DNA of 64,000 nucleotides from a virus, in the IMG/VR virus record IMGVR_UViG_3300036770_004917, positions 22,044 through 86,043 of that record; one strand, given 5' to 3'. Both the position numbers and the translations under genes were made by a program. This document shows positions 1 to 64,000 of the stretch, in pieces (the stretch's first letter is position 1; every line of letters starts with the position of its first letter). Under the pieces are notes generated by a model, which was not told the DNA's origin, did no database searches, and saw nothing but the letters and a program-made list of their open reading frames with translations.

Positions 1-2424
1 ATCGTCGGCCTCCATTTTCAGGAGGTTTGCCAATGTGGGCAATCCGTCTGCATCAAGAGAGTTAATATCATCATTTGGCACAATGCCGGAACGGAGACTG
101 CGCGGGAATGACTGTCCCAAAAGGTCACGTGGATTGAAGGGCTTAATTCCTTGTCGTTTATTTCTCTCGGCAATAGCACCTTCAAATCGCGTATCTGGGT
201 TTCCGCCGATTCCCGCCCTGCTGCCTTCGTTGATAATGTCATCAAGTTCTTTGTCTGACATCTCTTCGAAGTTGATACCTAGTAGTCGCTTGACATCCAT
301 TGGGAGGTCATCTGCACGGCTGGCCCCTTGGCCTGTTGCGCCCGGACCTGTGAATGAACGAGCCGAACGAGTCGATGGCACCCTCTGGGCATCTTCGAGG
401 TTTGCCCCATCAAAATACGATTCGCCAGTATCGTCAGGGAATTTGGCATCAGTCAAATTTGCATCAGTAAAGTCGCTATCGGAAATTCGTGATTCCGTGA
501 AATCAACATTCTCCAGATTTGCTCTAATAAATTGTGTCCCCGTAAAAGATGAACGGCCAAAGCCTGCCCCTGCCAGGTTGGCATTTGTGAGGTCTGCTTC
601 GTTAAAACTTGCACCACTCACACCTTGGCCCGAGGTCTCTGATAGATTTGCTCCCGTCAGATTTGCCCTATTGAACCAAGTATTTGAGATATTGGCTCGG
701 TTGAGATTTGCTCCACTCAGATTGGCCTCAGTGAAAGTTGCACCATTAATATTCGTGCCTGACAAATCAGCATCCGTCAAGTTTGCCTTATTGAAATTTG
801 CAAAATCAAATGTTGCTTCTCTTAGGTCCGCCCCACGAAGGTTGGCCCCAGTAAATGATGCATCGTAGAGATTTGCTCCAGTGAAGTCAACAGATACGAG
901 TTCCGAATCTGACATGTCGGCACTATCAAGGTTGGCGTTTTTGAAATTTAGACCAGTCAATCGCATTCCGGACATATCTGCGCCACTGAGGTCTCGGTCA
1001 CCTTGAAGTTCTTCGAGAATCTGCTCTTCCGTTGGTGCTGCGCCCTTCCATTTTGTTGATTCCAGGCGAGAAGAACGCAGGCTGACTGATTCGCGCCTAC
1101 GTTGGTCGCGGCTTCTTAGTGTCTTGTCTGGGGCATGCTTACCACCACGCTCGTATTTGAAACCCTGCTTTTTGATGTCGTTAAGAATGCGCCCAAGGAA
1201 GTCGGGGTTCGACTCCAACTCCCGAACCCAGTTGTCGTCTACATCTTTATAGGTATAGGTTCGGCCGCCATTAAAGGTAACAATTAGTTCCTTGGCATCA
1301 TCGTCCCATGAGATTTTTTCAACAGCACGCGAACCCTCGGTGTTGATTTGAGTTTTTCCACCCTTGCCAACCCTGCTTGCACCAGCGCGACGTGCGTTCA
1401 TTATCGCCCCTCTGGCACGGGCTGGGTCGAGTGGGTTGCGGCTTGCAGTAGCGCCACTCGGTACGAATCTTGAAAGCCTTGATGAATCGTCCCCAAGAAG
1501 CACCTGAATCTGCTCACTCACGGCAGAAACGTCACTATCGGTCAGTCGACCTGCACGACGCAATTTTTCATTTTCTTCGGAACTTCCCTCAAGGAGTGAA
1601 GAAATTTTTCTGCCAAGATTTTCGGGAACCGTAAAACGTGGGATGATGGGACGCTCTAGGGGCGTGCTCTCGAATACGATTCCATCTTTGTCGGCGTCAA
1701 TTCGGCCAGTTACGTCAATGAACACCAAACCGGCTGGGGCGGCACGAAGTCCACCACCAAGGCGGCTTCCGAGACGCTGGCCCAATTTTTTGACCTCAAT
1801 AAGACCACCAGTAATATCTCTATTTTTGATGAGAGACTTATGGGCGACATCGTTCATGCCAACAACCCGCTGTGCTCCCCTGGAGATTGTGGCATCAACC
1901 TTCGCTTGCATGTGTCGCGAGGAAATACCGTCAATACGCGAACGTACTAAGCCTGTTTTGGGATTAAAACCAATTGCTCCGCTGCGCAGCATGGCTGCGA
2001 ATGAATAGGAGCCAGAGTCCGATTTAAATGCTAGCGCCTTGAAAGATACGGCATTTTGTCGGCCACCCAAACCAAATGCGCGTAATTGAAAGTCGCGAGC
2101 AGATGGGGTAACGGACCACGCATTAGTGCGATGCGACTCAACGTAGGAGCGCTTTCCTGGAGTAAATGATGCTCCACTAATAACTGCATCAAGCAGGCCC
2201 TTGACAAATGTGGGGCTATCATTTCGCAGGGCTGTTGGTGTTGACTGGATGATTCCAGAAGGTAGAACTTGCTCTAGCGATTTATGTTCCTGAGAGTTTG
2301 CCCAATTCGCCCACTCCTCCGCCTTTCGGTGTGCTCCGTGGGCGGAAAACGTCATTCCGTCCTTGACGACAATTCCATAGGTAGAATTATCGCTTGCGTC
2401 CGTCAGGATGACATATTGCTTCAC
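1..2424 (-). CDS. Pentapeptide-repeat polyvalent head protein (partial, C-terminus beyond window)
   Basis: At least 808 residues; the frame is still open at base 1. The start is GTG, whose GTGA overlaps the stop of the upstream gene. In order I see an N-terminal segment ending in VSFKALAF (about 127-134), a DADKDG acidic loop followed by LERPIIPRF (about 250-270), a KTSC-like segment (EKISWDDDAKELIVTF, about 370-400), then roughly 40 pentapeptide repeats (A-N/D-L-x-x pattern, about 475-676), a VPSTRSARS linker and a further tail. Pentapeptide repeats form a right-handed beta helix, and some such proteins mimic DNA and bind gyrase. A role as an injected DNA mimic is inference. The region around the DADKDG loop is clearly homologous to the start of the 3322-aa protein. 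Confidence 0.85.
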   Translation of the reverse strand, partial: MKQYVILTDASDNSTYGIVVKDGMTFSAHGAHRKAEEWANWANSQEHKSLEQVLPSGIIQSTPTALRNDSPTFVKGLLDAVISGASFTPGKRSYVESHRTNAWSVTPSARDFQLRAFGLGGRQNAVSFKALAFKSDSGSYSFAAMLRSGAIGFNPKTGLVRSRIDGISSRHMQAKVDATISRGAQRVVGMNDVAHKSLIKNRDITGGLIEVKKLGQRLGSRLGGGLRAAPAGLVFIDVTGRIDADKDGIVFESTPLERPIIPRFTVPENLGRKISSLLEGSSEENEKLRRAGRLTDSDVSAVSEQIQVLLGDDSSRLSRFVPSGATASRNPLDPARARGAIMNARRAGASRVGKGGKTQINTEGSRAVEKISWDDDAKELIVTFNGGRTYTYKDVDDNWVRELESNPDFLGRILNDIKKQGFKYERGGKHAPDKTLRSRDQRRRESVSLRSSRLESTKWKGAAPTEEQILEELQGDRDLSGADMSGMRLTGLNFKNANLDSADMSDSELVSVDFTGANLYDASFTGANLRGADLREATFDFANFNKANLTDADLSGTNINGATFTEANLSGANLNRANISNTWFNRANLTGANLSETSGQGVSGASFNEADLTNANLAGAGFGRSSFTGTQFIRANLENVDFTESRISDSDFTDANLTDAKFPDDTGESYFDGANLEDAQRVPSTRSARSFTGPGATGQGASRADDLPMDVKRLLGINFEEMSDKELDDIINEGSRAGIGGNPDTRFEGAIAERNKRQGIKPFNPRDLLGQSFPRSLRSGIVPNDDINSLDADGLPTLANLLKMEADD

Positions 2425-4457
2425 TTGTTACCTCCAAGAATTGCGACCAGAATGTCTTGTTGCCGCTCGAGAGTGTCCAGCCGTTGCTTTGAAATTGCTG
2501 AAATAATGTCGAGGTGCGATGTTTCTGCTTCGCTAAGACGCCCATCTCTTTGTAGGCGTTGTTTATAGTTTACAAAGTTGAATGCTCGCGCCCGTGTAAG
2601 TAATCGTTTAATTTCTTCCAAAAATATACGGCGCTGCTGCGCCTTCAACTCTTTGAAGTACTGTCCGTATACCCCAGTATTGGAGAGGCTGCCCATCTCG
2701 GCGACGGCATTTTTTTGTCTATCTACAATACTAATTTTTGACAATTCAGTTAATTCTGATGCAAGGTCAGACGTAACTGGAGTATTTTCGTCAGCATTTT
2801 TAAAGACATCAATTGTTGCTGGATTCCTGTTATTGGTTCCATTAACAAAGTCGGACACGAGTAGCGCCGCCATCTTTTTTGGCGATGCTTCGTTCAGGAG
2901 TACGTCCTTGTTGGCGTCACGACCCTGGAAAACATTCTGAACCGAGTCAACGATATACGGAGAGCGTTTTCCGCTGCGAATCTGATAAACATCCGGTGAC
3001 TCAACTCCAAGGTGTTGCTGGAAGTCTGAGGCAAATGAATCATCCAGGTGACTGAAGTCGGAGCGACCCTGCCGCAGCAAATAGGATTTGCCATTAGCAC
3101 CAACTAGTCGTTCAAGTCCATTGCCTAGATTGCGTCGCTTAAAGGTGTTGTTTTCCGACAAGACTTGCTGAAGTATCTCGGGCGCAATCTTGGCTAGCGA
3201 ACCACCGGCTGCGATATGAGTAAGCGCCTCTGATATTGAAGTAATTTTGTCTGATATTTCCGCGACTGATGAACTGTCTCGCGATTCAAGGAGTTCCGTT
3301 GTTGGTTTCTTTGACAGTAGTTCTTTGACCCAGCGTTCTGTTTGGCGTCCATTTTTTTCACGAATCAATTCGTGTGGGCGGACGATTCCTACGAATTTTT
3401 CAGAGTACTTAATGCCATCACCAGTTTCCTCAACCACCTTCTGAAGCCGTGCGGATGGGTTGGTGCTGTTGTCTATTGATGCCGCCATATTGACTGTACG
3501 GCCCAGTTTGCGGCGTTCGCCAACGGTGAGTGGCCGTACCTTTTCTAGGCTTATTACTGAACCGCCAGGAAGAACCCAGGACACATTTGTCACGCCAGTA
3601 TTGGACAGTAACCCGAGTTCATCCTGACCGATGGATGGAACATCATTGATGCGCAGCAGATACGTTGCGCCCTCCATGTCTCTGTTGTCGGGAATTGCCC
3701 TCAATATCTTGGGACTTACCACTGGTTCAAGAACAAATCCATCGCGCCTCACTAGGCGTGCTGCATTGATATCTGGTGCGCCCATCTCCCTGGCTAGGCG
3801 CTCCACTTCGGCGAGTCGGGCAATGGGATTTGCATCAGAAACTCTTGGAATCTGTGGTCTGCGGGAATCGATGATTGAGTCGCCATACTCACCAGCGCCG
3901 AGGGGATTGCCCTCTAGTGACTGGGCGATGGCCCGCTCTCCACGCCTGACCGCCCGCGCAATTGCGGCGATTGCACGCCCCAGTGGTCCGGGGAGGTCAA
4001 ACAACTTCTGACCACACGTAGATAGTTCATTATCAGTGAAGCGCCCACCGTACTGATACCCTTCTGGGCACCGTGCCGTCCTATCTCGGGTGCTCATTCT
4101 GCCACGGCCGCCACCAGGAAGCCCTGGGGTCAGTGCGGTGAAGATTCCGGAACGAACTGGGCTCCTGAGTGGTGAAATATCACCCGGCAGCGCATATGAG
4201 CCCGCTGCTTGTAGTGTTTGGCCAATTCGGCCAGTAGAACCAATGAGGCCAACACGCTTTACGTTGTAAGAGTCACGCAGCCCACCAACATGGCAGAGGG
4301 CCTTGAATGAAACAACATTGGGGGTTGACGCTGCGGAGCCGTAAAAAATAGAACCTGCAGCCAAGGATTTCGAATTGTGGTCCAATATGACACGACGAAC
4401 GAGAACCTGGCTATTAGGGCAGCACTTGCTCGGCTTTGTCATGTCAATTGTCTTCAT
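2421..4457 (-). CDS. Head-operon protein of unknown function with CPxG..FTD module
   Basis: About 678 aa from the ATG that overlaps the upstream stop as ATGA; an upstream in-frame ATG at 4466 is the alternative. Visible parts are an N-terminal VVSFKALCH motif (about residue 52), a cysteine module RCPEGYQYGGRFTDNELSTC shared in pattern with the 3368-aa protein, and a helical Arg-rich stretch. A later part (YLLRQG..., LVSDFVNGTNNRNP, VDRQKN) is weakly reminiscent of HipA/PI-kinase-like folds with an N..DR..N catalytic loop, but key residues are not convincing. It lies in the chain of co-transcribed head proteins and may be virion-associated. No function assigned. Confidence 0.8.
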   Translation of the reverse strand: MKTIDMTKPSKCCPNSQVLVRRVILDHNSKSLAAGSIFYGSAASTPNVVSFKALCHVGGLRDSYNVKRVGLIGSTGRIGQTLQAAGSYALPGDISPLRSPVRSGIFTALTPGLPGGGRGRMSTRDRTARCPEGYQYGGRFTDNELSTCGQKLFDLPGPLGRAIAAIARAVRRGERAIAQSLEGNPLGAGEYGDSIIDSRRPQIPRVSDANPIARLAEVERLAREMGAPDINAARLVRRDGFVLEPVVSPKILRAIPDNRDMEGATYLLRINDVPSIGQDELGLLSNTGVTNVSWVLPGGSVISLEKVRPLTVGERRKLGRTVNMAASIDNSTNPSARLQKVVEETGDGIKYSEKFVGIVRPHELIREKNGRQTERWVKELLSKKPTTELLESRDSSSVAEISDKITSISEALTHIAAGGSLAKIAPEILQQVLSENNTFKRRNLGNGLERLVGANGKSYLLRQGRSDFSHLDDSFASDFQQHLGVESPDVYQIRSGKRSPYIVDSVQNVFQGRDANKDVLLNEASPKKMAALLVSDFVNGTNNRNPATIDVFKNADENTPVTSDLASELTELSKISIVDRQKNAVAEMGSLSNTGVYGQYFKELKAQQRRIFLEEIKRLLTRARAFNFVNYKQRLQRDGRLSEAETSHLDIISAISKQRLDTLERQQDILVAILGGNK

Positions 4458-5089
4458 TTGTCGCATCCACAGTCTTCATCAAAAGGTGCATCCATGACGA
4501 TGCTTTTGCCCATCATGTCATCGCCTTCAATTTCCCAGTTGGCGTCATCGCGCAGGTACTTGCAGAACTCCATTTCCATGTCGGCAAAATCTCGCAGAAC
4601 CAGAAATGCATGCTTTATGTCATCCTGTGTCACAACGTAGTTTTCCTCAACGTCCATCATGTCTTGTTTGATATTGAGGAATTCTGAGAAATAAAAGTCT
4701 TCGCTGAGCGACTTCTTGCCACCGAAGCGAGAATTCATTCGTTTTTTCCAGTCGGCATCTGACCAAATTGAGCCATTGACGACATTCTTCAGTTTACGAC
4801 GACAGTTCTTCATGCCGGGGTGATGACAGCCCTCATTCGGCCACAAACCAGTAGTTTCGTGATGGAGCCAAGCGCAGATATTATTCAGTGGGTACAACTC
4901 TGGGTGGTCGGCAAGAATGACCTTGCAGCGTCTAAATCCACCAGGCTTGCGCATAATTGGACGCCAGTATCGTAGTAGGCGTTCGAGGTTTCCGCGACGT
5001 GGGCCTCGGCCCTTAAGGATGTCTCCGGTAATTCGTTCTTGCGGTAAGTCTAGAATTACGTCCTGTGGCGCCTTGTAGTTGTACTTCAT
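4454..5089 (-). CDS. Conserved phage hypothetical protein, 211 aa
   Basis: ATG start preceded by TAGGAAATA. The middle holds GNLERLLRYWRP, then RRCKVILADHP, and CAWLHHETTGLWPNEG. From memory, this L-x-RYW ... C ... ATG-x-WP pattern recurs in small proteins or domains of actinobacteriophage head regions, but I know no assigned function. The C-terminus is acidic and ends DEDCGCDK. The gene overlaps the next by an ATGA (or by 13 bases if the downstream gene starts at 4466) and is probably translationally coupled to its neighbours. Confidence 0.75.
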   Translation of the reverse strand: MKYNYKAPQDVILDLPQERITGDILKGRGPRRGNLERLLRYWRPIMRKPGGFRRCKVILADHPELYPLNNICAWLHHETTGLWPNEGCHHPGMKNCRRKLKNVVNGSIWSDADWKKRMNSRFGGKKSLSEDFYFSEFLNIKQDMMDVEENYVVTQDDIKHAFLVLRDFADMEMEFCKYLRDDANWEIEGDDMMGKSIVMDAPFDEDCGCDK

Positions 5090-5100
5090 TATTTCCTACT

Positions 5101-5442
5101 TTAATCCTGAATGTTTTGGAACATGGTTTTTAGAATCAACTTACCATTGGATGTTTCCCAGAATAGGCCATGTACAGATGGCGGCAGTCGTAAAACATTA
5201 TACTGCAAATAAATGTAGGGAATGAGGTCCCCCTCGAATAGTCGTAGAGACCCATTTGTCATAAGTGATTCTGTGTCGTCGTACGTCATTCGTCTATCTG
5301 CGTATGGGTCTTGTCCTGTTAGTAACTTTCGCACAAATCCAACACATTGGTCAGCGGTATATTTTGAAGTTCCTAATTGTGGGCCGGAATCTCCAAAAAA
5401 ATCATTTATTTGTTTTTTGTATTTTTCATCAGTCATTTTCAT
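5101..5442 (-). CDS. Hypothetical protein, 113 aa
   Basis: The ATG overlaps the stop codon of the 1084-aa gene (ATGA), which argues for coupled translation in the head operon. The N-terminus is charged and helical (MTDEKYKKQINDFF); the C-terminal half looks like mixed alpha/beta (YIYLQYNVLRLPPSVHGLFW). No recognised domain or signal. AT content is somewhat higher than in the neighbouring giant genes. Confidence 0.7.
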   Translation of the reverse strand: MKMTDEKYKKQINDFFGDSGPQLGTSKYTADQCVGFVRKLLTGQDPYADRRMTYDDTESLMTNGSLRLFEGDLIPYIYLQYNVLRLPPSVHGLFWETSNGKLILKTMFQNIQD

Positions 5443-8400
5443 GGATTGAAAGCCTCACTCATTCTGTCTGATGGCAACCGACCAGAGAAGACCCACTGCA
5501 TCAATTTATTAAGCACCTGAAGTTCTTCGTTGGTGAGTTCCCGCGTAATGAGGCCGGAATCAGCAATCTGCGAGAATGGTATGCCCATAAAGTCGGCGAC
5601 AGCGGACTCGGCTACAAATTCACCAATTGACCATTTTGTACTGCCCAGCCATGTGGTTGGGTCCGTCAGGGTCGCCTGGTACGACGAATATCCCTGTGCT
5701 GGAAGTGAACTAAGTCCAGTGCCCCCTGCGCTGGATTGGACCCCAGCCGGAAGACCTATCTTTCTGGCAATATCATTTATTATTTTAATTTCTGATTGAT
5801 TTAGTGGCGACAGTTCAGTTCTTCCCGTTTTGGGCATAATTTCAAAATTTTCCCATAAACGGCTTGACATAGTGCCTGAATTAATTGCATTAGCAACTGC
5901 AGATAAACTGTCATCTATTCCTGTAAACAATTTTTCGAGAACATCATCAATGGGCATTTCCATAAATTCTGAAAGTGAAATGTCGCCAAAACTACTCGGT
6001 AGGTCAACGGCATCGGGCTCGGAACGGCTCGACATTGCCTGTTCAATATTTTGAACTCCCATTTGTAGTTGTTTTTCTGTTTCGCGGACGAGTGACGAGA
6101 CCCCAATCAGTGCATCAATTAGTGGCTTAACATCTTCCGGTCGCCCACCGCCCATAACGTTTCCATCATCTCCCTTGATGTCGGGGAAACCAAGAGTTGA
6201 CAAAACAATCGCAGGCGATACCTTTCCTAGGGTTAGGCTGTCACTGCCATCTGATTCAAACATTCTGATTCCGCGCATTATGTTGCGGCGAGCACTTTGT
6301 TCTCTTTTTTGAATTGCTGGATTGATGAGAAGTGATGCAATAGCGGGCGTTATTGAGTCACCTGCCTTGAATTCAAGAATACTGTCCAGTCCGAGTATTC
6401 CAGATACTTCAGGAATGCTTGCCTGCATTTTATTTAGCAAATCCGCCATATAGCCGTTCAATGCAACGGGTTTGTCACCCATGAAAATTGGTTGACCAAG
6501 CCACGACTCCATTTGTTGAATAAATTGTTCAACCATTTCGGCTTTTGCCTGTTTTACCAAATCATCAAAATTGCTTTTGCCAATAGAATCTGGATTCTTG
6601 GCCATAAAACCCGCGACACTAAATGGCCCAATTGCCCCCATTGCCCGAGCAGCGTCATATCTACCGACTCCTGGCGGCTGCATCTTTATTATTTCTATTG
6701 CTGATGTGATAGTTGATGTTAGGCCAACCAAAGACTCTGATGTTCCGTTTAACTTTTGAAAATCAGGAATCAATCTCCCTGCTGTACCTCCTGTAGTCAG
6801 CATGAGAATGTCGCGCCTCAGTAGTTCAGGGCTATTTTGTGCGTATTCTCGTATTTCGTCCTTGAAAACATCTGTATAAAATGCCTCGATAGGTAGTTGC
6901 TTCTGCAACTCCTTAAATGTTTCTGGAGTAAGTCCTGCCTCTTTTTGCCTGTCTATATACCTTTGAAGGTATTCGTCGCGAAGTTTTTGTGCTTTTTTGC
7001 GATTACTTTCCAATATTCTCAGGAAATGCAAACCATGTGCCGACTCGTGAACTCCAACCAACTTGGAGTTCACTGTCAGCCATTTGTCCAGTAGTTCTTC
7101 GCCATTGGCGAGATGCATTTTTAGTCCTGGAGAGTTAAGAGAGTTTTGGTACGCCTCTCTTGTTTTGCGTAGCGATTTCAGAATATCCGCAATACTGCCT
7201 TGCTGAATTGCTCTTAATGTTCGTGAAACAAGTAGGTCTTTATCAAATGAAGAGTCAACTTGTGCGATTGCATCAGCGGAATTGTTGACCACATTCCATA
7301 TTGTCTGCAGCAAATCCTGTCCAAGTGCCGAAGATGGAACTTGTGATTCCGCTCCGATTAAATTATTCCCCTGAAGTAGTTGGTTTATGATTTCAGACAT
7401 CGACGCAATTCCAGGTTCAATATCCAATCCATATTTGTATTGGAGCGCGTTCATTATTTTTGACTTATCCGGCATTTCATTCAAGTCATCTCTTAGTGCT
7501 TTGCTTATGGCATATGAAAGTGCAGTAAAGTTGCGCTTATCTTGCTTCATCAGTAGTCCGAGAAGGTATATACGTGAATTTTGCTTATCTGTTTCAGCCG
7601 AATAACCAATAGTCATTAATGGTTTTCTATTTTTTTTGGGTAGCAAGCGCGGTCCCTCATCGCTGAACTTTTGACTAAACTCCCAATCTTTTGCCCCCAG
7701 CGGAACAGACGTATAGCCACCTGCCCCTTGGGCGGCGATACGTGGGTCCATTGACCTCAGTCTCCACGTAACCTCGTTCCTACTGGCATCATCGCCAAAC
7801 ATCAATAAAAACTGATTAATATATGCCAGTTCCCATGGTTTCAAAGAATCACTATCCGCTTTTGAATCCAAGAATTCAATACTTGAGCGAGCCTTGTCGT
7901 TTGGACTTAGTCCGAAAGATGGGATGAGTCTTTTCAGAATATCCATTGCATCTTTGCGTGTCTTTATTTTTTTGCCGTCGTTATGACGGCGTGAAACAAT
8001 CCCGGCGACGTCATCTATCGCACTTAGCATTTCTTCGCGCGTAGCGGAACGGTCTGCTGCCTTATCGGCTCGCCTGGTGGTAATGCTCCTCAGGCTCGTA
8101 TTTGTAGAACTATCCGGCAGAAAATCAAACCCTGGTATGAATGGGCGCATTGTTGGTAGTCCATCATCCACAAAACCATCACCGTCACCATCTACTGATG
8201 GTTTTCCGCTCAGAAGTGGTCCGAGAGCCTTGAATCCGACAATACCCCTCATGTTAAAAACTGATTTCCGTGAAAGAACTGTCTTCTCCATCGGAAGCGA
8301 ACCAGTTGAAGCAATTTTTCTGCGGAACTCATCGGCACGAATTCTGTAGTCTTTTCTTTTGACTTCTTCCTCACCCAAACTCGTGATTATCTTTGCGCCA

Positions 8401-8693
8401 ACGAGCAAATCATCACCTATCGGCTGTGTTTTTTTGAGAAATATTCTGTTCCACTTGTCTCGTTCTTCTGGGGATGAGCCAGGAGACCATAGAAACTTAT
8501 GAAATTTAGAAAACTTAAGTTCTTGTATTGTCGGCGTTGTAGTAATGAAATGGAAAAACTTAACAAAATCAATTTGTCCATCCGGGGAAACGACGGCGCC
8601 ATCAAGCATCTGCTCACCATATGGCCGCAGAAGGTAATAGACCTTATTCCCTTCGTATGCCCCAACGAGAATGGCTTTTGTTTTTACAGCCAT
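5439..8693 (-). CDS. Polyvalent head protein with zincin-like (HExxH) domain, 1084 aa
   Basis: Starts at ATG 8693 with GGAG five bases upstream. Residues 1-150 form a distinct N-terminal segment ending in GIVGFKALGP (K155). This is followed by a DGDGDGFVDDG acidic loop (about 168-178) and RPFIPGFDF, a module shared with other head-operon proteins. A metallopeptidase-like motif VGVHESAHGLHF places HExxH at H549-H553, and a possible third ligand lies much later (EFVAESAVADF, about 1030). The rest is helical. The presence of HExxH suggests a zincin, possibly acting on host protein after injection or in capsid maturation; the substrate is unknown. Confidence 0.8.
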   Translation of the reverse strand: MAVKTKAILVGAYEGNKVYYLLRPYGEQMLDGAVVSPDGQIDFVKFFHFITTTPTIQELKFSKFHKFLWSPGSSPEERDKWNRIFLKKTQPIGDDLLVGAKIITSLGEEEVKRKDYRIRADEFRRKIASTGSLPMEKTVLSRKSVFNMRGIVGFKALGPLLSGKPSVDGDGDGFVDDGLPTMRPFIPGFDFLPDSSTNTSLRSITTRRADKAADRSATREEMLSAIDDVAGIVSRRHNDGKKIKTRKDAMDILKRLIPSFGLSPNDKARSSIEFLDSKADSDSLKPWELAYINQFLLMFGDDASRNEVTWRLRSMDPRIAAQGAGGYTSVPLGAKDWEFSQKFSDEGPRLLPKKNRKPLMTIGYSAETDKQNSRIYLLGLLMKQDKRNFTALSYAISKALRDDLNEMPDKSKIMNALQYKYGLDIEPGIASMSEIINQLLQGNNLIGAESQVPSSALGQDLLQTIWNVVNNSADAIAQVDSSFDKDLLVSRTLRAIQQGSIADILKSLRKTREAYQNSLNSPGLKMHLANGEELLDKWLTVNSKLVGVHESAHGLHFLRILESNRKKAQKLRDEYLQRYIDRQKEAGLTPETFKELQKQLPIEAFYTDVFKDEIREYAQNSPELLRRDILMLTTGGTAGRLIPDFQKLNGTSESLVGLTSTITSAIEIIKMQPPGVGRYDAARAMGAIGPFSVAGFMAKNPDSIGKSNFDDLVKQAKAEMVEQFIQQMESWLGQPIFMGDKPVALNGYMADLLNKMQASIPEVSGILGLDSILEFKAGDSITPAIASLLINPAIQKREQSARRNIMRGIRMFESDGSDSLTLGKVSPAIVLSTLGFPDIKGDDGNVMGGGRPEDVKPLIDALIGVSSLVRETEKQLQMGVQNIEQAMSSRSEPDAVDLPSSFGDISLSEFMEMPIDDVLEKLFTGIDDSLSAVANAINSGTMSSRLWENFEIMPKTGRTELSPLNQSEIKIINDIARKIGLPAGVQSSAGGTGLSSLPAQGYSSYQATLTDPTTWLGSTKWSIGEFVAESAVADFMGIPFSQIADSGLITRELTNEELQVLNKLMQWVFSGRLPSDRMSEAFNP

Positions 8694-11600
8694 GGCGTCT
8701 CCTTGTGCGCGGTCATTGGTGGTGATAGTAGGTCGGCAAAGATGAGTCCATCCTCTGTGTAAGCAGACTTGGCGCCACGACCGGTTGACGGCTTTCCGAA
8801 TAGGCGCTTAGCAAGTTTCCGGAGAAATGCAGCCTGCGACTTACTGATGTAGCCTTCACTGAGGGCATAATCAATGACCCATCCAGAGGAATCATTCCGT
8901 AATGTTTTGCGTAGTTGAGATAATACACCAGCAGTTCCATTTTTCTTGAATGCACCACTCAGGTCTCTAGTTAGTTGTTCACCATCAATCTGCTTGCCGA
9001 TTCCTCGTGCTATGTCGGACGTAAAGCGCGTCCCCGTGCGTTGCGTTTGACGACTACTTCGGGTGCTTGTCAATTCTCGTGTGTCCGGACGGGCGATTCG
9101 CTTTGCGGCTGCAATGTTTGCGTTGCGGCCACGGCGTCTTTCATCTGACATCGCAACAAGTCGGTCAATGGTTTCTGAGAAAGTCTGTTCTTCAATTCTG
9201 GAAACACTGTCAAGCATCTCCCTAATGGAGGCACGTTTTTCATCAGACATATCCGACCACGCCCGTGGCGTCGGCATATCGAACGTGAGGAGTGCGTCGA
9301 GTGCTTCTTCTGAGCCAAGTTCGTTGATTATCTGGGAACGAATTTCGTCCTGCTGCCTTCTTACGCTGGCAACAGCATCTGATGCAATTTGTTCCATTTC
9401 TTTCTGCTGGGCCTTTGTTGCACCACGCAGGATTCCTTCTGCTAGTGCCCGATTTCCATCATCTTCGATTTCCCCATCTGGTCCGGCAGATGGGCGTGGG
9501 TCAATCCCTAGTTCGGCCATGGCCGGATAGTCATCAGAAAATGCCCTTGGTTCTCGCGATGAGCGTGTTGAGGCAACCTCACTACGTGCAACGCCGAAAA
9601 TGTCCTGTGTAGTACGTGGGCGTTCGCGAGTAATGAATCCACTGGTCCTGCGTCCACCCCTAGTACGCGCATAGGCGCCATCTGGAATATAGGCACCACT
9701 ATCTCGGACCTCTTGATAGTTGGCGTCCAGGTCATCGTCAGTTTTCCTAACGAAGTCGTCAAATTCATCCTTGGACATGTCTGGAACAGAGTCATCTTTG
9801 ACATAATCGTCTTCCAGTCCCAACTTGGCTTCCTTGATGCCAACCTGATTCTGGTACGACTTGGCAAGATTTAGGGCATCAAAAATACCAACATCTATCT
9901 CCTGGGTATTGATGGTTAGTTTTTCGCCCTCTGGTAAATCCTGGTTAAACATGTGAACTGCCGCCCATCGGTGGTGGCCATCAACAACATATCCATCGTT
10001 GGAGGTGATGATTGCTCCCTTGGCCCACCATGCTTCGGCAAACTTGGGCTTACCCTTATCCATCACTTGATTGCCGTTTTCGTCAAGGACCGGAACCTGC
10101 CCGTCGTATTTGCCGTCGAGCCATTCTTGCCGCAGTTTGAAGAATTCCTTACTACCGCGCTTGATGCCCTTGCTTTCGGACCACTTCAGGAAGGCGGAAT
10201 AGGATTCATCAATGCCATTGAGCATTCCGCTGACTTTTTCTGCCTGAATTTCAGACTGCGATGCGGTGTAATCGTCAGGGCTCACACCATTCTTGGTGGT
10301 GACAATATCCTCGCGTCCGGCCTTGCGCCTTAGATGGTCCATGAAGTTTGGAACAAAATCAACTTCAGTATCTTTCCAATTTACAAGGTCGTAGAATTCT
10401 TTGCGCTCATCTTCGGTCAGGGGGCCCTGGCCTTCCGGGTATTCTCCCTTTGGATTCGGATGACGCTTCTTTAGTTCGTCAAATCTCTCACGCTGTTCTG
10501 GCGTCAGGTCCTCACGCGCCTCCCACGAAGTCTTTACGAGGCCTGCTTTAGCGGCTCGTGCCCCAACAGTATCGTCACCTTTCAGGCGACCACTGATTTG
10601 TGGCATTCTCATGCGCTTGGTGCCAATGTTCTTACCGCAGAAGATATTGCTATTTGGAACGTACATTCTGCATGCATCAATTTTGTACATTGCTTTTTCT
10701 TCTTCAGATAGGTCATTGCGCAATTTCAAATATGAATCAATTTCTTTTTGGAAGTTTTTTATTCCCTTTTTGAGTTGTTTCGCTTTTGCATTATCACCAA
10801 GTTCAACGTTGTATCCCAGCGCCATAAGTGCAACCGCTGACTCTGGTGTCTCCGCTTTATATACTGGCTGTCCATCCGTAATGCCAGTTTTCCCCTCAAC
10901 CCTAGATAGGCCAAGAGTTTTGAGTTCATCTTCACCCATTTCGTGAAGTGCTCCGCGCTTATTCTGTTCAATGCGCTGAATCTCATCAAATCGCTTTTGC
11001 GCTGCAGTCGTTGGGACCGCCTCTGCTTGTGGCGATGTCCCTGCTTTTTCTGTCACTCTAGCCTTTGTGGCCTCGCGCCTGTTTTCGCCGACAGCCTCAC
11101 GTGCGGTGCGGGAACTTCGCGTCGACCGTGGGGTGGCCCCTCTGTCCTGACCACTTATCTTTTGGACATAACCGAAACCTTCCTTTTGTTCGTATAGGTC
11201 CTTATATATGTCCCTTGACATGCGTTGCGCCAACGGTATTCCATCTGCGTCTTCTTCAAAAAGTGCATCAATATGCGATTTCTTTGCGTCCATGTCCATG
11301 GAACCAGCACCATCAACGCGCTCAAACATTCGTTCTTTGCCAAGTACGGCAGCCTTAATCCCCCAATGCTCCTGATAGGCCTTGCCGATTGCAAGTGCGT
11401 CTTGGATTGGGGCATCAATGACCACTGATTTGAGTTTAAGTTTGGCCCGTTCATCCTGCCCGTGGTTGTAGGCAATAAACGATGCCCATCTGTGGTGGCC
11501 GTCAACGACATATCCATCGGATGTTGAGATTATGGAGCCATTCGTAAACCAGGGCTGGGAGATAATCCCCTGCGTACCGCCCTCTCCGATTGGGTCTCCA

Positions 11601-14600
11601 TCACTATTGAGTTTACGACCCTCCCCATCAATTAGGGGCACCGCAAATGCACTTCCATCGGGCTTTGGTTTTCCGTACAACCACCTATCGCGCATGTCGT
11701 AATATTCATCGCTACCATATTCAATTTCTGGGTGAATATCTGCCATGTATGCCTTGAAGGAATGGTCATGGTTTTTCATACTTGTAACCATTCCGCCAGT
11801 CTTGGACATTTGAATTTGCCCTTGCGAAACAGCGAGACTCTCTGGGTCTATCCCATCCTGGTCGTAGATTACTTCATCTGGATTTTTGTCAGGGTTTACC
11901 TTGGCGGACAGTCTCTTGACATACTGCTTGAACTCTTCGGTGAGGTTTGCCTCAGTATCGTTCCAGTCGACCATGGAATAAAACTCTTCCATCTCGCCAT
12001 CTTCGAACGTGCTAGGACTTACGGTGCCATCTTTATTTAACTTGGCATGTTTTGCCTTTAGTTCATCAAACCGAGTTTTTTCTTCTGGAGTCAACTTGGT
12101 TAGATTGCCATCGGCATCGCGTCTTCCGGCTTTCCAATCAACCTTAACAACGCCAGCCTTTGCAGCACGTGCCGCTGCCGTATCTTCGCTTCGCATGCGC
12201 CCAGCAATTTGGGGCATATCTGCGCGCAAGGTGCCAAGTCCGCCTTCGCACCAAAGATTTGTTCCACCTGCATATAGTCGGCATGTATCAATAACGGCGG
12301 TCAGGTCCCTGTTTTCCGACTTGAGGAATTCGTCTAATTCTTTTTGAAGTTTTGCCGATGCTTGCACCAGTAGTGTGGGGGATGGGGCATCGGGGCCGAG
12401 TTCGACGTGATAACCAGCAGCAATTAGGGCAGCGGCAGTCTCAAGGTCATTGGCAACGAACACTTCCTGGCCATCAATGAGGGCCATATTGCCAGAACGC
12501 TCAACCCCAAACTTTTCAAACAATTCGTCATCATCTAGTTGATGGAGGCCACCATTGTTTTCGGGCTTACCTAATCCAGATACGTCTTTATAAATATCTG
12601 CTATTTTTCGCTTTGCGGGCGGTGTTGTTGATGTATTTCCAGACGTGCCACGAACTTCTCTTGGTGAAGATGCCGACCGAGTACTTATTGAATCGGGGTC
12701 AGACACCGAACGTGAAACACGTGACTCAATGTCACTCGCAGTAGTTGAACGTGTCGTCGTTCTTGCTGAACGAAGACCTTCACTCCTTAGTCTTGCTTTT
12801 TCCGCATCGGATAGTTCCCTTGCATGAGCATTCGCATCCGGCATTCTTTCTGATGTTCTGGCTACGCTAGCAATATGGTTGACTGCTTCCGAAATTAGAA
12901 TTGGGTTACTGGAGCCGTCACTGTCGTCCTTGAATGTCTCTTCAAGCACTCTCACCAACTCGGGCGAGAACCCTGTGTATCTTTCCGTTCCTCGTCCTGC
13001 CTCGTTGCCCTTCCATGTAACAATGAGTTCGTTGGTGGAGTCATCATAAGTAATTTTTTCAATTAGTTTGGAGCGTCGTACATCGATTTGCGTTCTTTGA
13101 CCCTTGCCCACGCGACTGAGCCCTGATGCACTTGTAGTCCTGCCCTTTTCTACTTCCCTATTAATTAAATCGACCGTCTTGGGGTTGACGGGCTTGACAT
13201 CAATTTGCTGACCCGACCCTGTGTCTGGCGTGTCGGTTGTGCTTACTGTTGGGAAAACATCCGAATCTGAACTCAATGTTGTTAATCGGCCATTGGTGTA
13301 GTAGTCGTTGCGGCGCTTGAGTGATTCGGGAGTATAGATAGACTTCCCACTTACGTCTCGTGGATTTGGCTCATTTCGTGCTGAGAATCTCCTGGTACTC
13401 GCGCCATGCGCGTCGTATCTGAGGCGCTGAAATAGTTTTTCCTCGGGCGATGAATTTTGGTCAATGTGGGACAGATTTGTGAATGAATCAATATCACTAA
13501 TATCAAATCCATCAGGATTACCGAAAATTAGTGGTGGTTCACCACCACGAGACTTATGGTCTGCTTGTGCTTTTCTTGCCGCAAGAACAAGACGCATTCT
13601 ATTGAATGGGGCAATAAGGTGTTGTGCCTCTTTGGGCACCTTGTCCATATCTCCGGTCAAAAGTGCGTCCAGAATTTCATCAAGGTCATTGTCAATAAAA
13701 CTTTGTCGCAATACATTCTTTAATCTATCGCGTCCACCTATTTCATCAGCGTCTATTTTGTAATTATTTAACTCAAGTGAGTCAACCTTAATTGCCTCAA
13801 TGTCACTGGTACGAATTCCTCCACCAATTACCGCTTCGGCAGACGGTCCAGATGAAGTACTGCGTGATGAGCGAGTAGACGTTGATGGGGTGCCAAATGC
13901 CGCGTAGGTGCCACTGGCGACACTGTCGAGAATTCCTATTGTCTCACGCATGTTGTCAATTTCTGAATTACCAGAATCCGGCCCAGAAACATGAGCAGCA
14001 AGAACTTCAGACCTATTGGTTGAGAGCATTGGTGTTGCTTGGCGAGCCCCATCCATGATGTCGCCCTTGGTGTAGGCGGTTCGTCGTGCAGTTTCTGGCA
14101 CCATTATTAGTTCAACTGTCTTACCGCCAGATTTGAATTCCGCGTGCTGACTAAATTCTGGTCCCTCGGAGAAAAATCTTGCACTGCGCGCCATGCCGTC
14201 AGGTGGCAAACTGTCTAGATAGTCTTGAATTTCTTTTTGGCTCATCGCATGTACGAGGTAACCAAATTGTGAGCGTAGATTATCTGGCGTTGAGTCCGAC
14301 AAGCCGTTATCGCTTTCAAAGGATTTTTGCAGCGAAGCAGCGAGACTTCCAGGCTTATTGTCAAAAATATTCCCAAGAACACCATCACTCAATAAGCCAC
14401 CAAGTTGTTCTGGGGTTATGGCGACTCGTGGGCGGTCATCAAATGCCTCGTGGTATTTGAAAACGGCTTCTTCTACTGTCTTTGTCAGTTCGTCGGCAGT
14501 TGATGAGAATATGAGTTGTTTTGTTTGGTCGGAAATTTCATTGAATAGATTCCAGAAGTCTTCATTTTCCACACCGCCATCACGAACTTTCTCAAGTTCA

Positions 14601-17600
14601 TCCCGCAACTTTGAAATTTCTGCCGCTTTTGCTGCGCGCGTCTTGTCGGCCGTGACCATTCTTCCAATTCGACCACTGTTATCGACTGGCTGAAGGAGTG
14701 AGCCAGCGTCAGTATTTGTTGACTCGGTGCCAAAGAATGAACTTCCCGATTCCCGGAATGCGGCGCCAACCGACGAAGAGCGGGTCGTCTGGAGTAATCT
14801 TGCTGACGCGTCGCCACTTGCTCCGCGGGTTGTGCGCTGCGGGATTTCGGTTTTGCCTATCTCGGTATCCAGTAAGCGCTTTAGGGCACGCTTTTCGGAA
14901 TCCGCCAAAGAACCGCGCTCTGCTTCCACTGAATCAATTGAATCAGCAAGGTCGCCAAGAACTTCAGACTTTGTCTTTTGGCGACTTGGCATCAAAACAA
15001 CAGTTCCATCAGTATCAACCTTCATGACCTCAAGGGTTCCTGGTGGAATGAGGATTCCGTCAGTGTCTCCATCATGGCCATTTTTGGTATGCATTGCACG
15101 CGTTCCCGCAGGCATCGTAACCATAACTCGCTTAGCAGTTGTTGGGTCTGCAAACTTGAGACCATCAGCAGACTGTCCGTCTATCAGTAGACCGCGAATT
15201 GGTCCACTGTGGTCAATTTTTGCACCAGGGGTTAAGTCTCCATCAAGTTCCATTGCGGCAACAAATGACATATCAGTATCTGTTGTTGAGAGTTCCAGTA
15301 TGTCCAGAGTTGGTATGACCGTATCGCGAAGTTGATTTTCTAACAGTTCGTCCTGGCTCTTTGGGTCTGGTGTGCTCATTGTCCCAGCACCATCGCGCAA
15401 ACGCTGGCGCGCCCTTGCTGATGTATCTATGGCGCTACGGAGGCTCTCAGTATCGCCGCTTACCGCATCACTTACAGTTAGCCACGCAGGCCTCATTTCC
15501 ACTGGCTCATCAGACTCAATGACGTCTTTTTGCTCAGCGTTTAGTTTTTCTATTATTTCATCAATCTTGCGGCGACCAACAAGCGCAGGGTCGGACCTAA
15601 GTGTTGCGCTTTCAATTTCTTCTTGTGTTGGCTTGTAGTTGGGATTGAGTTTCCGCTTTTCCTTCGATGTCATGCCAGGAGTGTCACGAATACTTCCTGG
15701 CTCATAGGGGCGTGAGGTGGCATCAAATCCATCCCTACCACCTACGGCATCCCCCGCATGGTTGGCTATTTCTCGTGACCAGTGGGCCAACTCGTCGTCA
15801 TCAACTTCAACTATGTCGTCATAGCCGCGCGACTTCCTCTTATTGATGGCACTATTGCGAAGTCCCTTTTGCTTTGGCCGCAATGCTGAATCAACGCGAC
15901 GCATATATTTTCCAGGTTGTGGATTAATGCCGCGTGCTTTGTACTTCTCAACCTCCTCGTCGCTAAGTTTGGACTTCCTAGTGTTCACGTCAAGAATCTG
16001 ACGCATGCCCTTAATAGCGAGCCACATGCGGGCCTGCTCATCCGCCGTTAGCGGTTCAGTTTTGGATTTTTCAATAAGTTTCCTGTATTCGCTTTCAAGT
16101 TTTTCGTAACGAGCATCCATTTGCTCTGGAGTCATTTTCCAGTAGGCGTCTTTGGCTTGCCTTATTTCACCAAGTGGGTCATTGGGGTCTGGCCCACCCT
16201 CTTCTGGGCCTAGGCCAAATGCAACATCTACGAAACGACTGATTTCATCGGGGTTTTGTTCAATGGGGAGGTTATGAATACTCTCTGGTTGCCACTGAGT
16301 TTCATCATCAAAGTACATATGGCCCGCAAGGTCCATCCAGCGAAGGTCAACCTGTCTTGGTTTTGCCGCGCCTGCTTCTGGCGCCTCGCCACCCTGTACT
16401 CCATCTCCATAGTTGTTATTAATAACAATATTTATTGGAGCATGAATGTTTACATTTATAACCGTTCCACCATTTCCTGGCGGAGCGGTTGGTGGCCCGG
16501 TATTTGTTGGTACGTCCGGCACTGGCGGTGAGTCTGGCGTAGGGGGAACTAAATCAACTTCTGGAGGAACATCATATGGGATATCTCTGACTTTTTTGGT
16601 ATTGATATTTTCGGGCAAAAACCACGCAATAGAATCATCAACCTCGGGTCCGCCCAGGATTCCAAGTTCACGCTGAGCAAAAACTTCAGCCGTTCCTTCA
16701 ACCAACGCCCGTTGCAATGCCTGGCTAACATCCCCGCCTTCCCGGGCTGCTTTCTCCGCATCAGCCAGTTCACTCTGATATCGTTTTCCGGCGAAAATGT
16801 TAACTAATGATTTCTCAAATCGATGCGCTCCACCTGGTGGGAATTGATACCTATTATCTCCCCTAAACATTAGACTAGAAACAGCCTCGGCCCACTGCTT
16901 ATTTGTCCAGGTTGATGGTGGTTCAATAAAATCAACCAATCCATTTGGCGTATCTATAGTAAACTTTCCGTTTTTTTCGTATATGTCAATGATATTTTGC
17001 TGCACGGCATGGTATTGCATAACATGACCAAACTCGTGAAAAGCAACATGTCGTGCTTTTCCGCGCACTGGGTCAAGCCCAAGTGCTGCTTGTAGGCGTG
17101 CTGCACTGGTGTCATTTGCGTATCCATCAGCGCCAACGATTTCGGCATATAGCATTGCGTCGCTAATATCCTCTAAAGCACTTAGTAATAGTGCTCGTTT
17201 TTGTGCTTCACTGGCAGCGCCTGGAGCATCTATAAATATTGAACCATCATCAGTAATTTTGAACGTGTCTTCATCTACCGCTGCCGCATGCAATGCCATT
17301 CCAAGAGCATTAAATGACATCGGTACTTTGATATCGCCATACTCATCATATTGCGCCACAGTTGAGCCCTCGACTCCAAGGAATTCCTCGTTTGGCGTAA
17401 GGTCGTATGGCATCAAGGCGCGAAGTTCGCCAACTCTTTCTGTTGCATCTGGATATTTGTCTTGCAGGTAGACGTACGATTTGAGAAATTCACGCTGTGC
17501 GGCGTGATGTCTTTCGCGAATTGCCTGAACATACTTTTGGGCTACTTCACGCTCTTTTGGGTCACTGCTTGTCAGGAATGGCTTTACTTCATCCGGGATA

Positions 17601-18790
17601 AATTTAGCGATGGCCCTATCCATCATTTCGTTATAGCGCTTAGTATTTGCTGCTATTGATTCTGGTGAGAAATCGCCTTCCCATATGAATTCTTCACCGC
17701 CAAGACCAGCATCTGCAAATATTCCTCCACCAAGCGTTGGGTCATTTTGTCTTTGTTCTGCCGCAGATTTGCCAAATAGAAACTTCCTAAACGCCTCATC
17801 GGCTTCGGCCTCCCTGCCAGGACCATACTTTTCACGGAATAGTCCGTGAAGCCCCTGAATGAGGTCAGCATTGGCGGAAGACGATGCTTCATCGGCGGTG
17901 ACTCCGAATCTCTCAAGCAATCCATCAACTCTGGCATTAAAATCGGCATCGGCGAGTTGAGTTGCTTCGCGTGGCTGAACTGCGTTTGCCCTGGTTGCCT
18001 TGAAACGATTTTGTTGCTCACGCTCATATGGTGTGAGGCTTCTCCCGTATTGCCTGACTTCTGCTCCGCGCTCAGCCATTGCATCTAGGCGTCTACCAAC
18101 ACGGAAAGCGGCCCTAACCACGCTCCCCAGTCCAATGGTATTGCAGTTGGACATATCAATGTCAGTGAATTGGTTGGCGTTCGGCGTCCCAGGTGGGCAA
18201 CGCAGTTTTCCATTAGCATCAATGATGCCGCCCGCCGCCTGGAATGCCTGAGTTGATACGCGCCCCATTGTTGAGCCAATACTGCGGCCCAATTCCTTAA
18301 TCCGAACTTCGTTTTCTATTTCGGTAGTCAACTCGCCATCGGAGTCTCTTTTATATTTACGAAGGAATACGCCAGGACGACTTGAAATTTCTTCTTGTGA
18401 TTTTTTGATTGCGGCGAGTGCTTCTTCTCGCGTTTTGGGACCAGGTGGGTCAATCCAGCCAAACTTTGCGCCCTTTGGAGAAGTCAACTCAGCAAACGTG
18501 GTTGTCAACTTAAGGATTTGACCGGGCTTTCTTTTGGCCTTGGGGTCCCAGTCAAGTTTTAGTGTTGGCTCATCATTATTTTCGCCAGTCTCGTCACGTT
18601 CAGCACCAGAACCTTCGGCTTTTGCACCTTCTGGTAGGGCCTTAACTGCAATATTGGCATTGAGGGTCGGACGAGCAGCGGAATGCATCCGTAGTTCTTT
18701 GAAATAAAGACAGACCTCATTGACATTGCGGTCGCTGAGACGACCAACCTTGCGGCTTATGTGCCTATGAGGGATTCCTTTACCCGCCAT
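8684..18790 (-). CDS. Giant polyvalent protein: zincin, ART-like, KTSC-like and two ParB/Srx domains (3368 aa)
   Basis: I choose ATG 18790 (GGAG six bases upstream) over the in-frame TTG at 18802. Parts in order: NIAVKALPE near residue 50; a cysteine module LRCPPG...FTD (about 200); a zincin with HEFGH at 585-589 and EGTAEVF near 700; a Pro-rich linker and Asn-rich strand repeats (about 745-800); a possible ADP-ribosyltransferase-like segment (VMVTMPAGTRAM...ILIPPGT, about 1200-1240); a KTSC-like segment (about 1900-1930); and two tandem units with DGYVVDGHHRW (His pairs at 2432 and 2939), the signature of ParB/sulfiredoxin-fold proteins. Linkers carry STRSxR motifs. This architecture matches phage polyvalent proteins thought to be injected with DNA. 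Individual enzymatic activities are inferred from motifs only. Confidence 0.88.
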   Translation of the reverse strand: MAGKGIPHRHISRKVGRLSDRNVNEVCLYFKELRMHSAARPTLNANIAVKALPEGAKAEGSGAERDETGENNDEPTLKLDWDPKAKRKPGQILKLTTTFAELTSPKGAKFGWIDPPGPKTREEALAAIKKSQEEISSRPGVFLRKYKRDSDGELTTEIENEVRIKELGRSIGSTMGRVSTQAFQAAGGIIDANGKLRCPPGTPNANQFTDIDMSNCNTIGLGSVVRAAFRVGRRLDAMAERGAEVRQYGRSLTPYEREQQNRFKATRANAVQPREATQLADADFNARVDGLLERFGVTADEASSSANADLIQGLHGLFREKYGPGREAEADEAFRKFLFGKSAAEQRQNDPTLGGGIFADAGLGGEEFIWEGDFSPESIAANTKRYNEMMDRAIAKFIPDEVKPFLTSSDPKEREVAQKYVQAIRERHHAAQREFLKSYVYLQDKYPDATERVGELRALMPYDLTPNEEFLGVEGSTVAQYDEYGDIKVPMSFNALGMALHAAAVDEDTFKITDDGSIFIDAPGAASEAQKRALLLSALEDISDAMLYAEIVGADGYANDTSAARLQAALGLDPVRGKARHVAFHEFGHVMQYHAVQQNIIDIYEKNGKFTIDTPNGLVDFIEPPSTWTNKQWAEAVSSLMFRGDNRYQFPPGGAHRFEKSLVNIFAGKRYQSELADAEKAAREGGDVSQALQRALVEGTAEVFAQRELGILGGPEVDDSIAWFLPENINTKKVRDIPYDVPPEVDLVPPTPDSPPVPDVPTNTGPPTAPPGNGGTVINVNIHAPINIVINNNYGDGVQGGEAPEAGAAKPRQVDLRWMDLAGHMYFDDETQWQPESIHNLPIEQNPDEISRFVDVAFGLGPEEGGPDPNDPLGEIRQAKDAYWKMTPEQMDARYEKLESEYRKLIEKSKTEPLTADEQARMWLAIKGMRQILDVNTRKSKLSDEEVEKYKARGINPQPGKYMRRVDSALRPKQKGLRNSAINKRKSRGYDDIVEVDDDELAHWSREIANHAGDAVGGRDGFDATSRPYEPGSIRDTPGMTSKEKRKLNPNYKPTQEEIESATLRSDPALVGRRKIDEIIEKLNAEQKDVIESDEPVEMRPAWLTVSDAVSGDTESLRSAIDTSARARQRLRDGAGTMSTPDPKSQDELLENQLRDTVIPTLDILELSTTDTDMSFVAAMELDGDLTPGAKIDHSGPIRGLLIDGQSADGLKFADPTTAKRVMVTMPAGTRAMHTKNGHDGDTDGILIPPGTLEVMKVDTDGTVVLMPSRQKTKSEVLGDLADSIDSVEAERGSLADSEKRALKRLLDTEIGKTEIPQRTTRGASGDASARLLQTTRSSSVGAAFRESGSSFFGTESTNTDAGSLLQPVDNSGRIGRMVTADKTRAAKAAEISKLRDELEKVRDGGVENEDFWNLFNEISDQTKQLIFSSTADELTKTVEEAVFKYHEAFDDRPRVAITPEQLGGLLSDGVLGNIFDNKPGSLAASLQKSFESDNGLSDSTPDNLRSQFGYLVHAMSQKEIQDYLDSLPPDGMARSARFFSEGPEFSQHAEFKSGGKTVELIMVPETARRTAYTKGDIMDGARQATPMLSTNRSEVLAAHVSGPDSGNSEIDNMRETIGILDSVASGTYAAFGTPSTSTRSSRSTSSGPSAEAVIGGGIRTSDIEAIKVDSLELNNYKIDADEIGGRDRLKNVLRQSFIDNDLDEILDALLTGDMDKVPKEAQHLIAPFNRMRLVLAARKAQADHKSRGGEPPLIFGNPDGFDISDIDSFTNLSHIDQNSSPEEKLFQRLRYDAHGASTRRFSARNEPNPRDVSGKSIYTPESLKRRNDYYTNGRLTTLSSDSDVFPTVSTTDTPDTGSGQQIDVKPVNPKTVDLINREVEKGRTTSASGLSRVGKGQRTQIDVRRSKLIEKITYDDSTNELIVTWKGNEAGRGTERYTGFSPELVRVLEETFKDDSDGSSNPILISEAVNHIASVARTSERMPDANAHARELSDAEKARLRSEGLRSARTTTRSTTASDIESRVSRSVSDPDSISTRSASSPREVRGTSGNTSTTPPAKRKIADIYKDVSGLGKPENNGGLHQLDDDELFEKFGVERSGNMALIDGQEVFVANDLETAAALIAAGYHVELGPDAPSPTLLVQASAKLQKELDEFLKSENRDLTAVIDTCRLYAGGTNLWCEGGLGTLRADMPQIAGRMRSEDTAAARAAKAGVVKVDWKAGRRDADGNLTKLTPEEKTRFDELKAKHAKLNKDGTVSPSTFEDGEMEEFYSMVDWNDTEANLTEEFKQYVKRLSAKVNPDKNPDEVIYDQDGIDPESLAVSQGQIQMSKTGGMVTSMKNHDHSFKAYMADIHPEIEYGSDEYYDMRDRWLYGKPKPDGSAFAVPLIDGEGRKLNSDGDPIGEGGTQGIISQPWFTNGSIISTSDGYVVDGHHRWASFIAYNHGQDERAKLKLKSVVIDAPIQDALAIGKAYQEHWGIKAAVLGKERMFERVDGAGSMDMDAKKSHIDALFEEDADGIPLAQRMSRDIYKDLYEQKEGFGYVQKISGQDRGATPRSTRSSRTAREAVGENRREATKARVTEKAGTSPQAEAVPTTAAQKRFDEIQRIEQNKRGALHEMGEDELKTLGLSRVEGKTGITDGQPVYKAETPESAVALMALGYNVELGDNAKAKQLKKGIKNFQKEIDSYLKLRNDLSEEEKAMYKIDACRMYVPNSNIFCGKNIGTKRMRMPQISGRLKGDDTVGARAAKAGLVKTSWEAREDLTPEQRERFDELKKRHPNPKGEYPEGQGPLTEDERKEFYDLVNWKDTEVDFVPNFMDHLRRKAGREDIVTTKNGVSPDDYTASQSEIQAEKVSGMLNGIDESYSAFLKWSESKGIKRGSKEFFKLRQEWLDGKYDGQVPVLDENGNQVMDKGKPKFAEAWWAKGAIITSNDGYVVDGHHRWAAVHMFNQDLPEGEKLTINTQEIDVGIFDALNLAKSYQNQVGIKEAKLGLEDDYVKDDSVPDMSKDEFDDFVRKTDDDLDANYQEVRDSGAYIPDGAYARTRGGRRTSGFITRERPRTTQDIFGVARSEVASTRSSREPRAFSDDYPAMAELGIDPRPSAGPDGEIEDDGNRALAEGILRGATKAQQKEMEQIASDAVASVRRQQDEIRSQIINELGSEEALDALLTFDMPTPRAWSDMSDEKRASIREMLDSVSRIEEQTFSETIDRLVAMSDERRRGRNANIAAAKRIARPDTRELTSTRSSRQTQRTGTRFTSDIARGIGKQIDGEQLTRDLSGAFKKNGTAGVLSQLRKTLRNDSSGWVIDYALSEGYISKSQAAFLRKLAKRLFGKPSTGRGAKSAYTEDGLIFADLLSPPMTAHKETPWL
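9690..12620 (-). repeat. Tandem duplicated ParB/Srx-type unit inside the 3368-aa protein
   Basis: Two diverged copies about 507 residues apart share, in the same order, a Gly-His-rich start (LHQLDDDEL / LHEMGEDEL), a VALM/LGYNVEL-like stretch, IDxCRxY followed by a second Cys, MPQI(A/S)GR, ARAAKAG(V/L)VK, an FYxxVxWxDTE segment and DGYVVDGHHRWA. Boundaries are approximate. The copies diverge throughout, so the duplication is old. Confidence 0.8.
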
Positions 18791-18813
18791 TCCGGGCTCC
18801 AATCCCGACTGTA

Positions 18814-20382
18814 TTACTTGTCGTCGCCGACTTCTGTTTGCAGAAGTTCAAACTCCACGAGGCTCTTAAGGAACTCTCCTTCAGAGTCACCATCAACAGA
18901 GATACTCTTTTCGCCCGCAGCCCATTCTGCTGGAATCAGTTTTTCCATACCGAGTTCCATTGCGCGCTTCATGATGTGACGCTTGGCAGCAGGAATATCT
19001 TTCGCTCTGCCGTGAGCCATAATTGCGTTGCGTAGGTCAGCCTCTCCGGAGATTGGGAAAGAGCCGTCTTCCATTGCTTCACCAGACTCAGCCATTTGCT
19101 GGCGTGTCTCTTCGGAGAAGGCGCGCTTGAGTGAAATTTCTGCAGCCTCGGCCTCAATCTCATCAACATCGTCCGGCTCCCACTTGTCCCACCCGAGAAC
19201 CTCGCCATCCAGGGCAACGTAAACGTCATAGGACTTGCTGTCAAAACCGTCCACTTCCACCTGATAAGCATCAAAGCCCTCAAACACGCTGGGCTCAACC
19301 GCCATGACGGTTCCAGGAACCGACTTAACGGCAATCTCAGCAGCCTCGTTGAAGTCGATGAGTTCAATGTCGTCCATAAGTGACTTCTGCTCAAAAATGC
19401 TGTCGTCAAGACGATGGAAACCAAGAACCTCTGCAGTTGTTCCGTCAATGAAAACTTCATTCACGTAGCCAGACTTGGTCTGAACGTCAACGACAAACAT
19501 GTCTGCTTCTGAGGAATAGCCAGAGTCAATTACATCGCCCTTGAACATTGTTTCAGCAAGACCCTCGACATGCAACAAGCCGGGCAGACCCTTCTCTGCA
19601 ACACAACCACCAGGGCAGTCATCGCAGACAGAGATAGAGCCAGGGTAAACCTTGCGCTCAATTGCGCACATAAACCCATTGAGTCCAATATCGGCTGACT
19701 TTGTACCGAGCGAACGGAGGCGCTTCAGGCGGGCTGCTTCAAGGTCTGGAGTCATTCCAGAAGCAGCAGGACGCATGGGCATTACATCGCCCATCTCATC
19801 TTCGTCTTCCTCATCCTCCATCATTTCCTCGTCTTCGTCACCCTCCATCATCTCTTCGTCCTCTTCCTTGTAGGACATCATGCGCTTGCCCCAGCGCATA
19901 CCCTTGGGGGTTGCCATTGGCTCCATGTCTTCTTCTTCGTCCATCATGTCGCCGTCAGCCTCGGGCATGGGCATGCGCATGCGCATACCACCCTTGCCGT
20001 TCGCATACATTTCTTCGTCCATCTCTTCGTCCATCATGGGCATACGCATGCGCATGCCACCCTTCTTCATGGGCTCAAGGTAATCGGATACTGCGGAATC
20101 CTCTTCGTCTTCCATATCAACATCCATGCTCATGCCCATTTCTTTCTTGGCACGACGCATCATGAGCATCTTCTTGTACTCCTCTTCGGACATCTCATCC
20201 TCGGGCAGTTCGGCAACTTCGTTAACGGGCACCATCTTGACCTCGACGGCCATTGCGCCACACTTTCCACATACCTTGGAGCCAGCCTTGTAGCCACACT
20301 CTCCACCTGCAAGGCCTTTGGCGCACTTAGCAACCGCACCATCACTGTCAATTTTTACGATTGCTTTTTGCTCATAACTCAT
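18814..20382 (-). CDS. Met/Glu-rich head-operon protein with PepSY-like and C-terminal processing-type domains (522 aa)
   Basis: ATG with AAGGAG upstream. The N-terminus has a zinc-ribbon-like cysteine set (C20, C29, C38, C41). Residues 60-210 are a low-complexity Met/Asp/Glu region with a GGMRMRMPM repeat occurring twice. A second cysteine cluster follows (CDDCPGGC, about 253-260). Then come two PepSY-like beta units (about 290-325 and 355-400) and a basic helical C-terminal domain (FSEETRQQMAESGEAMEDGSFP..., about 421-488) of a type common in phage head proteins. ISLK (K419) sits exactly before that domain and IAVK (K353) before the second PepSY-like unit, both resembling the cleavage motif seen elsewhere in this operon. 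A scaffold or packaged-protein role is plausible; it does not look like a major capsid protein. Confidence 0.75.
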   Translation of the reverse strand: MSYEQKAIVKIDSDGAVAKCAKGLAGGECGYKAGSKVCGKCGAMAVEVKMVPVNEVAELPEDEMSEEEYKKMLMMRRAKKEMGMSMDVDMEDEEDSAVSDYLEPMKKGGMRMRMPMMDEEMDEEMYANGKGGMRMRMPMPEADGDMMDEEEDMEPMATPKGMRWGKRMMSYKEEDEEMMEGDEDEEMMEDEEDEDEMGDVMPMRPAASGMTPDLEAARLKRLRSLGTKSADIGLNGFMCAIERKVYPGSISVCDDCPGGCVAEKGLPGLLHVEGLAETMFKGDVIDSGYSSEADMFVVDVQTKSGYVNEVFIDGTTAEVLGFHRLDDSIFEQKSLMDDIELIDFNEAAEIAVKSVPGTVMAVEPSVFEGFDAYQVEVDGFDSKSYDVYVALDGEVLGWDKWEPDDVDEIEAEAAEISLKRAFSEETRQQMAESGEAMEDGSFPISGEADLRNAIMAHGRAKDIPAAKRHIMKRAMELGMEKLIPAEWAAGEKSISVDGDSEGEFLKSLVEFELLQTEVGDDK

Positions 20383-20497
20383 TGTTGCGACTCCTTGTAG
20401 TTTGGACCACAGCGAACTGTTTTACTCCATTGGGATAGTAGTCGCGGCGACGACCTCCCGGTGGAAAGGTTAAATATAAATTGTCTCCTGGGTTTAG

Positions 20498-20520
20498 AGT
20501 ATACAGCAATTATGTGCTGT
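20498..20520 (-). promoter_or_regulatory. Candidate promoter with overlapping palindrome before the 522-aa gene
   Basis: The 155-base gap between the 3322-aa and 522-aa genes contains, on the minus strand, TATACT (20503-20498) overlapping one arm of an inverted repeat ACAGCA-6-TGCTGT (20503-20520). The context GCTG-TATACTC resembles the plus-strand TGG-TATACTC at 51816-51825. No good -35 is seen. An internal promoter for an abundant head protein would fit, with the palindrome as a possible operator. Confidence 0.35.
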
Positions 20521-20537
20521 CATTTCTGCAACTTTTG

Positions 20538-23500
20538 CTAATCATTCAGGGCAATCTCTACCTCGTCGCCGTTCTCATTTATCTTAGTAATTGTTCGTGA
20601 GTGAACTGGTTCTGCTGTTCTGTTGATGAATGTGGCCATGGCAGCCTTCGCCATTAGTTCTGCCATTTCGCCAAATAGGGCCATCCTTGCTTCGCCACCC
20701 CGCTCCACCTGTCTGTCTAGCGCAACATAAAGTGCTTCAATAATTTCGTCAATTTCGTCTTGCGTTAAATACAGGGCACCAGCATTGGTTCTCCTGTCGC
20801 TCAATTTCCCGGATTTCTGACGGGTCAATGTCTTCTTCAATAAGTTCAGGGCGGCAGAATGACGCGGGTCATCGGCCTTGCTTATCTCCCTATCAAGCGA
20901 ATTAAGGAGTTCGTTGAATTTCGTACGCTCTGCACGTATTTCTGCCCTGCCTTCCTTGACCGAAGACCGAGTGGAGCGAGTACTTTGCATAACCTCATTT
21001 TTGCGTGCAGCAAAATATGCATCAATGGCACGACCACGGATGCGTGGTACATATCTGGTTTTTGGAACAATGTCCATTTCGGGCATTGAGCGGACAAGGG
21101 GGGCCCCACGCCCTGGTGCCTTGTCAATGAATTCATCAGTCATTAATTCATTGCGCAATTTATTTAGATAATCACGAGTTCCAGATGCCCTATCAATACT
21201 ATTTTGTACATACTTTTTGCCAATTACGGAAGCACGCGGAGCAAATCCATTGGGTTTTCCATCCATCGCGTCAACGACAAAATCACTAGTCAGGTAATCA
21301 TCCAGAATGTCAATTGCGTCATCAATATTTCCGATACCAAAATCAATCCCAGCACCATCAGCATCCGCGAATAATTTCTTGACATCGTCCCATACCTGAG
21401 AGTGCCGATTGTCCTGATATCTGGTTGAATAAACCGAATCAAGTTCACTCTGGTACTCCCCTATGATGCTTCCAATTCCTGAAGCAATTCGCTGCCTGCG
21501 AACCCTGGCAGCCGTTGGGTTGGACGGGGTGCTGACGGGAGAATCCTCACCTCTAGTGGGCGATGGTGCTGTCGCTTTTGGTGGTGCAGTAATGTCTACT
21601 GGCAATTGGATTCCACTGCGAGTCGGGCGGACGGGAGACTGAACTCTTGATGACCGGACAGGAACAGGAGGCAAGTCCAGGTCTTCGTCCTCAAGACCTA
21701 GTTCTCGCCGCTTATCAATGGCATCAAGAAGTTTTTGACTTGAGGCCATAATGTCATCCCATATCAAGTTAAGGTCGTTGTCGGGTATTTCGCTAACTCC
21801 AGTCCTGCGCTTATCTGCTTCAGGCCTTAAGCGGCGCACTACGTCTGCTGCCTGCATGTGGTTTAGGTTGCGGAAATCATTGTAGAAGACACTTCTTGAC
21901 TCATTATCTAGAATATCTCTTGTTTTCATGCCAAGTGATTCCCAAGATTTTGCAAAATCCGGAGTTGCGGCAGTGCCAGAACCGTTGCCGTAAATAACAC
22001 TCTCGTAGTTATCACGACGCTTGAGGTTGTCTTGGACCATATTGAGTGCATCCATAACTTCGCGAGCCTGCTTGATGGCATCGCTTTGTCTCAGGCCCTT
22101 ATCCCCACCACCCTGCACCATGTTCTCTTTAATCCATGACAATTTGTCCAACGGTGCCATATCCGCATAGTCCGACGGTGCCATTTCTGCAAATGGTGTT
22201 CCTGCTTCGTCACCACCCTTTCTTGGCGCCAAAGACCCAACAGCAGAACGTGTTGGTGTGGAGAATTCCCTAATAGCATCCAACGACTTCCATGTTGCTA
22301 TTGTTTTAAATTTCTCGTTAGCAAGTGATTGCGCAACTTTCATATTTGAACCTTGCGCCCAATCAAGAAGTTTTTGGCGACGCTCTTTATTTAGCGAGTA
22401 GGGTGCCCCTGAGTTGAACAGTGAGTTCACGTCAGTTCCGTTTGTCTGAGGGAATTCGGTTGCATCAAATTTTAATTTTGGTGATGATGCTGCATGGTCA
22501 AGCAATGCAGCACTTGCCGTGCCATCACTCATATTCGATGAACGAAGAGCAGTTATACCATCACGAATAAACTCATACTCTGCTGGCGACATACTGAATG
22601 CAGTCTTGAGTCCACCACTCTGTCCACCAGCAATAAGTTTGTCATAGACATCAATCGCCGAAGTGATTTCGCGATTATTGGCAAAACGCTTTCTCAATTC
22701 TGCCAGTTCATCACGAACTATTCCAGCATCATTGTTGTCCAAAATAATGCTAATGGTATTTGATGGCGTTTTTGGAAGAGGACGATACATGGGTGCTATT
22801 CCATCTGGCAAAAGGCGCGCACTCCTAGAATCCTCTAGTGCATCAACGATGTTAATCGCGGCAGCAGCCTCTTGATTCGCAAATAGTTTCTTAGCAATTG
22901 AGTGAGCCCTGATTGGGTCAACGGGAGCAACCTCGTCCCTGGATGATGCCGAATAAGCACCTGCAAGATTCTTTATTAGAGATGTTTCCGTAGAACTTAG
23001 TTTCACTCTCCGGGCATCTCGTTCAAGGAGTTGGGCAAGCCCTGGGACAAGACCGCGACGGCTGCCATCTGGCGATACCGTATAACTGGAATCTTTATCA
23101 AGTTGATTTAGCGATGCGTCAACTGTCTTTCTGCTTTTAAGGAAAGTATCAATAACCTCATCATTCATTCCGCCATAGCGATAAATGCCGCCATTCCTGC
23201 CGATAATGAGTTCATTGCGGTTCCCATCGTATGCGACGAATGAAACATTGGAATTAGCGAACTTGCTTGAGCGACCAGGGAATAATTGTTCCGAATTTCG
23301 CAAATCAGTACCCATTTTGACTGTTGCCTTACTCGTTATCCGAGGGGATGCAACACTCCGAGTTGATGGGGATATCGCCAATACGGCTTGTTCGTCTAGT
23401 TCTGTAGCGGTTGTATTAATGACGGCTTGTTTTGCATCGGCCAGTTTTCTCTTGCGACGAACGGAGAGGATTGCATTTTCGAGTATGTCTGATGCAGATT

Positions 23501-26500
23501 TATTGATGAACGACCTATCTTCATCATCAATGTCTCTTCCATTGATGATTGAGTCAACTTCAAGCATGTCAATGTAGGAGCCAACCTGGTCGTTGCTTGC
23601 TAGTTGATTGAGTTCTTCTGCTAGTTCTGACGCTGAGGTGCGATTCATTCCTACTGGGCGAGACGTGCCACGTGGCCCGGTGTCAAATAATGACCGCTCC
23701 AATGCTGAGTCATATTCAAGAAGTGACAAGACATCCGCCCAGTCCTCTTCGGTAAGTCCAAACCTTTCGGCTGCATCGTTATAGCCTGATGCTTGCTTTT
23801 TCGCTTTTTTGTATGATGCTGAAGTGAGTGCTGCCTGACGCTCTTCGCGAACAAGGTGCTGGGCTGCAGCAAATATTTCATTTACTTCGCGTTCAATAGC
23901 CAATATTGACTCATCAAGAAATGCTGAACGATTTTCCATTTCGGCATTCGGCCATTCATAATTAACGGCATCAAATTGTGCATCTAGTTCTTTCAACTCA
24001 TCTCGTGAGTCATTCAGTTCATCTAGCAATCCACGAACTCTTCCGACTATTGCGTCAGTTGAACCTGCGCGGAAATCCTCTACCGTATCTCTCCATACAG
24101 CGGGTATCCGAGTACGTCCGCTACGGGTACTTGCTGGACGATTGGCATTAAGAAGTTGTTGGTCATCGGGGATAACTGCCGATATGGCATTACCACTCAC
24201 TAGGTCACGAAGGACCAATTTATTAACACCATCTCGCATTCGCCCAACCGAAGCAACCGAATATCTAGCGTCACCCTGTGATGCTAGGGATTGCATGAAG
24301 TTATCGGGGAGAATGTCACCAGGTTTGACATCGCTGCCAAATGATATATAAGACATTGAGCCATCACTATTTTGGGATGACAATGGACGACCGAGCGGCC
24401 TGAGTTCGCCACCGGCTCTCATTGCCGAAAGACCATTTATGTATTGTTCTTTCGCATTGTTGCCTGGGGCGATAGTGCTTCTCGTAATATTGAGCCATTC
24501 CCGAGAAGATGGACCTTCTTTGCGTTTTCCGGGAATCTTGGTTGCCCGGCGCTTTTGCTCCTGTTCTTGCCTGACTTGTTCTGGCGTCAATTTTTTCATG
24601 TCACCAGTAACTTTTTTGTCCCCAGTGACATTCCACTTTTTGCGATTCTTGCCGCGCTTGGAGCGTGTCGATGGGATGTTACTACCTTGTGCTGTATCGT
24701 CGATTTCGTCGCCCATTTGTGTTGCGATACTTTGTCCACGGACACTGCGCGTACCACCATATTCATACCCTTCGCCACGTGGTGTTGGTGCATCTGTTTC
24801 ACCCTCCACTCCACGGATAATGTCACCAATCGCGCTTTTTTCTGAATTTCCGAGAACACCAATGGATAGAGTTTTATCCTTCTTCGGGATTTCCTGAACT
24901 CCGGTGCGTCTAGCAAAATCAATCTCGTCTTTATCACTTATGGAATAAGCAAGAATGTCGGCGCCAGTTTCAGCATAGATACGCTCAATTGCATCTATTT
25001 GTTCTTCGGTAAACCGAACATCGCCAGCCTCGAAGCCAATATATGGCCTTATCTGCTCAAGTACTTTTTCGCCTCTTGAATTTATTTTTTCAGTAATATT
25101 CCCACGACTCATGCGGAATCGGACCACCCCATCGTCGTAGGCGTTAAGGTAGTCGTGTTCGTCTCCGTGCTCACCAATAACTGGATAAAGCGTCCCATCT
25201 GGATACAGCCATGCTCCAAAAAAGTCAGAATTAATAAACTCATCCACGGTCATGAACTTCATCTGTAGCGGTCGTTTTTCCGAACCCAAACGAGCAGAGT
25301 CGTCAGCCTTTGCCCTCATCCGTAGTTCATCACCAATTGCTGCCAATATGTTTGCCGCCCCCTCATCTGGCTTTCCTCTCATATCAACAATCGCTCGTAT
25401 GTCCTGCTGAAGGTCTCTCAGCATTTCTGGCGTCATTGATGGCGAACGCAGTGGATAATCGGCACGACCACTCAGGAATCTAATTTCCCTCAACGTAGCC
25501 CTATTCAACTTCCCGTTGTCTAGTGACTTTGTTATATCGTCAAGGAGTTTGACTAGGGCTGCATTATTAGCGAGGCGTTTTTCTTGCATTTGTTTTGTAA
25601 TTTGCTCACGCCTCTGCTGCATGTCTGCCTTCATGACGGCCAGGGCCCTTTGTTCTCTTGGGGAGATATATGAGCGAGTAGAGCGGGTAGAGGATGACGC
25701 AAGCCCATCCGTGCCAGTCGTTCTGCCACGCATTCTCTTGAACAGTCGGCCGATTCCGCCCGGTTCGCGCTCTGTCAGGGAATGGTCTCCCGAATTGGCA
25801 AAAATCTCTGGAGCAACGAGTCCGAAAGACCGAAGAAGTTTGCCATTTTTATTCATATCCATTATTTCTGACGCACTAAACCAACCGATTTCAGTGTTTT
25901 CCCCATCTCCGATTTTCACATCAGATAGGTCTCGTCTGCCAACTTCGTAGACATGGGTGTCGTATGCCCAATCCGGAGCACGTTGGTCACGGTAGGAATA
26001 AACCGGCAATAGCCCCTCCAAGTCACCGCCAACTTCCTCCCTAAATTCCGTCACCGCTGTCTCCATCGGAATTTCAGAACTGTCCTTATCCTTATGGACA
26101 CCACCAGGGAATGACCATTGTCCGCCCCCAGAACTCATCCATGGGGCACGTCTGGCTAGTAGGTATTCATAATCTCCGGATAGCCCCCTACGGCGTCGCA
26201 CCAAGGCGCCAGATGCGCCATACCGTCCATTGAATTTTTGGCCAGTAATGGAGAAGTAGTACCCCTCCCCAGTCTCCTGATTTGAGCCGCCACCTCTTGG
26301 TGCAAAGAATGGATATGCGGGTGGCTTTAGTTTGCCTGCACGAAGAAGGGAAACTTCCCTGCTGGATATTCTGTCCGCATAATAGACACCATCATCACTC
26401 TGCAGAATTTTGTATTTTTCCCACGGGCTTGCCGTCTTTTCTTCTTCTATTTCCGCAAGACCCTCGGCAATATCTTCATCTCGCGATAATTCACCTCGAC

Positions 26501-29500
26501 GGCGAGCAACTCTATTGCGGCGGGGGGATTGCTCATCGTTTGCTCGCATCGTTCGCGAGCGAGTACTAGGCATTCCCGTTGATGTCCGCGCATCCCTGTC
26601 CGAACTTAGTCTCGCCCATTCTGGGATGAAATCTGGTTTTTCTACGAAGTCTTCCGTTCCAAGGAATTCCTTTATTTCTTTGGCAGAAGGGGTCCTGGAT
26701 GTTAGGTCAAACTCACCGATGGGGAACAATGCCGGAATGGTATCGCCGCCATAATCACGGCGTTTGCGGCTGACTGATACTGCTGGAGCATCAGAAAGTT
26801 GCACTATGTTAGCAATGGCGTCAATTTGTTTGTCATTTAATCCTATTGCATCGATATTTACGTTTCCGGGGGGACCGAAAAGTAGGCGAACGAGGCCATC
26901 ATCGAATGCATCGCTGTATTCATACTCGGCATCATGTGACATAACCGGATAGATGCGGCCATCAGGGTAAATCCAGGCGCCATGCCAATGCGAGTTAGCA
27001 AAATCTTTTGCAGTAATAAAGTCGTTTGCAAGTACTCTTTCTTCGCCACCAAGTCTTTTTGGCCTATCTCCTATCGCGCGTTCAATCTGGCGAACAATTC
27101 TTTCTTTTTCTGGAGAGGGCTTAACTAGCGCATTCGTAAGAGAAAGAAGTGCTTTATTGGTTCTATCTTCGACAAAACCATAAAGTGGGCGAACGTTTTG
27201 CCTCATTGATGAATTGACGGCTTTGAGCACGTACTCCACGTACCCCCGTTCGCCATCTACCGTCCCTATGGGGCCAATTATTTCTCGCAATTCTTCTGTG
27301 CTCAGGTTTTCCACTGCGTCGCGAATCTGTTGCACTGCATTACGCAATTCGGCATTACTCTCCAGCATGGAGCGAGAATGTTCGTCCCCCAATTTTGCGA
27401 CTTTTGTCATTCTTTCCCGCGAACGTTCCCTATTTTCTTGGACTTTCCGCGTCTTTTCGTCTTCTGCGCTAGTTGTCGTGCTGCGCGTTGACAGGCTGTA
27501 CCTGGCGCTACGAGTACTTCCAGAATTTTCTTTGTTCCACTCGTTGGCAACTCTCTCAAAATATCCAGTTGCTGCATTCAGTGCGTCTGTGTCTGATTCT
27601 GTTCCGGTCCGTGCACTGCTCGCGAATTCAATAGATGCAATAGGTTCAACTTTTTCAAAAACCTGATATTCGCGTTCACTGCGGGGGAAACCAATTGGCC
27701 CTGCGTACATGGTGGCTTGCGACTTAGGAACCGCCGCCAAATAGACTCGGCTTGCTCCTTCATCATTTCTGTCACGAGCGTAACCGATACCAATTCTTAT
27801 ATCTGCTGGATAGTAAGAAAGATGTTCGCGGCCAGATTTTGCGTAATCATGGAATTGTTTATTATCGGCAAGCCATTGTTCTCTGGCTGCAATCGTCTTT
27901 TTTAATCGTTCAATCTGTTCAGTGTTTACACCAACTTTTTCAAATTCTTCAAGTTCGCTACGAGTTATTTCAAGGTCTTTTTCCGCCTGCTCGTAAGCGC
28001 GAATTAGCAGATTGCGACCAGCCTCATTTGAGCGCTTAGAATTTTTGGCACCACCGATAATTTCGGATGCCTCGCCAAAACCGGCAGTGAATTGGGGGTC
28101 CAGTACGCCGCCATCAAGTACGGGGACACCAGTATGCGTCAGGAATAAGACATCTTCGTTTTCAAAATCACCATACTGCTGACCGGGGTTCTCTGACTCG
28201 ACAGCACCAGTGATGAGGGCGCGACCTCTTTCGGCCAAGCGAACGAATTCTGGGTGGTCACGGAGGTTGTCCATGTCCACGTTTCGTGGAGTTTCTCCGC
28301 GCTCAAACTGCTCAATAACCCTAAGACGCTCGACAGCATCTTCTCGTAGTTCTATTAAATTATTTCTATAACGATTAAAGGCCTCTCGTTGCTCTTCTGG
28401 CGTTTGAACCTCACTAAGTTCTTCTTTGGTGAGATTGGTCATGCTTCCACGACTGCGCCTACCACTAACGCGTGGTTCCGCTACATCAAAATCTTTCCCT
28501 AGCCAATCGCCTGTTTCTTCCCAATGGGCAATTGCTTTTTCAATGGAATCTAGTTCTTTCCCCAATTGGGAGTAATAGCCCTCAAGCGCCGATTTCCCAA
28601 AAATCCTGCGATATTCAGGGTCTTCCTGGCGTAGTGATGTTCGTTTCCGTGTTGACCGGAGGCCATCAATGGATACGCCATTGTCGTTCCTCTTGGTAAC
28701 CCTGGGAGCATCAACTGAATCAAGCAACTCATTTCTAATTAGAATTCCGTCAAGAGAATCCCCCGCCAGGCGGGCAAGCATGTCATCTGATGCTTCGGTC
28801 AATGGGGTCTGGCGCACAGAACGACTTGACCTACTGGAGCGAGTACTTGGTGGGTCAAGTTTGTCAAGCAACTCGTCTATAGGGCCGTCGTAGTCTCTGA
28901 TTGTTTCTTCAAAGCGTCCCCTTGCGCGTTCTGGTTTGTCTGGCGAGGCAACAATACCAAGCCAACGTGCAGCAATCTCCATTAGGTTTGACCGAATAAA
29001 GACTTCCCTATCTTCATCGGTGAGGCTCTCTAGGCCCGGTAATTCTCGTAATTTATTCCAGAAATCCTTATCGCGAGCAAGCGAAATCAGGGCAAGGATG
29101 TTTCCCCACTCACTATGTCTGTCAAATGTATTTCCTAGAGCGAAATGACCCATGAGGTCATGGAGCATTGCAAGTGGTGAGACTAAGTAATTGCTTAGTT
29201 CGCCATGGACCTCCGGCACTGCATGTGGGTCTGACATGAGTTGTAGATATCCATGGATAAAAAAGTCATTATCTATCAGGCGCTTGGCAACTTTTGCACG
29301 TTCATTGCGCGGCACTTTTTCCAATTCCGGAATAATATAATGCTTAAGAAGCATCGCCGCTATCTCGTTAGTGCGTACACTTAATGCCACATTTACGGAT
29401 GGCAACTGTTCTTTTAGATGTTCTCTGTATTTTTTGTTAAAAAATTCATGGAAGGGGAGTTCTTCTCCATCATCGAAGGGGCGCGCAAGCCGAGGTTTTT

Positions 29501-30506
29501 TCCTACCTTCAGGGTCTTTGATAAAAATGGAATCAAAGAATTTATGCCAGCGTCCATACTTCTTGCGTGGCTCTACCTCGTCAAAAATTGACAGAATCGT
29601 CTCGCTGTCTGGAATCTCCGTATTGTGGTAATCCCTATTGTCAGGGAGCAAACGGCGCAAGACCGTATTCGTTGGCATTCTCAGCGAGATTGTTCCATCG
29701 TCGTGTACTCGGAGTTCTGACCCCTCGATGATGTCATCAATGGTCATGTCTATATCTGGGTGCGACCCAAAACCATCAATGAGTTTTTCCCGCCTAAGAA
29801 TGCCGGAACGTTCACGACGACCCATTGATTGCCAGTCGTCTCGCATGGCTTGGAGATTCATTATCAAGTTGGAAACTTGATTTTTAATGCGTTTCTTTTG
29901 GTCATCCGTCCAATCGCCGGACTCCATGAGGCGCTTCTCTAATCCATTACGAATATCCACCCAGAACTGACTGTCGCTAATCGCCTCGTCGCCGTCTGTT
30001 CCTTTTTTGGGCCTCTGTGTCGGCTCAAGGATGTCTCCTAGGGGGATTCGTTCTCTGATGCTTCGTGTACTTCGTACTACGCGACCGACATTCGGACCCG
30101 GGCGCACGGACGTATCAATTGCGCCATCTACTTCGGCGTTGCTTGCAATACCAACGCTTGAGTCTTTATCAATTCTTGAAACAATGCTCTGCAGTTTTTC
30201 CTGGCTAAATGAGATATCGGTATTGCCAGCACGCCGCTTGCGCTCAATCTCTTCAGAGTCGCCCTGGGTAAGTTTTGCAACAGACTTTGCAATACTGCGT
30301 GGAACGATGAATCTAGGAATAATGGGTCTTTCAAGGGGTAATCCCTCAAAAACAATCCCATCGTTATCGGCGTCTACTCGTCCTGTGACGTCAACGAACG
30401 ACATCCCAGGCGGCGCAGCACGAAGGCCACCACCAATACGCTGACCGAGTTTTCCGCCCAGTGCTTTAGATTCGGCGTCTAGCCCTAACTCAGCAAAGCC
30501 GGGCAC
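20538..30506 (-). CDS. Giant polyvalent protein with Nudix, ART-like and duplicated unknown domains (3322 aa)
   Basis: GTG start two bases after the protease stop. In order: GLRAAPPG...DADNDG...RPIIPRF (about 28-65), homologous to part of the pentapeptide protein; a helical domain with HDLMGHFALGNTFDRHSEWG (about 449-468), similar as I recall to an HD..GH..G..F..HGE element of phage polyvalent proteins; a possible ADP-ribosyltransferase-like segment (FLTHTG, about 790); two copies of a GAW(I/L)YPDG..YPV domain (about 1180 and 1770); a Nudix domain between them (FPGG at 1466-1469, then EFREEVG near 1490); a KTSC-like segment (about 2430); and long helical regions. About thirteen STRSxR-type motifs lie between these parts. 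Likely packaged and injected; functions inferred. Confidence 0.88.
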   Translation of the reverse strand: MPGFAELGLDAESKALGGKLGQRIGGGLRAAPPGMSFVDVTGRVDADNDGIVFEGLPLERPIIPRFIVPRSIAKSVAKLTQGDSEEIERKRRAGNTDISFSQEKLQSIVSRIDKDSSVGIASNAEVDGAIDTSVRPGPNVGRVVRSTRSIRERIPLGDILEPTQRPKKGTDGDEAISDSQFWVDIRNGLEKRLMESGDWTDDQKKRIKNQVSNLIMNLQAMRDDWQSMGRRERSGILRREKLIDGFGSHPDIDMTIDDIIEGSELRVHDDGTISLRMPTNTVLRRLLPDNRDYHNTEIPDSETILSIFDEVEPRKKYGRWHKFFDSIFIKDPEGRKKPRLARPFDDGEELPFHEFFNKKYREHLKEQLPSVNVALSVRTNEIAAMLLKHYIIPELEKVPRNERAKVAKRLIDNDFFIHGYLQLMSDPHAVPEVHGELSNYLVSPLAMLHDLMGHFALGNTFDRHSEWGNILALISLARDKDFWNKLRELPGLESLTDEDREVFIRSNLMEIAARWLGIVASPDKPERARGRFEETIRDYDGPIDELLDKLDPPSTRSSRSSRSVRQTPLTEASDDMLARLAGDSLDGILIRNELLDSVDAPRVTKRNDNGVSIDGLRSTRKRTSLRQEDPEYRRIFGKSALEGYYSQLGKELDSIEKAIAHWEETGDWLGKDFDVAEPRVSGRRSRGSMTNLTKEELSEVQTPEEQREAFNRYRNNLIELREDAVERLRVIEQFERGETPRNVDMDNLRDHPEFVRLAERGRALITGAVESENPGQQYGDFENEDVLFLTHTGVPVLDGGVLDPQFTAGFGEASEIIGGAKNSKRSNEAGRNLLIRAYEQAEKDLEITRSELEEFEKVGVNTEQIERLKKTIAAREQWLADNKQFHDYAKSGREHLSYYPADIRIGIGYARDRNDEGASRVYLAAVPKSQATMYAGPIGFPRSEREYQVFEKVEPIASIEFASSARTGTESDTDALNAATGYFERVANEWNKENSGSTRSARYSLSTRSTTTSAEDEKTRKVQENRERSRERMTKVAKLGDEHSRSMLESNAELRNAVQQIRDAVENLSTEELREIIGPIGTVDGERGYVEYVLKAVNSSMRQNVRPLYGFVEDRTNKALLSLTNALVKPSPEKERIVRQIERAIGDRPKRLGGEERVLANDFITAKDFANSHWHGAWIYPDGRIYPVMSHDAEYEYSDAFDDGLVRLLFGPPGNVNIDAIGLNDKQIDAIANIVQLSDAPAVSVSRKRRDYGGDTIPALFPIGEFDLTSRTPSAKEIKEFLGTEDFVEKPDFIPEWARLSSDRDARTSTGMPSTRSRTMRANDEQSPRRNRVARRRGELSRDEDIAEGLAEIEEEKTASPWEKYKILQSDDGVYYADRISSREVSLLRAGKLKPPAYPFFAPRGGGSNQETGEGYYFSITGQKFNGRYGASGALVRRRRGLSGDYEYLLARRAPWMSSGGGQWSFPGGVHKDKDSSEIPMETAVTEFREEVGGDLEGLLPVYSYRDQRAPDWAYDTHVYEVGRRDLSDVKIGDGENTEIGWFSASEIMDMNKNGKLLRSFGLVAPEIFANSGDHSLTEREPGGIGRLFKRMRGRTTGTDGLASSSTRSTRSYISPREQRALAVMKADMQQRREQITKQMQEKRLANNAALVKLLDDITKSLDNGKLNRATLREIRFLSGRADYPLRSPSMTPEMLRDLQQDIRAIVDMRGKPDEGAANILAAIGDELRMRAKADDSARLGSEKRPLQMKFMTVDEFINSDFFGAWLYPDGTLYPVIGEHGDEHDYLNAYDDGVVRFRMSRGNITEKINSRGEKVLEQIRPYIGFEAGDVRFTEEQIDAIERIYAETGADILAYSISDKDEIDFARRTGVQEIPKKDKTLSIGVLGNSEKSAIGDIIRGVEGETDAPTPRGEGYEYGGTRSVRGQSIATQMGDEIDDTAQGSNIPSTRSKRGKNRKKWNVTGDKKVTGDMKKLTPEQVRQEQEQKRRATKIPGKRKEGPSSREWLNITRSTIAPGNNAKEQYINGLSAMRAGGELRPLGRPLSSQNSDGSMSYISFGSDVKPGDILPDNFMQSLASQGDARYSVASVGRMRDGVNKLVLRDLVSGNAISAVIPDDQQLLNANRPASTRSGRTRIPAVWRDTVEDFRAGSTDAIVGRVRGLLDELNDSRDELKELDAQFDAVNYEWPNAEMENRSAFLDESILAIEREVNEIFAAAQHLVREERQAALTSASYKKAKKQASGYNDAAERFGLTEEDWADVLSLLEYDSALERSLFDTGPRGTSRPVGMNRTSASELAEELNQLASNDQVGSYIDMLEVDSIINGRDIDDEDRSFINKSASDILENAILSVRRKRKLADAKQAVINTTATELDEQAVLAISPSTRSVASPRITSKATVKMGTDLRNSEQLFPGRSSKFANSNVSFVAYDGNRNELIIGRNGGIYRYGGMNDEVIDTFLKSRKTVDASLNQLDKDSSYTVSPDGSRRGLVPGLAQLLERDARRVKLSSTETSLIKNLAGAYSASSRDEVAPVDPIRAHSIAKKLFANQEAAAAINIVDALEDSRSARLLPDGIAPMYRPLPKTPSNTISIILDNNDAGIVRDELAELRKRFANNREITSAIDVYDKLIAGGQSGGLKTAFSMSPAEYEFIRDGITALRSSNMSDGTASAALLDHAASSPKLKFDATEFPQTNGTDVNSLFNSGAPYSLNKERRQKLLDWAQGSNMKVAQSLANEKFKTIATWKSLDAIREFSTPTRSAVGSLAPRKGGDEAGTPFAEMAPSDYADMAPLDKLSWIKENMVQGGGDKGLRQSDAIKQAREVMDALNMVQDNLKRRDNYESVIYGNGSGTAATPDFAKSWESLGMKTRDILDNESRSVFYNDFRNLNHMQAADVVRRLRPEADKRRTGVSEIPDNDLNLIWDDIMASSQKLLDAIDKRRELGLEDEDLDLPPVPVRSSRVQSPVRPTRSGIQLPVDITAPPKATAPSPTRGEDSPVSTPSNPTAARVRRQRIASGIGSIIGEYQSELDSVYSTRYQDNRHSQVWDDVKKLFADADGAGIDFGIGNIDDAIDILDDYLTSDFVVDAMDGKPNGFAPRASVIGKKYVQNSIDRASGTRDYLNKLRNELMTDEFIDKAPGRGAPLVRSMPEMDIVPKTRYVPRIRGRAIDAYFAARKNEVMQSTRSTRSSVKEGRAEIRAERTKFNELLNSLDREISKADDPRHSAALNLLKKTLTRQKSGKLSDRRTNAGALYLTQDEIDEIIEALYVALDRQVERGGEARMALFGEMAELMAKAAMATFINRTAEPVHSRTITKINENGDEVEIALND

Positions 30507-30508
30507 TA

Positions 30509-31891
30509 TTATTTTTTTGAACCACCAGCCTGGCCATAGAGAACATCGTCAATTGTGAGGGCGATATTCTCTAGTGCGGTGATTGCTTCCTGTGTAAGGC
30601 CGTTGGAGATATGAATTCCCTGGTGGTCAACCTCAGCGTCGAGACGGTGATAATCAATTACTGGGTCAAGCAAACTCTTTACATGGAATGCTTCTTCCGG
30701 CGTGCATAGGACGGTAAAAACCTCTTCTTCTACTGGGTCCTGTTTTGAGCCGGTTAAACCCTGAAGTAGGTCAATTGCGTATTGCAGTTTCTCTGCGGGC
30801 AGTGCCGAACCGCTTGTTGCCACATCAATGATAATGTCTGCCGCTTCATCCATTGCCTCATCTAGAGACTTGCCGCCAGAAGACAGAAACATCATTCCTG
30901 TCGGCATGCCAGAACCTGGCTTGACACTCATTGGCATTGATGGCATTTGTGATGGAACGACAACTGGTGCTGTTGGCATTGTGCTCTGCTGATTACGCAT
31001 GCCAATTTTTTCTGGCTTACCAAACATATATTCGCCTGTCTCTTCCTCGCGATGGTAAGACAGGCGATAGGTGACTGAGTTGCCATTTCCGGCATCACGA
31101 TTGAAAGTAACTGAATTCTCCGTTGCGTGAATGATGTCCAGGGGCAATCGCGACCTGCTCATTAGTTCCATGGCAAGTGCATTGCGTGCCTCATCGGGGA
31201 GTACTCGCGCTTCACCTTCACCAAAGATGTCCTCGCGCTCCTGTTGGCGCTGTGGCGCTATTGCGGATACCTGACGCACGACTTGGGGTAGAACTGGCCG
31301 ACCTACAATTGCGGCCCCACTAGGGATTCCGGGCATATGATGCATGCGAGGCATTGGATTCCCGCACTTTTCTGCTTCGTCGCTCTTGACGGAGATGGTG
31401 CCAGTAAGTTGGTTAGCGCCATGAAGAACTGGACTAACCTCATACAATTCAACTTCATGAAGAATATTGGCCTGTGTACCGGGGTCAAACGTAGCATTGA
31501 GCGTCTTGTACCCAATACTCCACTCTTGCTCCTGGCCAAAGAATGCAACACTAGCAAAGGCTTCGCGACCCTTTTCGGTGGCCAGGTTGAATTGAACCTT
31601 CGCAAAAAGTCCACCCACGCCAGCCTGCTTCATCTTCATTGGTAAACGAGGGTCGCTTGCAGGAACCTCGTAAATTTCAAGAACCTTGCCGATGGGGTCA
31701 TTCCAACTATGCCCCCAGACCACCCGAGGCTTGCGGCGCTTGAGGCTTTCAGTAAAGGCGCCAGTAGCGACAACATCGCCGACCGAGTCCTTGTTGCCAA
31801 CTGCGGCCACAAAGCACTCAACAATGCCTTGTGCCTCGTCAATGTTTATCTGGCCATTCAGTGCCTTGAAACTAATTTGGTCTGTAGACAT
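30509..31891 (-). CDS. HK97-type prohead protease with C-terminal scaffold-like extension
   Basis: 460 aa; ATG with AGGAG upstream. Residues 1-165 match the S78-type prohead protease family: VVWGHSWNDPIG (His61), QEWSIGYK (Ser125) and ELYEVSPVLHGAN near 149-160, the usual order of catalytic His, Ser and the acidic strand. Residues 171-460 are a helical, Met/Pro-containing extension that could act as scaffold. ISFK-A (K9) at the N-terminus and ISVK-S (K169) at the domain border look like autoprocessing sites. It lies directly between the portal and the giant proteins. Confidence 0.9.
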   Translation of the reverse strand: MSTDQISFKALNGQINIDEAQGIVECFVAAVGNKDSVGDVVATGAFTESLKRRKPRVVWGHSWNDPIGKVLEIYEVPASDPRLPMKMKQAGVGGLFAKVQFNLATEKGREAFASVAFFGQEQEWSIGYKTLNATFDPGTQANILHEVELYEVSPVLHGANQLTGTISVKSDEAEKCGNPMPRMHHMPGIPSGAAIVGRPVLPQVVRQVSAIAPQRQQEREDIFGEGEARVLPDEARNALAMELMSRSRLPLDIIHATENSVTFNRDAGNGNSVTYRLSYHREEETGEYMFGKPEKIGMRNQQSTMPTAPVVVPSQMPSMPMSVKPGSGMPTGMMFLSSGGKSLDEAMDEAADIIIDVATSGSALPAEKLQYAIDLLQGLTGSKQDPVEEEVFTVLCTPEEAFHVKSLLDPVIDYHRLDAEVDHQGIHISNGLTQEAITALENIALTIDDVLYGQAGGSKK

Positions 31892-31963
31892 ACTGCTCCT
31901 AACGACATTCTCAATAATAGTTCTACCTGCTGTTTATTGGTGCAACTAGGGGTAATTAGATGG

Positions 31964-32001
31964 AGTTTCAGTAAATAAATGTAGCCAACTTTACTGAAAC
32001 T
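31964..32001 (-). other. 12-bp perfect hairpin at the end of the portal gene
   Basis: AGTTTCAGTAAA (31964-31975) is fully complementary to 31990-32001, with a 14-base loop. It overlaps the portal TAG stop and sits in the 108-base gap before the protease gene. No T-run follows on the minus strand, so it is not a typical intrinsic terminator. It could be an mRNA processing or stability element that adjusts portal against downstream expression. Confidence 0.6.
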
Positions 32002-34051
32002 ACGGGCGACTAAATTCCCAAGCCCGTCGCGCCTCGCCGGAAGCAACCTTTGGTCGGGTGTTGGCTATTGCGTCAATGAAAATTGACGTAATGGAAGAGC
32101 GTAGGGCGGTATTCCGTGCGGATTCTTCCTGAATCCCATATGAGTTGTAGATTGCCGAACCAACTTGTGAATGAATCCCGTCAATGATTTCTTTGATTCG
32201 TGTCATTTGTGATTCAATGTTCACAACAGTGTCCTGTGCAGCGGGAATTCTGTATCCATCAGACTTTTCGGAGTAAAGTGCTTGGGAATCACGAATTATT
32301 GTTGATAAAACCGGCTTGATGTCTTCGTCAATTTGCTTATGCCATACATCCAGGGATAGGACGGAATCAACATCCAGTGAGCCCTGCATTAGTGACTTTC
32401 TGGATTTCTGGCCGCCAACCTTCTCTAACACCACGCGCTGCATGCGCTCCAGGACTCGCTCTATTCCTCTATCGAGGATTTCTGTCCATCTTGAAAGTGA
32501 TGTTTCATTGGCGTCGTCCTTGGTGGATATCTCATGGCTTGTGGCGCTCATCATGCCCATGCCCTGAGGCATGCCTCCCTGCATTGGAGGCTGTGGGGCA
32601 GCAGCACCCATCGACTCTATGGCCATGGCACCAGCCATCGTGGTTGGGTCTGGTGGTGCTCCGGCAGCCATATCAGGCGGCATTGCTGCCATATCGCCAC
32701 CAGGCATTCCTGGAGGCATACCCGGCGCTCCAGGGGGCATTCCTGGTGCTCCTGGTGGCATTCCAGGACCGCCCGCTCCTGGCATTGGCATTCCGGGCTG
32801 TGCAGGCGCCATTGGCTTCTTTGTATTGGCGATTGGGGTGAGGTTGGGATTCATGAGGAGGCTGTCGGCTAAATCTGCCTCAACATCCTTGCGACCAGTT
32901 CCAGTTCTATACTCGTTGACAGAAATCAATCCAGCGCGCAATTCCTCTAGCAGGTATCTCTCTACTTCCTGTTTTGCAATAATTAGAACAGGGACACTGG
33001 ATGTATCAAAATCAACGTAGTGCTCGGGGTCAAGTTCATCAAAGGCGCGCGCAAGAACTTCGAGGTGTGGAGACATTGTCTCGTTCCAGAAAACACGAAT
33101 TTCTTCACTGGCATTCGAAAACGTTCTGCCTGCGGCATTACCAATTACTGATTCTGGAACGCCAAATGAAGAAAGGATTTCCTCTTTAGTAATTTGGCGC
33201 ATCTGGATATAGGCGGCATCTCGTGGATTCGATGAGGTATCAACGAAGTCGACGCCATCATCGGCAGAAATAACCGTCGTTTGACCAACGCGACCTAAAT
33301 TACCTCTAAACCTATTGCGTAGTTCGTCTTTATCATCATCATCAATTTCGCCACGCAAAACAAGCAGGCCACCGGGTCGCCCGTCATTCAGTAAGTAGTT
33401 TCTGTTATATAACTTGGCAAGGTTCTCAATTTCAATGGCAATGCCTGCCGACTCCATCGGAGTGAGCGAAAGATACGGGTCAATTGGATGCGGCCTACGA
33501 ATCCAGCAGACATCTTCTGGCTTCATAATAACCTTGTCGCCATTAGGCATTAAAACTTCGTACCCAGACACAAATGTCTTGGGGTCTGGGATTGGGGATG
33601 TTGATTGCGGGGGAAGGAGGTTTAGGCCTATGACTCCACCGTCGCGCCCGCGAACTTTCTCAATGAATACACCACGTGTGCCGAGCAGTAATTGCGATGA
33701 AACCCTATATCTGAATATAAATGAATTTTCACCAATATTTGATTTGGTATTTAGGATGTCTAGCAAACTACTATTCTTCGCTGCCTTACCCTTGACAATC
33801 ATTCCTTCGGGAGAATTGTCTTTACGCAAAATTATTGGCAACCGTGCCTGATTCCCGGCAATCGCATCAATGCAGCGCGCTACCCACGTAACCTTCTGCA
33901 TGCCCTCGCGGTATGCCCGTTCAATATCCCATGGGTCGCGGTAGCCCTTGCCAACGTAGGACGAGTTTTGCGCGACTGTTCCACCAGGTCCAAATGCAGA
34001 TTTCTGCCCCTGGTTGTCAAGCGACTTATTGTCGGTTTTGTTCCAAGCCAT
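32000..34051 (-). CDS. Portal protein with collagen-like linker and extra C-terminal domain
   Basis: 683 aa. Residues 1-420 are a HK97-type portal: WVARCIDAIAGNQARLP near the start, the conserved middle (NLLPPQSTSPIPDP, ILSSFGVPESVIG) and EEIRVFWNETMSPHLEVL. Residues about 430-500 are a Gly/Pro/Met/Ala linker with repeated PGAPGMPPG. Then HEISTK-DD (K511) precedes a helical domain of about 170 residues, possibly a MuF-like or internal head domain. ATG lies two bases after the upstream stop, so translation is probably coupled. The portal forms the dodecameric DNA entry ring of the head. Confidence 0.92.
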   Translation of the reverse strand: MAWNKTDNKSLDNQGQKSAFGPGGTVAQNSSYVGKGYRDPWDIERAYREGMQKVTWVARCIDAIAGNQARLPIILRKDNSPEGMIVKGKAAKNSSLLDILNTKSNIGENSFIFRYRVSSQLLLGTRGVFIEKVRGRDGGVIGLNLLPPQSTSPIPDPKTFVSGYEVLMPNGDKVIMKPEDVCWIRRPHPIDPYLSLTPMESAGIAIEIENLAKLYNRNYLLNDGRPGGLLVLRGEIDDDDKDELRNRFRGNLGRVGQTTVISADDGVDFVDTSSNPRDAAYIQMRQITKEEILSSFGVPESVIGNAAGRTFSNASEEIRVFWNETMSPHLEVLARAFDELDPEHYVDFDTSSVPVLIIAKQEVERYLLEELRAGLISVNEYRTGTGRKDVEADLADSLLMNPNLTPIANTKKPMAPAQPGMPMPGAGGPGMPPGAPGMPPGAPGMPPGMPGGDMAAMPPDMAAGAPPDPTTMAGAMAIESMGAAAPQPPMQGGMPQGMGMMSATSHEISTKDDANETSLSRWTEILDRGIERVLERMQRVVLEKVGGQKSRKSLMQGSLDVDSVLSLDVWHKQIDEDIKPVLSTIIRDSQALYSEKSDGYRIPAAQDTVVNIESQMTRIKEIIDGIHSQVGSAIYNSYGIQEESARNTALRSSITSIFIDAIANTRPKVASGEARRAWEFSRP

Positions 34052-34053
34052 AA

Positions 34054-34200
34054 TTAATCAGAGCCCAGCAGATATCCGTATATTCCGCAATTTACACCTG
34101 CCACGATAAGGGCCAAAGGGGGCAACAAAAGACCTGCTCCAATGGCTGTGAGCAATACAAACAATACCATTAAAAAATGAGCGGAAAAGGAACGAGTCAC
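34054..34200 (-). CDS. Small two-helix membrane protein, 48 aa
   Basis: I choose GTG 34200 because GGGAG lies six bases upstream; an ATG at 34263 would give 69 aa but has no ribosome-binding site. The product is mostly hydrophobic (FLMVLFVLLTAIGAGLLLPP and LALIVAGVNCGIYGYLLG), consistent with two membrane segments. It is the first gene of the leftward head operon and ends two bases before the portal. Function unknown; small membrane proteins beside head genes are sometimes lysis- or entry-related. Confidence 0.6.
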   Translation of the reverse strand: MTRSFSAHFLMVLFVLLTAIGAGLLLPPLALIVAGVNCGIYGYLLGSD

Positions 34201-34339
34201 GATACGCTCCCTTTGTAGATGAACTCTTAACCGAAGTAGTAATTTTGCGATAATTGTTTTCATATGGTATGGTTCTTGTGTGCCTTAAAGTGATTCACGA
34301 GATGCAATCTAATACATCGCGGGCCGTCCGGAGTGGAAG
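34201..34339. promoter_or_regulatory. Divergent intergenic region between head operon and terminase operon
   Basis: About 139 bases separate the leftward membrane-protein/portal genes from the rightward terminase gene, so promoters for both directions are expected here. On the minus strand TACCAT (34268-34263) is a possible -10. On the plus strand I see no convincing hexamer pair. The terminase ribosome-binding site (CCGGAGTGGAAG) forms the right end. Confidence 0.35.
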
Positions 34340-35644
34340 ATGACTGACTGGAATAAAGTTCTCCAATTTTTGGAGCCAAAGCAACCATCGTTCTGCCCGG
34401 AAGAACCGTCACTCACGCAAAAAGTTTTCCTCCGAACATATTCGCTAGAAGCATTATTTGGCGGAGCAGCAGGTGGTGGGAAATCGTCAGCATTATTAAT
34501 GTCAGCGTTGCAATATGTAGATGTTCCTGGCTATTCTGCAATTATTTTCCGTCGTACATATGCCGACTTGGCCCTTCCTGGAGCCATCATGGACCGGTTC
34601 ATTAATTGGATGTCCACCGTCGATGATGTTCGCTGGAACGCCAATAATTACACCGCAATATTCCCTTCTGGGGCACGACTTTCCTTTGGTTACCTAAATA
34701 ACCAACAGGACTTCTTGCGCTATAAGGGTGCCGAATTCCAGTTTATCGGCATGGACGAGGTGACCGAAATCAGGGAATCGGACTACCGATATATGTTCTC
34801 TCGTCTACGTCGCCCGGCTTCAGGCCCACTGGCCCAAGTCCCCCTCAGGATGCGCTCAGCCTGCAACCCTGCACCAAACTGGGTGCGCCAGAGATTCATC
34901 GTAGAGGGGCAAAGCGAGGGTCGCATTTTCGTACCATCAAAATTGTCCGATAACCCCGGCATTGACGCCGACTCTTATCGCACGGCACTGCAGGCACTGG
35001 ACCCACTTGAGCGTCGCCGCCTAGAAGAGGGCGACTGGTGGGCCACTACCCTCGGGTCGATGTTCCAACGAGAGTCAATTGTGATTATCGACCAGACCGA
35101 TATCCCCAAAATTACATCATCGGCCCGTGCCGTCAGATTCTGGGACCTTGCCGCAACGGAGCCTTCTCACTCAAATCCCAACCCCGACTGGACCGTTGGT
35201 ACATTAATGTTATTCGATGGCGGAATTGCGTATGTCCTTGACGTACGTCGTGCGAGGGTACGAGGCGAAAAGGTGGAGGAATTGATTGCTCAGACCGCCT
35301 ACGAGGATGGGCATGCCGTGGCAATTCGCATGGAGCAAGAACCCGGGTCATCGGGCAAGGGGCTAGTTGACCAATATGCTCGGTACGTTCTTCCGGGATT
35401 TGATTTTATGGGAATCAGGTCAACGGGCGACAAGGTAACCAGGGCGCGACCATTTGCGGCTGCCGTGGCCAACGGCAATGTTAGGTGCGTCCGTGGCCCC
35501 TGGCTCACCGACTGGCTTGATGAGTTATCCACCTTTCCTGAAGCGTGCGACCACGACGACCAGGTAGACTCTGCCGTCGGTGCATTTACACATCTTGCTG
35601 GTTTGGGGTTGCCCCAACGCAAGCGAGTGGGTATCATCGTCTGA
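34340..35644 (+). CDS. terL: Terminase large subunit
   Basis: 434 aa. ATPase: Walker A GGAAGGGKSS at 41-50, arginine-rich IIFRRTYADL, Walker B FQFIGMDEVTEI with D139-E140, and the coupling motif SACNPAP. RNase H-fold nuclease: RFWDLAATE (about 263-271), MEQEPGSSGKG and HDDQVDSAVGAF near the C-terminus supply the acidic metal ligands. It cuts concatemeric DNA and drives it through the portal. ATG with GGAG upstream; first gene of the rightward operon. No separate small subunit is recognised. Confidence 0.95.
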   Translation: MTDWNKVLQFLEPKQPSFCPEEPSLTQKVFLRTYSLEALFGGAAGGGKSSALLMSALQYVDVPGYSAIIFRRTYADLALPGAIMDRFINWMSTVDDVRWNANNYTAIFPSGARLSFGYLNNQQDFLRYKGAEFQFIGMDEVTEIRESDYRYMFSRLRRPASGPLAQVPLRMRSACNPAPNWVRQRFIVEGQSEGRIFVPSKLSDNPGIDADSYRTALQALDPLERRRLEEGDWWATTLGSMFQRESIVIIDQTDIPKITSSARAVRFWDLAATEPSHSNPNPDWTVGTLMLFDGGIAYVLDVRRARVRGEKVEELIAQTAYEDGHAVAIRMEQEPGSSGKGLVDQYARYVLPGFDFMGIRSTGDKVTRARPFAAAVANGNVRCVRGPWLTDWLDELSTFPEACDHDDQVDSAVGAFTHLAGLGLPQRKRVGIIV

Positions 35645-35669
35645 CACGCTTAATACGGAAGGGGTTCCA

Positions 35670-36155
35670 ATGGATGCGCTAGAGCGCATTGCCGATATTC
35701 GGCAAATTTTGAGCAACTGCATTAATGATGTTGTGAATTCACCCGACATGGAGGTCGGCGGAGTCTGCGAGGTGCTATACGCACTCCGTGAACTCAAGAA
35801 AGATTTGGGCCTGCTGGATGGTGAACTTGAGCAGGCGGCAATCGGGAAAATGGAAGAGAACATTATCCTCCTCCCCTCCGGTCAGCAGGTCGAGCGCCGA
35901 ACAGGAGCAGACAGGAAAGCGTGGGACCACAAGGGTCTTGCCACAATTGTCGCCAACAGAATTTACGAATCATCCATTGACATGGACACCGGCGAGGTCC
36001 TATTGTCACCAACGGAGATGATGGCAAAGATGCTTGATTACGCCGCACCGTCATATTGGCGAGTGGGTGAACTTGGGAAAATTGGCGTGTCGGCTGATTC
36101 ATATTGCGAAAAATCCGAAGGCAAAGTCAGCATTTCCATAACGTCAAAGAAGTAA
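35670..36155 (+). CDS. Hypothetical phage protein, 161 aa
   Basis: Start ATG 35670 with GGAAGGGG upstream; a longer frame into the terminase gene lacks a ribosome-binding site. The N-terminus is helical (MDALERIADIRQILSNCI). The middle (LPSGQQVERRTGADRKAWDHKGL) and the C-terminal PSYWRVGELGKIGVSADSYC resemble small proteins found beside recombination genes in phages. Followed closely by the Rad52-like gene, so a DNA-metabolism role is possible but unproven. Confidence 0.75.
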   Translation: MDALERIADIRQILSNCINDVVNSPDMEVGGVCEVLYALRELKKDLGLLDGELEQAAIGKMEENIILLPSGQQVERRTGADRKAWDHKGLATIVANRIYESSIDMDTGEVLLSPTEMMAKMLDYAAPSYWRVGELGKIGVSADSYCEKSEGKVSISITSKK

Positions 36156-36170
36156 TAAAAAGGACCAATA

Positions 36171-36995
36171 ATGGCAACCGCCAAGAAGCAACCCCAAACT
36201 AAAACGAATGGAGAGAACGAAGTGGACAGCGAGCCAATCGCAGCAACCAACTATCTACAAGAGCGCATTGCGGAGGATTCCTATTACTCCGAGCGACGCG
36301 CAAAAGATGAACAAAAGCGCAAAGAAGACCTACATCGTCTTCTCGTCGACCTGAGCGAGCCCTTCCCTCCCGAAGTTGAGCGGGAACTGAGAAAGGGTGG
36401 AACATCCCTGACGTACATTCCCGTTAGTGAGGTGATTACTCGTCTGAATCGCTGCTTCGGGGTGACTGGATGGTCGTCGGAAATCATACGATGCGAGCGT
36501 GACCCGCTTGACCCAGACTTTATTGTTGCTCACGTTCGGCTGAGCACCCACAGTGGCGATATGTACCCGAATGTAACCAAGGATGGTTTCGGTGGGCAGA
36601 AAATCAAGCGAACCAAGGCTGGCGAAATTGTTGACCTTGGAGACGAGTTCAAGGGCGCTGTTTCCGATGCCCTGAAGAAGGCTGCCCAGCAATTCGGCGT
36701 TGCCCTGTATCTCGCTCGTTCTGACGAGGCACTCAGTATTGAAATTGAGCAAGATATGGCTCAATCACGCCCACAGATTGACCCCAAAGTCGTTGCACTC
36801 TGGGAGCAGTTCCGTACATTGAGTGGCACCTTTGGTGCTGAGCAAAAAGCACAGTTGGGTCAGTTCTGGAACGAGTACGCCAATGGGGCCCCCAAGCCAA
36901 CATTGGAGACAGCGACGCCACAAATTCTCATGGCGCTTATTGAAGAATGCACGAGGATTAGTTTCCCCGGCTCGCAAGTCATCGTTGAAGAATAA
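36171..36995 (+). CDS. Rad52/22-family single-strand annealing protein
   Basis: 274 aa, ATG with AAAGGA upstream. The central part LTYIPVSEVITRLNRCFGVTGW, then the beta strands IVAHVRLSTHSGDMY, and EFKGAVSDALKKAAQQFGVALYLAR match the Rad52/22 DNA-repair family. Such proteins coat single-stranded DNA and anneal complementary strands in recombination-dependent replication. The N-terminal 45 residues are charged and variable; the C-terminal 80 residues may bind a partner. The next gene is a RecB-like nuclease, the usual pairing of exonuclease with annealing protein. Confidence 0.85.
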   Translation: MATAKKQPQTKTNGENEVDSEPIAATNYLQERIAEDSYYSERRAKDEQKRKEDLHRLLVDLSEPFPPEVERELRKGGTSLTYIPVSEVITRLNRCFGVTGWSSEIIRCERDPLDPDFIVAHVRLSTHSGDMYPNVTKDGFGGQKIKRTKAGEIVDLGDEFKGAVSDALKKAAQQFGVALYLARSDEALSIEIEQDMAQSRPQIDPKVVALWEQFRTLSGTFGAEQKAQLGQFWNEYANGAPKPTLETATPQILMALIEECTRISFPGSQVIVEE

Positions 36996-36998
36996 TCC

Positions 36999-37787
36999 AT
37001 GAACCAACCCGATGGCATCGGGGGGCCGCCATACACGCCTCCCCCATATCTATCCCCTTCGTCAATGGGCACATTTCGGCAGTGTCCGCAGAAATTCAAG
37101 TTCAATAAAATTGATGGGATTCCTGACCGACCGAGCGAGGCAACGCTCCTTGGAAACTTTGTCCATGAAATATTGGAGGAGTTCTATGCTCAGCCAATTG
37201 ATGAGCGGTCGATTGCTTCGGCAAAGGTATTGGCTGCGGAGGTTTGGGCAAAGTCGGAGTGGGAAAAGCGGATTGAGGGATTCGTAAAGCCCGAGCAGCA
37301 CCGCCGCTTTCGTTGGAGTGCATGGTGGTGCTTGGAGAATCTGTGGAAGATTGAGAATCCAAAGTCAATTGAACCAATTGGCATTGAACGCGAGGTCAAT
37401 GGGCTACTCGGCAGTGCGACCGTAAAGGGCTTTATTGACAGGTACGAGCGCATCGGTGATGGCACGATATGTATTTCCGACTACAAGACCGGCAAGACTC
37501 CAAGTAAGTCATGGGTTGCAGACAAGTTTGTTCAGTTGCGAATCTACGCTGCCCTCATGTCGCAAGATGTGCCAGATGTTGGCCAACTCAAGTTGCTTTA
37601 CCTAAAGGACGGTGTATCATTCTCCTACACGATTAATGAGGATAATAATCAAGAAATCATCAACTACGTAGATGAAACTTATGCAAGCGTCCAATCGGCG
37701 TGCCAAAGTGGAGATTTCCCATATGTCCGGTCACGACTCTGCGACTTTTGTGCCTATAAATCAATATGCCCAGGATGGAAAAAATGA
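36999..37787 (+). CDS. RecB-like PD-(D/E)XK exonuclease with Fe-S cysteines
   Basis: 262 aa. LSPSSMGTFRQCPQKFKF (C29) starts the fold. GNFVHEILEEF supplies the early His/Glu region, GFIDRYE and ISDYKTGK the catalytic Asp and Asp-x-Lys, and LCDFCAYKSICPGW (C248, C251, C257) completes a probable four-cysteine Fe-S site as in AddB/Cas4-type nucleases. It would resect DNA ends for the adjacent annealing protein. It ends in an ATGA overlap with the next gene. Confidence 0.88.
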   Translation: MNQPDGIGGPPYTPPPYLSPSSMGTFRQCPQKFKFNKIDGIPDRPSEATLLGNFVHEILEEFYAQPIDERSIASAKVLAAEVWAKSEWEKRIEGFVKPEQHRRFRWSAWWCLENLWKIENPKSIEPIGIEREVNGLLGSATVKGFIDRYERIGDGTICISDYKTGKTPSKSWVADKFVQLRIYAALMSQDVPDVGQLKLLYLKDGVSFSYTINEDNNQEIINYVDETYASVQSACQSGDFPYVRSRLCDFCAYKSICPGWKK

Positions 37788-38293
37788 CAAATGTAATTAG
37801 TGATGACGCCTTTGCGTATTTTGTTGCGGAAGAAGTAAAAAACAAACTCTCTCCGGCTCAACGAAATACCTTACTTCAGCGTGAAAACTGGGACCGTTGG
37901 CAGCGAGCATTGGTCGCCCTGACCGAAAACCTGAAAGACCAGATTCAGCAGATAGCCGGAGCAGAGGCAGAAGATGAGCGTCGTTTTGAGGGGATAGGCA
38001 GCAAGCGAATGCAGAAGGAGATACGTGGGGCATACGCCGACCGTCGCCTCCGCGTTGAGAGATTCTTGTTCCATGTAAACAAGCGCCTTGATGAAGTAAC
38101 CAAGATGATTGAAACAGGTGTTGCGCCAGAAGCAAACCCTTGGGAAGTGATTGACTTCTTTAAGCGTGCGATTTTTGAGCATCGCAAATTGATGGACGAA
38201 CACGACCTAGAGCCAACACCTATTGATGAGGCTCTATGGGCTGCGCTGTCTGATAAATGGCTTTTTGATAAAATAGATACATCACTTCTGTAG
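37784..38293 (+). CDS. Hypothetical protein, 169 aa
   Basis: ATG overlaps the nuclease stop (ATGA), so translation is coupled. The product is mostly helical and charged, with a basic middle (RRFEGIGSKRMQKEIRGAYADRRLRVERFLFHVNKRLDEV) and Trp residues near both ends. No recognised domain. Its tight linkage to recombination genes suggests a DNA-related role. Confidence 0.72.
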   Translation: MTNVISDDAFAYFVAEEVKNKLSPAQRNTLLQRENWDRWQRALVALTENLKDQIQQIAGAEAEDERRFEGIGSKRMQKEIRGAYADRRLRVERFLFHVNKRLDEVTKMIETGVAPEANPWEVIDFFKRAIFEHRKLMDEHDLEPTPIDEALWAALSDKWLFDKIDTSLL

Positions 38294-38305
38294 TAAGGGT
38301 GTGCA

Positions 38306-38614
38306 GTGCGTAGACGAAGCAAAAAACGCGAAAAAGAGTACGTGATACGCAGGGAGGTCGTGGAACGGCTCCTATCCGAGCGTCCATACTGCGAAGCCTG
38401 TCCAAAATTTGCCAAATATGACGGGAAAGTCTCATACGTACGGCGCGGAAGCGTAGATATCCACGAGATTGTTAGACGGTCTCAGGGTGGCTCAATAATA
38501 GATGAACCAAACCTTTTGGCCGTATGTCGTGAATGTCATAATCGCATAGGCCGAGAGCCTCAATTGGCCTTTGACCTTGGTTTGGCTAAACATGGTTGGG
38601 AACGAGATAGTTAA
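38306..38614 (+). CDS. HNH endonuclease, small
   Basis: 102 aa, GTG start with AAGGGTG upstream. The N-terminus is highly basic (RRRSKKREKEY). Cys pair YCEAC, then DIHEIVRRSQGG and LLAVCRECHNRIG give the HNH zinc-finger arrangement with catalytic His in DIHEI. Small HNH proteins near terminase often assist cleavage at packaging sites, but here it lies several genes downstream, so a homing or recombination role is equally possible. Confidence 0.85.
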   Translation: MRRRSKKREKEYVIRREVVERLLSERPYCEACPKFAKYDGKVSYVRRGSVDIHEIVRRSQGGSIIDEPNLLAVCRECHNRIGREPQLAFDLGLAKHGWERDS

Positions 38615-38708
38615 GTCGTCACAAATTTGGGGTGATTGTTCACTACGGGGGCGGCGTAATGTAGTAAAGTCTATTTGTCGTAACCCACACTAGACACGGA
38701 GACACAAC

Positions 38709-39089
38709 ATGAGTTCAGTCCTTACCCTCCAGGTTCCTGGCACGCTTTCAACTTCAACTGATGTGAAGGTTGTGGCCCCAGTTTCCGGAAAAATCACCGC
38801 TGCCTATGCAGCAGTAACCACCGCCCCCGTTGGTAGCGCACTTACAGCCACGGTGCTAAACGGCGCCGACACTGCTGTTGCTTTCTCAATTGCTGCTGCC
38901 GGAACCACCGATGATGGCACCCTCACTGCTGCCAACTGCTCCTTTGATAAGGGCGACGTCATCACTGTTGATGTCACCGCAGTCGGCTCAACCACCGCTG
39001 GCGCAAACTTGGTCGTATCGTTGGCCATTGAGGTTGACGCCGAAGAGACCACCCCAATCACCATCTCGCCAGACAACCGCTTCGGCTGA
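38709..39089 (+). CDS. Small beta-rich, probably abundant virion protein
   Basis: 126 aa, ATG with GGAGACACAAC upstream. The sequence is Ala/Thr/Val/Ser-rich with almost no aromatic or basic residues (KVVAPVSGKITAAYAAVTTAP, VITVDVTAVGSTTAG), typical of an Ig- or jelly-roll-like beta sandwich. It stands alone between a 94-base leader and a strong terminator, and its codons are strongly C-ending, both consistent with high expression. Capsid decoration or head-fibre protein is the likeliest role; not proven. Confidence 0.7.
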   Translation: MSSVLTLQVPGTLSTSTDVKVVAPVSGKITAAYAAVTTAPVGSALTATVLNGADTAVAFSIAAAGTTDDGTLTAANCSFDKGDVITVDVTAVGSTTAGANLVVSLAIEVDAEETTPITISPDNRFG

Positions 39090-39100
39090 GCCTGATAGCG

Positions 39101-39117
39101 GCACCGTCTAGCGGTGC
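39101..39117 (+). other. Small hairpin after the beta-rich gene
   Basis: GCACCG and CGGTGC flank a five-base loop. It precedes the strong terminator by about 50 bases and has no T-run, so it may protect the mRNA 3' end or be incidental. Confidence 0.45.
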
Positions 39118-39166
39118 GACAAACGAATACCTTTGGGTGCGTAGTTCCGTTACCTTAGGAGTCACT

Positions 39167-39200
39167 GACGGGAGGGAGACCTCCCGTCTTTGGCATTTTC
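39167..39200 (+). terminator. Rho-independent terminator
   Basis: GACGGGAGG (39167-39175) pairs perfectly with CCTCCCGTC (39180-39188) around a GAGA tetraloop, followed by TTTGGCATTTT. This closes the unit of the beta-rich protein and isolates it from the resolvase gene. Confidence 0.85.
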
Positions 39201-39203
39201 TGG

Positions 39204-39212
39204 TGCTACTGT
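39204..39212 (+). promoter_or_regulatory. Extended -10 promoter for leaderless resolvase mRNA
   Basis: TGC followed by TACTGT ends six bases before the ATG of the resolvase gene. With no ribosome-binding site and a terminator immediately upstream, transcription starting at or next to the ATG is the simplest reading. Confidence 0.55.
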
Positions 39213-39218
39213 GCGTGA

Positions 39219-39752
39219 ATGGTTCTCATGGGGCTCGACCTCTCTTTGACGTCTACTGGTATCTCAATCGATGGGAACACGCAAGCCATAGTAAGTAAAT
39301 TCAAGGAAACCAAACGCCTTGCAGATATCCGTGACCAGTTGTCGCTTATCTTGGTTCAATTTGGGGTGCAGGGTGTTGTTGTTGAGGGTTACGCATTTGC
39401 GGCACGTAATTCCCAATCACACAAGATTGGCGAACTGGGTGGAGTAGTTCGCTTACTCCTTCATGAGATGATGATTCCTTTTGTTGATGTCCCACCAACA
39501 AGCCGAGCAAAATTTGCTACTGGCCGTGGTAATGCAGCAAAGACAGAAGTTATTTCTGCAGTTTCAGCAAGAACCGGCTTGATTTGGTCCGGCAAGAGTG
39601 CTGACGACGAATGCGATGCATGGTTGCTTGAAGAGATGGGCTTGCAGGCCATTGGGTTGGGCAAGTACCATTGGCCTGAGAGCAATATGACCGCCATCAA
39701 GAATGTTGACTGGTCGCCAATTAAGGAAGGTGTTACACATGGGTCTGCGTGA
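39219..39752 (+). CDS. RuvC-like Holliday-junction resolvase
   Basis: 177 aa. GLDLSLTSTGIS (first Asp), VVVEGYAFAARN (Glu) and ADDECDAWLL (late acidic pair) give the RuvC/RNase H-fold catalytic set. It would cleave branched DNA before packaging. There is no ribosome-binding site; a TANNNT hexamer six bases upstream suggests leaderless expression. ATG 39228 is an alternative start. It overlaps the next gene by 14 bases. Confidence 0.85.
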   Translation: MVLMGLDLSLTSTGISIDGNTQAIVSKFKETKRLADIRDQLSLILVQFGVQGVVVEGYAFAARNSQSHKIGELGGVVRLLLHEMMIPFVDVPPTSRAKFATGRGNAAKTEVISAVSARTGLIWSGKSADDECDAWLLEEMGLQAIGLGKYHWPESNMTAIKNVDWSPIKEGVTHGSA

Positions 39753-40086
39753 TAATCCAATTAGTCAGGTTGAGATTGAATCAGAACTCCTTCGCCTGAT
39801 TGACATGCTTGAAGAGGAGACTGAGGCATTCGAAAAACTTGCCGAGGATGCTGCCAAAAAGGAAGCCATCTACAAGGCGAATTGGGCAAAGGAATACCTT
39901 GCGGCAAAGGGCTCAATCAAGGAGCGCGAAGCGTGGGCTGACTACAAGTTGGCCGATGAACAATTTGATTACAAGATTTCGGAAGCCCTCGTTAAGTCTA
40001 AGAGGGAGAAATTACTCTCACTGAGAACGTCCATAGATGCAATGCGTACATTGAATGCCAACGTGCGCGCCCAGGTCATGCCTTGA
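39739..40086 (+). CDS. Coiled-coil hypothetical protein, 115 aa
   Basis: ATG 39739 with GGAAGGTG upstream. Almost entirely charged helix (LLRLIDMLEEETEAFEKLAEDAAKKEA..., LVKSKREKLLSLRTSIDAMR), the type often found near phage recombination genes. No enzymatic motif. The stop overlaps the TTG start of the deaminase gene. Confidence 0.75.
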   Translation: MGLRDNPISQVEIESELLRLIDMLEEETEAFEKLAEDAAKKEAIYKANWAKEYLAAKGSIKEREAWADYKLADEQFDYKISEALVKSKREKLLSLRTSIDAMRTLNANVRAQVMP

Positions 40087-40556
40087 TTCCGTCACGCAGG
40101 GAACTCAACTGGCTAAAGTCATGCATCCAGTTGGCCCAAACATTTTCTACCTGTTCTAAAAGACAATATTTTGCAGTTGTGTTGATGGAAAATGGACGGG
40201 TCGCTGGCGTTGGCTACAACGGCTCGCCGCCCGGAATTGGTCATTGCAACGAGGGGCATTGTCCACGATACGCACAGAACAGCGAACCTGGCTCCAATTA
40301 CGATAATTGCATCGCCCAGCATGCCGAGGCCAATGCCTTGCTTTGGTCGGACCCTTCACTGCGCTCTGGTGGAACCCTAATTGTGAATGGTCCTCCGTGT
40401 TTTGGTTGTGCTAAACAAATTGCTTCTGCGAATATCCAAAGAGTTATCTATCTTGAGGACTCTTCGTATAGTGATGCTGGACGTTCTTTCAATTTGCTAA
40501 CTTCTGCTGGGATAGAGTTAGTTCAAGTTAGTCAATCGCTTCTGGAGGCGTCGTGA
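40083..40556 (+). CDS. Deoxycytidylate (dCMP) deaminase
   Basis: 157 aa; the TTG start overlaps the previous stop (TTGA). Zinc-dependent cytidine-deaminase motif: QHAEANALL (His ligand, catalytic Glu) and PPCFGCAKQI (two Cys ligands). The extra Cys/His segment GHCNEGHCPRY matches dCMP deaminases rather than cytidine deaminases. It makes dUMP for dTMP synthesis, complementing the ribonucleotide reductase further right. Confidence 0.88.
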   Translation: MIPSRRELNWLKSCIQLAQTFSTCSKRQYFAVVLMENGRVAGVGYNGSPPGIGHCNEGHCPRYAQNSEPGSNYDNCIAQHAEANALLWSDPSLRSGGTLIVNGPPCFGCAKQIASANIQRVIYLEDSSYSDAGRSFNLLTSAGIELVQVSQSLLEAS

Positions 40557-41356
40557 ATCACAATGTAGACGAATCTTTGTCGAATCTCTTGGTTGATATT
40601 GAGACATTGGTTCCATTGGTTGGAAACCCAAGAAGAGGCAATGTTGACGCTATTGCTGCGTCATACGCCGAATTTGGCCAAGTTAAGCCCGTTGTCATTC
40701 GTCCCAATGATGATGGCACTGCGACAATTATTGCCGGTAACCACCAGGTGATGGCGGCCAAGAAACTTGGATGGACACACATTGCTGCGGTGCAGATGGA
40801 CGCCGATGATTCACGTGCAATTGCATTTGCCCTTGCGGACAACAGGACATCTGAATTGGGAAAGACTGACGATTCATTGGTCTCAGAGTTGCTTGGTGGG
40901 GTTATAGATGATTACGGTGATTTATTTGACAGGCTTGGTTGGGATGAGTTTGAAATTGCAGCAATGGAAGAAGAGTCTTTCATGCAAGAACGAACTACAG
41001 AATCACGAGAATCGCAACAGTATATTCCTCCGGTGATTCAACCAATTGCCGATATTGGTGAAGCAATTCTTTCTTCCTTAGTGAAAAAGAACAGTGAAGG
41101 GGAATCACAGATAGTTGCCCCTTCAACAGTTGAACATAAGGATGTTGCGGTTCAGGGTAGCGGTCTTGTAACAAATGCGATGCAAGTTCCCAGTGGGCCT
41201 AAGGCAGTCGTTCAGTACACAATTGTTTTCGATGACCCAGAACAGCAGCGCCGTTGGTATGACTTCATTCGCTGGCTGCGAAATGAGGCAGCCTATGACG
41301 GTGAAACGAATGCAGAAAAACTAATATCGTTTATTGATGCGCACTCCGAGTGCTAA
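40553..41356 (+). CDS. ParB/Srx-fold protein
   Basis: 267 aa; the GTG start overlaps the previous stop (GTGA). Residues 10-100 carry a ParB-type N-domain: LVPLVGNPRRGNVDAIAASY, GQVKPVVIRPNDDG and IIAGNHQVMAAKKLGW, the GNHQ form of the box seen in phage ParB-like proteins. The C-terminal 60 residues (VVQYTIVFDDPEQQRRWYDFIRWL) form a separate small domain. Role in DNA binding or nucleotide-driven clamping is likely; exact target unknown. It ends tail to tail with the next, minus-strand gene. Confidence 0.82.
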   Translation: MNHNVDESLSNLLVDIETLVPLVGNPRRGNVDAIAASYAEFGQVKPVVIRPNDDGTATIIAGNHQVMAAKKLGWTHIAAVQMDADDSRAIAFALADNRTSELGKTDDSLVSELLGGVIDDYGDLFDRLGWDEFEIAAMEEESFMQERTTESRESQQYIPPVIQPIADIGEAILSSLVKKNSEGESQIVAPSTVEHKDVAVQGSGLVTNAMQVPSGPKAVVQYTIVFDDPEQQRRWYDFIRWLRNEAAYDGETNAEKLISFIDAHSEC

Positions 41357-41357
41357 T

Positions 41358-41558
41358 TCACCATTTTCCAAGAGGGCAACTTGAGCCTTTGAGGCGAACC
41401 TTAATCTTCATAAAACACCCACACTCTTTGCAGGTTTTTGTGGGGGTGAATAGGCGGTCGCATGCGATGCAGATATTCCACCGCTTAACTGCAAAATTGG
41501 GAGCATCCATATCTCCATCAATGCCTGCGTCGGAGTAGTCATCTGGTTCAAGCGACAT
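41358..41558 (-). CDS. Small zinc-binding phage protein (DUF6171-like), 66 aa
   Basis: Start ATG 41558 with GAGGGAG upstream. The C-terminal half RWNICIACDRLF, then KTCKECGCFMKIKVRLKG and SCPLGKW gives the Cys-Cys...CGCFM...K...CPxGKW pattern that I recall for DUF6171. A single zinc site is expected. Role unknown. Confidence 0.7.
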   Translation of the reverse strand: MSLEPDDYSDAGIDGDMDAPNFAVKRWNICIACDRLFTPTKTCKECGCFMKIKVRLKGSSCPLGKW

Positions 41559-41889
41559 TTTTGGCATCTCCCTCAAGTGTGAATGTTTTGTGCGAAATTT
41601 GACCGACGAGCACCTGGATATACGTCGCCATGCCAGCCAAGCCAACGATATCTATCGGCGGTAGGCCGTCAGCAATGTACTTGACAGTATTGATGAACTC
41701 ACTACTAGATGCTTCGTTTTTTGTGACAACAGACAGTGCTGCCGAACGTGACTTTGTGTCAATTTTCAACTCCCAGAGTCGCCCAAGATATGTGGCCCTA
41801 ACGGCAACATAGAAACACTCAGTCTCAACCTTAGGTATGTCATTGGGGTCAGTGATGACAATTAGTTCTTCAGGGTTTGGTGGAATCAT
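41548..41889 (-). CDS. Hypothetical protein, 113 aa
   Basis: ATG with GAGGAAAG upstream; overlaps the downstream gene by about ten bases. No cysteine cluster or membrane segment. Mixed alpha/beta sequence (ECFYVAVRATYLGRLWELKID) with a hydrophobic C-terminal part (IDIVGLAGMATYIQVLVG). Not recognised. Confidence 0.7.
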   Translation of the reverse strand: MIPPNPEELIVITDPNDIPKVETECFYVAVRATYLGRLWELKIDTKSRSAALSVVTKNEASSSEFINTVKYIADGLPPIDIVGLAGMATYIQVLVGQISHKTFTLEGDAKNVA

Positions 41890-41898
41890 TTTCTTTCC

Positions 41899-42225
41899 TC
41901 AGGCTGGGGCAACGAAAAAACCAACGAGAAATCCCACCAAGCCCGTGATTACCGCCACGCCAAGCCATGCAAGTATTTTCATGTTCTCTCCATCTGCTGA
42001 TTTTTTATGAAGGTTATCATCTAGTTCGTCTGGGCCGAAGAACATATCCTCAAAATCAGATGGAGAATCGCCATCAATGACAAAGTCTGGAATAAGGCTT
42101 TCTTCCAGGACGATTATTTCCATTAGACGCGAAACAACTTCACCCGTATTAGTGAACTGGCCCGTTGATTCAAGACTTGTCGCCGCCAACTCAACAACAT
42201 AATCCTCTAGGTGCCTCAAGTACAT
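41899..42225 (-). CDS. Tail-anchored membrane protein, 108 aa
   Basis: ATG with AGGTG upstream. Residues 1-85 are acidic and soluble; residues 86-106 (ILAWLGVAVITGLVGFLVGF) form one C-terminal membrane segment with a short exit end. This layout places the acidic domain in the cytoplasm. Part of a leftward cassette with other small membrane proteins. Confidence 0.72.
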   Translation of the reverse strand: MYLRHLEDYVVELAATSLESTGQFTNTGEVVSRLMEIIVLEESLIPDFVIDGDSPSDFEDMFFGPDELDDNLHKKSADGENMKILAWLGVAVITGLVGFLVGFFVAPA

Positions 42226-42228
42226 CTT

Positions 42229-42444
42229 TCACCTATCTCGGAACAAGAGGTGAAATAGCAGTAGTCCAGCGATTGCCCCAGAAACCTCTGGACCATAGCC
42301 AAGGTTCTTGAGGTGCTGAACGTCGCGACTTATTGTGTTTCTATTGCGCCGAATAGCAAAAATATCGTAGACAAGAACAAACAAAGCAACCGAAAGGGGG
42401 CCCGTAAGATGGGCATCATCAAGTTTCTTAAATGGTCTACTCAT
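42229..42444 (-). CDS. Small membrane protein, 71 aa
   Basis: ATG 42444 overlaps the upstream gene's stop; no clear ribosome-binding site, so translational coupling is likely. Two hydrophobic stretches (PLSVALFVLVYDIFAI and VSGAIAGLLLFHLLF) flank a basic loop. A holin-like role is possible from size and topology alone but no lysis gene is visible nearby. Confidence 0.6.
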   Translation of the reverse strand: MSRPFKKLDDAHLTGPLSVALFVLVYDIFAIRRNRNTISRDVQHLKNLGYGPEVSGAIAGLLLFHLLFRDR

Positions 42445-42691
42445 CACTAATTGTCAACAAGGGTGGGAGCAGTTCATCTGCCACCCGCCTAGCATGATGT
42501 TGCTTTAGGGCCAATTCTGCGGTGACATGGACATCTCCGGTTGCTCCGGACATAATGGATGCCAAGCAAAACGCAAGTTGTTCGGAGTGGTCTACCTCGT
42601 CAACATATCTTGCCCGCTCTGAGGCAACTTCTTCCCGGAGGATGATGATTGCCTTCTTTAGGGAATGTATCTTGTTGACCAGTTCACTCAT
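42437..42691 (-). CDS. Hypothetical coiled-coil protein, 84 aa
   Basis: Starts inside the end of the upstream gene. The N-terminal half is charged helix (IHSLKKAIIILREEVASERARYVDEV) and the rest contains SGATGDVHVTAELALKQHHARRVADELLP. No recognised family. Confidence 0.62.
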   Translation of the reverse strand: MSELVNKIHSLKKAIIILREEVASERARYVDEVDHSEQLAFCLASIMSGATGDVHVTAELALKQHHARRVADELLPPLLTISDE

Positions 42692-42863
42692 TGCGTTCTT
42701 CGCGCATTCTGTCTATTCCTGCGCGTGCCTTTCTGATGCGAATATTTTTGTTTGAAATTACCAGAGAACGCAGTAGTTTTTGCGCCTGTTCCTCGGTTAG
42801 TGAGTCTTCGCTGGCACCTATAAGTGCGGCCGCCTCAGAGATTGCGCTGAATTTTTTGTCCAT
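42684..42863 (-). CDS. Small basic helical protein, 59 aa
   Basis: ATG 42863 with GAGGTG upstream, preferred over the in-frame TTG at 42881. Sequence has a small acidic start and a basic end (NIRIRKARAGIDRMREERNE). Possibly nucleic-acid binding; not recognised. Confidence 0.6.
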   Translation of the reverse strand: MDKKFSAISEAAALIGASEDSLTEEQAQKLLRSLVISNKNIRIRKARAGIDRMREERNE

Positions 42864-42909
42864 ATAATTCACCTCGGACAAAATAATACATCACAATCGC
42901 TAGGTTGAT

Positions 42910-43365
42910 TTAGCGAGACTTTTTGTTGCGTCGGAAAATGCGGGAAAAGAAACCCTGCTTCTTCTTGACGGGAGTGCTGGCGTGAGCGGTCTTGGGTGGG
43001 GCAATCGGTGGGACGATTCCACTTGCAGTCGTTGTCGTGGACGACGAAGCAACTTCAATCCCAGTCGCCTGTACATTCACATTGGGGGTTACGACGATTG
43101 CTGGCTTGGCTACCGCCTCAACTGCGGGCGAAGCCTGCTTCTTGGGGCGACCAGGCTTGCGTCGCTCGTGTGCCGTTCCGTCCTGAAGAATTCCATCGCC
43201 ATCGCCATCCTTAGCCTTGGCCTTGAATTGGGCAGTCTTTGCTGGCGTGCTAGACTTTTTTGGGGCACCACTCTTGGACTTTGGCGTTTGCTTTTTGGGC
43301 GTAACCTTCGAGGGGGCAGACTTCTTTGTGGTTTTGCTTGAGGCTGACTTTTTGTTTGTGCTCAT
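42910..43365 (-). CDS. Histone-like AT-hook protein with DxDxDG loop, 151 aa
   Basis: Lys/Ser/Pro/Ala-rich throughout, like histone H1 tails. Residues about 53-62 are DGDGDGILQDG, the same acidic loop found in the giant head proteins, followed directly by an AT-hook core (RRKPGRPKK). The C-terminus is basic with aromatic residues (KKKQGFFSRIFRRNKKSR). It probably binds DNA, in host takeover or DNA condensation. Start ATG lacks a ribosome-binding site and lies seven bases after a 12-base element shared with the tail chaperone gene. Confidence 0.75.
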   Translation of the reverse strand: MSTNKKSASSKTTKKSAPSKVTPKKQTPKSKSGAPKKSSTPAKTAQFKAKAKDGDGDGILQDGTAHERRKPGRPKKQASPAVEAVAKPAIVVTPNVNVQATGIEVASSSTTTTASGIVPPIAPPKTAHASTPVKKKQGFFSRIFRRNKKSR

Positions 43366-43372
43366 ATCGCGA

Positions 43373-43384
43373 AACCTAGCACAC
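43373..43384 (-). promoter_or_regulatory. 12-base start-linked element, copy A (leaderless promoter)
   Basis: On the minus strand GTGTGCTAGGTT ends seven bases before ATGAGC. It contains TGC-TAGGTT, an extended -10 of the TANNNT form. An identical 12-mer lies at the same distance from the ATGAGC start of the gene at 56771. Confidence 0.6.
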
Positions 43385-43416
43385 CCATTGTTGCAACGGC
43401 GGAACTATTTCTGGGT

Positions 43417-43422
43417 TAGGTT
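43417..43422 (+). promoter_or_regulatory. -10 hexamer for leaderless GTG start
   Basis: TAGGTT ends six bases before the GTG of the 211-aa gene, the same hexamer as in the 12-base element on the opposite strand nearby. No ribosome-binding site is seen. The two divergent promoters share the 63-base gap. Confidence 0.5.
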
Positions 43423-43428
43423 AAGCCG

Positions 43429-44064
43429 GTGGACAAGTACGACGATGCGATGAGCAAAATGGCCCTGGGACTAACGAGTTCCCAGGTTGCAAAAAATTAC
43501 ATGGTGGAGGATTTTGGCGTTGGGGAGGAACTTCCATTCACTTTCTTCATGTGGAGCGGTGGCGACCTGACGTTGGCAATTCAACTAAGGCGTGAATTAA
43601 TGCAGCAGCCAGTAGAAGCAAGGCTTTCGCGATGCCGAACAATGTGCATGGCAATCTGTTCGGCAGTACCCTCGGTGACAGCAATATCATTTATTGCTGA
43701 AGGATTTGAAACACTTGACAAGAACCGCCTGAATGGACGAGACTTGAGGAGTGCCTTCATTGAAGACGAAGACCTGGTCAGGGAGTGCTTAACGGTGACT
43801 CATTGTGAAAAATTGCCGCAAACCAAGAGCCTGGAGATAACTCTCCTATCTTTGCCCTATGAGTACAAGTTGGGTCGAATGGTCGAGTGGGGGCGTCCAC
43901 TTGGATTCATTAGTGGCATGGATAAGGTTTTGAAGACTTCAAGTGTTTCCCAGATGCTGCAAAGCGCGCTCAGCCAGCCCGGCGGTGACTACTATAGCGA
44001 TGATGACATAGATATTTTATTTAATAAAATAATATCTAGCGGATTTAATATAGAAGGTTTTTAG
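43429..44064 (+). CDS. Hypothetical protein, 211 aa
   Basis: GTG start, probably leaderless; ATG 43450 is an alternative. Sequence has a hydrophobic middle (MCMAICSAVPSVTAISFIAEGF) but no clear membrane pattern. YKLGRMVEWGRPLGF and a Ser/Asp-rich C-terminus follow. No recognised domain. Confidence 0.65.
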   Translation: MDKYDDAMSKMALGLTSSQVAKNYMVEDFGVGEELPFTFFMWSGGDLTLAIQLRRELMQQPVEARLSRCRTMCMAICSAVPSVTAISFIAEGFETLDKNRLNGRDLRSAFIEDEDLVRECLTVTHCEKLPQTKSLEITLLSLPYEYKLGRMVEWGRPLGFISGMDKVLKTSSVSQMLQSALSQPGGDYYSDDDIDILFNKIISSGFNIEGF

Positions 44065-44072
44065 TTACACAA

Positions 44073-44148
44073 TCGGGCGTATCGGCTCACTCTTATAAGG
44101 TGTAGAAACCGTAGCGGTGACACGTGGGTTCAAATCCCACCGCCCGAA
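44073..44148 (+). tRNA. tRNA-like element lacking a D-arm (anticodon loop reads UAU)
   Basis: Seven-pair acceptor stem TCGGGCG/CGCCCGA (44073-44079 with 44141-44147), T-arm GTGGG-TTCAAAT-CCCAC, and an anticodon-type hairpin TCACT-CTTATAA-GGTGT with anticodon TAT (44094-44096). Only seven bases separate acceptor and anticodon stems, so no D-arm can form. The 20 bases after the anticodon arm contain ACCG-TAG-CGGT, like a long variable arm. No CCA is encoded. It may be a degenerate tRNA, a tRNA mimic, or a sequence with a deleted D-arm. Identity is uncertain. Confidence 0.4.
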
Positions 44149-44171
44149 CTCTCATCACGCTATTGGCGCAA

Positions 44172-44180
44172 TGATACAAT
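44172..44180 (+). promoter_or_regulatory. Extended -10 promoter for leaderless gene
   Basis: TGA followed by TACAAT ends six bases before the ATG of the 103-aa gene; no ribosome-binding site is present. Confidence 0.55.
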
Positions 44181-44186
44181 TGTTCA

Positions 44187-44498
44187 ATGGACTTGTATTT
44201 TTCCCAACATCTTGACTTTCGTGATGACACATTCCGAGACATAAAATTCTTGCGCGCAGACAGACAGCCATGCTTGGTGTGTGGGCATCCCACTGGGGAC
44301 TGCGCGACCGACACATCAAACCCAACGCATGTAATTGGATTCGATGTAGCAGGGAAAGATAACACTCCATTGATTTTTCTTGAAGAAGATGTTTGGGAAG
44401 AGCGTGCAATAACCCCATACACAAAGGCGCGTGTTCTGGTATACAAGAAGGGTCAGAGCATTGGTCACGATGAAGCAAAAAGATTGGGTCTTATCTAG
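44187..44498 (+). CDS. Small phage protein with CxxC...C motif, 103 aa
   Basis: Probably leaderless. RQPCLVCGHPTGDCATD is a conserved-looking zinc-type cysteine motif, followed by a short beta-rich domain ending KKGQSIGHDEAKRLGL. I associate this pattern with small actinophage proteins of unknown function. Sits just upstream of ribonucleotide reductase but has its own promoter. Confidence 0.72.
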   Translation: MDLYFSQHLDFRDDTFRDIKFLRADRQPCLVCGHPTGDCATDTSNPTHVIGFDVAGKDNTPLIFLEEDVWEERAITPYTKARVLVYKKGQSIGHDEAKRLGLI

Positions 44499-44554
44499 AC
44501 ACTTTCTTCATTCGAGTTTCATCTACAATTGCTTCTCTAACAAATCCACCCCTG

Positions 44555-44560
44555 TATAAA
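44555..44560 (+). promoter_or_regulatory. -10 hexamer before ribonucleotide reductase
   Basis: TATAAA preceded directly by TG lies ten bases before the reductase ATG. An AAAGGAA ribosome-binding site overlaps its 3' side, so if this is the true -10 the leader would be only a few bases long; an upstream start is the alternative. Confidence 0.4.
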
Positions 44561-44570
44561 AGGAACAACA

Positions 44571-46496
44571 ATGGCCCGCATCACCGATGACTTCGTACGC
44601 TCTCATTCAGCACAAACACCCCCGTGGGGATTCAATGGAATGGGTGAAATTGTTTTCCTCCGCACCTATAGCCGCAAAAAAGAAAACGGCGATACAGAAA
44701 CTTGGGGAGAGACAATCCAGCGTGTCATCAATGGCGCAATTGATATTGGCGTTCCCTACACGCAAGATGAGGCTGAGCGCCTATTTGACCATCTTTACAA
44801 CTTGCGTTGTTCTTTCTCTGGTCGGTCCCTATGGCAACTCGGAACACCGCTTACTCAGAAGTTCTCAGGAACTAGCCTCAATAACTGCTATTTCGTAAAT
44901 ATTGAAGCCATTGAAGACTTTGAACTTCTCTTTGATTACCTAATGCTTGGAGGCGGAGTCGGCTTCTCTGTGGAGCGAGCAAAGATTCACGACCTCCCTA
45001 AGGTGAAGGGTGGCGTAGCAATCACCCACGAGCGTTCAAACGACGCAGACATCATCGTTCCAGATAGCCGTCAAGGATGGCGTCGTCTCCTTCACGCCGT
45101 ACTGAAGTCATACTTTGAGACTGGCAAGTCCTTCTCGTACTCAACGATTCTTATCCGTGAATACGGAGCACCCCTAAAGACATTCGGAGGAACCGCATCC
45201 GGCCCTGGCGCACTCATTGATGGCGTCGCCGACATTTGTAAAGTTCTGGAGAATCGCGTTGGCAAGAAGTTGCGTTCAATTGACGTTCTGGATATTTGCA
45301 ACATCATTGGTCGCATTGTCGTATCTGGCTCTTCTCGCCGTTCGGCGCAGATTGCCATTGGTGACCCCGACGACGTTCTATTCCTTCGCGCCAAGAACTG
45401 GGGAACGGGCAATATCCCCGCATGGCGAGCCAACTCCAACAACAGCATTTATGCTGATGCATACGAGGAGATTCTCCCCGAATTGTGGCGTGGTTATGAC
45501 GGTAGCGGTGAGCCATATGGTCTCGTCAACCGTCGCCTTGCCCGTAAGTATGGACGCATTGGGCAGTCAAAGCCAGACCCTACGATTGAGGGCTATAACC
45601 CATGCGCCGAGATTGCTCTGGGTGACGGTGAGTCATGCAACCTATCAACAATCTTTCTGCCGAACGTGGAATCATTGAAGCAGTTCAAGGATATCTCGTA
45701 CCTCCTATACAAGACGCAGAAGCAAATCACTCGTATGAACTACCCATACGAAAAGACCACGAAGATTGTTCAGAAGAATGCCCGTCTTGGTCAGTCAATT
45801 ACTGGCATTCTTCAATGCCCTTCTGACAAGATTGCTTGGCTGTCGCCTGCATACGAATACCTGGAAGCGCTGGATAAGGAGTATTCCGCAGAACACGGAA
45901 TGCCAACATCGGTGCGCCTGACAACCGTACAGCCCTCCGGAACACTCTCCTTGCTGCCAGGAGTAACTCCAGGTATTCACCCAGCATTTGCTCAGTATTA
46001 CATTCGTCGTGTTCGCTTCGGCTCGTCCGACCCATTGGTAGATGCCTGCCGTAAGCGTGGCTACAAGGTTCAGTACGATGTCGGCATTGACGGCAGGGAA
46101 GACCACACACGCTTTGTTGTTGAGTTCCCATGCGAGTCGCCTGAGGGTTCTGTTCTCGCCAAGGACATGACTGCGGTTGCTCAGTTGGAGTGGGTCAAGA
46201 AGATGCAGACCGAGTGGGCAGACAATGCTGTCTCCGTAACGGTTTACTACCGCAAGGAAGAACTTTCAGAAATCAAGGAATGGCTGTCAAAGAACTACGA
46301 CGATGCCGTGAAGTCTGTTTCGTTCCTCCTTCATTCGGACCACAACTTCCCGCTTCCCCCCTATGAGGAAATCAGCAAGGAAGCATATGAGAAGATGCTG
46401 GACAAGATTGATTTCACCATTCCAATTCACAGACCAGCATTTGATGGTGCGGTGGAACTTGATGACTGCGCTACTGGGGCTTGCCCAATCAAGTAG
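44571..46496 (+). CDS. Adenosylcobalamin-dependent (class II) ribonucleoside-triphosphate reductase
   Basis: 641 aa, somewhat shorter than the roughly 740-residue Lactobacillus-type monomeric enzyme. Active-site residues: C106 in LNNCYF and C356 in ESCNLS as the redox pair, and C345-E347 in NPCAE as thiyl radical cysteine and acid. VQPSGTLSLLPGVTPGIHP is the phosphate-binding loop. The C-terminus CATGACPIK (C633, C638) is the swinging reductant pair. It makes dNTPs independent of oxygen but needs host cobalamin. Confidence 0.95.
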   Translation: MARITDDFVRSHSAQTPPWGFNGMGEIVFLRTYSRKKENGDTETWGETIQRVINGAIDIGVPYTQDEAERLFDHLYNLRCSFSGRSLWQLGTPLTQKFSGTSLNNCYFVNIEAIEDFELLFDYLMLGGGVGFSVERAKIHDLPKVKGGVAITHERSNDADIIVPDSRQGWRRLLHAVLKSYFETGKSFSYSTILIREYGAPLKTFGGTASGPGALIDGVADICKVLENRVGKKLRSIDVLDICNIIGRIVVSGSSRRSAQIAIGDPDDVLFLRAKNWGTGNIPAWRANSNNSIYADAYEEILPELWRGYDGSGEPYGLVNRRLARKYGRIGQSKPDPTIEGYNPCAEIALGDGESCNLSTIFLPNVESLKQFKDISYLLYKTQKQITRMNYPYEKTTKIVQKNARLGQSITGILQCPSDKIAWLSPAYEYLEALDKEYSAEHGMPTSVRLTTVQPSGTLSLLPGVTPGIHPAFAQYYIRRVRFGSSDPLVDACRKRGYKVQYDVGIDGREDHTRFVVEFPCESPEGSVLAKDMTAVAQLEWVKKMQTEWADNAVSVTVYYRKEELSEIKEWLSKNYDDAVKSVSFLLHSDHNFPLPPYEEISKEAYEKMLDKIDFTIPIHRPAFDGAVELDDCATGACPIK

Positions 46497-46499
46497 TCT
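46494..46499 (+). promoter_or_regulatory. -10 hexamer overlapping reductase stop codon
   Basis: TAGTCT starts with the TAG stop of the reductase and ends six bases before the next ATG, which has no ribosome-binding site. Confidence 0.4.
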
Positions 46500-46505
46500 T
46501 AAAGC

Positions 46506-46751
46506 ATGGCAATAGTTCATGTAAATAGCAACACGATTCGTTCAAACCGAAAAAACCAAGCACAAACCCCACCGCTGAGCGTGCGAAAAACACGCAGCGC
46601 AAAGGCCCAGTATTGTGATGGTGTTGATATTTTTGACAGCGTTGGCAATGTTGTTGCCCGCGTTGTTTATCAACCTAGTACGCCATTGTCATGTGGCGCT
46701 CAGGTTTGGATTGAAACTGTCTACGATGTAGGAGTCCAGGATGAGCAGTGA
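46506..46751 (+). CDS. Hypothetical protein, 81 aa
   Basis: Basic N-terminal half (NSNTIRSNRKNQ, SVRKTRSAKAQ) and a beta-rich C-terminal half (GVDIFDSVGNVVARVVYQP, GAQVWIETVYDVG). Probably leaderless or coupled to reductase. Overlaps the next gene. Not recognised. Confidence 0.65.
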   Translation: MAIVHVNSNTIRSNRKNQAQTPPLSVRKTRSAKAQYCDGVDIFDSVGNVVARVVYQPSTPLSCGAQVWIETVYDVGVQDEQ

Positions 46752-46977
46752 TGCCGAGTATGTTCTTAGCGGATTGCGCAGGGAATATGAATCGCTATCC
46801 AACGATGTATTTGCGCTCAGGAACGATGTTTACTTTCTTACCCAGCAATTGCAAAAAGAAATTACCTTCAGCGAAAAACTGATTTCGGTAATACAAAACA
46901 GCATGCCCCATGGGGTTAGTAAGGACATACTGGACGCGATAATGCTTGAATTCGGAAGAGCGAAGAATACTCCATGA
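46741..46977 (+). CDS. Coiled-coil hypothetical protein, 78 aa
   Basis: Charged helical protein (SGLRREYESLSNDVFALRNDVYFLTQQLQKEI) beginning with SSDAEY. The stop overlaps the next start as ATGA. First of a run of small overlapping genes; it lacks the DEIERLR motif of the following ones. Confidence 0.65.
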   Translation: MSSDAEYVLSGLRREYESLSNDVFALRNDVYFLTQQLQKEITFSEKLISVIQNSMPHGVSKDILDAIMLEFGRAKNTP

Positions 46978-47330
46978 CGCCTGGGACAGGAAAATTCTTT
47001 CCCAATAGCAATAAACGGCATGAACAGGCAAGCGATGTTGTCGCTGAACTTCGTGATTGGGCTGAAATCATCGACCGGGTCAACGATTCTGGCACTGCCG
47101 CAGTAACGATGATTAGCGGTGCTGTTCATCGCGAAGCGGCTGACGAGATTGAGCGCCTTCAGGATGAGCGGGATAACTGGAAAAAGGTTGCAGAACTATT
47201 CAGTAACGCCTACACTACTGACGAGTCGGGCCAGTTTGCAATCTCCAATGGCTCCGATTTGTTTAGGGCGGTAATGGCGTATGAGAGGGCTTTGCGCGAT
47301 GAGCGAAATGAGTTTCCAGGAAAAACTTGA
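46974..47330 (+). CDS. DEIERL-motif small protein, 118 aa
   Basis: ATGA-coupled start. Middle EAADEIERLQDERDNWKK is the first copy of the coiled-coil motif that recurs in the array to the right. The N-terminal region (SDVVAELRDWAEII) is helical. Function unknown. Confidence 0.65.
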   Translation: MTPGTGKFFPNSNKRHEQASDVVAELRDWAEIIDRVNDSGTAAVTMISGAVHREAADEIERLQDERDNWKKVAELFSNAYTTDESGQFAISNGSDLFRAVMAYERALRDERNEFPGKT

Positions 47331-47592
47331 GGAAATTTGGCGTCTTTTAGCCGAGGCATACGAGCACTATTTCTCATACGAATCGCACTGCAAGTCCGAT
47401 GAGGGTGCTGTTTCTGTGAACTACCCAACATTCTTTGAAATGCGTGATGGCAAGACCGAGCCAACAGTGTCTGTCTACTCATACTGCCTTGGTCCAAATC
47501 GCAATCATTATTTCTCAAATATTGATGAGGCCTTGACAGAAGTCCGTAAATGGCATAAAAAGGAAATGGAATATGTTCCGACAGAAGAGTGA
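47299..47592 (+). CDS. Hypothetical protein, 97 aa
   Basis: ATG 47299 with GAGGG upstream; 47308 is possible. Has an N-terminal helix (FQEKLEEIWRLLAEAYEHYF) and a beta-type C-terminal half (PTVSVYSYCLGPNRNHYFSNIDEALTEV). It interrupts the DEIERL series and is unrelated to it. Not recognised. Confidence 0.68.
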   Translation: MSEMSFQEKLEEIWRLLAEAYEHYFSYESHCKSDEGAVSVNYPTFFEMRDGKTEPTVSVYSYCLGPNRNHYFSNIDEALTEVRKWHKKEMEYVPTEE

Positions 47593-47854
47593 TGACATCG
47601 TGACCCGACTACTGGATTTCACCCCGTTGAATGACGCTGACCTAGCGAGACTCATGCTGGAAGCCGCCGACGAGATTGAGCGACTGCGAGCCGAGGTCGT
47701 TTCTATCCATACGGCGACACATCAAGCGATGTGGTTAGACACCATTATCCCCATTGCCGAAGCGTGCGGTGTCGGCGTTTCAGATGAAGATGGCTACCCA
47801 CGCCACCAATTCCAAATGGTAGAAGAAATCATAAAGGCGGTGCGTGGTGAGTGA
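47573..47854 (+). CDS. DEIERLR array member 1, 93 aa
   Basis: Starts MFRQKSDDIVTRLL, carries LEAADEIERLRAEV and ends AVRGE. The end VRGE-stop overlaps the next start in the repeated junction sequence. Helical; no enzymatic motif. Confidence 0.62.
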   Translation: MFRQKSDDIVTRLLDFTPLNDADLARLMLEAADEIERLRAEVVSIHTATHQAMWLDTIIPIAEACGVGVSDEDGYPRHQFQMVEEIIKAVRGE

Positions 47855-48047
47855 CGACTGGGTAGACGACTTGATTGAAGAAAAGCACAAGTTGGAAATA
47901 GAAGTCAGCCGCAAATATGACGAGATTCAACGACTGCGTGAAGCAGGCGACTGGATGTGGGAAGCCATGTCACGCCACGACAACACCAGAGAATGCCCAC
48001 AATGCCAAGACATGATTCGACTATGGAAAGAGGTGCGTGGTGAGTGA
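47847..48047 (+). CDS. DEIERLR array member 2, 66 aa
   Basis: GTG 47847 in the junction repeat (GTG 47844 is in frame too). SDDWVDDLIEEKHKLE, then YDEIQRLREAGDWMW, then a CPQC pair, ending KEVRGE. Shares repeat DNA with its neighbours. Function unknown. Confidence 0.6.
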   Translation: MSDDWVDDLIEEKHKLEIEVSRKYDEIQRLREAGDWMWEAMSRHDNTRECPQCQDMIRLWKEVRGE

Positions 48048-48333
48048 CGACATCGTGACCCGACCGTGTTGCGATGTTCGCCCGTGTGGTTGCGCCGATG
48101 CGCGCATGGTGATTGACCATCTGCACGCCGAGATTGAACGACTGCGTGCCGAGAATCAGCGTCTGAAGGAAGCACGGTTTGACCTTCAAGCGTCCGACTT
48201 CCATTGCTGGGTCTGTGCGGATTTTCTCCCTACCGCACGGCGACCAACCGACATTCATCGACTCAAAGAGGAAGAGAAGTCTGTGCCTGAAGAGTATGAA
48301 GTATTTGAGCACAAGGAAGGCGGTGAATGGTGA
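48040..48333 (+). CDS. DEIERLR array member 3, Cys-rich, 97 aa
   Basis: GTG in the junction repeat with GAGG six bases upstream. Opens SDDIVTRPCCDVRPCGC, has HAEIERLRAENQRLKEAR and then FHCWVCADFLP. The cysteines could form one or two zinc sites flanking the coiled coil. Confidence 0.6.
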   Translation: MSDDIVTRPCCDVRPCGCADARMVIDHLHAEIERLRAENQRLKEARFDLQASDFHCWVCADFLPTARRPTDIHRLKEEEKSVPEEYEVFEHKEGGEW

Positions 48334-48527
48334 TTGACGACATCATGACCCGACTGAAAGAAATGCTCGACGGACCCGTGCCATTCGTTATCGGCAGAGA
48401 GGACATCCGAGAAGCAGCCGACGAGATTGAACGACTGCGTAAAGCAGGCGATGCCCTCGCTCATGGTATTCGTACAGGACAATGGGATGATGCGCTAGAC
48501 GCATGGACGGAGGTACGTGGTGAGTGA
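48330..48527 (+). CDS. DEIERLR array member 4, 65 aa
   Basis: GTG 48330 chosen by analogy with the other junctions; ATG 48327 is equally possible. IDDIMTRLKEML, REAADEIERLRKAGDALAHG and a terminal TEVRGE match members 1 and 2. Confidence 0.58.
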   Translation: MIDDIMTRLKEMLDGPVPFVIGREDIREAADEIERLRKAGDALAHGIRTGQWDDALDAWTEVRGE

Positions 48528-48774
48528 CGACATCGTGGCCCAAATAGGGGTGGAACTGTCATGGATTGAAAAACATGGCACGGAGGCATTGAACAATTCA
48601 GACCATGCCGCCCTGCTGGTTGCGTTGCGTGACGAGATTGAACGACTACGAGCAGAAGTCAACCTTTGGATGGGTGCTGCCGAACGATTCGCGGAGTCCG
48701 ACCCCAAGTTTGAGGCGTTTGGGTTCTATTTCCGTGCGAGAGCAAAGGCAGGTCTTGATGCGCCGAACAGTTGA
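48520..48774 (+). CDS. DEIERLR array member 5, 84 aa
   Basis: GTG in the third full junction repeat. SDDIVAQIGVELSWIEKHG is followed by RDEIERLRAEVNLWMGAAERF and a different C-terminus. Last member with the coiled-coil repeat. Confidence 0.6.
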   Translation: MSDDIVAQIGVELSWIEKHGTEALNNSDHAALLVALRDEIERLRAEVNLWMGAAERFAESDPKFEAFGFYFRARAKAGLDAPNS

Positions 48775-48958
48775 TGACGGATACAGCGAGACGGAGTGCT
48801 GCGCTCGCATCGACTGCGACCTTGAGGTAGTGCGCCCGGGCAAGGTCCAATGCCGTGGAGAATATGACTCATTAGGCTGTCCTCACACGGTCGAAGAACT
48901 TGTCAGCACAATGAACAAGACCATCAAAAACATACCAAAGGGGGCACACAATGATTGA
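48758..48958 (+). CDS. Cys-rich small protein, 66 aa
   Basis: ATG 48758 with AGGCAGG upstream, overlapping the preceding stop by 17 bases. ECCARIDCDLEVV, KVQCRGEY and LGCPHTVEEL suggest a zinc site. Too short for confident family assignment. Confidence 0.58.
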   Translation: MRRTVDDGYSETECCARIDCDLEVVRPGKVQCRGEYDSLGCPHTVEELVSTMNKTIKNIPKGAHND

Positions 48959-49022
48959 CGTAATAATTATGTTCACAGCATTTTTCATTGGCTATATTAT
49001 TGCAAAAACAGAGAACAGATGA
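48951..49022 (+). CDS. Very small membrane peptide, 23 aa
   Basis: ATG with AAAGGGGG upstream overlapping the previous stop. Encodes VIIMFTAFFIGYIIAK, one membrane segment with a short charged end. The strong ribosome-binding site is the main support. Confidence 0.45.
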   Translation: MIDVIIMFTAFFIGYIIAKTENR

Positions 49023-49053
49023 AGCGATTGATGCTATTGTCAATCGCCGTCAA

Positions 49054-49129
49054 TGGCGAGTAATTCAGTGGATAGAATAGCGGTTTCCTAAACCGTCTGC
49101 CGCAGGTTCGAATCCTGCCTCGCCAGCCA
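49054..49129 (+). tRNA. tRNA-Arg (anticodon CCU)
   Basis: Full cloverleaf: acceptor TGGCGAG/CTCGCCA, D-arm ATTC-AGTGGATA-GAAT, anticodon arm GCGGT-TTCCTAA-ACCGT with CCT, T-arm GCAGG-TTCGAAT-CCTGC, discriminator G and an encoded CCA (49127-49129). It reads AGG, a codon likely rare in the host but used in this phage. Confidence 0.93.
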
Positions 49130-49146
49130 CCCAACAAGGAGAAAAC

Positions 49147-49314
49147 ATGCCATACGGACATGATTCAGCAGTAGAAGCAAATCGTCGCCTAGAGGCTTCC
49201 CGGAATGCTTGGCAAGCCGGTGAACCAACTCGCGAAATGCATCAAACAGTCAAGGAAATTAAGGTTCTTCTCACGGAGATTCTTGAAATTCTTCGCGCCG
49301 ACAAGAAATCATAG
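49147..49314 (+). CDS. Small helical protein, 55 aa
   Basis: ATG with AAGGAGAAAAC upstream. Sequence is helical (AVEANRRLEASRNAWQAG, TVKEIKVLLTEILEILRADKKS). Not recognised; good ribosome-binding site supports it. Confidence 0.6.
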   Translation: MPYGHDSAVEANRRLEASRNAWQAGEPTREMHQTVKEIKVLLTEILEILRADKKS

Positions 49315-49317
49315 TTT
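49312..49317 (+). promoter_or_regulatory. -10 hexamer overlapping stop codon of the 55-aa gene
   Basis: TAGTTT begins with the TAG stop and ends six bases before the ATG of the 71-aa gene, which lacks a ribosome-binding site. Same arrangement as after the reductase. Confidence 0.4.
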
Positions 49318-49323
49318 TCAACA

Positions 49324-49539
49324 ATGGCGCATACTGACGACATTGACAAAATTCGCTATGAATCCACAATTGAACGAATCATAAGGTTCAAGCAAGTGGA
49401 GTGCGATGGCGTTACTAAATACTCCAAAGAAACGCCAATGGAGTTTATCTGGCCAGAGGGCGACCCAGTTCCCAGGGATAGAGAAACCCTTGTTCAGTTC
49501 ATAACAAAAGAAGAATACGAAAATGGAATTCAAAGTTGA
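49324..49539 (+). CDS. Hypothetical protein, 71 aa
   Basis: Likely leaderless. Acidic, with ERIIRFKQVECDGVTKYS and a PMEFIWPEGDPVPRD segment. Overlaps the next gene by 17 bases. Not recognised. Confidence 0.62.
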   Translation: MAHTDDIDKIRYESTIERIIRFKQVECDGVTKYSKETPMEFIWPEGDPVPRDRETLVQFITKEEYENGIQS

Positions 49540-49738
49540 GGACATGCTCGCTCGCTTTAAAGAGCGTGCGGATGCAGTAAAGAAACGACCACTACCACCC
49601 GTGGCCGGTCCTGAACGAACACATTTCGTGAATCAAGCACAAATTGACTTCCAAGACTTTGCAATGATTGGTGACTGCGAAGCAACTCTTGAGGATGGGA
49701 TACTTATTCTCAAGTTGAATCTACGTAAGAAGGATTGA
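49523..49738 (+). CDS. Hypothetical protein, 71 aa
   Basis: Basic N-terminal helix (VEDMLARFKERADAVKKRPLPP) and a beta-type end (CEATLEDGILILKLNLRKKD). Followed after one base by the next gene. Not recognised. Confidence 0.62.
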   Translation: MEFKVEDMLARFKERADAVKKRPLPPVAGPERTHFVNQAQIDFQDFAMIGDCEATLEDGILILKLNLRKKD

Positions 49739-49739
49739 C

Positions 49740-50105
49740 ATGGAATATCCAGAGTTTTTGCAGCCGGTCCTTGCACGCATCAACCCAGATTATGGCGTCG
49801 TAATATCCTGTGAATCTGGCTGGTGGACACTCATTTCCAACTGCGATAAAGAATTATCTGCGATTGACCCCGACTATACAATTTTTCAAATCAAAGAAAA
49901 GTTTGGCGGACTTCGCTACTACTACTCGCCATCAAATCCAGACAATGGCACCCAGATGGATGAAATTGTCCGGAAATACGAAAAAATTTGCTCAATGACC
50001 TGCGAGGTCACCGGAAAGCACGGCTACTTCATGAAGAAGGATTTTCGGTATAGAACACTACATGAGTCGTACATCGAGCAGGGGTGGGCTAAGGTAGACC
50101 AATGA
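49740..50105 (+). CDS. Conserved phage protein, 121 aa
   Basis: SCESGWWTLISNCDKEL, YTIFQIKEKFGGLRYYY, then a Cys pair (ICSMTCEVTG) form a pattern I recall from many unrelated phages, with no known function. ATGA overlap with the following sulfotransferase-family gene. Confidence 0.75.
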   Translation: MEYPEFLQPVLARINPDYGVVISCESGWWTLISNCDKELSAIDPDYTIFQIKEKFGGLRYYYSPSNPDNGTQMDEIVRKYEKICSMTCEVTGKHGYFMKKDFRYRTLHESYIEQGWAKVDQ

Positions 50106-51238
50106 CCCGCCAACGCATGTTCTTAGATATCTCTTGCGTGGAGGCTGCTAGGCAAAGAATTCGTCACGTCTACGACACCTTTGACTCCGTATGTGTTCAA
50201 TTTTCTGGTGGCAAAGATTCTTCGGCAGTTCTTTATTTAGCCAAGGAAATTCACGAGGAACGTGGACTTGGTCCGGTTAAGGTCATCTTTCGTGATGAGG
50301 AATTTGTTAGCCCAGCAGTAGAACGGTACGTAGAGTACATCCGAGGCCTGGATTGGGTCGACATGGAGTGGTACTGCATGCCTCAGGGTCTGGAGGTATG
50401 GGCACTAGGTCGCAGACTTGATGAGATGATTTGGTCTGGAGACAGAATTGTTAGCAATCGCCTTTTCAGGCCAATCCCAGAGAACGCAATAACGGCATAC
50501 CACTTCGGTTTAGACCACTTTTCGCCAATCCCTGAACATATTGACTACTACACAACCGCTGGCAAGCGAGGAAATATTGCTTTCATTACCGGAGTCCGTG
50601 CAGCGGAATCAATGGTTCGGTATAGGTCAGTTGTCCAAAAACTGAATGAGAACTACATCGTTACTCCATTCAAGTCAAAAAAGGGATTGCCAGTTAAGTT
50701 TGCAAAAATTATTTACGACTGGCAGATTAATGATGTTTTTAAGTTCCTCTCCGAGGAGCACAATGCCCCATACTGCGAGTATTACGACCTAGCAACATTG
50801 ACAGGCTCCAATAATCGTGTTGGGCATCCACTTCATAGCGTTGCTGCGAGGCGCATTGGTGACGTTATTGCCACAGAGCCAGACTTCTATGACCGCCTAT
50901 ATGACGTTTTTCCAATTATTGATGCCCAGCGCCGTTGGTGGCCAGATTTTGATGTCGAAAAGTTGATAGCCACAACTGCCGCAAAAGGCTGGGATGGCGT
51001 AATGCCGTTTATTAAGCAGTTCTGCTGGGGGCAAGATACTGCCCAGCGTGCAAAAGCATTTGCTGCAGAATTTAGGCAAAAGCACGCCAAGGACCCGTAT
51101 TCGTATCCACTCGAATGGCTTATTCGCACAATATTCATGCACGCGCTATGGGGTCATACGGTCACACCCGTAGGACCAAAGACGAGAGCACACACTGTTC
51201 GCCAAGCCGCAATGCAACAAATGGAAGAGGACTCGTAA
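50102..51238 (+). CDS. PAPS-reductase-family ATP-pyrophosphatase (IbrA-like)
   Basis: 378 aa. P-loop VQFSGGKDSSAVL (SGGKDS at 35-40) is the ATP-pyrophosphatase signature of PAPS reductase, DndC and IbrA-type proteins. FITGVRAAESMVRYR and WQINDVFKFLSEEHNAPYC match the longer family core. IbrA/IbrB are a known pair of PAPS-reductase-like and ParB-like proteins; the next gene is ParB-like and starts inside this gene's stop (TAATG), so the pair is co-translated. The reaction, perhaps sulfur transfer or nucleotide modification, is inferred. Confidence 0.85.
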   Translation: MTRQRMFLDISCVEAARQRIRHVYDTFDSVCVQFSGGKDSSAVLYLAKEIHEERGLGPVKVIFRDEEFVSPAVERYVEYIRGLDWVDMEWYCMPQGLEVWALGRRLDEMIWSGDRIVSNRLFRPIPENAITAYHFGLDHFSPIPEHIDYYTTAGKRGNIAFITGVRAAESMVRYRSVVQKLNENYIVTPFKSKKGLPVKFAKIIYDWQINDVFKFLSEEHNAPYCEYYDLATLTGSNNRVGHPLHSVAARRIGDVIATEPDFYDRLYDVFPIIDAQRRWWPDFDVEKLIATTAAKGWDGVMPFIKQFCWGQDTAQRAKAFAAEFRQKHAKDPYSYPLEWLIRTIFMHALWGHTVTPVGPKTRAHTVRQAAMQQMEEDS

Positions 51239-51792
51239 TGGACATCGCCAATGTCAATGTCAATGAATTGATTGAACCAAAGTGGAATGCTACGCATATC
51301 CTGAGGCCAGACCTGCTGGTCTTAGCAGACTCAATCGGACAGAATGGCATCTTGACGCCACTTATTGTTCAGAAAAGTGGTCGCTTGGTCATTGATGGAA
51401 CCCAGCGTCTTCGTCTAATTATGGGCAATAAGCACCTTATGGAGGCAACGGGTGGGGTTGTGCCAGTGAATTGGGTCGACGTTGATGAACTTGACGCAAT
51501 GGTCATGCATGTTCAATTGAATCGTGGCAAGGGGAGTATGGTCGCCAAGAAACTTTCTAGCATTGTCAGGACGCTTTCAATGACTACGAAGTTTTCTGAA
51601 GAGGATTTTGTAAGACATTTTGCTATGAAGCCACTAGAACTTGAACTAATGCTGGATGCCACAATCATCAAGCATCGTGATATCAAAAACCACACATATT
51701 CACGTGCATGGGTTCCCGTGGAGGCCCCACCCGGAACCATTGAAAAAGCAGGCTCGATAGTCATTGAGGCACCACCAAATAGCGACAGGTAG
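51238..51792 (+). CDS. ParB/Srx-fold protein (IbrB-like)
   Basis: 184 aa; start is the ATG overlapping the upstream stop, not the longer frame. Residues 1-70: NELIEPKWNATHI, LADSIGQNGILTPLIVQKSG and LVIDGTQRLRLIMG, a ParB N-domain with DGTQRL in place of GxRR. Residues 80-150 resemble a helical DNA-binding part (KKLSSIVRTLSMTTKFSEEDFV). Coupled to the IbrA-like gene. Confidence 0.8.
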   Translation: MDIANVNVNELIEPKWNATHILRPDLLVLADSIGQNGILTPLIVQKSGRLVIDGTQRLRLIMGNKHLMEATGGVVPVNWVDVDELDAMVMHVQLNRGKGSMVAKKLSSIVRTLSMTTKFSEEDFVRHFAMKPLELELMLDATIIKHRDIKNHTYSRAWVPVEAPPGTIEKAGSIVIEAPPNSDR

Positions 51793-51815
51793 TTCTCTAG
51801 CCACACATTAGTCGC

Positions 51816-51824
51816 TGGTATACT
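51816..51824 (+). promoter_or_regulatory. Extended -10 promoter of the rightward structural operon
   Basis: TGG followed by TATACT, about 31 bases before the ATG of the Arg-rich gene. The best -10 in the window. No clear -35, as expected for an extended -10. Confidence 0.55.
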
Positions 51825-51854
51825 CGGGGTGTACGTTCTCATCTTGGAGGGAAA

Positions 51855-52001
51855 ATGCCCGAGACTAATCGACTACGCAGAGCGCTCAATCGTGCCACAG
51901 GGCGAGTCAGGGATGTTGGCGCCAGAATCGCCGACCGTCTCCGTCGTGGTCGTGCAGCCAGACGGGCGGTTCGAGGCGGGCGACGCACTCCAGGACGCTG
52001 A
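51855..52001 (+). CDS. Arg-rich small basic protein, 48 aa
   Basis: ATG with GGAGGG upstream. About one third Arg (RLRRALNRATGRVRDV, RLRRGRAARRAVRGGRR) with no acidic cluster, so it should bind nucleic acid. It precedes the connector gene and could be a DNA-binding head or neck peptide. A different frame over the same bases (start 51829) lacks a ribosome-binding site. Confidence 0.6.
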   Translation: MPETNRLRRALNRATGRVRDVGARIADRLRRGRAARRAVRGGRRTPGR

Positions 52002-52027
52002 AATATCAAATAAATCGGAGGTGACCC

Positions 52028-52888
52028 ATGCTGGTCTCAGTCAATGACCTCGTCACCTACATGGACATCACATTCAGCCTGCGTCAACGTGATGCGGCAG
52101 AGTTTGTTCTTGAGGGGCTTCAGAGTGAATTAGAAGCCTATCTTGGTAGACCCATAGAAGTTCAGGAATTTACCGAACAATACGTATTGCCGTACGAGCA
52201 CGTGGGCATGCCTACGTCTTCGTTTTTCTACAATACGTCACTTGATACGACTATGAATCCATTGACGTACTCGCAACCATCGCCAACAATTTATCTTCGC
52301 AACTCACCGGTAACGAAGGTCAATTATGTGAAAATTATAAATACATCAACGTCCGGCCTATACATGGCAGAAGCCATAGACAGGCGGGCTACCGTGACAA
52401 ATGCCGTTAAGTCGGGCACGAACGTCACATACACCGCGGCGGGCCATGGGTTCACCAGGGGCCAGCACGTAACAGTTGCTGGGATTACTCCAACTGGTTA
52501 CAACATAGTTGACCGAGAAATAACAAGCGTTACCTCATCGACTTTTACTGTTGGTGGGTTTACGGAGAACATTGCCGCCTTTTCTTCTGGCGGTACGGCG
52601 GACGCATTTGGTTACGACTACACGGTGCGACGATACGGGGTTGATGTTTACCGTGGATTTGCTAATGACATTTTTGAAATTTCGTACAATGCTGGCCTTG
52701 ATGGGGCGAGTATTCCTGTTTTTAAACTGCTGATTCTCCGTGCTGCAACTCGCGAAATGCAAAACATGCATGACGATGTTGTGGGCATCAAAGACCTTGA
52801 ACCACGAAATGTTGCGCCGATGGAGACTGGATTCACTGAACGTGAATTAATGTCGGTCAAGAGCCACAAGCGGGTAAGGGTTTCCTAA
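52028..52888 (+). CDS. Head-tail connector (adaptor) protein with inserted beta domain
   Basis: 286 aa; ATG with GGAGGTGA upstream. The ends form a helical adaptor fold (VNDLVTYMDI, AAEFVLEGLQSELEAYLGRPI; FKLLILRAATREMQNMHDD) as in gp6-like connectors. Residues about 125-180 hold an inserted unit (VTYTAAGHGFTRGQHVTV...ITSVTSSTFTVGGF). A related unit occurs in the 275-aa protein two genes on. The stop overlaps the next start. Confidence 0.75.
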   Translation: MLVSVNDLVTYMDITFSLRQRDAAEFVLEGLQSELEAYLGRPIEVQEFTEQYVLPYEHVGMPTSSFFYNTSLDTTMNPLTYSQPSPTIYLRNSPVTKVNYVKIINTSTSGLYMAEAIDRRATVTNAVKSGTNVTYTAAGHGFTRGQHVTVAGITPTGYNIVDREITSVTSSTFTVGGFTENIAAFSSGGTADAFGYDYTVRRYGVDVYRGFANDIFEISYNAGLDGASIPVFKLLILRAATREMQNMHDDVVGIKDLEPRNVAPMETGFTERELMSVKSHKRVRVS

Positions 52889-53337
52889 TGCCAAAAATTG
52901 ACCTCAAAGTCAGATTCATCGATAACGACATCCCTGACGAAATCGAAAAAATCAAAGATAATTTAGATGACTTCGGTCCAGTTTTTGAAGAAGCCAAAGA
53001 GGATTTAAGAACGCTGTGGAAAAACAACTTCCTACAAAATGGGCTACCCGCCGGAGGATGGAAACCCCTTGATGCGGAGTACGGCTCCTGGAAATCTGTA
53101 AATTTCCCAGGAAGAGGGCCGATGATTCGCAGTGGAAAACTGTTTACCTCATTATCAGAATTGCGCGGAAACCCAAACAAAATTGACAAAAAAGAAGCAA
53201 CATTCGGAACAAATGTCAAATATGCAGAGTTCCATCAATCAGGAACACGAAACATGCCAGCACGACCAGTTGTATTTGTTACTGAGCGATATGAAAGAAA
53301 ATGGGCAGATTCCGCAGCAGAACACGCTGCTGGGTAG
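52888..53337 (+). CDS. Virion morphogenesis / tail completion protein
   Basis: 149 aa. The C-terminal YAEFHQSGTRNMPARPVVFVT is the hallmark of the phage virion-morphogenesis (gpG/Phage_tail_S, HK97 gp10-like) family. N-terminus is acidic helix; WKPLDAEYGSW and RGPMIRSGKLFTSL follow. It joins head and tail ends. Confidence 0.82.
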   Translation: MPKIDLKVRFIDNDIPDEIEKIKDNLDDFGPVFEEAKEDLRTLWKNNFLQNGLPAGGWKPLDAEYGSWKSVNFPGRGPMIRSGKLFTSLSELRGNPNKIDKKEATFGTNVKYAEFHQSGTRNMPARPVVFVTERYERKWADSAAEHAAG

Positions 53338-53344
53338 GTGAAGC

Positions 53345-54172
53345 ATGACCATTGAGCCAATGCATGGTGCGCATTTCGCAAAGTCTTATGTGAGCGCATA
53401 TCTGACAGCAGACCTACCGACACGTCTCCTCAGTTATCGCAATGCCTGGGGAATCGACGACATTACTCTGCCAAGTCCGGTTACATACCTGACCCACGAA
53501 CCAATCGCCCTTGATGAATGGCCAACGATAATAACAACAGCAATTTCAATGACCGGCCTTGAGAGAATCAGCCACGATAGGGGCAACCCCCTATATCGAG
53601 TCAAATACTCAATGCGCACGTACGTTTGGGTTCGTACCGAATATTCTGCTGAGGCGACAATAATGCGCGACAGACTTACGACCGTTGTGCGTGCAGCGCT
53701 ACTGGACTACCCATGCCTAAAGGCAACAGATGCACGCGGCACATTCCGGGTCACGATTGACGAAAGTTCAATCAGGGAAGAGTATTCGGACCTCACGCTC
53801 CTGAAGGGCGACAGAGTTCTTGCCGGTTCATACATCTCCTATGACCTAGAAATAGACGAAATTGTGATGCGCGAAAATATAGCGACACTTAACGAGATTG
53901 ACCTTACTGTCATTCAAAAGGGCGTTACGGAAACACGTTCATCAGGGATAACTGGCGCGACCAAGACAAATCAGACAATTGTCTATAATGCAGTCAATAA
54001 TTTTGCAGTTGGGCAGAAAGTTACAATTATTGGAATTAACCCCACTGTATACAATATGTCTCAGGTAACTATTACTGCAAGAACAAATTCAACATTTACC
54101 ATTGGCGGCATAGAGGGAGCATTTGACGCCTATGTTGGTGGGGGCGTTGCTTACGCCTACTCTACGATTTAG
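53345..54172 (+). CDS. Probable tail terminator with C-terminal beta unit
   Basis: 275 aa; GGTAGGTGAAGC upstream. Position between completion protein and sheath fits a tail terminator. The N-terminal 190 residues are alpha/beta (WPTIITTAISMTGLERI, YRVKYSMRTYVWVRT). The C-terminal 75 residues (TIVYNAVNNFAVGQKVTIIG..., STFTIGGI) repeat the unit inserted in the connector. Confidence 0.65.
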   Translation: MTIEPMHGAHFAKSYVSAYLTADLPTRLLSYRNAWGIDDITLPSPVTYLTHEPIALDEWPTIITTAISMTGLERISHDRGNPLYRVKYSMRTYVWVRTEYSAEATIMRDRLTTVVRAALLDYPCLKATDARGTFRVTIDESSIREEYSDLTLLKGDRVLAGSYISYDLEIDEIVMRENIATLNEIDLTVIQKGVTETRSSGITGATKTNQTIVYNAVNNFAVGQKVTIIGINPTVYNMSQVTITARTNSTFTIGGIEGAFDAYVGGGVAYAYSTI

Positions 54173-54220
54173 GCAGATGATGTAATATTTGTTTGTTAAC
54201 AAGTTTGCAGGAGAGAAATA

Positions 54221-54616
54221 ATGGAATTCATTGACATTGATGGTCCAGGGGAAGTACAGTCTTATCTCGATAGAGGATATTCCGTTATTAATAACGTATC
54301 GCTTGCCCCAATGCGGCTTCATATATTTCAGGCTGATTTGTATGCAGGAAAATGGGCTGCAGTAAAGGGTGGGAATGACTATCTAGACAAATTGGTCTCC
54401 AAGGGAACATTGTCGGTCTTGAGTAGGACTATGGCTAGCCCAACGGCAGTTGACTCTGAAATTACGAGCGAAGAAGAAGCCCCAAAGGCGAAGAAAAAAG
54501 CAAAAGAAATACAGGAAGAACCAGCCTCGGTGACAGAAGATGCACCAGTTGCAGAACCTGCCATTGAAGTTGTTGATGAAAATAAAGATGTTGAGGTGCA
54601 AGAGAGCACCCAATGA
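54221..54616 (+). CDS. Small protein with acidic tail, 131 aa
   Basis: ATG with AGGAGAG upstream. The first 75 residues are globular (YLDRGYSVINNVSLAPMRLHIF). The rest is a Lys/Glu low-complexity tail (EEEAPKAKKKAKEIQEEP, DAPVAEPAIEVVDENKDVEV). A tail-associated accessory or chaperone is possible from position. Confidence 0.62.
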   Translation: MEFIDIDGPGEVQSYLDRGYSVINNVSLAPMRLHIFQADLYAGKWAAVKGGNDYLDKLVSKGTLSVLSRTMASPTAVDSEITSEEEAPKAKKKAKEIQEEPASVTEDAPVAEPAIEVVDENKDVEVQESTQ

Positions 54617-54617
54617 G

Positions 54618-54626
54618 TTTGGTATT
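54618..54626 (+). promoter_or_regulatory. Extended -10 promoter before the tail sheath
   Basis: TGG followed by TATTCT lies just after the 131-aa gene's stop, in the 90-base gap before the sheath ATG. Similar to TGG-TATACT at 51816. Confidence 0.45.
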
Positions 54627-54706
54627 CTCTTAGAGCGTACTACGGTAACGCGTCGCTTGGGTAGCCAAACAAACGTGCCGAAAATAGAGCAACCAAGGAA
54701 GGTCTC

Positions 54707-56227
54707 ATGCCTGGTATTCAGATTTCAACAGCAGTAAGAACTGGCCCCACTAACGCAACGGTGCGTGAGTCATCTCAAGCATTCTTCGTTGGCAAGGCAT
54801 CACGCGGACCAGTGGATGAGGCATTGCTTGTCACAAGCCTTGAAGATTTTGAACTCAAGTATGGCGGCTTTGTCAGTGGCTACTACCTCCACCCGACAGT
54901 TGAGGCATTCTTTGAGGAGGGTGGCACTCAGTGTTACGTCGTCCGCGTAGAGAAGGCTGACGCGGTTGCTGCAAGCGCAACCGTACCCAACGACCTCGCA
55001 ACACCCACCACCGCAATCACTATGACCGCAAATGGTCCAGGAACATGGGCCAACGGTGCTGCTAGTGGACTCACCTGGACTGTATCGGCAGGTTCGATTA
55101 CAGGCGCACGTTCGCTCACCCTCTATCTCAATGGCGTGGTGGTCATGACCACCGGTTCTTGCACGACGACCGCCCAGATGGTTGGAAAAATCAACACCCA
55201 TCCCGTTGCATCCCTCTATGTGACTGCCGTTGAGACCAACGCTGGTGTGTATACATCAGAAACAACCATGCCTGATGTCAACGAAACTGCCCAGAACTTT
55301 GCAAGCGGCACTGCTGGCAGCACGAGCATCACAAATGCACAGTACGAGACAGCACTCACCTACTTCCTTGAGTCGTACGGCACCGGCATGGTTGCAATCC
55401 CAGAGAACCCAAGCGTCGTAACTGACGGAGTCTTTGACGACATTACTCTGGACATTATCGCTCACTGTAATACGCATAGTCGTGTTGCCGCCCTACACGG
55501 AGCATACGACGATACCACTACTGAAATTCGTGGAGTTGCCCAAGAGGCTCAATCCCTCGATAACGCTGAGCACATTGCTGTTTACTATCCATGGGTGTAT
55601 GCGCCAACTGGAACGGTTGGAGTTAATCGCATGATTCCCCCCAGTGGATATGTTGCTGGTGCTCGCGCCCGTGCACATAACCAAGTTGGACCACATCAAC
55701 CAGGTGCAGGAATTATCTCCGACGCTCGCTTTGTCAATGGTGTAGTTGCTTCAATTGACAAGACGGTTGGCGATGTTCTGGATGCTGACTGCGTTAATGC
55801 AATTAGAGTCATTAATAACCGTGTCCGCATCTATGGCGCACGCTCCTGCTCGGCCGACACGGCAAACTTCCGATACCTAAATGCACAGGATGTCGTGAAC
55901 TATGTAGTAATTCAGGCCAACCGTACGCTGGAAGATGTTCTCTTCAGCCCAATTGATGGTCGTGGCGGGATGTTTGCTTCAATTGAGGCACGCCTCGTTT
56001 CTGTGATGGAGCCACTTCGCACTCTTGGGGCCCTATACGAAGCCTTTGATGTCAACGGTCGTCGCATCGACTTCGGATATACCGTTAAGTGCAATAATGC
56101 ACTGAACCCCCTATCGCAACTCGTCAATGGCACAGTTACCGCCAGAGTCGGGCTGCGAGTGTCGAGTATTGGTGACTCAATCCAAGTCGACATCATCAAG
56201 TCAAACCTAACCACCTCGGTGGTCTGA
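54707..56227 (+). CDS. Contractile tail sheath protein
   Basis: 506 aa; GGAAGG upstream. N-terminal SSQAFFVGKASRGPVDEALL and EAFFEEGGTQCYVVRV, the middle AVYYPWVYAP, IPPSGYVAGARAR and the C-terminal FRYLNAQDVVNYV and MEPLRTLGALYEAF are typical of phage sheath proteins. It shows the tail is contractile. It forms hexameric rings around the tube. Confidence 0.93.
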   Translation: MPGIQISTAVRTGPTNATVRESSQAFFVGKASRGPVDEALLVTSLEDFELKYGGFVSGYYLHPTVEAFFEEGGTQCYVVRVEKADAVAASATVPNDLATPTTAITMTANGPGTWANGAASGLTWTVSAGSITGARSLTLYLNGVVVMTTGSCTTTAQMVGKINTHPVASLYVTAVETNAGVYTSETTMPDVNETAQNFASGTAGSTSITNAQYETALTYFLESYGTGMVAIPENPSVVTDGVFDDITLDIIAHCNTHSRVAALHGAYDDTTTEIRGVAQEAQSLDNAEHIAVYYPWVYAPTGTVGVNRMIPPSGYVAGARARAHNQVGPHQPGAGIISDARFVNGVVASIDKTVGDVLDADCVNAIRVINNRVRIYGARSCSADTANFRYLNAQDVVNYVVIQANRTLEDVLFSPIDGRGGMFASIEARLVSVMEPLRTLGALYEAFDVNGRRIDFGYTVKCNNALNPLSQLVNGTVTARVGLRVSSIGDSIQVDIIKSNLTTSVV

Positions 56228-56253
56228 GTCTAGTCCTATTAGTGGAGGCTTAA

Positions 56254-56727
56254 ATGGCAAAGGTATCTCAGCGGCAGATTTTGGCAGACATTAGTCCTGT
56301 CAATGATAACCACCCTAAGTGGATTGGATTCAAGTTCGCCCAGGTTTCTGGTGGCGAAATTACCGCATCAGTAGAAAAGATTTACGAAGGCGGTGCTCGC
56401 TTCCCTACGGTGCTGTGTGCGCCCTTTGAAATCGGCGACGTTACGCTGACTGCCCACTACGACGATGAGTTCCAGGGCGACATCTCCAATAACGCCTCTG
56501 GTATCGCACGTAAGTTGCGCGACCTGCGTCAGTTGGTTGGTAAGGCTTATTACAACATCAACATCAAGACCTATAACTGCGACATTGAAGAACTCGGCAA
56601 CGACCGTGTCTACACTGGTGCACTTCTGGTCGGAATCACCGAGCCTGATGGTGACTCGTCATCTGGCGCTCCAGCAACATTTTCGCTGACTTTTAGTATC
56701 TCAACTGTCGCTTCTGGTACTTCCTGA
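56254..56727 (+). CDS. Tail tube protein
   Basis: 157 aa; GGAGG upstream. Beta-rich (GFKFAQVSGGEITASVEKIY, LTAHYDDEFQ, YTGALLVGITEPDGD) and immediately after the sheath, the standard place for the inner tube subunit. Confidence 0.88.
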   Translation: MAKVSQRQILADISPVNDNHPKWIGFKFAQVSGGEITASVEKIYEGGARFPTVLCAPFEIGDVTLTAHYDDEFQGDISNNASGIARKLRDLRQLVGKAYYNINIKTYNCDIEELGNDRVYTGALLVGITEPDGDSSSGAPATFSLTFSISTVASGTS

Positions 56728-56751
56728 TAGTTGCACTATGGCACTCATCTA

Positions 56752-56763
56752 GTGTGCTAGGTT
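56752..56763 (+). promoter_or_regulatory. 12-base start-linked element, copy B
   Basis: GTGTGCTAGGTT ends seven bases before the ATGAGC start of the tail chaperone gene; identical in sequence and spacing to the minus-strand copy at 43373-43384. Contains TGC-TAGGTT, a probable extended -10. Confidence 0.6.
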
Positions 56764-56770
56764 GCCACTT

Positions 56771-57292
56771 ATGAGCGAAAATCCATTGTACGAAGAAGCA
56801 GACCAGAGCGTTAAGGCCGCAAAGACCAAGGCGACCAGGTCAGAAACACCCCTTGACAGACTGCTTTCTGTCATCTCATCTAAGGTTGAGATTCCTCCCG
56901 TTCTTCTTGACGTTCCATCGCGTCCTGGCGTCAAACTCCGCATCTCGCCCAATGTATCTCAGCAGCAGATTCGTGCATGGCGAAAGAATGCTGGAGAAGA
57001 CTCCAAGCACGGAATGGACTCAACCAAGTTTGCCGCGTACGTCATCGGCAACACGACCATTGGAATCCTCTTCAACGAGGAGGAGGTGGAGGAAGATGGT
57101 CATGCCCTCAACTTCGCTTCGCCATCAATTCTTGCCGCAACCGATGCGGCACGCCCGGTGCCTGATGCCGTTCGTGCATTCTTTGGCGTTGATGCTCACG
57201 TAGAGTCTGCTGCACTCGCAATTCTTGATGCCTCTGGATACGGGGACACCGTTGAGGTTGAGGACCCTACGAGGGAGTCTTCGACGAACTAA
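56771..57292 (+). CDS. Tail assembly chaperone, N-terminal product
   Basis: 173 aa. Position between tube and tape measure is the fixed place of the gpG-type chaperone. The sequence is helical with an acidic end (NEEEVEEDGHALNFASPSIL, VEVEDPTRES). The zero-frame ends in TAA, while the -1 frame stays open for another 173 bases without a start codon, so a -1 frameshift extends it. Confidence 0.78.
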   Translation: MSENPLYEEADQSVKAAKTKATRSETPLDRLLSVISSKVEIPPVLLDVPSRPGVKLRISPNVSQQQIRAWRKNAGEDSKHGMDSTKFAAYVIGNTTIGILFNEEEVEEDGHALNFASPSILAATDAARPVPDAVRAFFGVDAHVESAALAILDASGYGDTVEVEDPTRESSTN

Positions 57293-57465
57293 TCGAAGAC
57301 TCCTATGTAAAGAGTGCTGCAAGACTGGGGGAATTGTGGCATGTCAATCCCATAGATTTGCTATCATTAAATGATGATGAATGGCTAATATTGATGGCAT
57401 GTGCTAAAGTTATAGAGCAAGACCGCCAAGAGCAGGAGCGCCAGTCGAAGAGCAATCGCCCCTGA
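57262..57465 (+). CDS. Tail assembly chaperone, -1 frameshift extension
   Basis: Open -1 frame of 67 codons overlapping the chaperone end; encodes GVFDELIEDSYVKSAARLGELW and ends in a charged helix (VIEQDRQEQERQSKSNR). No ATG or GTG is in frame in the useful region. The slip must happen between 57262 and 57289; GGACCCT (57262-57268) is the nearest thing to a slippery heptamer, not canonical. The long product binds the tape measure in known phages. Confidence 0.65.
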   Translation, partial: GPYEGVFDELIEDSYVKSAARLGELWHVNPIDLLSLNDDEWLILMACAKVIEQDRQEQERQSKSNRP

Positions 57466-57493
57466 TAGTAGCCTTTATTGAGAGGTGGGGCCA

Positions 57494-60400
57494 ATGGCCG
57501 CAACTTCAACCTTAACTCTCAGGGTAAAGACTATTGGCGACAAGTCGATTGACTCGGTTACGCGCAAACTGCTGAAGTTGCAGGGCGTCGTCCAGGGCTA
57601 CAATGCCATCAGTACACGCAGCCTAGAAGCCACAAATGTCAAGTGGAGACAACACTTTGATGCTGTTGATAAAGGCATCAAGATGTTTGGTGGTGTGCTG
57701 ACAAAACTGGTGACGAAAAGCGCTAAGTTGGCGACGCTAGAAATCGGCCTTCTTGGTGCTGCAATGATGGGCGTCCATGCGGCATTTGTGCTTGGTAATG
57801 CAACAATGAAGGCGTTCCGATTTGTTGCCTCAGGGGCAGCGGGTGCGGTTGCGGCGCTTACCGTTGCTGCATCAACGGCAGCAGCAGCGATACGTGAGCA
57901 GCAGATGGCCATGTACGCATTCAAGGGCGGAGGCAACTATCAGGCCGCATCCGTCATGATGCGACAACTTGCTTCTGATGCAGATTTAGCATCATTGGGC
58001 GCAGAGAACCTACAGGCAGCATTCGCAACCGTCTCCAAGACTTCTACGTTCACTGCTGGCTCATCGAATCTACTAAAAGGTCTGATGGACTTTGCTAGTG
58101 CAGGCAAGCCACTAGAGGAAGGCGTCAAGGCGGCAGGAAACCTCATCGCCAAACTCCAAGACCCCAAGGCAACATTTAGCCAAATTACCGAGGCTGCCAA
58201 GGAACTTGGCCCCGAAATGGAGAAGGCACTCGCCGAAGCGGGTGGCAAAGGAATCAAGACTGCTGAACAACTCAAGAAAGCAATTCTTGATGGAACACTC
58301 TCTGCTGCAGGTGGAGTGCAGGGTCAGTTTGATGCGGTGAATGGAACATTGCTCAGTCGCTTCAAAGCAACGTTCAACATCATCAAGACAGACTTTGCGG
58401 ATTTTGGTGAACCATTCCTGAAACCGACCAAAGACCTTCTTGAGGATATTTCTCGCACGTTCAAGCGGACATTTGACAGAGTATCTGGTGAGATTGCAAT
58501 GTTTGCCGGAGCGGGTTTCTTTGATGAAATCGGCGGTGTCACAGAGAAAATTGGGGACTTCTTCGTAAAGTTCATTCGCGATTACCTGCCCAAGGTCGAT
58601 GGAATGTTTTCCAGTCTTGGAGGTTGGTGGGACCGCTTCAAGCAGGGCTGGAATATGATTCTGGACAAACTCCGCCCTCTCATTGAGGGAGCGCGAGTTT
58701 TTGAAGAAACACTAATGAGAGTCTTGCGCCCAATTGGTGCACACCTATCCGACGCATTCGGTGGCTTTAATGAGCAGATTATTGCCAATGAAGAAAAGTT
58801 CTACGCCTTTGGTGATGCTGTAGGTCAATTTATTGGCGTGATTTCTAAGTATGCGAAAACTGTTCGTGAAATTTTCATTGATGCTCTCCCGTTCATTACA
58901 AAAATCATCAATGGTCTAACCGGAATCGTTGACCTATTCATGAGTCTCCTCGGTGGATTTAGGGACCTCTTCGGTGGCGGTGGACTCGGTTCATTCATGC
59001 TTATTGCCAAGTTGCTCGTTGGTGGACGAGCAATGAAGAAGACCCCGGGCGGTGTTCTTGCGTCCTATGGAATGAGAGATATAACGCAGGGTGCTGGTGG
59101 CGGACCACTTACTGGTCAGACCGCTGCAGGAAACGTCACAGAGGGCGGAAAAGCAAGAGCCGAAAGACTCGCCAAAACAGCAGGCGCAATTTCACAGCAG
59201 CGAGTCGCTCAAATGAGCGTTCAAAGCATGACGGTTATGAGTTCGTCAGATAAGGCAACTGCCTCTGCGCGCTCTCTCGCCCAACAACAAAAACGCGACG
59301 AGAAACGCTATGAACGAAATTACAAAATCGCAGCAGCAAAGGCAGAGCGTGATTCCACCAGGTCTGCCACTGCGGCAGGAACGGCAGTACCATCAGCACT
59401 CAGTAGGCAGGCCTCTGCACAACTTCAGCAACAGGCCGCCCAAGCAAGGTACGAACAGTCTCGTGGCTTAGGAAAGATTGGTGCCTACAGGGACTTGCGA
59501 CGAGCCAATAAGGCAGAATTTGAGGCGCGCCGGGGGACGATTTCACTACCTCAATACAGTCCATATGGTAATGCTCCTGACGCGACATACAAAAACAACT
59601 TCTTTACAAGAAACTTCCGCATGTCTTCGGAGCAACGTGCTCAAATGGTCAATGAAGAGATGGCAAGGCGGGGGGCTGCTGGCATACCCATGGGCCCAGG
59701 GGCACTTTTCAGAGGATTTACCCAAAAGGGTCGCCAGATGCGAGATTCATACGGCTACAAGAGAATCTTTGGTGGAAACGTTGGCACCAAGGATAATCCC
59801 GTCATGAAGAAGGGCATCAATAACTCAATGGGCGCCGGGATGGCAGCAAGCCTGGGTCTTGGGCTTCTCTCCAACGTGATGCCACAGGAATCACAGGGCG
59901 CATTGGCGCTTGGTTCAGCGGTATCAATGGTTAACCCCATTGCCGGTCTGGCTGTTGGCGTTATCGGTGGGGCAATCATGGGGATTCGTGGGGCCACAAA
60001 GCGCAAAAAGAAGGAAGCCATTGCTGAAGCAAAGAGACAATCGCAAGACTTCATGGAAGGCGTTGTTGGTTCATACACGAAAAAAATGGGCGAGATGCTG
60101 GAGAGGGGGACACTCACCAAGGATGCCCTGAAAAACATGCGTCAAACTCGCAAGAATCAATTTCAGGATAGGCAAAATCAACTAGATGCAATAATTATGG
60201 GAACCCTCAATAGAAGAGGTAAGCGTGCGCTGGAGATTGGTGCTGGAACTGGCGCCCCAGCGATGGTCGGGGAAATGGGAGCGACGACCGCTGCCGAACT
60301 CGCCCGAATGGACCTTAAGGGCTATGACATCATGGATAGTGGTGCCCTAAAGGACATGGCTAAAAAACAAAAAATGACTGGTACTGGCATTTTTGGTTCA

Positions 60401-61894
60401 CTAAGCGATGAGGCATACAAGGAGGCAATGAAGAACCCTGATGCATTCATTGCTGCACAAAGAGAAATTAATGAAGTTCAGGCTCAAGCATTTGACTTAG
60501 TAACACAGTTCGGAGACCAGCGAGCAGGGAGTATTGCTTCCTCGCTTGGAAAAACTGAAATGGAAATCAGGAAATTAGCCGATGCGGCTGGCGTCAATTT
60601 GCATGACAGTGCTCAGACTACGCGTGAACAGGTAATGAAACTTGCTGAAGCAATGGTCAACACATCTCAGGAATTGCGGAATGCTGCTGCTGATGTATTT
60701 GCAACAGGTACTGACATATTCCGCAAGTCAAGAGAAGCAAAAGAAGGGAAAAGTGCCCTTAATGAAGAGTCATTTGCAATTCGTGGTCAAATTGATGAAT
60801 TCCTGAAGGGAAATATCTTTGATGCTGCCGCCCAAGATAGTTTGGATACAGGTCTCCTAACATATTTTGAGAATTTTAGACAAAATCTTATTGCTCAGTA
60901 TGGTGGCGACACGATGCTGGCTGACCAGGAATTTAATAGACTATTTGGAGTTGGTGGAACTGCATTCAGTCAAGAAGGTGGAGCACTGCAGGGGCAAGAA
61001 TCACTAATTTATTCACTCGTCGGAGATGAACTCGGCAAAGTCATTGGAGCCGGAGAAGCAGGCGGAACTAAAAATATTGAAGAATTACTCAGGAGCAATT
61101 TCCTAGAATCTGGATTCCAACTTGGTGGCGATGTTGGCGCAATGGCCAAGGCCATATATGGCTTGGACGCACAAACTCAACAGCAGTTATTTAGTCAAGT
61201 TGAAAATGCAAACCTAGCGGACCCTGGCGTTCAGAAAGCAATACTGGATATATTGCAGAGAAATACTGGAGTCACTGGTATTGAAGCCAGCACCTATATT
61301 GAGCCACAACTTGAGGCTGCGGGCCTTATGAAGGATGCTGCAGAACTTTTCAAAAATTCTACAATGACATTCCAGGAAGCGAGTGGACTTATTATTACAG
61401 AATTAGGAGAGGGTGACAGACGTTCTCCATTTGGTGGAATTGGTGATTCGCTGACGTCATCAATGGGCAGAACATTATCTAGTCACTCCGCAATAAATTC
61501 TGGAATCCCAGGTCGCCGAACAATTACGTCTGGATATAGAAACTTTGCCCTCGGCTCACTGAAGTCCGACCATGTAACGGGTAGGGCGCTAGATATGGTG
61601 GGAGACAACCTTGTTTCCTATCGCGACAAGATGACTGCGGCTGGTGGTCTTGCTGAATTCCACGGCAAGGGTGATTCTCGACATCTCCATGTCGTTCCGC
61701 CACAATCTGGAAGCATTGGAGACTCACTAACTGCGGTTTCTGCAACTTCCGCTTCAGTATCTAGTGGAGGGCGTGGGACTTCTGTATCCAATACAAACAA
61801 CTTCTATATCACGGGGACAAATGCAAATGAAATTGCAGATGCCGTCATGTCCAAGATGGCTATGGTCAATAAAAGCAATGAGGAGAGACGATGA
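57494..61894 (+). CDS. Tape measure protein with C-terminal M15-type peptidase domain
   Basis: 1466 aa; ATG 57494 with GAGAGGTGGGG upstream. Hydrophobic and helical stretches in the first 200 and near 780-830, Gln/Ala-rich coiled regions between. Near residues 1345-1400 SGYRNFALGSLKSDHVTGRALDMVG and HLHVVP give the H..GRA.D...HLH zinc set of M15 (VanY / L-Ala-D-Glu) peptidases, likely to open peptidoglycan during injection. At about 1.5 angstrom per residue the tail would be near 200 nm. Overlaps the next start (ATGA). Confidence 0.9.
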   Translation: MAATSTLTLRVKTIGDKSIDSVTRKLLKLQGVVQGYNAISTRSLEATNVKWRQHFDAVDKGIKMFGGVLTKLVTKSAKLATLEIGLLGAAMMGVHAAFVLGNATMKAFRFVASGAAGAVAALTVAASTAAAAIREQQMAMYAFKGGGNYQAASVMMRQLASDADLASLGAENLQAAFATVSKTSTFTAGSSNLLKGLMDFASAGKPLEEGVKAAGNLIAKLQDPKATFSQITEAAKELGPEMEKALAEAGGKGIKTAEQLKKAILDGTLSAAGGVQGQFDAVNGTLLSRFKATFNIIKTDFADFGEPFLKPTKDLLEDISRTFKRTFDRVSGEIAMFAGAGFFDEIGGVTEKIGDFFVKFIRDYLPKVDGMFSSLGGWWDRFKQGWNMILDKLRPLIEGARVFEETLMRVLRPIGAHLSDAFGGFNEQIIANEEKFYAFGDAVGQFIGVISKYAKTVREIFIDALPFITKIINGLTGIVDLFMSLLGGFRDLFGGGGLGSFMLIAKLLVGGRAMKKTPGGVLASYGMRDITQGAGGGPLTGQTAAGNVTEGGKARAERLAKTAGAISQQRVAQMSVQSMTVMSSSDKATASARSLAQQQKRDEKRYERNYKIAAAKAERDSTRSATAAGTAVPSALSRQASAQLQQQAAQARYEQSRGLGKIGAYRDLRRANKAEFEARRGTISLPQYSPYGNAPDATYKNNFFTRNFRMSSEQRAQMVNEEMARRGAAGIPMGPGALFRGFTQKGRQMRDSYGYKRIFGGNVGTKDNPVMKKGINNSMGAGMAASLGLGLLSNVMPQESQGALALGSAVSMVNPIAGLAVGVIGGAIMGIRGATKRKKKEAIAEAKRQSQDFMEGVVGSYTKKMGEMLERGTLTKDALKNMRQTRKNQFQDRQNQLDAIIMGTLNRRGKRALEIGAGTGAPAMVGEMGATTAAELARMDLKGYDIMDSGALKDMAKKQKMTGTGIFGSLSDEAYKEAMKNPDAFIAAQREINEVQAQAFDLVTQFGDQRAGSIASSLGKTEMEIRKLADAAGVNLHDSAQTTREQVMKLAEAMVNTSQELRNAAADVFATGTDIFRKSREAKEGKSALNEESFAIRGQIDEFLKGNIFDAAAQDSLDTGLLTYFENFRQNLIAQYGGDTMLADQEFNRLFGVGGTAFSQEGGALQGQESLIYSLVGDELGKVIGAGEAGGTKNIEELLRSNFLESGFQLGGDVGAMAKAIYGLDAQTQQQLFSQVENANLADPGVQKAILDILQRNTGVTGIEASTYIEPQLEAAGLMKDAAELFKNSTMTFQEASGLIITELGEGDRRSPFGGIGDSLTSSMGRTLSSHSAINSGIPGRRTITSGYRNFALGSLKSDHVTGRALDMVGDNLVSYRDKMTAAGGLAEFHGKGDSRHLHVVPPQSGSIGDSLTAVSATSASVSSGGRGTSVSNTNNFYITGTNANEIADAVMSKMAMVNKSNEERR

Positions 61895-63471
61895 CTCTCT
61901 ATACTGCTGAGCAATGGCCAAGGGGTTTCGTCATACGCAAAGACCCATTTCCTCAAAGTGGCGTGCGTGGAACGATTCAGAAACAAAACGCTGGACCGAA
62001 TTTGGTTGGCGGCGTACTGACCGATGTGGCCAAACGGGCAGGCGTAAAACCAGATGATGTAATTAAAAAAATTACTACAACGAATGCGTTGGGCTATACA
62101 ACTACTACTTGGACAAACACAAGAACTGGTCAAATATTCAATGCCAATCCATACAAGATTGAACCACGACCGCCGAGGGGTCAGCCTATTGCTCAAAGTA
62201 CATTCACAAAAACAAATTGGATTGGCCTCAGGCTCCCCGGTGGCCAGGGAACACCTATAGGAATGCAGTTATGGATTGTGACCGGTACGGGAATAAATAA
62301 AGAGGATGCATCAAACGCGTATATCCGTAGAGGTGGCAGATTTATTGAAACTAGTGGTGGTGAATATTTTGTACCATACAGCGATATGCGTGGAACATCC
62401 AATAGATACGCGCCTCGCAAACTTGGCCTGCCATACAGAAGTGATGATGAAATAGTCGACTATAAGCAAGAAGTTTTTGAAAAGTTTGGCATTACCTCAA
62501 ATGAACTAACCGCACAGGGGTTTGACTGGGTGAATGGATTCTATCCAGCACCACCTGGCGAGATTAGTCAGTATGATATTGGATATTGGACAGGGTCAGA
62601 TTCCCTAGTTAATCAGCCACTAAATTTTGGCGGCTCGGGTGGTGGTTCTGGTCGAGGGTCTAGTGGAAGGGGTAGCGGAACACCAGCAACCCCAAATCTC
62701 CCCGTGCCTGCGGTGACTATCACGACAAGAATGCCCAAAGGTTATGCTGGTCGTGGCGAAGCGGTGTCCTCACGTCCACAGATGGTGCAGCGATATTTGA
62801 CCGACGACAATAAACATGCTGATGAGGTTTTTATATTCAAATATGTTCCCCAAGGAATCAAGTACAGTGGACTCTCGGGTCAGTGGGTAGAGGTGCCAAG
62901 AGCGGAGGATATTCCATTCGTAGATTGGGCTAGTTGGCAACTCATGAAGGTTTCATTTTCTTTTATAGTTGCCGATGACAGGATAGAACCAGGCGGCACA
63001 TCAGTTCCTGACGGTTTGGAAATCTCGGTTGATGGACAGGTTGAGAAATTGCGCAAAATGGCTCAGCGTAAAACTCCAGTAACACTTGTCAACTTTGATG
63101 AAATGCTCACATTCCAGTTGCGGCGTGGTGTTTCTGGACAAACAGGAACACAGATACCGCAGCCAAATATGGAATTCGTTATTACGGACTTTAGCGTTAC
63201 CGCAACACGAAGAACATCCATACCGCAAACAGGCGCACCGTCAACCCCGTCATTGATTGCTGTTGCTCAGTGCGAAATTACGCTCACTGAAATACCTGTT
63301 GAGACAGTCGGAATTATTGCTTTGCCGCCGATTACGACTCCTGGCCTTCCGACAACAACAAAAAGACCACCCGGAGCGGGCCCTGCCAGCCAAAGATACA
63401 ATTACATAACAGACATTATGGCGTCGCCAGATAAGGCATACAATCCATATGTCCCCAACGACAACACGTAG
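61891..63471 (+). CDS. Baseplate or tail-hub associated protein
   Basis: 526 aa; ATGA overlap with the tape measure. A disordered Gly/Ser linker (GGSGGGSGRGSSGRGSG, about 250) splits an N-terminal half from a C-terminal one. The latter (IKYSGLSGQWVEVPR, DWASWQLMKVSFSFIVAD, MEFVITDFSVTATRRT) resembles hub-adjacent proteins that follow tape measure genes in contractile-tail phages. Exact role unassigned. Confidence 0.62.
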   Translation: MTLYTAEQWPRGFVIRKDPFPQSGVRGTIQKQNAGPNLVGGVLTDVAKRAGVKPDDVIKKITTTNALGYTTTTWTNTRTGQIFNANPYKIEPRPPRGQPIAQSTFTKTNWIGLRLPGGQGTPIGMQLWIVTGTGINKEDASNAYIRRGGRFIETSGGEYFVPYSDMRGTSNRYAPRKLGLPYRSDDEIVDYKQEVFEKFGITSNELTAQGFDWVNGFYPAPPGEISQYDIGYWTGSDSLVNQPLNFGGSGGGSGRGSSGRGSGTPATPNLPVPAVTITTRMPKGYAGRGEAVSSRPQMVQRYLTDDNKHADEVFIFKYVPQGIKYSGLSGQWVEVPRAEDIPFVDWASWQLMKVSFSFIVADDRIEPGGTSVPDGLEISVDGQVEKLRKMAQRKTPVTLVNFDEMLTFQLRRGVSGQTGTQIPQPNMEFVITDFSVTATRRTSIPQTGAPSTPSLIAVAQCEITLTEIPVETVGIIALPPITTPGLPTTTKRPPGAGPASQRYNYITDIMASPDKAYNPYVPNDNT

Positions 63472-63474
63472 AAT
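63469..63474 (+). promoter_or_regulatory. -10 hexamer overlapping stop codon before the hub gene
   Basis: TAGAAT starts with the TAG stop and ends eight bases before the ATG of the last gene, which has no ribosome-binding site. Confidence 0.4.
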
Positions 63475-63482
63475 GCACAGCC

Positions 63483-64000
63483 ATGGCCGAAGAGATTAAA
63501 TCAGAGTATGGCACAACTGTTCGTGATGCTACGTATTTTGGCTCCAAGAAAGACTTTTCTTTCCAGTTGGGGATTGTCGACTTGGGTGCGGATGCGGTTG
63601 GTCACATTTCTCGCGCAGTTCAAACGATTAGCGTAAGTTACTCAATGGATATGAGTCCTCAGGTATCTGTTCAATTATTCGACGTCAATATGCAGATGCT
63701 TGAAAACAACTATTTCAACATCGGACGACTATTCCTCTATAAATCCGAACGACGCACACAATTATCGCTTGAGGCAAATCTAAGCGGCGCAGCCGCTGAC
63801 GCTACCAATGGACAAACGTCAGTCACGGCCCCATCTGTGGGGAATCTCGCAACCGTAGAGTTTGCTTATAAGCGTTTCCTTTATGAGTTAGCATCACTGA
63901 GCGTTGGTCCAGGTCAAGGCTCGTCGCCGTCAATCACGCTCGAACTTAGGTCACAGCCGATTATGCAGATGAAGCGTGACCGAAATCCAGGTGCAATCAA
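63483..64000 (+). CDS. Probable baseplate hub protein (partial)
   Basis: Open to the right edge, at least 172 codons. AVQTISVSYSMDMSPQVSVQLFD and LLENNYFNIG-type strands (MLENNYFNIGRLFLY) fit the first barrel of hub proteins such as gpD/gp27 relatives. Position after tape measure and hub-adjacent gene supports this. C-terminus not seen. Confidence 0.65.
   Translation, partial: MAEEIKSEYGTTVRDATYFGSKKDFSFQLGIVDLGADAVGHISRAVQTISVSYSMDMSPQVSVQLFDVNMQMLENNYFNIGRLFLYKSERRTQLSLEANLSGAAADATNGQTSVTAPSVGNLATVEFAYKRFLYELASLSVGPGQGSSPSITLELRSQPIMQMKRDRNPGAI

Follow-up and report, generated by a model that had tools for sequence, protein, structure and literature searches.

The stretch of DNA that we analysed (the window, 64 kb in length) comprises positions 22044-86043 of an 86,043-base contig from an uncultivated tailed phage. 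An array of six small genes, u1 to u6, confirmed by the list of open reading frames (ORFs) and by a repeat search, lies between the gene for a class II ribonucleotide reductase (RNR; 44571-46493) and a single tRNA gene (49054-49129). The same contig also codes for a terminase, RuvC and a PAPS-reductase-like gene, and carries on the plus strand a gene for a Rad52/Rad22-type single-strand annealing protein (36171-36995; PF04098, E = 2e-15), which is a candidate agent of the exchanges described below. This gene is adjoined by that of a PD-(D/E)XK exonuclease (36999-37787, plus strand; PF12705, E = 4e-34). Two giant ORFs on the minus strand, at 8684-18802 (3372 aa) and 20538-30506 (3322 aa), contain many STRSSR-like repeats, and a NUDIX domain in the latter is the only domain recognized in the two.

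The units of the array, all on the plus strand, follow a common plan in which a ribosome site and start codon lead into box S (DDIVTRLR, 24 nt), followed by a first variable segment (the N module), box K (AADEIERLR, 27 nt), and a second variable segment (the C module). In u1 (46974-47330, 118 aa), a decayed box S (SDVVAELR) and a long N segment precede box K (AADEIERLQ, 47136-47162) and the C module, WKKVAELF..YTTDESGQF..SDLFRAVMAYERALR. Gene u2 (47573-47854, 93 aa; box S 47591-47614, box K 47663-47689) ends in AVRGE, and u3 (47844-48047) has a degenerate box S, a box K reading KYDEIQRLR (47913-47939), a CxxC motif in its C module and the ending EVRGE. The remaining units are u4 (48037-48333; box S 48046-48069, box K 48121-48147), u5 (48327-48527; box S 48336-48359, box K 48414-48440), with the C module GDALAHGIRTGQWDDALDAWTEVRGE, and u6 (48517-48774; box S 48526-48549, box K 48625-48651). 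Box S is partly decayed in u1, u3 and u6 of the window. Two further plus-strand genes belong to the segment, these being gene x (47299-47592), an ORF inside the array that has neither box S nor box K, and a short orphan gene (48758-48958, 66 aa) that overlaps the end of u6.

The first-pass annotation had described this locus as six copies of a coiled-coil repeat alternating with at least three copies of a gene-junction repeat, in which VRGE and a stop codon overlap GTG-AGT-GAC. All six coil copies are found, one in each of the units: five lie within one mismatch of GACGAGATTGAACGACTGCG (at 47669, 47919, 48127, 48420 and 48631), a pattern that gave no match in 100 shuffles, while the copy in u1 (47142) has diverged further. 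At 48148, the heptad pattern of u4 carries on and produces a partial seventh copy. The junction repeat is exact at 47844, 48037 and 48517 and diverged at 48327, the corresponding plus-strand segments being 47830-47868 (u2/u3), 48023-48061 (u3/u4), 48503-48541 (u5/u6) and, for the diverged copy, 48313-48351 (u4/u5); at 47591, u2 has box S without the VRGE overlap. At the u2/u3 junction, the ribosome site and GTG start overlap the AVRGE-stop by 8 nt, and in GCGGTGCGTGGTGAGTGACGAC one reading frame gives AVRGE and the stop codon, while in another the following gene has its ribosome site and V-S-D-D start. Overlaps of 1-11 nt, often with the same sequence, are present in 28 of the 41 neighbouring unit pairs in the collected set described below. 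The VRGE or RGE at the ends of these proteins is therefore largely a by-product, arising mostly where GGNGCGTGGTGAGTGA, which holds the ribosome site and start of the following gene, is translated. The repeats of the proposed array are real, but the VRGE ending is no separate motif, and gene x, which lacks the repeats, lies between u1 and u2. Outside the repeats, the proteins of the window do differ from one another, as had been stated.

Searching IMG/VR with a u5-like alignment, a u1-like alignment and a DNA pattern for DDIVTRLR, and then extracting the units, yielded 160 distinct units from 118 loci (denoted here by L numbers). The coil was not specified in the DDIVTRLR pattern, and yet 83 of the 123 ORFs that it matched have a strict coil 11-46 residues downstream, with nearly all of the others carrying a coil variant. 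Modules are mostly 10-50 aa in length, the median being 19 aa for N modules and about 37 aa for C modules. CxxC-like motifs occur in the N or C module of 41 of the 160 units, which suggests small zinc modules in some of them. Some units, among them L174:4004-4357, L184:4001-4471 and L211:1146-1511, carry two coil boxes in a single frame (S-N-K-C-K-C), an arrangement suggestive of the addition of another C module. A DNA search of the array against cultured phages gave no match, and protein searches of cultured phages returned only weak ones. The best of these, in Ruegeria phage RpAliso (L315:2501-2662) and Paracoccus phage Pkon1 (L316:805-1365), are single genes of the same plan that are annotated as hypothetical; the RpAliso gene is RPALISO_222, and this phage infects Ruegeria pomeroyi DSS-3. 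No unit was found in a protein search of plasmids, or in two scans of 84,980 bacterial and archaeal species genomes with a gapped pattern that recovers 21 of the fetched loci and is strict in demanding a GAC-first codon and limited spacing.

Close relatives of the phage were fetched through the conserved genes that neighbour the array, permitting the comparison with related phages that the first-pass annotation had proposed. A fixed order and number of units, which that annotation had named as grounds for rejecting its interpretation, is not kept at this locus: the window and eight relatives have 6, 2, 1, 1, 3, 1, 0, 0 and 0 units, and relatives in which RNR is 86-99% identical contain 0 to 3 units with different pairings of N and C modules. 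The L005 locus (reductase 99% identical) is colinear with the window up to 47304 and then differs, the order being u1, with its N module, the orphan gene, and a u5-like unit that combines a C module matching that of u5 with a non-matching N module; gene x is absent. In L009 (reductase 91% identical), a u1-like unit (12322-12597) joins the C module of u1 to another N module; after it come a homologue of gene x, a u5-like unit whose N module is different again, and one more unit. Relatives of the u1 C module are also present in L168, L177 and L307. The short orphan gene, which in L005 stands directly after u1 and before the u5-like unit, is part of the rearranging segment. A single, different unit is present in each of L007 and L008 and a fused one in L087; L063 has a remnant, and L017 and L025 have none. 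L063:5263-5484 and L087:8786-9112 are the same gene, with an in-frame insert of an N module and box K in L087 only, and the insert resembles a module captured or lost inside another gene. The identity of the tRNA at the array edge also varies among close relatives, being Arg (CCT) in the window, L063, L086 and L087, and Asn (GTT) in L004, L005, L007 and L009 (coordinates include L005:13200-13275, L009:12002-12077 and L063:5526-5601); in L009 the tRNA gene sits on the opposite side of the units. The tRNA may be a further exchange point.

Across the collected units, N and C modules are decoupled. We grouped C modules by a rule combining identity and coverage, raw local scores having chained unrelated coils together. 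Among 46 pairs of N modules with at least 90% identity, the C module is also similar in only 7, and among 14 pairs of C modules at this level the N module is also similar in 3. More than 10 different C modules follow the N module GQLPIC, and the u5 C module is preceded by at least 10 N modules, that of u5 included. In base-level alignments, the DNA flanking box K is nearly 100% identical on one side and about 25% identical, the level of chance, on the other (L198/L274, L212/L284, L171/L178, L186/L312, L240/L241, L224/L261 and window u4/L164). In the last of these pairs, the u4 C module is shared with L164:3667 as a 158-nt island of 97% DNA identity and the N module of L164 is unrelated; likewise, the u6 C module recurs in L190:4001 after an unrelated N module. 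The cleanest breakpoint lies within one contig, L276, where the units at 8720 and 9847 have C modules that are 100% identical and N modules that are unrelated. These observations bear out the earlier idea that variable parts are swapped within a frame of fixed start and coil segments, and they refine it, in that each gene holds two independent variable modules, one between start and coil and the other after the coil. They also bear on an alternative, namely that the units arose by ordinary tandem duplication followed by fast divergence, with the paralogues keeping only the coiled-coil motif. Tandem units with a common coil and diverged remainders are what such a history would produce, but contigs that are unrelated elsewhere can share an N module, at DNA identities of up to 100%, and have C modules with no relation to each other, or share the C module and have unrelated N modules. 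Because divergence cannot make one half of a gene identical and leave the other unrelated, duplication is, artefacts aside, already refuted, and we consider it very improbable.

The limits of the exchanged segments can be seen in 77 shared DNA islands, counted in register between contigs having at most 1 kb of similarity in their 3-kb context. Box S and box K bound 45 of these islands, another 24 begin at box K and extend into the C module or as far as its end, and 1 reaches from box S to the stop codon; these pairs are not independent of one another, and, with boxes present in every unit, islands tend by construction to end inside boxes, so that the informative part is the unrelated sequence beyond the box. 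About half of the shared C islands end short of the stop codon, and C modules may thus be composite. In several pairs, L198/L274 and L202/L270 among them, the only blastn match between loci of many kilobases is the module itself (108 and 110 nt in these two, about 97% identical at the DNA level); scattered similarity is present elsewhere in the contigs of L212/L284, L240/L241 and L224/L261. Exchange extends to phages that share little or no other sequence at the locus.

Nearly all of these sequences are metagenome contigs and the boxes are repeated, which raises the question of whether the swapped combinations are chimeric joins made by assemblers at 24-27-nt repeats. N islands of about 100 nt with unrelated DNA on both sides, however, would need two false joins each time. 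Moreover, combinations recur in independent samples: L191, L192 and L193 come from three metagenomes, the N and C combination of u6 recurs in L086, and the L289/L292 and L166/L167 combinations are likewise found across samples. The diverged pair formed by u1 and its L009 counterpart, with C modules about 64-70% identical, cannot be an assembly join, and the unit plan, as distinct from the swap, is also present in the cultured phages RpAliso and Pkon1. Taken together, these points leave scarcely any likelihood that the combinations are artefacts of assembly.

Box S is conserved as DNA, given that its rare synonymous codons are kept across unrelated N modules. The exact sequence GATGACATTGTGACCCGACTACGG is present in 44 of the 160 units. 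When each of the 110 N families is represented once, GTG occurs in 97, CGA in 81 and CTA in 66, figures that are raised somewhat by a search pattern requiring GTN, CGN and CTN, although the third base was left free; elsewhere in the same genes, these codons account for 28%, 13% and 12% of their amino acid, respectively. In box K, the first glutamate is GAG (133) and the second is GAA (123). Such likeness at the DNA level is expected if the boxes recombine with each other, or if box S has a further role as DNA or RNA. The end of the box S consensus, ACCCGACTACGGG, forms a small inverted repeat (CCCG-ACTA-CGGG) when G comes next. A further explanation is that box S is the site of a dedicated site-specific recombinase, or an RNA or translation element, and that exchange is directed by an enzyme rather than by simple annealing. 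Conservation of box S DNA well beyond its protein, with GTG, CGA and CTA far above their usage, would fit this proposal, as would the left edges of the N islands, which lie at the first bases of box S. On the other hand, the second junction is box K, which differs in sequence except for the RLR codons, and repeated homologous exchange accounts equally well for the conservation. We regard a dedicated site or element of this kind as unlikely. The same synonymous conservation over unrelated N modules also argues against duplication and divergence.

We conclude, with a probability of about 0.8, that this tandem array of small accessory phage genes is a two-slot cassette in which modules are swapped at boxes S and K. 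By recombining inside box S or box K, phages would exchange a whole gene or only its N or C module, and an open frame would always be kept after exchange because both boxes are conserved in sequence and in frame; in arrays, the ribosome site and start of each following gene overlap the preceding stop codon. Exchange could be carried out by phage annealing recombinases of the Rad52, RecT or Erf type acting on homologies of 24-27 nt, and annealing at the boxes seems to us the likeliest, as well as the simplest, mechanism because the phage has genes for both an exonuclease and an annealing protein of the Rad52 type. For Red-beta, the shortest segment able to pair has been put at 23-27 nt (PMC3945230). 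In a recombinase search at the arrays that covered annealing families, such proteins were recognized in 10 of 33 array-bearing records (Rad52 in 2, RecT in 4 and ERF in 4), the Rad52 carriers being the window phage and the contig of L005, and RecT or ERF being present in 8 further contigs. Most array-bearing contigs have no recognized annealing protein, and most of these are fragments. More doubtful, in our estimation, is the extension of the cassette idea in which box S is a dedicated DNA-level exchange signal and N and C modules are drawn from a shared environmental pool, so that pool modules would assemble new small host-directed proteins across unrelated phages. Were this so, the arrays would be a viral counterpart of combinatorial receptor assembly.

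An AlphaFold model of u5 built with 40 sequences (mean pLDDT 87) has helices at residues 6-15, corresponding to box S, 24-50, in which box K runs into the C module, and 54-63; the model of u1 is weaker (pLDDT 74). The modelling gives a small helical bundle in which boxes S and K are predicted to be helices, and the two boxes may form a helical hairpin scaffold bearing a variable loop and a variable tail. Fold searches with two models against solved and viral predicted structures returned no significant match. Comparisons of the window genes with Pfam, PHROGs and NCBIfam, and of 40 aligned units with PHROGs and Pfam, gave coiled-coil noise only. None of the 40 units matched a PADLOC profile, but these profiles describe defence proteins only and the lack of matches says little about counter-defence. 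The suggestion that the units serve in anti-defence or host takeover thus receives no support from defence, Pfam, PHROG, NCBIfam or fold matches. The position, variability and dispensability of the array nevertheless make accessory host interaction the likeliest function, a tentative assignment that we would put at somewhat less than even odds, with the unit proteins perhaps binding host factors as accessory partners or inhibiting them, and evolving under diversifying selection. A coiled-coil scaffold or structural role would agree with the predicted helical fold and its coil. The array, however, lies outside the structural operon, in a region of metabolism genes and small ORFs near RNR, the tRNA and PAPS reductase; it is missing or reduced to a remnant in close relatives, and the diversity of C modules is too great for a single structural role. 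We therefore think it improbable that these are structural proteins.

Neither the peptide nor a comparable system of boxes turned up in searches of the open literature, although several known systems are similar in part. Ea22, encoded by a single gene in the exo-xis region of lambdoid phages, is a small early protein of 182 aa in which a short N-terminal part and a coiled coil precede a C-terminal domain that is completely different from phage to phage (PMC10834534, PMC7093339), and all four Ea22 proteins compared end in K/RGE over unrelated C-termini (PMC7093339). The units resemble Ea22 in this succession of parts, a likeness of plan for which we claim no homology, and many share the RGE ending. 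Ea22 differs in being longer and in having no tandem array, no reported repeated DNA boxes and no separate exchange of N modules, and hmmscan of the window genes and of 40 units against Pfam gave no Ead_Ea22 match. Other marks of the Ead/Ea22-like family are a prolysogenic function and a tetrameric state. In T4-type phages, the mobile PeSL cassettes are intergenic stem-loops that serve as promoter and terminator (Arbiol et al. 2010; Comeau et al. 2014; cited in PMC4503421), and, as in the present arrays, a short repeated DNA with an expression signal drives the shuffling of small phage genes. PeSLs move whole genes, whereas the repeats described here lie in the reading frame and parts of proteins are exchanged. 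In place of an intergenic promoter and stem-loop terminator, these repeats consist of a ribosome site with its start and of coil coding sequence; there is no intergenic space from u2 to u6, and the start repeat overlaps the stop codon of the preceding gene.

Phage mosaicism is well known between genes, and domain mosaicism has been mapped by a sequence-based analysis requiring shared fragments of 50 aa, with hotspots in large structural, lysis and replication proteins such as tail spikes, tail fibres and endolysins, and an unseen reservoir is expected in accessory proteins and those of unknown function (PMC10684548). In our arrays, parts of proteins are likewise shuffled between unrelated phages, non-homologous proteins share a homologous fragment, and exchange across unrelated phages is recent; the difference is that the modules are mostly shorter than such fragments and both halves of the protein are exchanged. 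Boxes of this length could also be substrates for the relaxed homologous recombination that Rad52-like phage recombinases perform (PMC3945230), and the window phage does code for an annealing protein, but that process underlies general genome mosaicism and has no dedicated repeat boxes. The system is therefore a variant of known phage mosaicism, the unusual part being its boxed, two-slot form, with mosaicism taking place within both halves of proteins that are only about 75 aa long, at boxes of the working length of annealing recombinases. It provides a concrete source for some of the many small phage genes whose function is unknown, since recombination of modules can create further ones. Such an array is, in effect, a natural combinatorial library of small proteins, in which the boxes predict the points of recombination and the modules are small enough to be tested singly or as libraries.
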